Part shown: positions 1-38,325 of the stretch, piece after piece
How the letters are laid out: each line of letters begins with the position of its first letter
How positions within the stretch are numbered: the first letter of the stretch is position 1
Source: a virus
Direction: 5' to 3' (one strand)
Length of the DNA stretch: 38,325 bases
Virus record (IMG/VR): IMGVR_UViG_3300040815_001832
Location: 1 to 38,325 of that record
The notes under the pieces: generated by a model
What the model was told of the DNA's origin: nothing
Database searches by the model: none
What the model saw: only the letters and a program-made list of their open reading frames with translations
Translations under genes and position numbers: made by a program

Positions 1-3000
1 ATTATAGTAGATGCTATCTATTGCACTATTGTCTGATGTAAATTGTACATTGGCTAATCGTAAACTGCTATTTGCTGATATACTTACTACTTGGGCAGAA
101 CTATTTGCATTGCTAGGTGTAGCCGTTGTTGTATCAACATATACACCTGCAGGCCATATGTAATCATATGTTATGTTTCCGTCTACAATTCCATATTCAT
201 TTATAGTAGTTATTGCACTCGAAGATGTAGCCGTATTACCTTTAAGTATTATAGATGTATTACTTGCCTCTAATTTTACACTAGGTGCAGTACTATATCC
301 TGTGCCTTGGTTTGTTAAACTTATAGAACTTAACTTATTTTCACTATTTAATGTTACTGTTCCTAATGCTTGAGTTCCACTGCTAGGAGCACCTATATTA
401 ATATTTGGTGTTTCGTAATAAACGGTAGTGTTTGATAGTACATCAATTCTATCTATAATTCCTGTAGTATCTTCTGGAAATGATAATGTGATTAATTGTG
501 GATCTTGTACTACGTCTTTTTTCTCTAATTTTAACTCTACTGTTTGATCGTTGTTTAAGTCTCCAAAATCACCTACCTTAATTGCCCACTCATCGTAAAC
601 TTGCATTTCACCTTGAACGATTGAACTACTTCTTCCTATTCTACTAAGACTTGTATTTGTACCTTTGTTTTGAATCATACCTCTGTAGAATTCAAATTGT
701 TGATCATCAGTAATATCTAATTCATTTAAGAAATCTCTTTCTTTGTATCCATATAAACTTCTTGCTGTTTCGTAAACTTGTTTTTCAACAGGAACAAAAC
801 CAACTTCATGGTATTTGCCCATTGTTTCTGCTAGGTTGTCTAAATTAGGTTTTAGTTCGTCACCGTCTATAATAAAACCTTCACTTAAGAATCTACCGTT
901 CCAATTAGCAGTTTTAGTTGCCTTAATTTTTATTCTATTTTGTTTTTGGTTTACAAAAGGATCATAAATTGTATCAGCAAACACCGTTGTATTATCAAGT
1001 ACCATAGCATGTTCTATTTCTGCGGTATATAATGTAATGCTGTAAATTTCATTATCGTCCGGTGGACTAACAGTTAATACATTGTTTTCTCTAATTATAT
1101 CGCATGCCTTTGGATCTATCGCAACACCTTGCCTATCCATAATACTAAATTGATTTCGATCTATTTTGTTTATTTGTGCTACAAAACCTAATGGTGCCTC
1201 AAACATTACTTTAGATGCTAATGGTGATAATTCTATGGTATTACCTATCTGCCAACTTCCTGTAGTCCAGAATAAAAATTGTTTTGCTGAATAAACCCAG
1301 TTTCTTACATCACCTATATCGGCATCGTATTGGCCGAAGTCAAAACCTAAACTAGTTTGGTATCTACCTATGCCAGCAAGTATATCAAATATATCTTGGA
1401 TATCTGTATATTCTGTTTCGTAATATGCTCTAGTAATAACACCTGTATCTCTTTGATAGTAAACACCTGTAGCGGCATTTTCTAAAGGTAAAGCACTTAG
1501 ACTTGTCCAATATATTGGATTGAAATTTTCTGAACTTGGAACTGAGGATTTAGAAACATAATATGTGTCGTTGTATTCTACATATACTTGTTCTTCATAC
1601 GAAGTATTATCTGTGTAACTGATATAATCAACAGGTGTGCCACCTGCTGATACATTTTGTTTTTCATACCTAGTGTCGCCTGGCAAGTATTCAAAATACC
1701 CAGTTGTTTTATCGTACCCTCTAATTTTATATCCATTAGCAGATTTTTCTATTATTACACCACTATAAGCATTTCTTGTTTTAAACGGTGATTTATGAAC
1801 ATTTACAGTAATATTTTCTTCTGGTATAATTAAGTTTGTACTGCTACCAGTTGTACTGTATTGATCTAAACTTAAGATCATCGTATCCTTGTCTACATAC
1901 CCTGCAAGCCTATGTCCTAATTTTAAATTTATTGTTCTTAATTTATCTGCAAAATTGTTTACATCTAATCCTTGAAATTTAAGCCAACTATTAATAAATT
2001 GAGTGTACCCAATATTTGTAATCATCTCTCCATTTGCATTTATATCACCATGAATAGCAAAATCATTGGCATCTCTGAAATCCCATTTTCTTCGTGTTAC
2101 TGTACTTAAATATTGTTTTTTGTTTGCAGTAGGATTATAAAGTTTTATTGGATCACTAAACAATGTAGCAAATAATCCAGGTCTTGCTAATAACAATCCT
2201 TCTGTAACTGCAAATGGATATTCTTCTGAATATTTCCAAGCATTTTCAACTGATGCTCCGTCACCGATTCTCCATGTATAGTTCCTAGCAGGAGTAAATG
2301 TTTTTGTAATTACTTTTGTACTTGATATAGCAACTTCACTTGTAGGAACTGTGTATCCTTGGTTATTTGAATTATTACTTACATCATATGCAATTTTAAA
2401 ATATGTACTTGCAAATGAAAGATTCGATGATTCAAAAACTTCTGTGCCGCCTCCAACTGCGTATGGGAACATAGGTTCGCCGTCATCGTCTATTGTCACA
2501 ACATAATAATCAATTTGCACATTCGGTGATTCTGGTGTTAAACCTGTTCTATGATTCCACTTATCAGCATAACCATTTGATACATTTCCGCTACCTAATT
2601 CATAGTCTTCTACAAATACTCCAGTATGTTTTCCACCAGGGCCACTTGCTCTATTTGTAGATTTCAATACAAATGCACTTTTTATATTTGTAATTTCACT
2701 TGATGTATTTGAAGGATCAGTGTATCCATATGGGCCATAAATTGGCAAACCGTCAAATGCCCAGCCAACAATACCAGAGTGTGTTGTACTATTACCCCAA
2801 GCAGTTGCATTAGACATGTCTTCTGTGATAACATGCGATACTATAATACCGTCTGCATTTGTACTTGATATAATGCCTGCCGCTCTGTTTGATTTATTTT
2901 GATATCCTATATCATAATGCCATACATTTTCGTTATTGTATGACGTACTACTTTTTGGGTTGTATAACGGTAGACCGTTTGTAAGCACACCTATTGCATT

Positions 3001-6000
3001 ACTTGGCAGTACGGTACTATTAGCCGCTATACCTGTTGTTAAATCTGCTCTTACTACGTTATATGTTAGTTCTTTTTCTGCTATTGGATATAAATCTGAT
3101 GATGTATCAATTTTATTTGTAGCATAATTTGAGATATTATTACTAGTAATATATACATTATACGCATCAAAGTTTACATTGCTACCATCTGTTTCTAAGA
3201 AACTAGTTGTTACATAACCTGCTGATGATACGTCCACAACATATCCTGACAAACCTGCTAGTGCCGGATTGTCTTGTGCTGGTGTGTTACCATCTTGGAA
3301 TATGCTTCTAATTGTTGCAAGTGATGGTTTACTAATAACCGGAGCAATGTACGTGTTGTGGAAAGCATAACCTAATGGGTTATTTGCTTGAATGCCTGCT
3401 TGGGTACGCATATCATCTGACCACTCCGGAGCAAGACTTCCACCGTCCCATAATTGTGTGTATTCAAACATAGCAAAGTTTAGTAGGAACAAGTATTCTT
3501 TTGCGGCTACTTCAAATGCATCTGCATCTGTTTTCCAAGCATTTGATGGACTTTGATAACCTGATGGATCCCACTTGCCGGCATCGTATGCTTCTTCCAT
3601 TGCGGCATACAAATCGCCTGACTGCCAGTCAGCGGCCAAGTAATTGTATAATTTAATATCGTCTGCAGGTAAACCGTGCATATGAATTGTGTGGAAGACG
3701 TGTTCAATGACTTCTTGTGCATCTGCATCGCCATCGCCATATCCATCACCAGTTGAGTTCAAATACCAAACCATATCGTTTTGAACGGTATTATCAAACA
3801 AGTTTGTCAGATTCCAAAACGTAATGCCCGAGTCAGTTAAGAAATTTGTGCTGTAGTCTGAGCCGGCACCTCTGGCTACTCGTTGTATAGTTGGCACTCC
3901 TGCGTGATAAGTTCCTGTGTCACCACTAAGTGTTTTAATTAAATTTCTTTGTAATGTTGAATTAATACCTGCGCCATCTGGATCTGTAAACAATTCAAAC
4001 ATACGTGCTACTTTTTCTACCCACGCATCCGGTACTGCTGTTTGGCCGCCGACACTGCCTGCCGCCATAACTCGTACACCGTTAACAGTAACTTCACGTT
4101 TAAAGAAATTGCTACCATCGCCAGTAACATCGATAATTGCGCCATTGTTATATTCTGGATCTGTTGATGTATTTGCACTAGCATTGGTGTACGATACTGT
4201 TCTTGTTGTAGTTTGTGTCGACGTTATATCATACGGAGATCTTAATGCTCCGTTATCATCTATTGGATAATAATTTTTTAATCCTTTTCTTATGAAAGGG
4301 TTAAAGTTACTTTCTAAATATAACGAATTAGTAAAGTTTTCTCTAGTGCCACGTCTAATAATGCCATGTTCTAAGTCGTGCCATAGAGATGTATTTGATA
4401 GGCTATAATCAGCACCATACTGATTTATCCACCAACTTGGTATTTCTGTAAAACCTAACATTTCCCAAGGGTGTGTATGAGGCCTTACTGTATCGTAATA
4501 ATATTCATACCAGCCTCTCCAGTGTCCTGGTAAGTCTGAGTCGCCTCTGTAATTCCATGTCCAAGAGTCATCAGCATCATAAAATTCGTTAGTTACTGCA
4601 TCAAGATTATTAGATGACACCCAATTTGCATAATTTAAATTTAATAAATCATTCCAGTCGTTTTGACTATAGAATGTATTTCTAAATGCTCCTGGTTTTA
4701 CTACTGCAACATTTAGATCTGCTAAACTATTATTTTCTCTAAATTCTGCTTTTGCAGAGTTATAAATTCTTTTTTCAAATTCAAGTAAAATGTCATCTCG
4801 TCTATCATTATATAAAGATGTTTTACTTCCGTCATGTCCGACTAGTAAACTTTGTTCAGTTTGAAAACTGCTATCTACTTCTATGGTAGGAGTATATAAT
4901 GGATATAATCCCATTGTGCTTGGTGTAGGTGGACATTGAGCACTATCTCTGTCTTGATTATATAATTTAGATATAATTGTGTTGCCTATGGCATAACCAG
5001 ACGTTGCAGACAATGTTACAGTAATTGGATTAAAAGATGTAATTGTATAATCTGTATCTACTTCAAGCAATGTTCTGTTATTGTTACTGTCAACTAAGTA
5101 AACTAATAAACTGTTTTCAATTTTATCTAGATCTGCATAGTTGGTTAGAGTATAAGAAACTTGATCTAGCGATGAAATACTAAATTTTTCTTCTGTGTAA
5201 TTATCTCCAAACGGTAAAATATATGTCTGGTTAAATACTTTTTTGCCTACACTATAACTGATTAAACTTCTTAATACCTTTTCTAGTATAAATTCGTTCG
5301 ATAAATCTGTTACATCAGTTACATTAAAATAGTTAGTAAGTTCTTTTTTAAACCTACGTTTGTATCTTGTATATTCTCTATTATTAAATCTTAATGCATC
5401 TACAAGATTATGTTCTTGATCGTCTAATAAAAATGCACCTAGTATAGTGTCTTGTGTTGCCTGTATAATCTGATCTGCTTTAGAAGGTTCTTTTTCTAAA
5501 TTTGCAAAGTTATTTGAACTTAGTACATTGCCTGTAAAGTTTTTTTGATCTTGAATATATGATTTAAAATGTGGCAAATATTCAGGTTCTGCTATTGTAG
5601 TTACATCATTGTTGAAAGGATTACCTCTCCAACTTAATGGTAGTTCGTATTTAGAAATAGAGTCATTTGATAATAATCCACTATCACTTAAGACACTTAT
5701 ATCAATCAAGTCGTTAACTGCAAAATTAAACGATGTAAATGTTATGTAACCTGTATCACTGTAAGTAAAATCTTCTCGTTTTTTGCCGTTAACTAATACT
5801 TCAATATCGTATCCCGAAGAATTGTCTGTATCTACGTTTGGAATACATCCTATGTAAAATTTAGTTTTGCTTTCATCTATATCAAAAATTGATAATTCAA
5901 ATTTTGTAATAATTCTTTGCTTGTTTTTATTAGAAGCATTTTTTAAATAAGTATGGTACTCTGGTGTAGATTTTAAAAGTTTGTAATAGTAATAACCATT

Positions 6001-7692
6001 TTGGCTTGTTTCTGTTGTAGAACCAATTGCTGTATAACCATATCTTACAGTATCTATAAAGTTTTCGTATTCTACTTCACTAGAACTTTTAAAAGGTTTA
6101 AAACTTATAGGAAATCCATACTCTGCATCATTAGTACCTGTGCCTAATTTGTGTGCAAAAATTTTGCTACCAGTAAAATTGTTTAAAGGATAAAGTGATT
6201 CATTACCTAAATATTTAAGATCATCGTTATACAGGTTAAATAGCGGAGCCTGATTTGCAGTAGATTTATTCTGTGCTTCTATAAGCCCAGTGGATGTAAG
6301 ATAAAAATCTTTACCTTTATGTGCTGTCCCTGAAATAACCGTTACTGTTTCATTGCTGGCTAGTGTAAAGTTTGCAGATGTAACAGGATCTGTTGCTACA
6401 CTTAAATTTATTACATTTGCTGAAATGCTTACATTATAAACATGTTTTGCAATATCTACATTATCTTTTGGAAAAATAATTGTTGTGCCGTTAGTAAGAT
6501 TTACACCATCTATAGATTGTTCTTCTGGTGAGCCGTTTACATTTTCAAATTTTAAGTTACCTGCATTAATATCTACATTGCCTCTAGATGTTGTACCGTG
6601 ATTAAACATCTCTAGATTCTTATCATATTCTAAAATAGGCCTTACTGCTCTAGCAGAACTTACAGGTGTATTAGTTATATACAAACTTTCATGATACCAA
6701 AAGTTTACTCTACTCCAAATGTTCTCGTTTCCTGCACCTCTACCAATTGTATAATAATTTTTTGTAGTAAGATTGGGGTTAAATAAATTACCAAAGTTTA
6801 AGTTTTTCTTTACTAATTGAATACTGTCGCCTACGCCTTCAACTATATATTCTATATCTGCTTTATTTTGAGGTATAACATAGTCGCCGCTAAATTTAAT
6901 TACTTGACCATTTACAAATTTTGTGCTACTATTAGGCTCAGTATAAGATGCTTTACCTAAGATATCATTATCAATATCTATTGGATTACTAGCCGAGCCA
7001 GTAATGGTAATAATATCTGGCCCACCTTTATGTTCTATACTACCGCCACTTGTAAATGCACTATATCCTTGTGAATTTGCAGTAAGTCTTAAATCATTAT
7101 CAGTATATAATTCAATTGAGGTATCTGTAAGTACTCTAACAAAAAATGAACTGTTATTTATTTCAGTCATTCCACTTACATCGGATATGCTTACTTTAGT
7201 TCCTGTTACAAAACCGTGACTAGTGCTAGTTGTAACTATACAAGGATTTGCCTGTGATATGCTACTAATATTTGCTTGTACAGTAGGGTCCCAAAAATAT
7301 TCTTGATAGTTTACAAATTTGTCTATATCGATAGGTGGTAAAAATGTTTGGAAATTGCTATTAAAAAATTTATTATGATTTTTAGTATCAATGCCAAATG
7401 TATTAAAAATACTAATTAGTTCATCGTAGAACAAGAAGTTTTCGCTTTCACCTGTTGTTAAGTTTACAGTATTAACTGTAGGTGCTAAACTGTAGTAGGA
7501 TCTTTCTATTGTTGGTTCAGATATAAATGCACCATTTACATTATGATCTTCAGAAGATTTAGAACCCACAAAGCCTGATATATTTACAACGTTTGCTTTT
7601 GAATATAATTGCTCTACTGTACTTTCAAAGAAGTTTTTTATTGCACTTGTTTGATGTACATTAGGTAATTGTGTATAAATCTTATCTGCCAC
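1..7692 (-). CDS. Giant baseplate-wedge/virion structural protein (gp7 position), 3' end outside window
   Basis: This frame is open without a stop from a GTG at 7692 to the left edge: 2,564 codons are visible and the C-terminus is missing. The GTG overlaps the TAG stop of gp6 (TAGTG), and an AAGGG lies about 11 nt upstream, so translation is probably coupled to gp6. No ATG competes near the N-terminus, which reads MADKIYTQLPNVHQ. Its position directly after gp6 matches T4 gene 7 (wedge initiator, 1032 aa), but the protein is at least 2.5 times longer. Visible landmarks are an aromatic segment with RPHTHPWEMLGF (about residues 1070-1081), a type of motif I associate with marine phage structural proteins; an Asp/Gly-rich stretch followed by EHVFHTIHMHG (about 1316-1340); and a YHYH-like domain (about 1590-1750) with GWAFDGLPIYGPYGY and FPYAVGG. 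It is probably a structural component of the outer baseplate. The gene call is firm; the gp7 equivalence rests on position and size class only. Confidence 0.85.
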   Translation of the reverse strand, partial: MADKIYTQLPNVHQTSAIKNFFESTVEQLYSKANVVNISGFVGSKSSEDHNVNGAFISEPTIERSYYSLAPTVNTVNLTTGESENFLFYDELISIFNTFGIDTKNHNKFFNSNFQTFLPPIDIDKFVNYQEYFWDPTVQANISSISQANPCIVTTSTSHGFVTGTKVSISDVSGMTEINNSSFFVRVLTDTSIELYTDNDLRLTANSQGYSAFTSGGSIEHKGGPDIITITGSASNPIDIDNDILGKASYTEPNSSTKFVNGQVIKFSGDYVIPQNKADIEYIVEGVGDSIQLVKKNLNFGNLFNPNLTTKNYYTIGRGAGNENIWSRVNFWYHESLYITNTPVSSARAVRPILEYDKNLEMFNHGTTSRGNVDINAGNLKFENVNGSPEEQSIDGVNLTNGTTIIFPKDNVDIAKHVYNVSISANVINLSVATDPVTSANFTLASNETVTVISGTAHKGKDFYLTSTGLIEAQNKSTANQAPLFNLYNDDLKYLGNESLYPLNNFTGSKIFAHKLGTGTNDAEYGFPISFKPFKSSSEVEYENFIDTVRYGYTAIGSTTETSQNGYYYYKLLKSTPEYHTYLKNASNKNKQRIITKFELSIFDIDESKTKFYIGCIPNVDTDNSSGYDIEVLVNGKKREDFTYSDTGYITFTSFNFAVNDLIDISVLSDSGLLSNDSISKYELPLSWRGNPFNNDVTTIAEPEYLPHFKSYIQDQKNFTGNVLSSNNFANLEKEPSKADQIIQATQDTILGAFLLDDQEHNLVDALRFNNREYTRYKRRFKKELTNYFNVTDVTDLSNEFILEKVLRSLISYSVGKKVFNQTYILPFGDNYTEEKFSISSLDQVSYTLTNYADLDKIENSLLVYLVDSNNNRTLLEVDTDYTITSFNPITVTLSATSGYAIGNTIISKLYNQDRDSAQCPPTPSTMGLYPLYTPTIEVDSSFQTEQSLLVGHDGSKTSLYNDRRDDILLEFEKRIYNSAKAEFRENNSLADLNVAVVKPGAFRNTFYSQNDWNDLLNLNYANWVSSNNLDAVTNEFYDADDSWTWNYRGDSDLPGHWRGWYEYYYDTVRPHTHPWEMLGFTEIPSWWINQYGADYSLSNTSLWHDLEHGIIRRGTRENFTNSLYLESNFNPFIRKGLKNYYPIDDNGALRSPYDITSTQTTTRTVSYTNASANTSTDPEYNNGAIIDVTGDGSNFFKREVTVNGVRVMAAGSVGGQTAVPDAWVEKVARMFELFTDPDGAGINSTLQRNLIKTLSGDTGTYHAGVPTIQRVARGAGSDYSTNFLTDSGITFWNLTNLFDNTVQNDMVWYLNSTGDGYGDGDADAQEVIEHVFHTIHMHGLPADDIKLYNYLAADWQSGDLYAAMEEAYDAGKWDPSGYQSPSNAWKTDADAFEVAAKEYLFLLNFAMFEYTQLWDGGSLAPEWSDDMRTQAGIQANNPLGYAFHNTYIAPVISKPSLATIRSIFQDGNTPAQDNPALAGLSGYVVDVSSAGYVTTSFLETDGSNVNFDAYNVYITSNNISNYATNKIDTSSDLYPIAEKELTYNVVRADLTTGIAANSTVLPSNAIGVLTNGLPLYNPKSSTSYNNENVWHYDIGYQNKSNRAAGIISSTNADGIIVSHVITEDMSNATAWGNSTTHSGIVGWAFDGLPIYGPYGYTDPSNTSSEITNIKSAFVLKSTNRASGPGGKHTGVFVEDYELGSGNVSNGYADKWNHRTGLTPESPNVQIDYYVVTIDDDGEPMFPYAVGGGTEVFESSNLSFASTYFKIAYDVSNNSNNQGYTVPTSEVAISSTKVITKTFTPARNYTWRIGDGASVENAWKYSEEYPFAVTEGLLLARPGLFATLFSDPIKLYNPTANKKQYLSTVTRRKWDFRDANDFAIHGDINANGEMITNIGYTQFINSWLKFQGLDVNNFADKLRTINLKLGHRLAGYVDKDTMILSLDQYSTTGSSTNLIIPEENITVNVHKSPFKTRNAYSGVIIEKSANGYKIRGYDKTTGYFEYLPGDTRYEKQNVSAGGTPVDYISYTDNTSYEEQVYVEYNDTYYVSKSSVPSSENFNPIYWTSLSALPLENAATGVYYQRDTGVITRAYYETEYTDIQDIFDILAGIGRYQTSLGFDFGQYDADIGDVRNWVYSAKQFLFWTTGSWQIGNTIELSPLASKVMFEAPLGFVAQINKIDRNQFSIMDRQGVAIDPKACDIIRENNVLTVSPPDDNEIYSITLYTAEIEHAMVLDNTTVFADTIYDPFVNQKQNRIKIKATKTANWNGRFLSEGFIIDGDELKPNLDNLAETMGKYHEVGFVPVEKQVYETARSLYGYKERDFLNELDITDDQQFEFYRGMIQNKGTNTSLSRIGRSSSIVQGEMQVYDEWAIKVGDFGDLNNDQTVELKLEKKDVVQDPQLITLSFPEDTTGIIDRIDVLSNTTVYYETPNINIGAPSSGTQALGTVTLNSENKLSSISLTNQGTGYSTAPSVKLEASNTSIILKGNTATSSSAITTINEYGIVDGNITYDYIWPAGVYVDTTTATPSNANSSAQVVSISANSSLRLANVQFTSDNSAIDSIYYN

Positions 7693-10600
7693 TATTTGTC
7701 AGCCCTTAATGTTTGTGAACTAATTTTTTCTACTATTTCTATATCATTAACTGTTGCTGTACTTAAAAACAACTCGTAAGGTTCAGATTTTACTTGGAAT
7801 AAATCACCAAAACTACCTGCTGTGTTTTTAGGTAAAATTACTATACTTCCTATAGTATTGCCTAGTTGCTGATGAACATAACTTGCTAGTTCTGTAAAGT
7901 AAAAAGTTTCACCAAATTCCCAATTATTAATGTTAAAATACTGATTAAATGTTTGAATGACTCTAGACTTTATTTCATTATCACTTAAACTTGAACCTGG
8001 TATTTTTACAATTCTAAATTTTGCTTGTAAACTTGTATCAGCATCGGTTCCAAACAATCTTTTAAATTCTGCACTTTTATAAACAATTACATCACTTGCA
8101 CTCTTAAATTGATCTAACGATAAGAACTCGTTTGATAATTCTTCATTTGTTGGTGCTAGTGGAAACTCTGTTCCTGTTACATTAATATATTTTAAAATCT
8201 GTGAGTAGTAGTTATTTGTTAATACAAGCATTTCTACTACATTGCTAATACTAGGATCTATTCTAACATCGTTTGGTGCTCTGTGATCCCATTTCATAAC
8301 AACTGGTACTGGATTTGTTTCTAGAGTATTTTGTGTTTCTGCTCTACCGTTTCTTACAAAGTAATCTTTGTTTGATAAAAGCAGACTTATTGTACCGGGT
8401 GTTGTGGTACTTTCTGCACATTTATAAACATTGTTTTCGTCTACAACATATACTAATATGTCTTTGTATTTTCCTATTACATTTTCTAATAGTTCTGCAA
8501 CTGAAAGTGTGTCTACAATAAGCCAATTAATACTAGCAATATCTATTGGGTTTGCAAAACTGCCTGCTGACAATGTTTCTGATTGAGTTGTGTCTAACGT
8601 TGTTTCAGATCTATAATCAACTATGCCGCCTGATACTGGTCTATCGTATTCGTATCCATCAAAGTCTGTAACTTTTTCGTATATAACTAAATCATTTTGT
8701 CCTACAAACTCATCGTATTGTTGCGGTCTATCTGGTACTAAATCACCGTCTGTATCTACAGGCGCAATTTTTACTTTACTTGGATCAGTATATCCATCTT
8801 CATATTGATATGGGCCTATAATATCCCATTCGATATTGTTTTCTAATTTTTCTCTACTGTTTAGATAACTTACAGTAATTTTATCTCTACTAACACCTAC
8901 AGAATCTGAAGCATATAGATGATTGTTGTCATCTAAATCGTTGTATTGTATTGTTCCTGTTCCAGCAGTAGCATTTGCATCTACTAATAGTACACTACCA
9001 ATTGCTGATGCATTGTATACAGCACCAGTGGCACCATATGAATAAACATTTCCTCCAACTTGTAAGTTGTTACCATGATATATTTCTATAATATTTGTAT
9101 CTGGATTTAATTGCTTATATGTGATATTGCCTTCGCTACCAGTTAAAATGTTTGTTCCAAATGTTGTATTTGAAAATTCTATTTGGAAATTTATTGGTAA
9201 CTTAGATACTGCACCACTAAAGTTTGAAATTGTAACATTAGGTGTTAATGCATTTCCTTGCGGGTCATCAAAAAATGTATTAAGTTCTACTATTGCTTCA
9301 TCAACAAATCTGTCTTTGGAAATAATTGATGCTAAATCGCCTGGATTCGAAATATCGTCTGAAAGTATTCCAAAGTTACTTTGCCATTTAATTCTAATAT
9401 CACTCCATCTAGCATCTCTAGATTTTATTGGAATCATTGGGTTAACACCATTAGGCTCGTAAAATGCATTATTTTCTTGGCTCTGCCATGAATCGCCTAT
9501 ACCGTCAGCAACTTTAGTTACAACATTAGGTTTATCACTCCACCAAAACTCTTCATCATTAGATGGCTTGTAATTTAATGTGTTTAATACAATTTTATCT
9601 CTTGTTGCTTTTGTTGTACTGTCTGTAACTTTTACACTATTTACATTATAAAATCTTAAATTATTTTTACTTTCAGCAATATATTCTATACCTCTGATTG
9701 TAATATTATATCTCCAACTAGTGTTATCAATTGGAGTGTAATCAAATTTGAGTAACCAACTATTATCTTCTGTGTTACCTATATTTTGTATACCATATGT
9801 ACTAGTTGTAGTGTTATCAGTATCTCTATCTAATGCAGGTAAGTTTGAATTTGTGATTATATAAAATTCGTTTGTTTCTATATTAAATCCTAATCCAAAA
9901 CTTTTCTTATCATTTATCTGAGAAACTAGTGCTTGTTCTTCACTTGGTGTAAATGTTTTTCTTAGTGTTGTAATAACTTCGTATGCTCGCCAATCTTCGT
10001 TCACGTCAGCACTCAATGACCACGGTCCTACACTAGTACTAAGACCACTTGCTAATGCACCATTATTTTGTACGTCAATTATTCTTACCCATTTATATTC
10101 GGAAGGTATATCTGGATTTACAAATTTTACAAAGTTATTTTCTTGAAAAACTTGTAGACCTGAAAAACTTGGATTGTTATTTACTACAACATCTGATCTA
10201 TCTATTGCGCCACTGCCATCAGTATCGTAAACTGTTTGTAGCATGTAACCTGTTTTATTTTTTGCTTTTACAGGCAGAGGTTTCCAACTTATAACTAGTC
10301 CTGTTGTGTTTAAAACAGCAGGTCTAATTGCTTGATAAGTTTGTCTAACTTTATTATACATAAAGTTGTTTAAATTTTGTTCTTTAAAATATGTTGGTAA
10401 AATATTTCTTACCACTGTAGATGCAGAATTGTTCTCATTGACAATTAATGATTTATTTAAAAATGCATCTTTTTGTGCAATAACACCATCTTCCGTATAA
10501 GTCTTTACACTTTGGAAAGTCCCGGTAGGATCATTAATATCTATATATCTGCTATGCCCTGCATGTGTTTTATTTGTTGCTCTTAACTTTAAAATATTAG

Positions 10601-11936
10601 AACTTTGACTTAAAGGAAATACGTTATAATCCTGTGCTGATACCATTCTATTTTGAGTATAGAATGTTTGGGGTGCTCTTGCTTTAATATTTTCTATTGA
10701 TTCTGCAGGTAAACTATTGTTTACACTAGATTTTAATTCAAAGCCAAGTGTTAATAAATAATCGTCTCCTGCACCGTTTGTATATGGAACTGATATAGAA
10801 AGATTTCTTGCATCATCAGGTTGTATACTATATCTATCTCCTGCACTTGTTCTATACCAAGTTCTGTAAATACCAGTAGGAATATTACCAAAGTTGCCAT
10901 CAGGGAACTTTAATCGTATGCCATCGTTATTTAAATTTTCAATAGCATATAAATTTCTTGTGTTTAAACTTTTACTATTGTAATTTAGTGTTTGTCCTAC
11001 TGTGTTAGGTATTTTTGCCCATTGATTTAAAACTGTACCGCCTGTAGATACTTCTTGAACAAATACATCAGTTTCGTTGATGCCGTTTACTGCTATATCT
11101 TGTATTCTATTTTCTGTTGGCGATGTAAAATTAAAATCTTGAAATTGTAATGTTCCTTGCTTGAACATTAAGAAAAATCCAGTATTGTCACTTGCTAAAC
11201 CTAAGCCATCGTTTCTATAAAAGAAATTAAACGGTGCTAGAGGATCAGGTGATACTTCATAAAAATATCCGTTGTCATTAAAATTGCCGTTTACTATTTC
11301 AAATGGTCTACTAGTACCATTGGCGTTAATTGTAAAACTGTATGCAATAGGTGAACCTATAGTTGTATTAATCTGATACATCTCTGTTGGCACACCGCTT
11401 ACTGAACCTGTTTTGATAGGTGCAGTAAATCTATTAGTAGAACTCATACCAGCATTTAGAATTGTTATAAATTGTTCATAACTGTCTGGGTTGTTTGCAT
11501 CATCCCAAAATACTGTCGAATTGTTTAAACTATTATTTTGGCTATCTGTTAATGGTTCGGAAGTTTTAACTGATACTAGTTTCATAAGTCCACTAGCCGC
11601 AACATTTCTCTTAGGATTGTAACCTAACATCCTTGCAAGTTTAAATACTGAGTCTCTTCTTTCTGCTGTTTCTAAAAAGTTTTCTCTAGTATTGATATCC
11701 ATTCTGAATGCAATACTTTGTGATAAAAACGAAAGTAATTCTATAATTGCAATAAATTCAGAACTTTCAATAAAGTCATTGAAATTTTCAGGAAAGTTTG
11801 TTTTTATATAATTTACAAGAGATGTCTTAATAGAGTCGAAATCATATGCTTGGAAATCTACTTGACTGTAAGCCTTATAGGCAACTTTCCAGTCTTCTGC
11901 CGCAAATAAATTATTTTGTCTATTTACAATAGCCAT
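7692..11936 (-). CDS. 6: Baseplate wedge protein gp6
   Basis: A 1,414-aa protein whose N-terminus (about residues 1-130) has the gp6/J-type wedge signature: an aromatic first helix region, then FIESSEFIAIIELLSFLSQ, a MDINTRENFLETA stretch and MLGYNPKRN. In T4, gp6 dimers form the ring that joins the six baseplate wedges and controls the hexagon-to-star change. T4 gp6 is 660 aa, so this copy is about twice as long; the extra middle part (about 500-1150) is beta-rich and Asn/Thr/Asp-rich, as in surface-exposed phage structural domains. The C-terminal 250 residues (from about NDVRIDPSISNVVEM) again look like a gp6-type wedge arm. The start ATG at 11936 is preceded by GGAG with 8-nt spacing, inside the end of gp25. 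The downstream giant gene overlaps its stop. It is cotranscribed with gp25. Confidence 0.92.
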   Translation of the reverse strand: MAIVNRQNNLFAAEDWKVAYKAYSQVDFQAYDFDSIKTSLVNYIKTNFPENFNDFIESSEFIAIIELLSFLSQSIAFRMDINTRENFLETAERRDSVFKLARMLGYNPKRNVAASGLMKLVSVKTSEPLTDSQNNSLNNSTVFWDDANNPDSYEQFITILNAGMSSTNRFTAPIKTGSVSGVPTEMYQINTTIGSPIAYSFTINANGTSRPFEIVNGNFNDNGYFYEVSPDPLAPFNFFYRNDGLGLASDNTGFFLMFKQGTLQFQDFNFTSPTENRIQDIAVNGINETDVFVQEVSTGGTVLNQWAKIPNTVGQTLNYNSKSLNTRNLYAIENLNNDGIRLKFPDGNFGNIPTGIYRTWYRTSAGDRYSIQPDDARNLSISVPYTNGAGDDYLLTLGFELKSSVNNSLPAESIENIKARAPQTFYTQNRMVSAQDYNVFPLSQSSNILKLRATNKTHAGHSRYIDINDPTGTFQSVKTYTEDGVIAQKDAFLNKSLIVNENNSASTVVRNILPTYFKEQNLNNFMYNKVRQTYQAIRPAVLNTTGLVISWKPLPVKAKNKTGYMLQTVYDTDGSGAIDRSDVVVNNNPSFSGLQVFQENNFVKFVNPDIPSEYKWVRIIDVQNNGALASGLSTSVGPWSLSADVNEDWRAYEVITTLRKTFTPSEEQALVSQINDKKSFGLGFNIETNEFYIITNSNLPALDRDTDNTTTSTYGIQNIGNTEDNSWLLKFDYTPIDNTSWRYNITIRGIEYIAESKNNLRFYNVNSVKVTDSTTKATRDKIVLNTLNYKPSNDEEFWWSDKPNVVTKVADGIGDSWQSQENNAFYEPNGVNPMIPIKSRDARWSDIRIKWQSNFGILSDDISNPGDLASIISKDRFVDEAIVELNTFFDDPQGNALTPNVTISNFSGAVSKLPINFQIEFSNTTFGTNILTGSEGNITYKQLNPDTNIIEIYHGNNLQVGGNVYSYGATGAVYNASAIGSVLLVDANATAGTGTIQYNDLDDNNHLYASDSVGVSRDKITVSYLNSREKLENNIEWDIIGPYQYEDGYTDPSKVKIAPVDTDGDLVPDRPQQYDEFVGQNDLVIYEKVTDFDGYEYDRPVSGGIVDYRSETTLDTTQSETLSAGSFANPIDIASINWLIVDTLSVAELLENVIGKYKDILVYVVDENNVYKCAESTTTPGTISLLLSNKDYFVRNGRAETQNTLETNPVPVVMKWDHRAPNDVRIDPSISNVVEMLVLTNNYYSQILKYINVTGTEFPLAPTNEELSNEFLSLDQFKSASDVIVYKSAEFKRLFGTDADTSLQAKFRIVKIPGSSLSDNEIKSRVIQTFNQYFNINNWEFGETFYFTELASYVHQQLGNTIGSIVILPKNTAGSFGDLFQVKSEPYELFLSTATVNDIEIVEKISSQTLRADK

Positions 11937-11939
11937 TTA

Positions 11940-12308
11940 CTAAACTCCACTCTGAGATATGTACTCTACAAAAAGTGTTTCACTGCTACTTAACATAACA
12001 TAACTAATTGTAACTTCTGCTCTTATTGAATGGTCACCTATTAATATATCAATATTATCAAGTGTTGCTCTAGGTTCACCATCTATTATTCTTTCAATAT
12101 CTTCTTTTACTATTTCTTCTAATTCTGGAATATTAGGATCCATTAATAAATCATAAATTATTGTACCATACTCAGGACGCATAACTCTTTCGCCTTTTTT
12201 TGTATACAATTGATTTAAGATATCTCTCTTTATTAATTCAGAATCTACTAGAGTATAAGGTGCTCTAATTTTATCTGCTGTACTGAATCCTTTAAACAAA
12301 ATTGCCAT
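11940..12308 (-). CDS. 25: Baseplate wedge protein gp25 (GPW/gp25 family)
   Basis: A 122-aa protein with the GPW/gp25 fold signature: FKGFSTADKIR at the N-terminus, a motif around GERVMRPEYGTIIYDLLMDPN in the middle, and a C-terminal beta segment. In T4, gp25 sits at the sheath-nucleating end of the wedge, where it helps start sheath polymerisation. I chose the ATG at 12308 (MAILFKG) rather than the in-frame TTG five codons upstream. That TTG falls inside the late-promoter box and has no ribosome-binding site. There is no Shine-Dalgarno before the ATG either: GATAAATA lies exactly 5 nt upstream, so the mRNA should begin at or next to the A of the start codon. Three nt separate its stop from gp6. 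Confidence 0.93.
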   Translation of the reverse strand: MAILFKGFSTADKIRAPYTLVDSELIKRDILNQLYTKKGERVMRPEYGTIIYDLLMDPNIPELEEIVKEDIERIIDGEPRATLDNIDILIGDHSIRAEVTISYVMLSSSETLFVEYISQSGV

Positions 12309-12313
12309 ACTTG

Positions 12314-12321
12314 TATTTATC
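12314..12321 (-). promoter_or_regulatory. Late promoter box GATAAATA (gp25-gp6-giant gene)
   Basis: Minus-strand GATAAATA, one base off the T4 late consensus TATAAATA recognised by gp55. Only 5 nt (CAAGT) separate it from the gp25 ATG. In T4 the box spans about -13 to -6, so the predicted transcription start is the ATG itself. Confidence 0.75.
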
Positions 12322-12350
12322 AAAAGTATTAAAAGATGTTTTAATAAGAC

Positions 12351-12379
12351 TTGACTTAATCAAAAATGTGCTGTATAAT
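12351..12379 (+). promoter_or_regulatory. Sigma70-type promoter for the small coiled-coil gene
   Basis: TTGACT at 12351-12356 and a perfect TATAAT at 12374-12379 with a 17-nt spacer, about 50 nt upstream of the plus-strand ATG at 12431. It points away from, and lies back to back with, the gp25 late promoter. The fit to host sigma70 suggests early transcription. Confidence 0.8.
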
Positions 12380-12430
12380 GTAGAATACACAAAAATTGTT
12401 TAAATAGTACTACACTCAAATTGGGGAAAT

Positions 12431-12634
12431 ATGCAAAATTTAACTACAAAAGACCTTAATAACACACTAGAAGAAGAACTAAGAATTATGCTCGTTGAGA
12501 AAAACAATGAGAATAATAGTCTTAGAGGTACAATTGAATTACTAGAACAAGCCGTTGCAGAAGAACAAGAACAAAAATACAGATTACTTGTTGAGAATGC
12601 TGATTTAAAAAAAGAAATTAAGAGTCTTAGTTAA
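12431..12634 (+). CDS. Small acidic coiled-coil protein of unknown function
   Basis: A 67-aa protein, highly charged and rich in Glu, Leu and Asn. Most of its length (about residues 8-66) has heptad-like hydrophobic spacing, predicting one long helix that probably forms a coiled coil. No family is recognised. The start ATG has GGGGA 4-5 nt upstream, and a near-consensus sigma70 promoter lies about 50 nt before it, so this is a real and probably early gene. It lies on the opposite strand inside the late baseplate operon, back to back with gp25, and its last 8 nt overlap the 3' end of the convergent lysozyme-fold gene. A small host-interaction or anti-sigma type protein would fit, but that is a guess. 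Confidence 0.75.
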   Translation: MQNLTTKDLNNTLEEELRIMLVEKNNENNSLRGTIELLEQAVAEEQEQKYRLLVENADLKKEIKSLS

Positions 12635-13259
12635 TAGAATCTTTTTGATCTGGTAGCACTGGTGGAGTTCCAGTTCTAAATATACCTGCTTTTCTATATG
12701 CTCTATCTTTAATTCCTATTAGAATTTCACGTTGTTGTTTGAATGACAACGTCGTTCCTTGATGCATGTTTATATATTGGTTCAACTCTGCTTGTATGTC
12801 TAACCAACCAGGTGTAGAAAATAACTCTGCTTCAAACTGACGTCTTTGTACATAATCCTCTCTGACTGTAGGTCTAGTGTTTGGTCCTTTAGTACCAGTT
12901 CTCCATCTTTGCATTTTGCTAACAACATCTTCGTACCTGCCGTTATTAAGAGATTCTAGAACACCGCTATTTGAAAAATTCTCTATTCCTATGTGATGTG
13001 CAAAACTTGTAAGTGCAGTAAATTGATATTCGTTTAATGGTACTTTTACAAGATTCTTTACTTGCTCACTTATGAATGTTAAATCTGCATTAAAAATTAG
13101 TTCTTCTGCTTTAGGTCCTACTCCGTTATTTACATCGACATACGTCATTCCTGTTTTCTTGTTTCTGAAAATAATACTTCCACCATCAACGTCCATGGTA
13201 TACCCTGCTTTATCTAGATCCATCAATACTTGTAAATATGTATCTGTAACGTCTGCCAT
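12627..13259 (-). CDS. Lysozyme-fold (GH24-like) protein, separate from gp5
   Basis: A 210-aa protein. Residues about 65-150 match the C-terminal half of the T4/lambdoid GH24 lysozyme fold: KNLVKVPLNEYQFTALTSF, then HIGIENF, LNNGRYEDVVSKMQRW and an RRQFEAELF stretch. In T4 this domain is built into gp5 and locally digests peptidoglycan during tail penetration. Here the gp5-like spike is the upstream gene and this is a free-standing protein. The N-terminal about 60 residues lack the expected catalytic pattern (Glu followed about 8-9 residues later by Asp, and a Thr/GxGH strand), so it may be structural rather than enzymatic. The ATG overlaps the gp5 stop (TAATG), with AAAGGA just upstream. Overlap, size and context suggest a baseplate hub component. 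Confidence 0.8.
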   Translation of the reverse strand: MADVTDTYLQVLMDLDKAGYTMDVDGGSIIFRNKKTGMTYVDVNNGVGPKAEELIFNADLTFISEQVKNLVKVPLNEYQFTALTSFAHHIGIENFSNSGVLESLNNGRYEDVVSKMQRWRTGTKGPNTRPTVREDYVQRRQFEAELFSTPGWLDIQAELNQYINMHQGTTLSFKQQREILIGIKDRAYRKAGIFRTGTPPVLPDQKDSIN

Positions 13260-15448
13260 TATCCTTTTCCTGTTATCTGATTAAATTTTGCTTTTGCATC
13301 GTTAAATGCTCCTGTGTTAGCACCTACAGATTTTTTAAAGTTATCTACTGCATCGCCACCAACTCCAAACTGCTTTTCTAAACTGCCTGAAATGGCATTT
13401 TCTATATTACCAAGATCTAATTGTGCCATTTTATCTTTAATATCCAGCGGCAAATTATTTAAAAAGTCTAAACTAAACATACCTTTAAGTTTATCAAAGT
13501 TTACTAATTGTTTAACTTTATCTTGTAGTTGGTCAATTTGTGCTTGGAATGGTAATGAAGGAAGTTTAGGCAATGTAATACCCATTAACGATGCAAGTTT
13601 TTTACCTGCTTCTAGACCATTAAGGTTTAACTCACCGGATAATAAAAATGCTGAAATTGGATTTCCTATTACATCTTCATATACGCCTCTAGCATCTGAT
13701 AAAGCATCAGTTACGCCTGAGGCTTTATTATTAATATCACCTACTGTATCTGAAAATTTTGTACCTAATTTTGTTCCTTCTGGAGTGTCTACATCTGCAG
13801 GTACACTATCAGTAGGGTCTATTTGTCCGGGTCGTAATTCTTTATCAACTGATACATCTTCTTTTTTGTTTTTATCATCTTTATCACCTGCAGGATCATA
13901 ATTTACATGACCGCTCCATGGCTCTGCTGTTATAAGTTGACTAACTATAGTTTCTATTTTATCACCTTTCTCAGGACGTTTACCTCCTGTAGGTAAAATT
14001 GGCCCTTCACCTGAATCGTTATACTCAGGAGCCTTCCTGCTTTGATCTTGTTTCTTAGAAAATTGTAGTGGTGTAGCCGCTTGTGCCTTTGGTGGTAAAG
14101 GTGGCGGTGGCGGAACTGCTGGTAAACTATTTAACTGTACTGTGGCACCTCTGACCTCTGTGATAGCAACACTTTTCATACTTGAACCAAGTACACTATC
14201 AATAGAAGCCGCACCTGTTGTTGATAAACTTATTCCTCCTAATGCAGGATTAAATATATTATTTGCAACAACATCAAATTTTCCTGTATCATTCATTATT
14301 CTACCACTAGCACTTAATTCTATATCACCTGCCTGTGCAGTAAATTGAGCACTCTTTTCTGATAGTAAACTTGTTGAACCTTTTGAATGTAACTTAATAT
14401 GGCCAAAGCCAGTGCTGTCTAGTCCTAGTACACCTGCTATTCCGCCTCTTCCCCTATAACCGTCAGCATCGTTATCACCAGCCGCCATTAGATTAATGTC
14501 TTGTCCGGATTCAATATTGATATTTTTATCTGCTCTTAGATTAAAATTATTTTTTGCTCTAAAATTAATATCTTTATCAGCAAAGAAATGAATAGAACCG
14601 TCGTTTCCTAATTCGACCCATGCTTTACCTGATTTGTTTATGAGATATATTACACCTGTATCATCATCTAATAAGATCTGATTTCCGCCGCCTGTTCTAA
14701 TTCTTATGTTTTTACTATTTGCATCGCCATCGCCATCATCCATTACAATACTATGGCCAGCATGTGTAAATTTTCCATCTGGATTTTTTCTACCTTTAGT
14801 TAAAACTCCCCAAATATTACTAGCATCCTCTCGTCTAGCACTAGATGAACTTACGCCTCGTAATGGATCTAATGCTAAGCCTTGATTTACTATGCTCTTT
14901 GATAGAGGATTATTTACAGGGTATAATTCTTTATTATTTGTTTCGCCTTGATCTTTTGGTTGTTTTTCTACAGTTGGTAGTAGGTAATCACCGCTCTGAT
15001 ACGTAAGGTCTCCAGCATTACCTGGTATCATTTTATTTTTTTCTGTTAAATTATAATAACCTACAACAAATGCTGATTTTACACTACCGTCTACTATAGC
15101 AACTAGTACTCGGTTACCTGGTTCAGGCGCCTGAGTCCACATACCGTAACTAGTTATAGGTTTTTCAGATTCGGTAGGGTCGTCTATATTTTTATTTACG
15201 TTCATGTTGCCGTAAAATGGTCCAGCATATCTGGCCATAATGCCGCCTATACTTGCTTTGTTTGTAGGGCTCTTATGAAAGTTATCGAGAAACACATTAA
15301 TTGTGCCGTCTCTTCTATTAGATGAATTTCCATTAACAACACCAGAATAAACGCCAGGTGGTATCTTAGAAAGATTTTCTGCTTTTTCTGTTAAGTTTTT
15401 GCTTGATCGGATACTGGCATTAACCATTCCGTCATTTTTACCATCCAT
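13259..15448 (-). CDS. 5: Central baseplate spike gp5-like (OB-fold plus beta-helix)
   Basis: A 729-aa protein from the ATG at 15448. An in-frame TTG two codons earlier, better placed behind AAGGCGG, is the alternative start. Residues about 30-160 form the OB-fold (YSGVVNGNSS, then YAGPFYGN, MWTQAPEPGNRVLVAI and AFVVGYY). After a linker comes a VgrG/gp5-like beta-helix, about 215-340: GHSIVMDDGDGD, RTGGGNQILLDDDTG, GSIHFFADKDINFRAK and the short repeats ADKNINIESGQDINL. The C-terminal half is Pro/Lys-rich linkers plus a helical region (about 540-729) not found in T4 gp5. The lysozyme domain that T4 carries between OB-fold and helix is absent here and appears as the next gene. Role: membrane-piercing spike at the tail tip, mounted on the gp27-like hub encoded just upstream. 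Confidence 0.85.
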   Translation of the reverse strand: MDGKNDGMVNASIRSSKNLTEKAENLSKIPPGVYSGVVNGNSSNRRDGTINVFLDNFHKSPTNKASIGGIMARYAGPFYGNMNVNKNIDDPTESEKPITSYGMWTQAPEPGNRVLVAIVDGSVKSAFVVGYYNLTEKNKMIPGNAGDLTYQSGDYLLPTVEKQPKDQGETNNKELYPVNNPLSKSIVNQGLALDPLRGVSSSSARREDASNIWGVLTKGRKNPDGKFTHAGHSIVMDDGDGDANSKNIRIRTGGGNQILLDDDTGVIYLINKSGKAWVELGNDGSIHFFADKDINFRAKNNFNLRADKNINIESGQDINLMAAGDNDADGYRGRGGIAGVLGLDSTGFGHIKLHSKGSTSLLSEKSAQFTAQAGDIELSASGRIMNDTGKFDVVANNIFNPALGGISLSTTGAASIDSVLGSSMKSVAITEVRGATVQLNSLPAVPPPPPLPPKAQAATPLQFSKKQDQSRKAPEYNDSGEGPILPTGGKRPEKGDKIETIVSQLITAEPWSGHVNYDPAGDKDDKNKKEDVSVDKELRPGQIDPTDSVPADVDTPEGTKLGTKFSDTVGDINNKASGVTDALSDARGVYEDVIGNPISAFLLSGELNLNGLEAGKKLASLMGITLPKLPSLPFQAQIDQLQDKVKQLVNFDKLKGMFSLDFLNNLPLDIKDKMAQLDLGNIENAISGSLEKQFGVGGDAVDNFKKSVGANTGAFNDAKAKFNQITGKG

Positions 15449-15456
15449 ACTCAATT

Positions 15457-18400
15457 TTAATTACCGCCTTTATCCCTTTGCCATGACTCGTATGCCGCGG
15501 CTTCATCACTATTAATTATCCCTCTCTCAAGTAAATCTTGTAGTGTTACTGGATCTCCTTCTCGTATACCTGCTACGATTCTATCTCCTGTAAAGTAACC
15601 ATTTATCCATGCAGGTGATTTATTTTTATCAGAGTCTGTTTCAGACTGGAAGGCAGATTGTCTATCTCTTAGGAAGTCTTTTTCTTCTAGAGTCATATCA
15701 TACTCTACCATAGGTTTTAATTGACTAATATCGATTGCTGTTTCTTTTGCTCCTGCAACATCAACAGTAAACAAACCATTTTGAAATCTACATGTTGCAG
15801 TAAATATTCTATAAACACCTGAGAAGAAATATGCTGTTCCTTCTTCTCCGTCACTATACCATTTTCCAGTATTGCTGTCTTCATCTTTTACATTCAAATC
15901 AAAATATCTAGGAGTATTAATTTCTAATAATAAAAAATTATCTTTTCTTGATGTAGTAATACCGTCAGCATCATTACTTTTAGAATTAGCATCATTACCA
16001 AAAGATAATTCTTGTGTATGAAATAGTTTATCATTTGGCTGTCCTAAGTACCATGGATCTCCTCTGACTACCATGTTAAGGTCTACTAAAAATCTACCCG
16101 AATTCTGTTGTTGAAACAAATATGCCATCAAAGAGTTTCTATTACTTTTTTGTGGGGCTCCCATTACATGTGAATTTGTATGGCCTTCTTGTCCAGCCGC
16201 TACTGGACCAGAATTTACTTTTTCAGCATCGCTTTCTTTGACATTTTCACTAGTACGTTTTGCTAACTCTTTTTGTAACAATTCTTCAGCATGTTTTGAG
16301 CCTCCTAAAAGGTCAACACCGTACACATACCCACTAGGAGTAGGAGTATAATCTTCACTTCCGTCTATAATTCTTTGATTGTCACTTTCTGTGTTAGTAC
16401 CAGATTGATTTGATGGGCCTTTTTTATTAAGTAATAAATTAGATATACTTTCTCTAGTGACCTTATCTTGTAGCATACCTGCAAATGCTTTTGCACTAGA
16501 AGAATTTATGTCATTTAAAAGATTTTTTGCTGTGTTAGAATCAAAACCTAATATCCCTGCTATTCCACCTAGGATATCATCTTTGCCTTTAAATAGATCA
16601 AATAATTTTTTTGCATCTTTAACTTTTTCTACTTTATCAAATAACTCATTAATAGCATTACTGTCTTCACTTGCTGGTACAGGAGTTGCAGATGAGTGAC
16701 GTGTGTTAAGCACAGGATCTCCGACCATGCCTCCTGCAACTGGTAATAAAAAATCTAGTCCTTTATTATAGTTAATATCTAAACTTACTATTTGGTCGTT
16801 TCTTCCAGTAAACAAATAATGATATGCTTTCTTTATTTGCATTTCTTTTACTGCTTTAGCCATTTGCTCTGGGTTATAAATTAATCCTTCAGATGTCAAT
16901 GCAGTAACCTGTTGTGTTTTTACTAGTACAGGCTTATAGATTATTTTTTTAACATATTTTCTTCTTGTTGGATTATACTCTAATTCAACTACTTCGTAAT
17001 TCATCGATAATTTATATGTTGATGTTTTAGATTGATCTTCTTTTATAAATGGTTCACCTGGATTAATTACCTTGCTAATCTTAGTAAAGAACTCATCGTT
17101 CATAGATAATAACATTTCAAAATATTCGTTTATGCCTAAGCCTCGTTTTGCAACTAATTCTATTTTTCCTGTATCAACTTTCTTAACAAACCCGCTAGAT
17201 TTATTTTCTTCGATAATTTGTTCTAATTCTTCAGCATTTGGTTTGTCTATTTCGTCTAATCCAGGAACACTTTGAATACTAGTTGTTTCTGTTGTACTTA
17301 ATGTTTCATCTATAATTAAATTTTCTGCTATTCCTGATTGTTTTTTAGATTCGTTTTTAAGGTCTCCTGCTGTACCTCGTACTTGTTTAGGAATTCTATC
17401 AATTGGATTAGGTGTGTTTAGTATATCATTAACTGTATCTTTTGCTTTATTAAATGCATTTAAGTTTATGCCTTTAGAAAAATCATCTATTCCTTGTTTT
17501 TCTTTAGGGTCTATTTGTTGTGCGGCCACTAATCCACTCAAATCAAATTCTATTATGTCTGGTGTTGCATTCTCATTTGCAGATGATTGTAATTGGTCGT
17601 TCAATAGTACTTCTAATCCTGTAGGGCCTTTAACGTGTTCTGTTATAGTACTACCTACAGTTGTTGTTAGTATCGGTAATGCTTTTAATTGCGGGTTGTA
17701 TGCATATTCGTCTGTTACAACTGTATCGAATTGATATCTACTACCTGTTTGATCTATGTTAATGCTAAATTGTTTTAGTGCAAGTTTATAGATAAATGGA
17801 CCTACTATGTCTGCTACTATGTTTCCGCCTCCCTCTATGTCATCATAATCAGGCTTCTGAGGGTCACCTCCCGTCTCTGTTCTACCTTTGAATGAGATCT
17901 CTAAAAACAGAGGAAAATCTTTTGTTTCAGTAGGAATACCTAGATATGTTTGTGCCCTTGTAATCATGTCTGGAAACGATGCCGCACCAGGCTGTATTAT
18001 TTCAAACTCGCATGTTTTATTAATAACACTATTAGGACCGCCTGAAACTGTGACTAAATCTATATTGTCTATTGTAATGCCAGCAGTTGCTCCTGTACTA
18101 GCAAGAATTACTGTATTCTCTGGAGATGCCTTAAGAGCACCATTTAAAAAACCGCCTCCTAATTTTTTAGTCTTACTGCCTTTAGAGTTATCTGCATTAT
18201 TACCTCGTTTATCTTTTCCATCTGTTGCAGTTTGATCTTCATCAGGCTCTTGTGATGAGGAGGAACTTTCTACGGGCGGTATCATATACAATGTAGCAAC
18301 ATAAGTAGGCGAATCATAGAAGTCTAATACATTTGGTAAAACTGCTCCGACGTATTTATTATTTGTTGTTGTATCTGGACCAGGTACAGTTTCTCCTTCA

Positions 18401-18498
18401 CTTGGTGCTTCTGGTGTAGTTGATGTGCTAGGAGGACTTTCAGAAGGCGTACCTCCTGCATTTACATCTCTGAATCCTATTGCATCTGGATCTGCCAT
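15457..18498 (-). CDS. Baseplate hub protein (gp27-like)
   Basis: A 1,013-aa structural protein. After a low-complexity Pro/Ser/Thr/Glu N-terminus (about 1-45) comes a hub-like domain: VLPNVLDFYDSPTYVATLYM, CEFEIIQPGAASFPDMIT, FPLFLEISFKGR, GPFIYKLALKQFSINID and EYAYNPQLKALP. A C-terminal domain (about 820-950) has RFLVDLNMVVRGDPWYLGQP, LLLEINTPRYFDLN and a YRIFTATCRFQNGLFTVDV strand. Its place immediately before the gp5 spike, the segment order and the beta-rich content fit the gp27 hub of marine T4-like phages, in which the trimer forms the base for gp5. It is more than twice the length of T4 gp27 (391 aa), with long Ser/Lys/Asp-rich linkers between domains. ATG at 18498, with AGGT about 8 nt upstream. 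The hub assignment is by sequence style and position, not by a search. Confidence 0.75.
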   Translation of the reverse strand: MADPDAIGFRDVNAGGTPSESPPSTSTTPEAPSEGETVPGPDTTTNNKYVGAVLPNVLDFYDSPTYVATLYMIPPVESSSSSQEPDEDQTATDGKDKRGNNADNSKGSKTKKLGGGFLNGALKASPENTVILASTGATAGITIDNIDLVTVSGGPNSVINKTCEFEIIQPGAASFPDMITRAQTYLGIPTETKDFPLFLEISFKGRTETGGDPQKPDYDDIEGGGNIVADIVGPFIYKLALKQFSINIDQTGSRYQFDTVVTDEYAYNPQLKALPILTTTVGSTITEHVKGPTGLEVLLNDQLQSSANENATPDIIEFDLSGLVAAQQIDPKEKQGIDDFSKGINLNAFNKAKDTVNDILNTPNPIDRIPKQVRGTAGDLKNESKKQSGIAENLIIDETLSTTETTSIQSVPGLDEIDKPNAEELEQIIEENKSSGFVKKVDTGKIELVAKRGLGINEYFEMLLSMNDEFFTKISKVINPGEPFIKEDQSKTSTYKLSMNYEVVELEYNPTRRKYVKKIIYKPVLVKTQQVTALTSEGLIYNPEQMAKAVKEMQIKKAYHYLFTGRNDQIVSLDINYNKGLDFLLPVAGGMVGDPVLNTRHSSATPVPASEDSNAINELFDKVEKVKDAKKLFDLFKGKDDILGGIAGILGFDSNTAKNLLNDINSSSAKAFAGMLQDKVTRESISNLLLNKKGPSNQSGTNTESDNQRIIDGSEDYTPTPSGYVYGVDLLGGSKHAEELLQKELAKRTSENVKESDAEKVNSGPVAAGQEGHTNSHVMGAPQKSNRNSLMAYLFQQQNSGRFLVDLNMVVRGDPWYLGQPNDKLFHTQELSFGNDANSKSNDADGITTSRKDNFLLLEINTPRYFDLNVKDEDSNTGKWYSDGEEGTAYFFSGVYRIFTATCRFQNGLFTVDVAGAKETAIDISQLKPMVEYDMTLEEKDFLRDRQSAFQSETDSDKNKSPAWINGYFTGDRIVAGIREGDPVTLQDLLERGIINSDEAAAYESWQRDKGGN

Positions 18499-18499
18499 C

Positions 18500-18802
18500 T
18501 TATAAACCTGCTATTCTTTTAACAGTATCGCCTGACGGTAATTGTATAACTGTTCCTTCTACAAAATCATTAATAGGGTCTACTAATACATCTGGATTTC
18601 TTAGTGCAAACACCCACCACAGTCTTGTATTATTGTAAATTTTATATGCTAAAAGATCAGGTCTTTTGTGATCAGCACTACTTAATGTGTACTCTTCGTC
18701 ATATAAAGATTTTGGCATTTTTGGTAATGCATTTAAATCTAAAAAGTTTTCGAATGTGCCAGCATTTTTTAAAAAACTATCTCTTCTATGAAAGTTAGCC
18801 AT
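18500..18802 (-). CDS. 53: Baseplate wedge protein gp53
   Basis: A 100-aa protein with the short LysM-like core of marine gp53: DHKRPDLLAYKIYNNTRLWW, then VFALRNPDVLVDPINDFVEG and TVIQLPSGDTV. T4 gp53 (196 aa) locks adjacent wedges around the hub; here only the core domain is present. Its ATG shares a base with the gp48 stop (TAATG), and its stop is followed at once by the hub gene, so translation of the three is probably coupled. Confidence 0.9.
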   Translation of the reverse strand: MANFHRRDSFLKNAGTFENFLDLNALPKMPKSLYDEEYTLSSADHKRPDLLAYKIYNNTRLWWVFALRNPDVLVDPINDFVEGTVIQLPSGDTVKRIAGL

Positions 18803-19725
18803 TATACAAACCCATCCTTATAACTTTCACCAGTAGTAATACCTTTGAGATCAAATCTTTTGCGTTGTTTTTGAGGTGTGTAAGTTGGCTGTAAATCAAT
18901 CATCACTGATGTTGACGTAGGCACATATGTGGTTGTAGGTTTTCCCTTTATATTTGTGACTACTGGTACATAGTCTACTGTATCGGAATATTCAACAGTA
19001 TAACTTCTTAATACAACTGGTACTTTATTAAAACCATGGTCTCCAAGATATTCAAATAATAGAACCGGTGGCGGAGTACCTGCTACACCTCTACCTACTG
19101 CTGTATCACCGTATTCAGATTTTGTCATAACTTTTAAAAATGTTAATACTGCTAAAACATATCTTGCTTCATCTATATTGTTTGCAGTAAAATCTGATGA
19201 TACAGGAAAATTAGGCGGTGTCGAATTTATATACGACATGATAGGATAATTCATTCCTTGGCCTTCATGCTGATGATAGTTTGCAGTACCACTAATAAAA
19301 AACCTAGGAGTATATTGAAAAACTAAGCCACCTGATTCGATAATAGGCGCCAATAATGCTGATTCTTCAGCATTGGAGGCAGTTGCTCTGTAAGTAAGTA
19401 ATTCTCCTGCAGATTTAGGTCGCAACCTAGCACGCCAGTCTTTATTTTCTGCTAAACTGCCTTCATTTGAAACATCTAACGCCGCGGCTTGATTACTTTG
19501 TTGTGCTAATCTATTTCTTAATTGTAATTCGCTTAAATTTCTTGCACCAAATAACAGGTTTGAATCTGCGTTTCTAGGAGGACTTGCTAAACCTCCAAAG
19601 ATATCGCCACCTAGATTTCCTAAAAGGCCACCTACTGCTCGCCTTATTACTGGATTATCTATTGAGCCAAGTTTTTGTTTAGCCTTGTTTCCAAGATATC
19701 CTGATATTAAATTTCCAAATGCCAT
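18802..19725 (-). CDS. 48: Tail tube cap/initiator gp48
   Basis: A 307-aa protein. An N-terminal Gly/Leu-rich segment (about 1-45) is followed by the gp48 core: RFFISGTANYHQHEG, PPNFPVSSDFTANNIDEARY, VLAVLTFLKVMTKSEYGD, GTPPPVLLFEYLGD, VPVVLRSYTVEYSDTVDYVP and SVMIDLQPTY. In T4, gp48 binds the hub top and, with gp54, provides the platform on which the gp19 tube polymerises. It is the first gene of the leftward baseplate operon. GATAAATA lies exactly 5 nt before the ATG and no Shine-Dalgarno is visible, so a leaderless late mRNA is predicted. No separate gp54 gene is visible in this window. Confidence 0.88.
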   Translation of the reverse strand: MAFGNLISGYLGNKAKQKLGSIDNPVIRRAVGGLLGNLGGDIFGGLASPPRNADSNLLFGARNLSELQLRNRLAQQSNQAAALDVSNEGSLAENKDWRARLRPKSAGELLTYRATASNAEESALLAPIIESGGLVFQYTPRFFISGTANYHQHEGQGMNYPIMSYINSTPPNFPVSSDFTANNIDEARYVLAVLTFLKVMTKSEYGDTAVGRGVAGTPPPVLLFEYLGDHGFNKVPVVLRSYTVEYSDTVDYVPVVTNIKGKPTTTYVPTSTSVMIDLQPTYTPQKQRKRFDLKGITTGESYKDGFV

Positions 19726-19730
19726 ACAAC

Positions 19731-19738
19731 TATTTATC
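19731..19738 (-). promoter_or_regulatory. Late promoter box GATAAATA (gp48 operon)
   Basis: Minus-strand GATAAATA with 5 nt (GTTGT) to the gp48 ATG at 19725, the same spacing as in front of gp25. By T4 geometry, transcription starts at the start codon. Confidence 0.78.
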
Positions 19739-19785
19739 TAATCCATTAACAGATGTTATTATTATCCAGTTTAACTAAATACTAC

Positions 19786-19813
19786 TTGACATACACAAAA
19801 GACTGTGTATAAT
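19786..19813 (+). promoter_or_regulatory. Sigma70-type promoter for gp55-gp47-gp46 operon
   Basis: Consensus TTGACA at 19786-19791 and TATAAT at 19808-19813, spacer 16 nt, about 40 nt before the gp55 ATG. It is divergent from the gp48 late promoter. It predicts early expression of the late sigma factor and recombination genes by unmodified host polymerase. Confidence 0.85.
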
Positions 19814-19852
19814 ACTAACAATATAAATGAACGATAATTTTGAGGAGAGTTA

Positions 19853-20725
19853 ATGGCACAGCCTAAAAAAGTTAATTATCTTAATAACAGAGATATATTA
19901 AAAGAAATACACAAAAGCAAAATGTCATACTGCTATCTAGCAGATGAAAAATACAGCATATTTGATATAATTCTAGAAGACGTTAAAAAGATCAATAGAA
20001 ATAGTCTTAAAACTGCTAGAGAAAATCATGTTGCTAGACTACAATATGACGCATATCAGGCCGCAATGGCCAAACATGATCCTAAGGATTATAAAAATAA
20101 ACCTAAACAAAAAGAGTTTGCTGTAGATCCTAAGAGCATTGATAAAGAAAAAATTGTTTTTAGAGTAATGACTATGGAACACATTCCAGATGAGCCAGGT
20201 AGAAAGAAAAATCCTAAAAATGAAGCAGAAACTAAAGCAAAAGTAAACTTTCCAGCATTTAAACATTATGCTTATCAAGGTGATGAAATAGTAGAAGTTG
20301 CTAGAAGTCATTGGGAAGGCAGTTTAAGTAACGGGCAGTTTAATCCTACTGTTGGTAGTATTACTAACAAATTAGGCACAATGTTTTTAAAACTAGTTGA
20401 AAGGTACAGTCACAGAGCAAACTGGAGAGGGTACACTTATGTAGACGAAATGCGTGGACAAGCATTAGTACAGTTATCTCAAATAGGATTGCAGTTTAAC
20501 GAAGCAAAATCAGATAATCCATTTGCATACTATACTGCCGCTGTAAACAATAGTTTTACTAGAGTATTAAATTTAGAAAAAAGAAATCAAACTATCAGAG
20601 ATGATATTTTAATCGACTCAGGCCACTTACCAAGTTATGGTAGACAGATTCAGCATGAAAATGAGATGAAGGCTTTGAGAGAGTCGGCAATAGAAAACGA
20701 AACTACAGACATAAACAACAATTAA
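19853..20725 (+). CDS. 55: Late-transcription sigma factor gp55
   Basis: A 290-aa protein. The C-terminal half carries the marine gp55 signature: RANWRGYTYVDEMRGQALVQ, then KSDNPFAYYTAAVNNSFTRV and LNLEKRNQTIRDD, which correspond to sigma region 2 (core binding and -10 recognition). The N-terminal about 130 residues are a Lys-rich extension, so the protein is longer than T4 gp55 (185 aa). In T4, gp55 replaces sigma70 on host RNA polymerase and recognises the 8-bp late box; with gp33 and the gp45 clamp it links late transcription to replication. Six close GATAAATA boxes in this window are its likely targets. ATG preceded by GAGGAG (7-nt spacing); first gene of the operon behind a strong sigma70 promoter; 1 nt before gp47. 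Confidence 0.9.
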   Translation: MAQPKKVNYLNNRDILKEIHKSKMSYCYLADEKYSIFDIILEDVKKINRNSLKTARENHVARLQYDAYQAAMAKHDPKDYKNKPKQKEFAVDPKSIDKEKIVFRVMTMEHIPDEPGRKKNPKNEAETKAKVNFPAFKHYAYQGDEIVEVARSHWEGSLSNGQFNPTVGSITNKLGTMFLKLVERYSHRANWRGYTYVDEMRGQALVQLSQIGLQFNEAKSDNPFAYYTAAVNNSFTRVLNLEKRNQTIRDDILIDSGHLPSYGRQIQHENEMKALRESAIENETTDINNN

Positions 20726-20726
20726 T

Positions 20727-21743
20727 ATGCCACAACTGTTTAAGACAGCGGCCTGTTTTACGGATATACATTACGGATTAAAGCAGAATAGCCGTTTACA
20801 TTTACAAGACTGTGAAAGGTACATAGATTGGTTCATTGCAGAAGCAAAAGCCAGAAATGCAGAAACATGTATATTCTTAGGCGACTGGCATCACCACAGA
20901 GCAAGTGTAAATGTAGCAACAATGAATGCTACTATCAGAGATCTTAAGAAACTTAACAATGCATTTGAAACTGTTTATTTTATAACAGGTAATCACGATT
21001 TATATTATCGTGATAAACGTGAACTTAACAGTATCGAATATGCAAGAGACCTATCTAACTTTGTTATGGTAGATGAACACTTCCTACAAGATGATGTTGC
21101 TATTATTCCTTGGCTAGTAGGTGATGAACACAAAAAAGTTGCAAAGATGCAATGTAAATATATGTTTGGTCATTTTGAATTGCCGTTTTTTAAAATGAAC
21201 GCAATGGTTGAAATGCCGGATCACGGTGGAATTAAAGCAGACATGCTTAAAGGTCCTGAACTTGTATTCAGTGGACATTTTCACAAACGTCAATATAACA
21301 ATAATATACATTATATAGGCAATGCTTTCCCTCATAATTATGCTGATGTAGGCGACGAGGAAAGAGGAGCAATGTTTTTGACATGGGGAGAAGAACCGCA
21401 ATATGTAAATTGGACTGAGTGTCCTAAGTATAGAGTGTTTGCACTTAAAGAATTATTAGACAATCATCAAAATCTATTAGACGAATACACTTATGCTAGA
21501 GTAAAACTAGATATCAGCATATCTTATGAAGAAGCAAACTTTATAAGAGAAAAATTTGCTGAACAATATAAAGTAAGAGAACTACAACTTATTCCTATAA
21601 AAGAAGAGGAGGAGTATGAGGGTGGCGAAATAACTTTCGAAAGTGTTGATCAAATAGTTATACAACAATTAGAAACTATAGAAAGCAATACAGTAGAATC
21701 TCAGAAATTAATAGACATTTATAATAGTATTGAAATAGAGTAA
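20727..21743 (+). CDS. 47: Recombination endonuclease subunit gp47 (Mre11/SbcD family)
   Basis: A 338-aa metallophosphoesterase with the full motif series: FTDIHYG (D13, H15), FLGDWHHHR (D53), ITGNHD (N89, H90, D91), FGHFE (H149) and SGHFHKR (H184, H186). These residues bind the two metal ions. In T4, gp47 with the ATPase gp46 resects DNA ends for recombination-dependent replication and degrades host DNA. The length equals that of T4 gp47 (339 aa). It starts 1 nt after gp55, and its TAA overlaps the ATG of a 39-codon ORF that leads into gp46, so translation of the unit is probably coupled. Confidence 0.95.
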   Translation: MPQLFKTAACFTDIHYGLKQNSRLHLQDCERYIDWFIAEAKARNAETCIFLGDWHHHRASVNVATMNATIRDLKKLNNAFETVYFITGNHDLYYRDKRELNSIEYARDLSNFVMVDEHFLQDDVAIIPWLVGDEHKKVAKMQCKYMFGHFELPFFKMNAMVEMPDHGGIKADMLKGPELVFSGHFHKRQYNNNIHYIGNAFPHNYADVGDEERGAMFLTWGEEPQYVNWTECPKYRVFALKELLDNHQNLLDEYTYARVKLDISISYEEANFIREKFAEQYKVRELQLIPIKEEEEYEGGEITFESVDQIVIQQLETIESNTVESQKLIDIYNSIEIE

Positions 21744-21862
21744 TGGGCAAATTAAGACAGTGGTTTAGGAATTGGTTTGACAGGCAGATAGAACAAAGTA
21801 TGCAACGTCAAGCAAATAAATTATTTTTAAAAGGACAAAAACGAAAGAATGCTAAAAATTAA
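21743..21862 (+). CDS. Small basic ORF between gp47 and gp46
   Basis: A 39-aa ORF starting MGKLRQWFRNWFDRQIEQ and ending in a Lys/Arg/Asn-rich tail. The ATG overlaps the gp47 stop (TAATG), and its last 14 nt overlap the start of gp46, an arrangement expected for a translationally coupled link. It is strongly basic with an amphipathic aromatic N-terminal helix, so DNA or membrane contact is conceivable. T4 also has small ORFs (46.1, 46.2) between 47 and 46; I cannot show homology. It could simply be a coupling reading frame. Confidence 0.55.
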   Translation: MGKLRQWFRNWFDRQIEQSMQRQANKLFLKGQKRKNAKN

Positions 21863-23612
21863 GAACGTATCAGCAAAGAATTTTATGAGTGTTGGTAACA
21901 ACACACAGGCAGTAAACTTTGATGGTTGTCAACTTACATTAGTTTTAGGCCATAACTTAGACATGGGTGGTGACGGTAGCAGAAATGGTACTGGAAAAAC
22001 TACTATAATAAATGCACTCAGTTATGCATTATACGGCGAAGCATTAACAAATATTCGAAAAGATAATCTTATAAACAAGACAAACGGCAAGGGCATGATG
22101 ACCACTGTCGAATTCGAAATAGAAGGTCGTGAATATAGAATCGAGCGAGGAAGAAAACCTAATGTATTAAGATTGTTTATAAATGGCGAGGATGCATTAG
22201 ATAATGAACAGCAGGGCGACAGCAGAGAAACACAAAAAGAAATAGAAAAAATTATCGGTTTTCCACATAACATGTTTAAGCATTTAATTGCACTAAACAC
22301 TTACACCGAACCTTTCTTATCAATGAAAAACAACGATCAACGAGATATGATTGAACAGTTATTAGGAATTACTGATTTATCTCGTAAAGCAGAAGTACTA
22401 AAAGATCGCCAAAAAGATACAAGAGATAGTATCAAAGAAGAAGAAATAACTATCAATACTATAGAGGCAAGTAACAAACGTATAGAGTTAAATGTTAAAG
22501 AGATAGAAAGTCGTAGTAAGGCATGGGAAAGAAACAAAGAAGATAAAATTATCGAACTGGGTAATGCTATTATAAATCTAGAGCAAGTTGATATAGAAAA
22601 AGAATTAGAAAATCATAAATTATCACATGCTATCAAAGAAGAAAAAGTAAAAGAACAAACTACTACAAAAGATCTTAGCACGGCAGAGCGTTCACTTGAT
22701 AGAAGTTTAAATAAATTAAATGAATTAAAAAATAATTTCGAAGATGCAAAATCAGGCACTTGTCCTGCATGTGGACAAGACACAGCACATTTAGAAACAC
22801 ACGAAGAATACACAAAAGAATTAGAAGAAAAGATAGGTGCAGAGCAAATTTATTATGATGAGATTTTTGAAAAAGTATCAACACTTAAAAAAGAATTAGA
22901 AACATTTGATATCCCTGAAGAACCGGTAATCAATTATACATCATTAGAAGATGCACTATCACATAAACATAACTTAGAAACATTAAAGTCACAATTAGAA
23001 GAAAAAGCAGACGAATTAAATCCATATATTGAACAAATAGAATCTTTACGAAATACAGGAATTCAAAATATAAGTTTTGATAAAATGAATGAACTAACAT
23101 TTTTACAAGATCATCAAGAATTTTTATATAAATTATTAACAAGCAAAGATAGTTTTATTAGAAAGAAAATTATAGATCAAAATATAATGTACCTTAATCA
23201 TAGACTTGCACATTATTTGGAAAAACTAGGTTTACCTCATGATGTAAAATTTGCAAGTGATCTTGGTGTTGAAATTACTGAATATGGCAGAGACTTAGAC
23301 TTTGATAATCTAAGTAGAGGAGAACGTAATAGACTTATATTAGGTCTAAGTTGGGCATTTAGAGACATGTACGAAAGTCTTAATAGGCCAATGAACTTAA
23401 TGTGTATCGATGAACTTATCGATAGCGGAATGGACAGTATGGGTGTAGAGAATGCGTTAGGCATACTTAAAAAAATGCATAGAGAACAAGGCAAAAATAT
23501 TATGCTCATTTCTCACAAGGAAGAACTTGTGGGTCGTGTAAATAATGTTTTAACAGTAGTAAAAGAAGGCGGCTTTACTGCATACAATACTGATACTGAA
23601 TATGTTGATTGA
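21849..23612 (+). CDS. 46: Recombination endonuclease subunit gp46 (Rad50/SbcC ATPase)
   Basis: A 587-aa SMC-like ATPase. Walker A is NGTGKTT (about 46-52); two coiled-coil arms (about 175-300 and 320-430) flank the zinc-hook motif CPACGQD (C305, C308); the ABC signature is LSRGERNR (about 488-495); Walker B is LMCIDELIDSGMD (D521, E522); and the switch His lies in MLISHKEEL. It pairs with gp47 for ATP-driven DNA end resection. The length is close to T4 gp46 (560 aa). The weak ribosome-binding site (AAGGA, about 11 nt upstream) fits coupling to the preceding small ORF. Its 3' end overlaps the next gene by 11 nt. Confidence 0.95.
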   Translation: MLKIKNVSAKNFMSVGNNTQAVNFDGCQLTLVLGHNLDMGGDGSRNGTGKTTIINALSYALYGEALTNIRKDNLINKTNGKGMMTTVEFEIEGREYRIERGRKPNVLRLFINGEDALDNEQQGDSRETQKEIEKIIGFPHNMFKHLIALNTYTEPFLSMKNNDQRDMIEQLLGITDLSRKAEVLKDRQKDTRDSIKEEEITINTIEASNKRIELNVKEIESRSKAWERNKEDKIIELGNAIINLEQVDIEKELENHKLSHAIKEEKVKEQTTTKDLSTAERSLDRSLNKLNELKNNFEDAKSGTCPACGQDTAHLETHEEYTKELEEKIGAEQIYYDEIFEKVSTLKKELETFDIPEEPVINYTSLEDALSHKHNLETLKSQLEEKADELNPYIEQIESLRNTGIQNISFDKMNELTFLQDHQEFLYKLLTSKDSFIRKKIIDQNIMYLNHRLAHYLEKLGLPHDVKFASDLGVEITEYGRDLDFDNLSRGERNRLILGLSWAFRDMYESLNRPMNLMCIDELIDSGMDSMGVENALGILKKMHREQGKNIMLISHKEELVGRVNNVLTVVKEGGFTAYNTDTEYVD

Positions 23613-24423
23613 TTTTCATTTAAATACTCGAGCAAGATTTCTTTTAAAAAAGCCACCTACGTATACTCTTACATTTAAATTATACGATCATAGAGTTGCA
23701 AGGAGGATTTGGGAAATTTGTTTAAAGAATCCGTTACCGCCAGTATCACGAGATAGATTTTATGGATTTAATGATAGTCTAGAAGATATAGAAAAATCTT
23801 TACATAACTGCGTTGAACAGATTAAAACTCTTAGACCTGATTTAAATTTAGAAAATATAGATGCTAACTATTTGCATGAAAATTTTGTAAATTTACATAG
23901 TAACCTCACTGACTCGGAATTAGATAAAAAACTAAGTCATTGGTTAAGTATTTTAAATTATAAAATACACCAGTATGAGCAAATAGTTGCATTTGAAACA
24001 CCACCCAAAAGATTTATTACAACAACAAATTATACAGGCGAACCATTAGAAGATGATGACTATGACTTGTTTACATTAGAATCGACTCCAGACATATTAT
24101 ATATGAACTACCCACATGTGGGTAAAGATCCGTTTGCTGTTTTTACTGATAACGATGTAACTATTCCTAAAGAACATATACATCCTACTAGTGTTTTAAA
24201 GCCGGACTTTTTAGTTTATTTTACTAAGCCTAGCCTTTTGCCGCCAGAAAGTTTGCTGATAAGAGCAAAAAGATTTTTGGCTAGAATGTATAAAAAATTA
24301 CCTTACGATGTAGACGATAAAAGAATGGCATACGGTCGTATACCCTTAGGAAAATTAGTAGGCAAAGCAGACTTAGACATTATTGCTGAAAATCTTTTTA
24401 TAGATCGTATAGAAGTTAGATAA
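23602..24423 (+). CDS. Conserved-looking phage protein of unknown function downstream of gp46
   Basis: A 273-aa soluble protein that I cannot assign. The ATG overlaps the end of gp46 by 11 nt, and its last base is the first base of the next ATG, so it is a coupled member of the early operon. The sequence is mixed alpha/beta: an N-terminal region with YTLTFKLYDHRVARRIWEI, a helical middle (about 55-130) with a charged pattern, an acidic loop EPLEDDDYDLF (about 145-156), a MNYPHVGKDPFAVF segment, and a basic C-terminus RAKRFLARMYKKLPYDVDDK. No signal peptide, membrane segment or Cys cluster is visible. Context suggests a DNA metabolism or accessory role, but this is inference only. Confidence 0.8.
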   Translation: MLIDFHLNTRARFLLKKPPTYTLTFKLYDHRVARRIWEICLKNPLPPVSRDRFYGFNDSLEDIEKSLHNCVEQIKTLRPDLNLENIDANYLHENFVNLHSNLTDSELDKKLSHWLSILNYKIHQYEQIVAFETPPKRFITTTNYTGEPLEDDDYDLFTLESTPDILYMNYPHVGKDPFAVFTDNDVTIPKEHIHPTSVLKPDFLVYFTKPSLLPPESLLIRAKRFLARMYKKLPYDVDDKRMAYGRIPLGKLVGKADLDIIAENLFIDRIEVR

Positions 24424-24848
24424 TGGCAAACTGGACTTATAATGGTAGTGTTGTAGATATATTACCAGAAGACTGCGAAGCATTTGTTTATTTGATTACT
24501 AACACTACAAACAATAAAAAGTACATAGGTAAAAAGTTAGCAAAGTTCAAAACAACCAAACCTCCCTTAAAAGGCAAAAAGAATAAACGTCGTGGTACAA
24601 AGGAAAGTGATTGGCGTACATATTGGGGGAGTTCAGATCATTTAAATGCAGATGTCGAAGAACTTGGAGAAAGCAGTTTTACTAGAGAAATATTACATTA
24701 TTGTCCTAGTAGAGGTGTTGCAAGTTACTTAGAAGCACAAGAACAATTTGAAAGAAAAGTGCTACTCACAGACGAATATTACAATGGTATTATCAATGTG
24801 AGAGTAGGTGGCTCAGAAATTCTTAAAGAGTCACTGACAAAGAAATAA
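24423..24848 (+). CDS. SegE-like GIY-YIG endonuclease domain protein
   Basis: A 141-aa protein with a GIY-YIG-type start, FVYLITNTTNNKKYIGKK (about 21-38), in which the GIY half is degenerate (VYL) and the YIG half is intact. A basic loop of Lys/Arg follows (about 42-62), then DWRTYWGSS (about 65-73), and a C-terminal helix with the likely catalytic Glu in ASYLEAQEQFERKVL. This resembles the SegE family of free-standing phage homing endonucleases. In T4-like phages, Seg proteins cut related genomes and spread their own region, while some GIY-YIG proteins have been co-opted for repair or host-DNA attack. It is the last gene of the gp55 operon and borders the structured non-coding region. The nuclease family call is moderately secure; activity is not established. 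Confidence 0.75.
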   Translation: MANWTYNGSVVDILPEDCEAFVYLITNTTNNKKYIGKKLAKFKTTKPPLKGKKNKRRGTKESDWRTYWGSSDHLNADVEELGESSFTREILHYCPSRGVASYLEAQEQFERKVLLTDEYYNGIINVRVGGSEILKESLTKK

Positions 24849-24904
24849 CTATATACACTTAAGGCACATTCAGACACCAAGTCATACTAATACAGGCACA
24901 CATA

Positions 24905-25340
24905 GGATCATACACCGGCCCCAACCGAGGCATATTAAATCGGGCTCTTTGACAATCCGGCAATGGAAACACCCGGTGCGAGATTCTGGAGATGTATGAC
25001 GGCAAAGATACAAACACACGATAAACAGTATTAAAAGTATTCAGGCTCTGGGAAAAAGCAACCTGAGAATTAATATAAACGAACTCCACAAGTTTATATT
25101 AGTTTCCGTAAGTGCGAAAGCAGTGACGGTAGTGTATGGGGACAAAAGGCTTACTGGTTCCTAATAGCACCCGAGTTGGAGATGGCGATTGTCCATCGTG
25201 ATGACCATTTTTTAATTCATCTGGCAACAGGTGAATTTTGGCTCTTGTTTCGTGATAACGGAGTTAATTTCAAACAAGTGAAAGAGTGTAGTGAAACGAA
25301 ACGATTGAATGTAGTTTGATAAGACACGAAGTGTCTATAA
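24905..25340 (+). ncRNA. Probable large structured RNA of unknown class
   Basis: About 430 nt between two convergent genes with no convincing ORF, more GC-rich than its surroundings and full of paired segments. By eye: 24908-24914 with 24993-24999 (7 bp); 24915-24918 with 24973-24976 (4 bp); 25041-25045 with 25062-25066 (5 bp); a perfect 10-bp hairpin 25071-25080/25092-25101; a hairpin 25106-25129 with a 3x3 internal loop and a GAAA tetraloop (25116-25119); 25140-25145 with 25189-25194 (6 bp); a 10-pair hairpin 25214-25223/25228-25237 (one G-U) with a GCAA tetraloop; 25244-25250 with 25272-25278 (7 bp); and 25322-25327 with 25331-25336 (6 bp). GNRA loops exist only if the plus strand is the RNA. 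It would be transcribed as the 3' part of the gp55 operon; no dedicated promoter or U-run terminator is evident. Large phage RNAs such as GOLLD, or a group I or II intron remnant, are possible, but I do not recognise a class. Confidence 0.6.
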
Positions 25341-25359
25341 AGTGCTTAACCCTAAAATA

Positions 25360-25593
25360 TTATAGATAATCATCTGTATCTTTACCTGCTTTCTTGTTAA
25401 TGAAGTCTGTTAGAGTTTTAGCAAATAATTCGCGTTCTAATCTAGATAATAGCATACAGTCAAAATAGGATATAGTACCGCTAGAATATACTACCAGTTC
25501 CATAATTTGTTTTTGTAGTTGGGTCGACTCGTCTTTAAGCCTCTTTAGGTACCCAACAATAGCGTCGGGCTCAGCCGAACCTAGGAAGCCATG
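25360..25593 (-). CDS. 51: gp51-like C-terminal extension, expressed by -1 frameshift from gp26
   Basis: A 77-codon open frame in the -1 register relative to gp26, from just after the slippery heptamer to a TAA at 25360. It has no ATG, GTG or TTG between the upstream in-frame stop and its conserved-looking body, and no ribosome-binding site, yet it reads like a real protein: EPDAIVGYLKRLKDESTQLQ, then KQIMELVVYSSGTISYFDCM and LERELFAKTLTDFINKK. The two-helix pattern with an ISYFD turn resembles the hub-assembly protein gp51, whose gene directly follows gene 26 in T4. The fusion product would be about 357 aa (280 from gp26 plus 77). By analogy to lambda gpG/gpGT it would be the minor tail-assembly chaperone. 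The only alternative starts are internal (ATG at about residue 31) and would cut off half of it. Confidence 0.7.
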   Translation of the reverse strand, partial: HGFLGSAEPDAIVGYLKRLKDESTQLQKQIMELVVYSSGTISYFDCMLLSRLERELFAKTLTDFINKKAGKDTDDYL

Positions 25594-25599
25594 AAAAAA
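25546..25599 (-). promoter_or_regulatory. Programmed -1 frameshift signal in gp26
   Basis: The heptamer T_TTT_TTC (25599 to 25593) is in the gp26 frame exactly as X_XXY_YYZ requires, three codons before the gp26 stop. Nine nt downstream a predicted stem begins: TAGGT (25583-25579) pairs with ACCTA (25550-25546), and inside it CCCGAC (25569-25564) pairs with GTTGGG (25557-25552) around a 6-nt loop. The outer stem includes the gp26 stop codon. Slippage by one base leads directly into the gp51-like frame. Confidence 0.7.
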
Positions 25600-26432
25600 T
25601 TTACAGGGTCAAACGATATAGTATTTTCAAATGTTTCTTCACATTTTTCACATTCAAAAGTAGCCTGATCCGCAATTCCTATATTATTAATAGTATTAGT
25701 TTCTTCGCTTATTGTTTTTCCAATATGCCCATCGCAATTTTCTAAAAATTCTAATATTTGCATACGATCAGTTACTACAATATCTTTATCTTTGTTTAGA
25801 ATAGTAATGCTTTGTACACTATCAACTAGTAATTCAAAATTAGATGAAGCAAGACGTACAAAGTTTTCATTAAATAATTTTAACCTATCTAAATCATCTG
25901 GTATATCACTGAGTGATTGTAGACTTCTAGTACTTTGAAAATTTGCTAAGCCGGCTTTTACTGTACTTCTGTAAGTGTAAGGCCTAAGTTCAATAACTAA
26001 TTCATCGCCAACATTAAGTTTATAACTTTCTTCTAATGTACCCATTAATTCTAATACATTTTCAGCACTTAAAGTAATTTCGCAAACTTCTTCGCATTTT
26101 GGACAAGGTGCATTAATTGGAATATCGTCATTGTTTGAAGCACCAGTAATTGCTACTAATAGTGCATCAACATCAGGTGCATATATGTCTAAAGGCTTTT
26201 TAATATTTGGACAACAACTCATTAATAGTTGTGTTGTTGCTTCTCCGTTTAATAATGCATCAGGATTTTTCATCATGATTTCATCTTTTGCAGTCATAGG
26301 AAAAATAGGAATCTCTCCTGACTCTGGTATTTCTATAACATCTTCTGAGTATAGACTTGTACCACTAGGTAACTTAACATATAATTTAGGAGACCTAAAG
26401 TGGTTTACTAATGGATTTGGTTGATTTGTCAT
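25581..26432 (-). CDS. 26: Baseplate hub assembly protein/tail chaperone gp26
   Basis: A 283-aa protein of the T4 gp26 family. N-terminal strands KLYVKLPSGTSLYSE are followed by FPMTAKDEIMMKNPDALLNG, LLMSCCPNIKKPLDIYAPDV and DALLVAITGAS, all typical of the family. Two CxxC pairs, CPKCEE (about residue 110) and CEKCEE (about 260), probably bind one zinc ion. T4 gp26 is required for hub assembly; its neighbour gp51 acts catalytically. In tailed phages generally, a chaperone with a frameshifted extension lies beside the tape measure gene, and here the likely tape measure is the divergent neighbour at 26525. ATG at 26432 with AGGAG 8 nt upstream, behind a late promoter with a leader of about 49 nt. 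Confidence 0.88.
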   Translation of the reverse strand: MTNQPNPLVNHFRSPKLYVKLPSGTSLYSEDVIEIPESGEIPIFPMTAKDEIMMKNPDALLNGEATTQLLMSCCPNIKKPLDIYAPDVDALLVAITGASNNDDIPINAPCPKCEEVCEITLSAENVLELMGTLEESYKLNVGDELVIELRPYTYRSTVKAGLANFQSTRSLQSLSDIPDDLDRLKLFNENFVRLASSNFELLVDSVQSITILNKDKDIVVTDRMQILEFLENCDGHIGKTISEETNTINNIGIADQATFECEKCEETFENTISFDPVNFFMAS

Positions 26433-26458
26433 GTATTAAAACTCCTGTTAATAAACTT

Positions 26459-26466
26459 GATAAATA
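26459..26466 (+). promoter_or_regulatory. Late promoter box GATAAATA (tape measure gene)
   Basis: Plus-strand GATAAATA; predicted start near 26472, leader about 53 nt to the ATG at 26525. It faces an identical minus-strand box 20 bp away. Confidence 0.7.
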
Positions 26467-26486
26467 TACATGTGATACTATCGTTA

Positions 26487-26494
26487 TATTTATC
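26487..26494 (-). promoter_or_regulatory. Late promoter box GATAAATA (gp26/gp51)
   Basis: Minus-strand GATAAATA; predicted start near 26481, leader about 49 nt to the gp26 ATG. Its predicted start lies beyond that of the facing plus-strand promoter, so the two 5' ends should overlap by about 10 nt. Confidence 0.7.
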
Positions 26495-26524
26495 ACAGTT
26501 AAAACTATAGTTAATGGATTTTGA

Positions 26525-28951
26525 ATGGCAGACTGGACAAAAATAACAATTGATATAGACGGCAATCCGCAGTCTGTTGAATTGCCTGCCTATGCAAAAC
26601 AAAGCACACAAGAAGAAATGCTTAAGGCTTTGGAAAAATTAGATGGAAGTTTTAATACAAAAACTCTGGAAAAATCAATCAATAACCTTTCTAACGAAAC
26701 ATCCAGCAATTCTAAAACATTTAAAAAGTCAATGGACGATTTCACTAAAGAGATGGATCGGTCAAATGAAAAAATAAGAAAAAGTTATGAAGTAGCAATT
26801 GGTGAATTTACTGGTAGTGTTTTTGATACTATTGGAAAAGTTGGTTTAACATTAGGTGGAATATTTTTAACAGGTTTAACTGTAACAGCCGGTAGGGCAA
26901 TAAATTTAGGAAATGTATTTAACGATCTAACAAAATCCGGTATTGCATTTAACGAAAGTCAAGGCCGAGCAGTAATGCAATCTCTGATTAATTTTAATAA
27001 CTTAGGTATTAGTACAGAAGATGCAACAGATATTATGATGGACAATTCTCAAGTTACGAGATTGTTGACTGGAGGCATTGCTAATGCAACAGCAGAATTT
27101 TTAAAATTAACAAGTTATGGTGTTAATTTAGGTTTAACATTAGATGATTCTGTTAATATGTATACTAAAGAATTAACTGCAAGAACAGAATATCTTAATT
27201 TAGGAACTGTAGATGCAAAACAGCGATCTCTACTTACTGCAAACATTGTAGACACCACAAGAAAACAAGTAATTTATGCCCAAGCATTAGGTACTAGTGT
27301 TGAAGCAATACAAAGTTTTGTAAGAAATGTATTAGACGACAACGGTGCATTTTCTTCAGCATTGTTAAGAGTGCCTACTATGGCAAGAGAAAATTTATTA
27401 AAAGGCGCAACAGACTTTTTAGGTACCATGAGAGCATTAGGTGGCGAAGTAGGTGGCGAACTTGGGGCGGCTACTTTAGAAGCCGCAACATTTGGCGCAT
27501 TAGGATTCTCTGATGCGGCAATGAATTTTGTCACAGTATTACCATCGTTAGCATCAACAATGAACGGTGCAATCAGAGATTTTGAGAGCGGTGTATTAGA
27601 TGGTGCAGATGTATCTGAACAGTTTGCTCAACAATTAGGCAATCTTTCAAATGTTGAACGTGATAGAATATTTGCTTTTGCAAGGGCAGGCGATGAGACT
27701 GCTAAAGAATTAGCAAAAGCAGTTGTTCAATTTGAACAGTCTGCAAAAAGATTAGAAAAAATGGGGTTAGATCCTATACCTGTACAAAAAGGATTTAATG
27801 CTTTTAATGTAATTGTTAAAAGGTTTAGTACTATAATTGATCAAGTTCTTAACACATTTATGTCTGGATTTGGAGACGGGTTACTAGATGTTACTACCAG
27901 TATGGAAAACCTTACACATTCTTTCTTTAGATTTGTGAATACAGCATTAGGTGATGCTGAAACCGGCTTAATGGATTTTGGTAGAAGAGTAGGACAAAAA
28001 ACTGCTGAATTTATTGACTATCTAGATGGATTAATGACTGCGTTAACCGAGTCAGGTATGACATTTAAAGAACTTGGTGAGATGGTAAAGGTAGGTATAT
28101 CGACACTTTTAGAAAAATCAATGGAGGCTCTCGTAGAGGGTTTAGTATATGCAATGGAACTGCTATTTACCCACCCAAAAGTAATAGGTGCCATGGTAGC
28201 CTTAATTACAGCATTAGCATTAACCAGAGGAATACCATTAGTACCTACTAAAGGAAAGGTGCCGACTTCTACAAAAGTAGCCACCACAGTAGCCACCGGA
28301 GCCACTGTGAGTACTGCCGCAGGTTCAATTCTAGGAGCAGATGGTAATCCAATTAGTTCAGATGGCCCAGATAAACCCAAATCACCTAAAAAACCAGGCT
28401 TGGGTAAAGTAGTAGGCAAAGGCCTTTTTACCAAAATACTTGCACCTATAGGTGCATATATGGCTGTTTCTGAAGGTGTAGCAGGTGCCCAAACTGGAGA
28501 AGGTGGATTGCAAAAAACCGGCAGAGGAATTAGTTCTGCTGTAAATAACTTGTCTTTCGGTGTAATAGGCAAATCTTCAGATGAATACAGATATAAAGAC
28601 GAAGCATTTAAATTTGGAAATGAAACGTTAGCAATGGCTAACCAAACTGGCGGAATAGTTGACTTTACAGAAGAGACAATGATGTCAGCAGTAAAGACAG
28701 CATTCCAAAAAGACAAAGAAACACAGGAAAAATACAGACAAGCCTTAATACAATTCTTAGAAAATCAAGACACTATTAAGAGTAGGCATGTAGCAATGGA
28801 CAATCGTAACCCAAATTCAGAAGGTTATATCCAACCAGATGCAACATTTAGTGACGACAGCATGTCGTCGTTACTTATGAGTTTAAATAGATTAATTAAG
28901 ATTAATGAACAAACCAAAAAATCCACAAAAGCAATAGAACAAAATTCATAA
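26525..28951 (+). CDS. Probable tail tape measure protein (gp29 role)
   Basis: An 808-aa protein with tape-measure traits. A charged, helical N-terminus (about 27-95) resembles a coiled coil. Hydrophobic segments lie at about 104-122 (VGLTLGGIFLTGLTV) and about 554-573 (VIGAMVALITALALTRGIPL), with a weaker one at about 636-655. Long Ala/Gly/Leu-rich helical stretches are present, and a Pro/Lys-rich linker (about 610-630) precedes the C-terminal domain. T4 gp29 is 590 aa and sets tail length inside the tube. The location next to gp26/gp51, the chaperones expected to coat a tape measure, supports the call, although here the genes are divergent rather than consecutive. The ATG at 26525 has only a weak ribosome-binding site (GGAT, 6 nt upstream). 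A closely related alternative is a large hub or internal tail protein. Confidence 0.7.
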   Translation: MADWTKITIDIDGNPQSVELPAYAKQSTQEEMLKALEKLDGSFNTKTLEKSINNLSNETSSNSKTFKKSMDDFTKEMDRSNEKIRKSYEVAIGEFTGSVFDTIGKVGLTLGGIFLTGLTVTAGRAINLGNVFNDLTKSGIAFNESQGRAVMQSLINFNNLGISTEDATDIMMDNSQVTRLLTGGIANATAEFLKLTSYGVNLGLTLDDSVNMYTKELTARTEYLNLGTVDAKQRSLLTANIVDTTRKQVIYAQALGTSVEAIQSFVRNVLDDNGAFSSALLRVPTMARENLLKGATDFLGTMRALGGEVGGELGAATLEAATFGALGFSDAAMNFVTVLPSLASTMNGAIRDFESGVLDGADVSEQFAQQLGNLSNVERDRIFAFARAGDETAKELAKAVVQFEQSAKRLEKMGLDPIPVQKGFNAFNVIVKRFSTIIDQVLNTFMSGFGDGLLDVTTSMENLTHSFFRFVNTALGDAETGLMDFGRRVGQKTAEFIDYLDGLMTALTESGMTFKELGEMVKVGISTLLEKSMEALVEGLVYAMELLFTHPKVIGAMVALITALALTRGIPLVPTKGKVPTSTKVATTVATGATVSTAAGSILGADGNPISSDGPDKPKSPKKPGLGKVVGKGLFTKILAPIGAYMAVSEGVAGAQTGEGGLQKTGRGISSAVNNLSFGVIGKSSDEYRYKDEAFKFGNETLAMANQTGGIVDFTEETMMSAVKTAFQKDKETQEKYRQALIQFLENQDTIKSRHVAMDNRNPNSEGYIQPDATFSDDSMSSLLMSLNRLIKINEQTKKSTKAIEQNS

Positions 28952-28974
28952 TATATCAATTCACATTGAACTAG

Positions 28975-29003
28975 TTGACAATATACGATAAATAGTGTAT
29001 TAT
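28975..29003 (+). promoter_or_regulatory. Sigma70-type promoter upstream of portal gp20
   Basis: Perfect TTGACA at 28975-28980 and TATTAT at 28998-29003 with a 17-nt spacer. The late box GATAAATA lies inside the spacer, so the two promoters overlap. Confidence 0.65.
28987..28994 (+). promoter_or_regulatory. Late promoter box GATAAATA (portal/head operon)
   Basis: Plus-strand GATAAATA with a predicted start near 29000 and about 20 nt of leader, which contains AAGGA 5 nt before the portal ATG. Confidence 0.78.
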
Positions 29004-29020
29004 ATACATAAAGGATTAAT

Positions 29021-30727
29021 ATGAGTTGGAGAAAATATTTTACATCAGTCGATAACAGCGGTTTACCGTTAAACGTAACTGGTAGTAAAGATACTTCAGG
29101 CCCAGGAGCCGCAACAAGTAGGTATGCTAGTTGGTTACCTGAAGTTTATGCTGGAAGTCCTAATAGGCTCATGAGATATATGCAGTATGATCAGATGGAT
29201 AATGATCTAGAAGTCAATGCCGCATTAGATACTATTGCAGAATTCGGCTCACAAGCAGAAGCAACTTCAAAATTTCCATTTGAATTAAGTTACAAAGGAA
29301 AACCAAGCGATACTGAAAATAAAATCCTTACAAAATCATTAGAACAATGGTGCAGACTTAATGAAATGCATAAAAGAGCATTTAGAATATTTCGTAGCAC
29401 AATAAAATATGGCGATCAATTCTTTATTAGAGATCCAGAAACATACAAACTTTACTGGGTCGATCCAGCAAACATAGAAAAAGTCATTGTAAACGAAAGT
29501 GAAGGTAAGAAAATTGAAACTTATTTTATAAAAAATTTACAAGCAAACTTTGAACAGTTAGTAGCAACTGATGTTGCACCTTTGCATTCGAGACCATATG
29601 GTGCAGGTGGCGGCATGATGGCTGGCGGTAATGTAGGAACATCAACTGGTAATTATTTGACAGGTGCTATGGACGGTGTAGACCAAGGATCACCTGTAGA
29701 TGCTAAACACATTGTACATGTTAGTTTAACAGAAGGTATGGATCATGCATGGCCATTTGGTGTTAGTATTCTTGAACCTATATTTAAAGTGTTCAAGCAA
29801 AAAGAACTATTAGAAGATTCTATTATTATATACAGAGTACATAGAGCACCTGAAAGACGTGTGTTCTTTATTGATGTTGGTAATATGCCACCTCACAAAG
29901 CAAGACAGTATTTAGAGCAAGTTAAATATGAAGTACAACAAAAACGTGTACCAAATAAAAACAAAGACGGCAACGGTGTAGCAGATGCGGCCTATAACCC
30001 AATGAGTATGTTAGAAGATTACTTCTTTGCTCAAACGGCAGATGGTAGAGGTAGTAAAGTTGATACTTTACCAGGCGGTGAAAACTTAGGACAAATAGAC
30101 GACCTTAGATATTTTAATAATAAACTACTTAGAGGTTTGCGTATACCTAGCAGTTATCTTCCTTCAGGACCAGAAGACGGGTCAGCAATGTATAATGACG
30201 GTAAAGTAGGTATTGCATATATACAAGAATATAGATTTGCTAGATACATAGAACGACTACAGAAACAAATACAGGAAGATCTAGACCACGAATTTAAAAT
30301 GTTTATAAAATACAGAGGTATTGATATAGACAGTAGTGGATTTGAAATAACATTTAATCCACCGATGAACTTTAGTTCTTACAGAGAGTTATCATTAGAT
30401 GCTGAACGTGCCACACTCTTTAACCAAGTTGCCGCAATACCATATTTAAGCAATCAGTTTAAATTACAAAAGTATCTAGGTCTAACAGAATTAGAAATGA
30501 AACAAAACGAAGAACTATGGCGTAAAGAAAACGATTATCAAAAATACACAGATGACAGCACAGACGCAGATTTAAGAAATATTGGTATAAGACCAGATCC
30601 TAATGCAATGGTAGATCCTGGAGCAAGTATTCCTTTCGATCAAGTACCTCCTAGTCCCGAAGGCGATTTAGGTATAAATACTACTGGAGAACCTGGATTA
30701 GGTGGTGACGTACCACCAGAGGTATAA
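29021..30727 (+). CDS. 20: Portal protein gp20
   Basis: A 568-aa portal protein of the T4 gp20 family (T4: 524 aa). Landmarks: RYASWLPEVYAGSPNRLMRY near the N-terminus, MDNDLEVNAALDTIAEF, FRIFRSTIKYGDQFFIRDPE (about 125-145), a Gly/Met-rich loop at about 196-220, MDHAWPFGVSILEPIFKVFK, IYRVHRAPERRVFFIDVGNM (about 275-295), KVDTLPGGENLGQIDDLRYF and LRGLRIPSSYLPSG. The C-terminus holds the FNPPMNFSSYRELSLDAERA segment and an acidic Pro/Gly tail. The dodecameric portal nucleates the prohead and is the DNA entry and exit gate. AAGGA 5 nt upstream of the ATG; preceded by overlapping sigma70-type and late promoters; first gene of the head operon. Confidence 0.96.
   Translation: MSWRKYFTSVDNSGLPLNVTGSKDTSGPGAATSRYASWLPEVYAGSPNRLMRYMQYDQMDNDLEVNAALDTIAEFGSQAEATSKFPFELSYKGKPSDTENKILTKSLEQWCRLNEMHKRAFRIFRSTIKYGDQFFIRDPETYKLYWVDPANIEKVIVNESEGKKIETYFIKNLQANFEQLVATDVAPLHSRPYGAGGGMMAGGNVGTSTGNYLTGAMDGVDQGSPVDAKHIVHVSLTEGMDHAWPFGVSILEPIFKVFKQKELLEDSIIIYRVHRAPERRVFFIDVGNMPPHKARQYLEQVKYEVQQKRVPNKNKDGNGVADAAYNPMSMLEDYFFAQTADGRGSKVDTLPGGENLGQIDDLRYFNNKLLRGLRIPSSYLPSGPEDGSAMYNDGKVGIAYIQEYRFARYIERLQKQIQEDLDHEFKMFIKYRGIDIDSSGFEITFNPPMNFSSYRELSLDAERATLFNQVAAIPYLSNQFKLQKYLGLTELEMKQNEELWRKENDYQKYTDDSTDADLRNIGIRPDPNAMVDPGASIPFDQVPPSPEGDLGINTTGEPGLGGDVPPEV
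30673..30680 (+). promoter_or_regulatory. TATAAATA late-promoter-like box inside the 3' end of gp20
   Basis: The only exact T4 consensus TATAAATA I found. It lies in coding sequence (Gly-Ile-Asn-Thr), 48 nt before the ATG of the following small gene, with about 43 nt of predicted leader. It may be a real internal late promoter or chance in AT-rich DNA. Confidence 0.35.
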
Positions 30728-30728
30728 T

Positions 30729-30932
30729 ATGAGATTAAATGAATTTTACAATCCTGAATTTGACGAATTTCAAAAACGTACTCAGGACGATACTAGAAAG
30801 CCTAAACTTACCTTAGAGCAATTAAATAAAATGCGTAAAATCAAAGCAATTAAAAATGCCGAGAATGCAGAGCATGATAAGTTTGTAAAAACAATGTATA
30901 TGCCACCTGCACAAGATGCCGGGATGATGTAA
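30729..30932 (+). CDS. Small basic protein between gp20 and head genes (gp67/68 position)
   Basis: A 67-aa protein, MRLNEFYNPEFDEFQKRTQD followed by KLTLEQLNKMRKIKAIKN and a helix ending in MYMPPAQDAGMM. I chose ATG 30729 with AGAGG about 7-8 nt upstream, 1 nt after the gp20 stop, rather than an in-frame GTG inside gp20 with no ribosome-binding site. Marine T4-like phages carry a similar short protein with a KLTL..LNK.RK motif after gp20; T4 has the prohead core genes 67 and 68 in this position. Its Lys-rich helix suggests a core or portal-associated peptide. The function is not known to me. Confidence 0.78.
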   Translation: MRLNEFYNPEFDEFQKRTQDDTRKPKLTLEQLNKMRKIKAIKNAENAEHDKFVKTMYMPPAQDAGMM

Positions 30933-30941
30933 ACCTAACTT

Positions 30942-31979
30942 GTGATCACACAGTTATTACATACAGAAAAAAGTACACACATAGAAATACTTTTACAATC
31001 GTCGAATGAACTTCCTACACGTTTAAAAAATACTTTATTAAATTTACATCATAGTACAAAAGATTTTGTATTAGACTATTCTACAGAACGTAATCATTAT
31101 TTAGATCGAGTTAATAGCACAAAAGATATTTTTACTGCTATATTAGATATTCTTGACTATTGCAATATAGACCCTAATAGAGTTACATTTTTATCAGGCA
31201 ATTATCTTATAAGCGAAAATTACGAAAGATATTGTGATTTATACGATAGACCTAAATTTAAGACAGTTGCAACTAAAGAGTTTTGGTTAAAACAAACCGT
31301 AGATACACATACAGATATATCTGATAATTATAGCGATAGCATCAGGCCTTATTATTTTAGTTGTCTAAATGGTGTTTCTAGACCTCAACGTATTCAAGCA
31401 TGTGAATTTTTATTTGAAAATAATCTTATAGATAAAAGTAAATGTACCTTTATGTTTGATAGAGATGCTATAAACTTGTTTTATGATAAATCACTGGGTT
31501 ATATAGCAGAACAGTTACCAATAGAGATTCAGCCAAAAAGAGATCAATCTGGGTATCATATGTGTCATGCACCTCAACATCAAGACTTTTATGATGTTTT
31601 TTATGGTTCTTATTTTGATGTTATAACAGAAACAAGTGCTGGCTTTTATGTGCCTTTTTCTTGGTGGAAAGACATATTTTATACTGAAAAACTGTGGAGA
31701 AGTATATTTTACAAACGTCCTTTTTTACTTATAGGCGATTATAAAGCATTAGACCAATTAAAGAAAATAGGATTTAAGACTTTTGAAAATATATTATTTG
31801 ATGAATCCTATGATAATATATTTGACCCTGAGCAACGTGTAGATGCTGTTTTAGAGCAAACAAAAAACATTTGTTCTAAGTATACAATACAAGAGTTACA
31901 TGATTTATTAAATTCTTCGCAAATAAATGAAGTTTTAGAATTTAACTATAATATGATAAATAAACTTGCACAATCATAA
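30942..31979 (+). CDS. Phage protein of unknown function inserted in the head operon
   Basis: A 345-aa soluble protein. It starts with GTG at 30942 (no ATG is available near the N-terminus; the ribosome-binding site is weak, GGGAT about 20 nt away), 9 nt after the preceding stop. Distinctive segments: PYYFSCLNGVSRPQRIQA (about 130-147), SWWKDIFYTEKLWRSIFYKR (about 240-260), PFLLIGDYKALDQLKKIGFK and TFENILFDESYDNI. The TEK.W..I...PF..G......GF.TF....DESYD series recurs, to my knowledge, in marine phage and bacterial surface-polysaccharide contexts and recalls the C-terminal part of some glycosyltransferase-like proteins; this is a loose resemblance, not an assignment. T4 has no such gene between 20 and 21, so it is probably an accessory insertion. 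Lower GC and fewer SD features than its neighbours support separate acquisition. Confidence 0.8.
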   Translation: MITQLLHTEKSTHIEILLQSSNELPTRLKNTLLNLHHSTKDFVLDYSTERNHYLDRVNSTKDIFTAILDILDYCNIDPNRVTFLSGNYLISENYERYCDLYDRPKFKTVATKEFWLKQTVDTHTDISDNYSDSIRPYYFSCLNGVSRPQRIQACEFLFENNLIDKSKCTFMFDRDAINLFYDKSLGYIAEQLPIEIQPKRDQSGYHMCHAPQHQDFYDVFYGSYFDVITETSAGFYVPFSWWKDIFYTEKLWRSIFYKRPFLLIGDYKALDQLKKIGFKTFENILFDESYDNIFDPEQRVDAVLEQTKNICSKYTIQELHDLLNSSQINEVLEFNYNMINKLAQS

Positions 31980-32116
31980 AATACAGTAAAACACTCGTAT
32001 CACATCAAAATCACACCGTTTTACACAGTAAAACACACCTTATATATAAGTATTAGACATAAGTTGTAAAAGTTATTTTACAGTTACGACATTTTATTCG
32101 ATTAAAGGAGGCCATA
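31980..32116 (+). repeat. Intergenic region with repeated GTAAAA/TTTTAC palindromes
   Basis: In 137 nt the motif ACAGTAAAACAC occurs twice (from 31983 and from 32026). GTTTTAC/GTAAAAC form a 7-bp inverted repeat with a 3-nt spacer (32018-32034), and TGTAAAA/TTTTACA form another with a 4-nt spacer (32065-32082). These could be operator sites or RNA hairpins in the leader of the core gene. There is no U-run after the hairpins, so a simple terminator is unlikely. Confidence 0.6.
32045..32052 (+). promoter_or_regulatory. Possible late promoter variant TATAAGTA (prohead core gene)
   Basis: One mismatch to TATAAATA, placed about 64 nt before the core gene ATG. It lies between the two palindromes. 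Weak evidence on its own; plausible because the head genes 32117-35863 otherwise lack a nearby late box. Confidence 0.35.
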
Positions 32117-32935
32117 ATGTCAGAATCAAGAAGTAAATTAGAAGAAATTCTTGAACTTCTCCTTGCTGAAGAAAACGAAAAAGCGGAAGAAATGCTTCAT
32201 GAGTATGTTGTTGCAAAAGCAAGAGCAGAATATGAAAAAGTTTTAGACGAAGACGTTTCTGAAGAAGAAGAAATTGAAGAAGCAGAAGAGTCAGAAGACG
32301 AAGCAGTTGAAGAATCAGAGGAATCTGAAGAAGAGGCTGTTGAAGAAGCAGAAGAGTCAGAAGAAGAAGCAGTTGAAGAAGAGTTTGAAGTTGATGAAGT
32401 AATTGATCAAACAAACGATTTTGAAGACGATATCCTTGCTGATGAAGAAGAAATTGCTTCAGACACATTCGGCGAAGAAGATGATGAAGAAGCACCTGAA
32501 GGTGAAGAAGACTTAGAAGATAAAGTTGACAACATCGAAGATGAGTTGGAAGATCTTAAAGCAGAATTTGAAAAATTATTAGCAAACGACGACGAAGCAG
32601 ACATGGAAGACGGCGAAGAAGCAGAAATGGATGCAGACGACATGGAAGATGAACTTGATTTAGAATCAGTTGAATATGATCTAGATGAAGAAATTCGAGA
32701 TGAAGACGTTGTTGAAGAAGCAACCAAATTACAAGATAAAGTTGCAGATCCAAAAGGCGGCGCAGGTGAAGGCGAAGGCGAAAGTCCTTTAACAAAAGCA
32801 CCTAAGAAAACTACAGTTAGCGGAGCAGGTACACCTGTTAAAGCAAAAGATGGTAGCGACGGCAACATGGGTAACAACAAACCAGCAGATAACACACCTA
32901 CAGACAACATTAAGGTTGAACCTAAAAAGGCATAA
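32117..32935 (+). CDS. Acidic prohead core/scaffold protein (gp67/gp68-like)
   Basis: A 272-aa, extremely acidic protein. The N-terminus LEEILELLLAEENEKAEEML and HEYVVAKARAEYEKVLDED is the helical head region of marine prohead core proteins. Residues about 48-100 are imperfect Glu-rich repeats of the type EEAEESEEEAVEE. A second acidic helix follows (about 125-200), and the C-terminus is a Gly/Pro/Lys/Thr-rich tail containing KVADPKGGAGEGEGE and PLTKAPKKTTVSGAG. It sits directly before the protease gp21, like T4 gp67/gp68. In T4 such core proteins fill the prohead and are cut to peptides by gp21. It has the strongest Shine-Dalgarno in the window (AAAGGAGG, 5-6 nt before the ATG), consistent with high expression. 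Which T4 core gene it equals is uncertain. Confidence 0.82.
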   Translation: MSESRSKLEEILELLLAEENEKAEEMLHEYVVAKARAEYEKVLDEDVSEEEEIEEAEESEDEAVEESEESEEEAVEEAEESEEEAVEEEFEVDEVIDQTNDFEDDILADEEEIASDTFGEEDDEEAPEGEEDLEDKVDNIEDELEDLKAEFEKLLANDDEADMEDGEEAEMDADDMEDELDLESVEYDLDEEIRDEDVVEEATKLQDKVADPKGGAGEGEGESPLTKAPKKTTVSGAGTPVKAKDGSDGNMGNNKPADNTPTDNIKVEPKKA

Positions 32936-32959
32936 GTCTTTCTAAGTAGGAGTTAAACA

Positions 32960-33586
32960 ATGGCAAATAAGTTATACGAATATATGAGTCCAGAGCAATC
33001 TAAGGTTCAGATTACTGAATCTGAGGATGGCAAAAATTTATATATGTCAGGCCTATTTATTCAAGGCGATGTAAAAAACCAAAACGGTAGAGTATATCCA
33101 AAAGAAGAAATACAAAAGGCTGTTAAAAGTGTAACTGAAAGGTTGTCAAAAGGTGAAACTGTAATGGGTGAGTTAGATCATCCAGAAGAGTTACAAATTA
33201 ACCTAGATAGAGTGAGTCATATCATTACAGATATGTCATGTGATGACTCAAATGGTTTAGGTAAACTAAAAATCATAGAAACACCTATGGGAAATATTGC
33301 AAAAGCATTATTACAATCAGGAGCAAAACTGGGCGTATCAAGTAGAGGTAGCGGAAACGTAAACGAAAGTGGACGAGTAAGCGACTTCGATATAGTAACA
33401 GTAGACATTGTGGCTCAGCCCAGTGCACCAGATGCCTTTCCTAAGACAATCTATGAAAGTTTATTTAACATGCGTGGCGGAGCAACATTGTTTGATACCG
33501 CTAGTGCATTAACACACGATAAAAGTGCAGAAAAACATTTAATGAAGGCTATCACTGGCTTCATTAATGAATTAAAAATAAAGTAG
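32960..33586 (+). CDS. 21: Prohead core protease gp21
   Basis: A 208-aa serine protease of the T4 gp21 family (T4: 212 aa). Motifs: NGRVYPKEEI near residue 43, the His motif GELDHPEE (H74), GVSSRGSG with the likely nucleophile Ser at 127-128, and DFDIVTVDIVAQPSAPDAF (about 142-160). In T4 it assembles inside the prohead core, is activated on completion of the shell, and cleaves gp22, gp23 and core proteins after (L/I)xE before degrading itself. AGGAG lies 9-10 nt before the ATG. It follows the acidic core protein by 24 nt and precedes scaffold gp22. Confidence 0.94.
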   Translation: MANKLYEYMSPEQSKVQITESEDGKNLYMSGLFIQGDVKNQNGRVYPKEEIQKAVKSVTERLSKGETVMGELDHPEELQINLDRVSHIITDMSCDDSNGLGKLKIIETPMGNIAKALLQSGAKLGVSSRGSGNVNESGRVSDFDIVTVDIVAQPSAPDAFPKTIYESLFNMRGGATLFDTASALTHDKSAEKHLMKAITGFINELKIK

Positions 33587-33595
33587 GAGACTACG

Positions 33596-34708
33596 ATGGC
33601 AGTGAATTTTAAAGATCTACTTGAGAATGCGGAATTAACAGAAGACGTTAAATCTGCTCTTCAAGAAGCATGGGATTCTAGAATTTCAGAAGCCAGAGAA
33701 GAACTAACTGCAGAACTTAGAGAAGAATTTGCTCAAAGATACGATCATGACAAAGGTCAAATTGTTGAAGCAATGGACAAATTTATCTCAGAAAAAGTAG
33801 AAGCAGAGATTTCTTTAATAGCAGAAGAAAAAGATGCCCTAGCAGGTGATCGAGTTAAGTATCATAAAGCCATTAGTGAGCATGCCAAAGTGCTTGACAA
33901 ATTTGTAACTGAAATGGTTGCAAAAGAAGTTAAAGAACTTAGAGCAGATAGAACAAGAACAAGTGAACATGTGACGAAATTAGATGATTTTGTTACTGAG
34001 CAACTTGCTAGTGAACTATCAGAGTTCCACGAAGATAAGAAATCTTTAGTAGAACAAAAAGTCAAAATGGTAAAAGAAGGCAAGAAGCAATTAGCAGAAG
34101 CCAAAAAAGACTTTATTAGAAAAGCGGCTGACAAAGTGGAAACAGTTGTCAACAAGACTATTACTAATGAAGTTAAATCTTTCCGTGATGATATTACTAA
34201 GGCTCGTGAAAACGACTTCGGTCGAAGAATTTTTGAAGCATTTGCAAATGAATTTAACGTAAGTTATCTGAATGAAGCAAAAGAAATCAAGAAAGTACAG
34301 AAACAAATCGCTGAGATGGAAACTAAACTTAATGAATCTAAGCAAATAATTGCTGAGAAAGAGGATGCAGTTAAATTAACTGAATCTAAGTTAAGAATAG
34401 CAGAAGATCAAATGAATCGTAAAGAAACATTAAATGATCTAATGGCACCACTTGGTAAAGAGAAGAAAGAAATCATGTCAGATTTACTTGAAAGTGTAAA
34501 AACTGAAAAACTGGAAGAGTCCTTTAATAAGTACTTACCTTCAGTTTTAGATGGAGATACACCAAGAGTGAAGAAGACGTTGTCAGAATCAGTTACTAGT
34601 GAATATACTGGTAATAAGGCGGCTGTAATAACTGCAGAAGCCGATGACAAAGCGGAAAATATCGTAGAAATTGATATGATCCGTAAATTAGCCGGACTTT
34701 CAAAATAA
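33596..34708 (+). CDS. 22: Prohead scaffolding protein gp22
   Basis: A 370-aa, almost wholly helical, Glu/Lys-rich coiled-coil protein, from FKDLLENAELTEDVKSALQE through AWDSRISEAREELTAELREE. Two near-repeats, KVLDKFVTEMVAKEVKEL and KLDDFVTEQLASELSEF (about 97-145), are typical of the marine gp22 family, and the NDFGRRIFEAFANEFNVSYL segment (about 203-222) matches the conserved middle. The C-terminus IVEIDMIRKLAGLSK resembles the capsid-contact end. It is longer than T4 gp22 (269 aa). It forms the core on which gp23 assembles and is destroyed by gp21. GGAG 5-7 nt upstream of the ATG; 12 nt before gp23. Confidence 0.92.
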   Translation: MAVNFKDLLENAELTEDVKSALQEAWDSRISEAREELTAELREEFAQRYDHDKGQIVEAMDKFISEKVEAEISLIAEEKDALAGDRVKYHKAISEHAKVLDKFVTEMVAKEVKELRADRTRTSEHVTKLDDFVTEQLASELSEFHEDKKSLVEQKVKMVKEGKKQLAEAKKDFIRKAADKVETVVNKTITNEVKSFRDDITKARENDFGRRIFEAFANEFNVSYLNEAKEIKKVQKQIAEMETKLNESKQIIAEKEDAVKLTESKLRIAEDQMNRKETLNDLMAPLGKEKKEIMSDLLESVKTEKLEESFNKYLPSVLDGDTPRVKKTLSESVTSEYTGNKAAVITAEADDKAENIVEIDMIRKLAGLSK

Positions 34709-34720
34709 CAGGAGTTAGAA

Positions 34721-35863
34721 ATGGCAGAATTATTTGAAAGCAACTGGTCCGCAACTAAAGACGCTTTGCTTGAAGGCTTATCTGGAAACAGAAAATCTTC
34801 ATTAGATGTGGTCCTCGAAAATACAAAGAGACATTTGTCAGAGGCCGCAACAGCAGGTGCCACAGGCGCAGGTTCAGTAGCAACATTAAACAAAGTTATG
34901 TTACCATTAATTAGAAGGGTTATGCCTTCTGTTATTGCTAACGAACTAGTAGGCGTTCAGCCTATGACTGGTCCAGTAGGACAAATCCACACACTAAGAG
35001 TCCGTTATGCGGAAACTGGTGGTGGAGCAACAGCAGGTGACGAGGCTTTAAGTCCTTTTAAACTTGCAGGTACCTATGCAGGTTCTCCAGATGCAACAGC
35101 ATCTGCTGAAGGACAAGCAGGTAAAAAAATGTCAATCCAAATCTTAAAAGAAACTGTCGAAGCAAAGACAAGACGTTTAAGTGCTAGATGGACATTTGAA
35201 GCGGCGCAAGATGCAGAAGCAATGCATGGTGTAGACGTTGAAGCAGAAATTATGCAGGCTCTTGCACAAGAGATTGTAGTTGAAATCGACCAAGAAATTA
35301 TCGGTTCACTAAGATCACTAGCAGGAACAGGCACAAATAACTTAGACTTTGGTTCTTTAAGTGGTCAGAGTGTGTATGTCGGTGATAGACATGCGGCATT
35401 GGCTATTGAGATCAACAGAAGTGCTAACAGAATCGCGGCTAGAACAAGACGTGGTGCTGGTAACTACATCGTTGTTTCTCCAGAAGCATTGACTGTTTTA
35501 CAAAGTGCATCAACATCAACATTTGCTAGAACAACTGAAGGTTCTTTTGAAGCACCTACAAACACTAAGTTTGTTGGAACACTAAACGGAACAATCAGAG
35601 TATTTGCTGATAACTACGCGGCTGACGGTACAGACGTATTAGTAGGATACAAAGGTTCATCAGAAACTGATGCTCCAGCATTCTACTGTCCTTATATCCC
35701 ATTAATGAGCACAGGTCCAGTTATGGATCCTGCTACATTTGAACCAGTAGTGTCATTTATGACAAGATATGGTTACAAAGAACTTACTAACACAGCAAGT
35801 TCATTGGGTAACGCGGCGGACTACGTTGATCACATTACGTTGCAAAACGTGTCCTTCCAGTAA
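34721..35863 (+). CDS. 23: Major capsid protein gp23
   Basis: A 380-aa major capsid protein with an HK97-type fold as in T4 gp23. Landmarks: VMLPLIRRVMPSVIANELVG and VQPMTGPVGQIHTLRVRYAE (about 60-98), KTRRLSARWTFEAAQDAEAM, HGVDVEAEIMQALAQEIVVE (about 164-190), ANRIAARTRRGAGNYIVVSP, and the C-terminal YCPYIPLMSTGPVMDPATF and MTRYGYKEL. A gp21 cleavage site of (L/I)xE type, HLSE ending at residue 41, lies just before the Ala/Gly-rich linker, where T4 gp23 loses its 65-aa propeptide. It is short against T4 gp23 (521 aa), implying a reduced or missing insertion domain. CAGGAG is upstream of the ATG. A strong terminator follows within about 25 nt, and no gp24-like gene follows it. Confidence 0.96.
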   Translation: MAELFESNWSATKDALLEGLSGNRKSSLDVVLENTKRHLSEAATAGATGAGSVATLNKVMLPLIRRVMPSVIANELVGVQPMTGPVGQIHTLRVRYAETGGGATAGDEALSPFKLAGTYAGSPDATASAEGQAGKKMSIQILKETVEAKTRRLSARWTFEAAQDAEAMHGVDVEAEIMQALAQEIVVEIDQEIIGSLRSLAGTGTNNLDFGSLSGQSVYVGDRHAALAIEINRSANRIAARTRRGAGNYIVVSPEALTVLQSASTSTFARTTEGSFEAPTNTKFVGTLNGTIRVFADNYAADGTDVLVGYKGSSETDAPAFYCPYIPLMSTGPVMDPATFEPVVSFMTRYGYKELTNTASSLGNAADYVDHITLQNVSFQ

Positions 35864-35887
35864 GAACTAGTTCTTAACAGGAAATTT

Positions 35888-35916
35888 AAAGCACACCTTC
35901 GGGTGTGCTTTTTTTT
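35888..35916 (+). terminator. Intrinsic terminator after gp23
   Basis: GCACACC (35891-35897), loop TTCG, GGTGTGC (35902-35908), then eight T (35909-35916); three upstream A extend the stem. A textbook UUCG-capped terminator ending the head operon. Confidence 0.95.
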
Positions 35917-35932
35917 GACTTTTTTAAATTGT

Positions 35933-35940
35933 GATAAATA
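35933..35940 (+). promoter_or_regulatory. Late promoter box GATAAATA (tail fibre gene)
   Basis: Plus-strand GATAAATA directly after the gp23 terminator; predicted start near 35946 and about 25 nt of leader carrying AAAGGA before the ATG at 35971. Confidence 0.8.
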
Positions 35941-35970
35941 GTTACATATTAAGATTAAAGGATTTATTTA

Positions 35971-38325
35971 ATGGCAACTAAACGTACCTACATAAATGCA
36001 AACGAAGAACTTATCGTTCAAGGTAAACTATTAGTTCAAGGAAATGCAAGTTTTCAAGGTAATGTTACACAAATAGAAGATACTACAGTTGTAACAAATT
36101 TACAAGGCGAAACATTTACAATTAATTCTGACGGTGACAATGTTACTGCAAGTATTAATCTAAACAGTAACGGTTCATTGGGAACGTTGTCTTTTGCAGA
36201 TGGCGAAAATATAAAAGTTGAACCTGGATTAGAAGGTAACATTATAGTAGGTTCAGGCCAAACACTTACAGTAGCCGGCGGTGCTAGTATAAACGGTAAT
36301 GTATTTTTTGGTAATGTATCAGGTACAGCGGCAGAAGCCACAGTTTTAGAAACTGCAAGAGGCTTTAGTATCACAGGAGACGGCACAGCACCATCAGTAA
36401 GTTTTGATGGTAGTCAAAATGTTGCACTTAATTTTACTTTAGATACATCAGGTGTTAGTGCTGGAACATATGGTAATGCAAGTACTATACCTTCATTCAC
36501 AGTAGACAGCAAAGGTCGATTAACTTCAGCAAGTCAAAGTACAGTTTATATTACAAGCAACGAAGTATCAGATTTTAATACTGCTATAAGCAGTTATATA
36601 GTTGGCGGAGCAGGACTTACAGAAACATCAGGAGATATTGCTGTAGGACAAGGAACAGGTTTAACAGTTAATGCAGATGATGTTGCATTGAATGTAAATT
36701 ATGTACTAGAACAATTTTCAACTACTAACGTAACAACTCCGGGTGATAGTGACCTATTATCTAATTCACATTTATCATATAATGCTGGCGTATTTACATT
36801 TACTGCTCCTCTTATATCAGATGTAAGAACAACAATATCAGGCGGTGGCGGTGTAACATATAATAGCGGCACAGGACAATTAGGCATAGATGGTTCAACA
36901 GTATTTTTAACAGGTAATGATTATGATTCTGGTTCGCCTCTAAACGGAAATATATTATTTGATGGCGGACAAATTGCATTCGGTTCAAGTACAGATGTTT
37001 TTGCAAACGTAACAGTTACATTACCATCTACTGATGGTGCTAATTATTCATCAGGTGATAGCGGTGGTTCTAAACGTGTTGCAACTACAGAATATGTAGA
37101 AGCCGCAATCAATGCCTTAGTTGGCGGCGCTCCTAGTACATTAGATACATTAAATGAACTTGCGGCGGCACTCAATGACGATGAAAACATTGGTGCTTCT
37201 GTAGTACAGAATACCACTGACATTGCAACTTTAAATGCAACAACTATTACAGCAGGCGATGGATTAACTGGTGGCGGATTATTTAATGCAAATATCACTA
37301 TAAATGCAGTAGGCGGAAACGGTATTACTGCAAATGCAGATGACATAGAAATAGATACAAGTGTAGTTGTTGATGTAAGTTCAAATCAAACAATAGCAGG
37401 TACTAAAACATTTAGTGATGAATTAATAGTACCAAGTAGTGCAGTTACTACAGCAGGTGGTATTTACTATGATGCTAGTAGTACAAAAGCATACATTTAT
37501 ATAAATGGTGCACCACAAGAAATTACACCAGCGGCAAGTGTAGGCACAGTAGCAGATGTTGGCTCAAGTGGTATAAATGTTTATTCAGGTAATATTGCAA
37601 CAGGTAATACTACAACACATTATATTAAAAGTATAGATGGCGGCACATACACTAATGCAACAGAATCAAGTAATGTTATTACTATAGATGCAGATATTAG
37701 TGCTGTTCGAGGTGCATTTAGCGGAAGCGGAGATTTATCATACAACAGCGGCACAGGTGCATTTAGTTTTACAGAAAGAACAGATTCAGAAGTTAGAGGT
37801 TTATTAAGCGGCACAGGTGCAATTAGTTATGACAGTGGCACAGGTGTTATATCAACTACTGCTGATAATTTTAGCAGTTGGGGATTTACAACAGATAGTG
37901 CTGGCACAGAATCAATTACAAGCGGCGAAACATTAACGTTTGCAGGCGGCACAGGTGTTAGTATTACACATAGCGGCAACACAATTACAATCAACGGCCA
38001 AACAGGCGACATTACATCGGTTGCGGCAGGCTCCGGCCTAAGCGGCGGTGGCTCTAGTGGAGCAGTTACATTATCACTTGATAATTCAGCAGTAAGAGGT
38101 TTGTTTAGTGGTTCCGGTGACATAAGTTATAATAGTTCAACTGGTGAATTTAGTTTTACAGACTCAGATAGAAGTGATGCTACTATAAGAGGATTGTTCA
38201 GTGCAGGTGGAGATTTAAGTTATAATAGTTCAACAGGTGAATTCAGTTTTACAAATGATGCAGGTGATATTGAAAGTGTTACTGCTGGTAATGGTTTAAC
38301 AGGCGGCGGGTCAAGTGGCGGCGTT
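35971..38325 (+). CDS. Repeat-rich tail fibre/structural protein, 3' end outside window
   Basis: Open for 785 codons from ATG 35971 (AAAGGA upstream) to the right edge. The N-terminus MATKRTYINANEELIVQGKL is followed by beta-helix-like short repeats (VQGNASFQGN, INGNVFFGNV). The middle has KRVATTEYVEAAINALVGG and LDTLNELAAALNDDENIG (about 370-405), a module common in marine phage tail fibres and in gp12/gp34-like proteins. The C-terminal visible part has repeats of the form VRGLFSGSGDxSYNSxTGEFSFT, interleaved with GNGLTGGGSSGG-type turns. The composition is Gly/Ser/Thr/Asn-rich with hardly any Cys or Trp, as expected for a trimeric fibre shaft. It is an independent late transcription unit after the capsid terminator. 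The receptor-binding tip, if any, lies beyond the window. Confidence 0.88.
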   Translation, partial: MATKRTYINANEELIVQGKLLVQGNASFQGNVTQIEDTTVVTNLQGETFTINSDGDNVTASINLNSNGSLGTLSFADGENIKVEPGLEGNIIVGSGQTLTVAGGASINGNVFFGNVSGTAAEATVLETARGFSITGDGTAPSVSFDGSQNVALNFTLDTSGVSAGTYGNASTIPSFTVDSKGRLTSASQSTVYITSNEVSDFNTAISSYIVGGAGLTETSGDIAVGQGTGLTVNADDVALNVNYVLEQFSTTNVTTPGDSDLLSNSHLSYNAGVFTFTAPLISDVRTTISGGGGVTYNSGTGQLGIDGSTVFLTGNDYDSGSPLNGNILFDGGQIAFGSSTDVFANVTVTLPSTDGANYSSGDSGGSKRVATTEYVEAAINALVGGAPSTLDTLNELAAALNDDENIGASVVQNTTDIATLNATTITAGDGLTGGGLFNANITINAVGGNGITANADDIEIDTSVVVDVSSNQTIAGTKTFSDELIVPSSAVTTAGGIYYDASSTKAYIYINGAPQEITPAASVGTVADVGSSGINVYSGNIATGNTTTHYIKSIDGGTYTNATESSNVITIDADISAVRGAFSGSGDLSYNSGTGAFSFTERTDSEVRGLLSGTGAISYDSGTGVISTTADNFSSWGFTTDSAGTESITSGETLTFAGGTGVSITHSGNTITINGQTGDITSVAAGSGLSGGGSSGAVTLSLDNSAVRGLFSGSGDISYNSSTGEFSFTDSDRSDATIRGLFSAGGDLSYNSSTGEFSFTNDAGDIESVTAGNGLTGGGSSGGV
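37705..38262 (+). repeat. Fibre shaft repeats in the tail fibre gene
   Basis: Four in-frame copies starting at 37705, 37792, 38092 and 38185 encode VRGxFSGSGDxSYNSxTGxFSFT-type units. Copies 1-2 are 87 nt apart and copies 3-4 are 93 nt apart. The last two are nearly identical at the DNA level, so recombination between copies is possible. A weaker relative occurs around 36820. Confidence 0.8.

Follow-up and report, generated by a model that had tools for sequence, protein, structure and literature searches.

A T4-type late promoter box five nucleotides from the gp25 start codon points to a conserved leaderless late mRNA in environmental T4-like phages

We analyze a T4-like phage fragment of 38 kb (a 38,325-base record, hereafter "the window") in which a late promoter box stands only five nucleotides in front of the start codon of gp25, a baseplate wedge gene. 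The sequence is best read as placing gp25 on a leaderless late mRNA that is conserved among relatives and whose synthesis probably depends on the gp55-type sigma of the phage, and we hold it very likely that the gene is expressed in this form from its own T4-type late promoter. T4-type late boxes and leaderless mRNAs are each already known; T4 itself lacks the arrangement at its late genes. Late transcription in T4 is a textbook case, its late genes lying behind leaders with Shine-Dalgarno sites. A search of the open-access literature turned up no earlier account of late genes without leaders in T4-like phages.

The window has genes for the portal, the head protease and the major head protein together with one for a gp55-type late sigma factor of 290 aa (19853..20725, plus strand; phrog_12791, E=3e-92; phrog_234, E=3e-22). 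Its closest isolated kin are PA5oct, RaK2-like and Atu_ph07-like jumbo phages, whose proteins are about 26-40% identical to gp25 and to the product of a second gene, starting at 19725; a megablast of the region against isolated phages gave no match, and scanning the window against Rfam and for tRNAs gave no hits. The gp25 gene (11940..12308, minus strand; 122 aa) carries the Pfam GPW_gp25 domain at 41.8 bits against a cut-off of 27.2. Upstream of it, positions 12321..12306 on the minus strand read GATAAATA-CAAGT-ATG, the arrangement that the initial annotation had described. Of 78 metagenomic relatives, 72 keep the T4-type box (12314..12321), predicted to span -13 to -6; the spacer CAAGT (12309..12313) is conserved in length and not in letters; and the A of the ATG (12306..12308) is the predicted transcription start. 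Five nucleotides of varied sequence are all the room between box and ATG, and they hold no Shine-Dalgarno site.

The position of the start is carried over from T4. There the late box covers positions -13 to -6 (PMC1524935), therefore +1 falls on the sixth base after the box, which with a 5-nt spacer is the A of the ATG. An independent sign for a start on this A comes from 70 leadered promoters of relatives, in which the sixth base is A in 73% of cases and has the highest information of the 12 downstream bases (0.80 bit, somewhat inflated by shared descent), while G is rare at the preceding base. The start codon itself fits a described preference of leaderless mRNAs for AUG (PMC9031893), with 45 ATG, one GTG and one TTG at spacing 5 in the clade scan. 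By sequence and by analogy with T4, the 5' end of the gp25 mRNA very probably lies at the ATG. Spacers of 6-9 nt in some relatives would also suit a very short leader of 1-4 nt, with a start not exactly at the sixth base and a message functionally near-leaderless; we think this improbable, since exactly 5 predominates in the window's clade and leadered promoters favor A at base 6.

Relatives of the window are mostly contig fragments, from which, with the isolates, 84 distinct gp25 upstream regions were assembled, 6 from isolated jumbo phages and 78 metagenomic; regions were collapsed to distinct upstream sequences, and the remaining relatedness is still in the count. Among the metagenomic regions the spacer is exactly 5 nt in 72 of 78, 6 nt in two, 7 nt in one and at least 19 nt in three. 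The 72 spacer-5 gp25 proteins share 37-100% pairwise identity (median 54%), and their spacers comprise 20 different pentamers, always with a pyrimidine at -1. Where the gp25 N-terminus differs by one codon (MAILFKGF versus MATFKGF), the ATG still stands at spacing 5. The late box of the virion gene at 19725 (vsp18802) serves as a natural control in the same phages: its distance floats between 16 and 28 nt, with a Shine-Dalgarno site. The initial annotation had argued that the 5-nt spacing is selected and not accidental, and the exact 5 in 72 of 78 regions, the 20 pentamers and the enrichment of spacing 5 described below uphold that view.

The same alignments speak to the possibility, which we regard as very remote, that the true gp25 start lies elsewhere and that misannotation created the 5-nt geometry. 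The window does have an in-frame TTG at 12323 and another at codon 4, but the former lies within the box, the latter is missing in many relatives, and N-terminal conservation starts from this ATG, with gp25 of PA5oct and RaK2 aligning from residue 1.

Against the leaderless reading stand the transfer of +1 from T4, the leadered gp25 of the closest isolated kin, the uneven genome weights and related sequences in the scan described below, and the 6 of 78 relatives that are off spacer 5, of which three have long spacers. PA5oct, RaK2, Phosso, Atu_ph07 and related jumbo phages are the nearest isolates by synteny, and in them the late sigma adjoins the same operon; unlike the window, each located gp25 upstream region is leadered (PA5oct, RaK2, Phosso, Vibrio 2.275, XaC1, SD-6_S16; 6 of 6). 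On a gp25 tree in which spacers of 5-7 were scored leaderless, leadered and leaderless states need only two changes, a count to be read with care given the few alignment columns; PA5oct and the relatives G004 and L226 fall, leadered, outside the leaderless clade. We read the two changes as one gain and one loss, the latter in G006.

A genome-wide scan of box-to-start spacing, which the initial annotation had proposed as a check, gave a clear excess at 5 nt. Seven large relatives (0.86 Mb) and the window, 0.9 Mb in all, were searched for [ACGT]ATAAATA followed by an ATG ORF of at least 50 aa; there were 2 such ORFs at spacings 0-4, 45 at 5, 9 at 6-8, 3 at 9-15 and 85 at 16-40. ORFs are about 100-fold commoner at spacing 5 than at the control spacings 0-4 and 9-15, where NATAAATA-box ATG ORFs number about 0.4 per position; one genome, G001, supplies 26 of the 45 cases, so that genome weights are uneven, and related sequences inflate the counts. 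In comparison phages, ATG ORFs at spacing 5 numbered none in T4, none in Syn9 and four in PA5oct. Within the window, GATAAATA-N5-ATG occurs exactly twice (12306-12321 and 19723-19738, both minus), and a reversed control pattern gave no occurrence in the same record. The one observation in favor of a chance placement is that GATAAATA is not over-represented there, with 7 copies versus a mean of 5.5 over its 168 letter permutations. Its placement is unusual, however, with 6 of the 7 copies just upstream of genes, and for gp25 the chance explanation is already refuted by conservation over many lineages and the roughly 100-fold enrichment of spacing 5, leaving it a practically negligible probability.

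The two modes of spacing, 45 ORFs at 5 nt versus 85 at 16-40 nt in relatives and window, agree with the earlier suggestion that the phage mixes two modes of initiation, and a near-empty gap between them is expected if every message either starts at its AUG or has a leader long enough to hold a Shine-Dalgarno site. Four other late boxes in the window keep leaders, as had been noted: before the ATG at 26432 (hub25581; box 26487..26494, minus; distance 54 nt, leader 49 nt), before that at 26525 (tmp26525; 26459..26466, plus; 58 and 53 nt), before the portal gene ATG at 29021 (28987..28994, plus; 26 and 21 nt) and before the ATG at 35971 (35933..35940, plus; 30 and 25 nt). AGGA or AGGAG is present before three of the four, the site at 26525 being weak, which bears out the remark that most have Shine-Dalgarno sites. 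A further copy of GATAAATA, at 31955-31962 (plus), lies inside the end of the gene at 30942-31979, 154 nt from the next listed start at 32117. We also observe facing late promoters at 26430-26494 for the divergent genes 25581-26432 (minus) and 26525-28951 (plus); T4 likewise has facing late boxes, at its gene 26/51 junction.

As in T4 late promoters (gp55/gp33/gp45; TATAAATA), the octamer NATAAATA directly precedes late structural genes, and the phage has its own gp55-type sigma. T4 differs in that, among its 31 boxes followed by an ATG ORF within 40 nt, none has that ORF at spacing 5 or anywhere closer than 12 nt, and, unlike T4, the window's group favors G as the first box base and has a palindrome in the -35 region of its tail and baseplate promoters. 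T4 late promoters are not known to have an element at this position. At gp25 the palindrome is ATTAAAACATCTTTTAAT (18 bp, 12328..12345, minus), 6 nt upstream of the box at about -37 to -20; a degenerate copy precedes vsp18802 (19745..19762, minus), and another lies before tmp26525 (26435-26452, plus). The consensus is ATTAAAAC-NN-GTTTTAAT, with a gap to the box of 6 nt at gp25, vsp18802 and tmp26525 and of 3 nt at hub25581; the portal promoter and most other late promoters lack it. It looks like a possible operator of a tail and baseplate regulon and, as an operator, may be separate from the promoter. We rejected it as a mark of leaderless units, as it is also found before leadered vsp18802 and tmp26525. 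At 26430-26494 the palindrome of the plus promoter contains, on the other strand, the AGGAG Shine-Dalgarno site of the minus gene, an arrangement conserved in about 20 relatives. Also upstream of gp25 lies a sigma70-like early promoter, TTGACT-N17-TATAAT (12351-12379, plus), directed away from gp25 toward an ORF at 12431-12634; TTGAC is found on the plus strand upstream of gp25 in most relatives.

The second spacing-5 site, 19738-19723 on the minus strand, reads GATAAATA-GTTGT-ATG (box 19731..19738, spacer 19726..19730) and precedes vsp18802, a virion structural protein of 307 aa (18802..19725, minus; phrog_12050). The initial annotation had noted identical geometry at the two units. Both do have N5 geometry, but they are not equivalent: gp25 is leaderless clade-wide and vsp18802 only in the window's lineage and in the relative L075. 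In homologues of vsp18802 among the relatives, the box, where found, is mostly 16-28 nt from the ATG with an AGGAGA-type Shine-Dalgarno site. The upstream region reads GATAAATAGTTGT-ATG in the window versus GATAAATAGTTGTAAGGAGATTGT-ATG in the relative L086, and the window gene looks as though its leader had been excised. The leaderless state of gp25 thus appears to be long-standing and that of vsp18802 more recent.

The same gp25 geometry occurs in a different lineage. HTVC008M (a Pelagibacter phage, Kyanoviridae) and the pelagimyophages resemble the window in having the gp25 box exactly 5 nt from the annotated ATG; they differ in lineage, in a box that is usually TATAAATA and in gp25 spacers that range over 5-9 nt. 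HTVC008M has nine spacing-5 ATGs, all GenBank-annotated CDS starts, and box-N5-ATG sites lie at 6280, 7562, 16007 (minus), 18916 (minus), 19456, 31132 and 49760. Its gp25 (I899_gp053; GPW_gp25, E=4e-13) has spacing 5, and the other eight units are those of a baseplate tail tube cap, tape measure, DNA end protector, baseplate wedge initiator, oxygenase, CsgF, a regulator and a hypothetical protein. Across IMG/VR, gp25 spacers of the HTVC008M type are 5-9 nt in 53 of 53 distinct upstream regions. Homology of the 19725 protein with the HTVC008M tail tube cap, also leaderless, found no support (BLASTP E=0.26). Late promoters of pelagimyophages were not satisfactorily detected by the method used for cyanophages (PMC7029224), and promoters abutting the start codon may explain why. 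In the open-access literature we found no description of pelagimyophage gp25 as leaderless.

Neither a functional class common to the leaderless units nor the earlier suggestion that the mix of modes may set protein ratios has found support so far. In G001 the leaderless genes include gp25, terminase, a head-tail adaptor and a PAAR-type protein, and also ferredoxin, glutaredoxin and a CHASE2 cyclase; a class of low-copy proteins only is likewise not clean, with metabolic genes among the leaderless ones. A tail-sheath-like gene of G001 (a sheath by its N-terminal sequence only) has a leader with a Shine-Dalgarno site, in anecdotal agreement with high-copy proteins remaining leadered. A second family, phrog_11259 (about 215 aa), has a leaderless or near-leaderless spacer of 5-6 nt at position 152372 of G001 (250 kb) and in homologues in G003, G005, G006 and G008. 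Two candidate causes were discarded: phage ribosomal protein S21, found in HTVC008M and PA5oct and in 0 of 23 records of the window's relatives (many of them fragments), and an N-terminal extension of the gp55-type sigma, as homologues aligning over it occur in leadered PA5oct.

Under the leaderless reading, the gp55-type sigma would bring host RNA polymerase to GATAAATA at -13 to -6, transcription would begin at the A of the gp25 ATG, and the 5'-terminal AUG would need no Shine-Dalgarno site, being bound directly by the 70S ribosome or by 30S with IF2. Upstream transcripts that run into the gene would carry no ribosome site for gp25, and therefore its product would come only from its own late promoter; the likely consequence is that gp25 synthesis would be tied to the firing of that promoter. 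We infer that timing is a simpler reading of leaderless gp25 than functional class. Alternatively, the box might fire while gp25 is mainly translated from longer upstream transcripts, the promoter being a supplement and the exact spacing without a translational role. The box does overlap the end of a same-strand upstream gene in HTVC008M-type phages, but in the window the same-strand upstream gene (12627-13259) is 318 nt distant, leaderless relatives have no Shine-Dalgarno site before the gp25 ATG, and a promoter lacking a translational role needs no spacing of exactly 5; we judge this the least improbable of the alternatives, and still unlikely.

Our preferred reading, a leaderless gp25 message, has parallels in known systems. 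Like leaderless mRNAs such as lambda cI (PMC9031893), gp25 has an AUG at the predicted 5' end, near-exclusive use of AUG and no Shine-Dalgarno site; unlike them, it belongs to a set of lytic-phage late genes with one promoter type, and is fixed in its clade. T4 gene 25 has a split ribosome site, in which a distant Shine-Dalgarno sequence is drawn close by a hairpin (PMC3014915), so that both genes have unusual translation start regions, the leader being predicted to be absent from the window's gp25. T4 gene e, whose ribosome site is hidden in early transcripts (PMC3014915), reaches by other means an end similar to the timing control proposed for gp25.

More tentatively, and with slightly more doubt than confidence, we suggest that the choice between leaderless and Shine-Dalgarno translation is made, in two environmental lineages of T4-like phages, by the position of the promoter alone (exactly 5 versus at least about 16 nt), and that gp25 became fixed as leaderless through strict coupling to its own late promoter, perhaps using changed late-infection ribosomes. 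Leaderless translation in lytic phages can be studied as a natural experiment in this large sister group, which sets the late promoter flush with the start codon and whose leadered homologues serve as built-in controls, and HTVC008M, being cultivated, offers a laboratory system ready for testing this late leaderless geometry.
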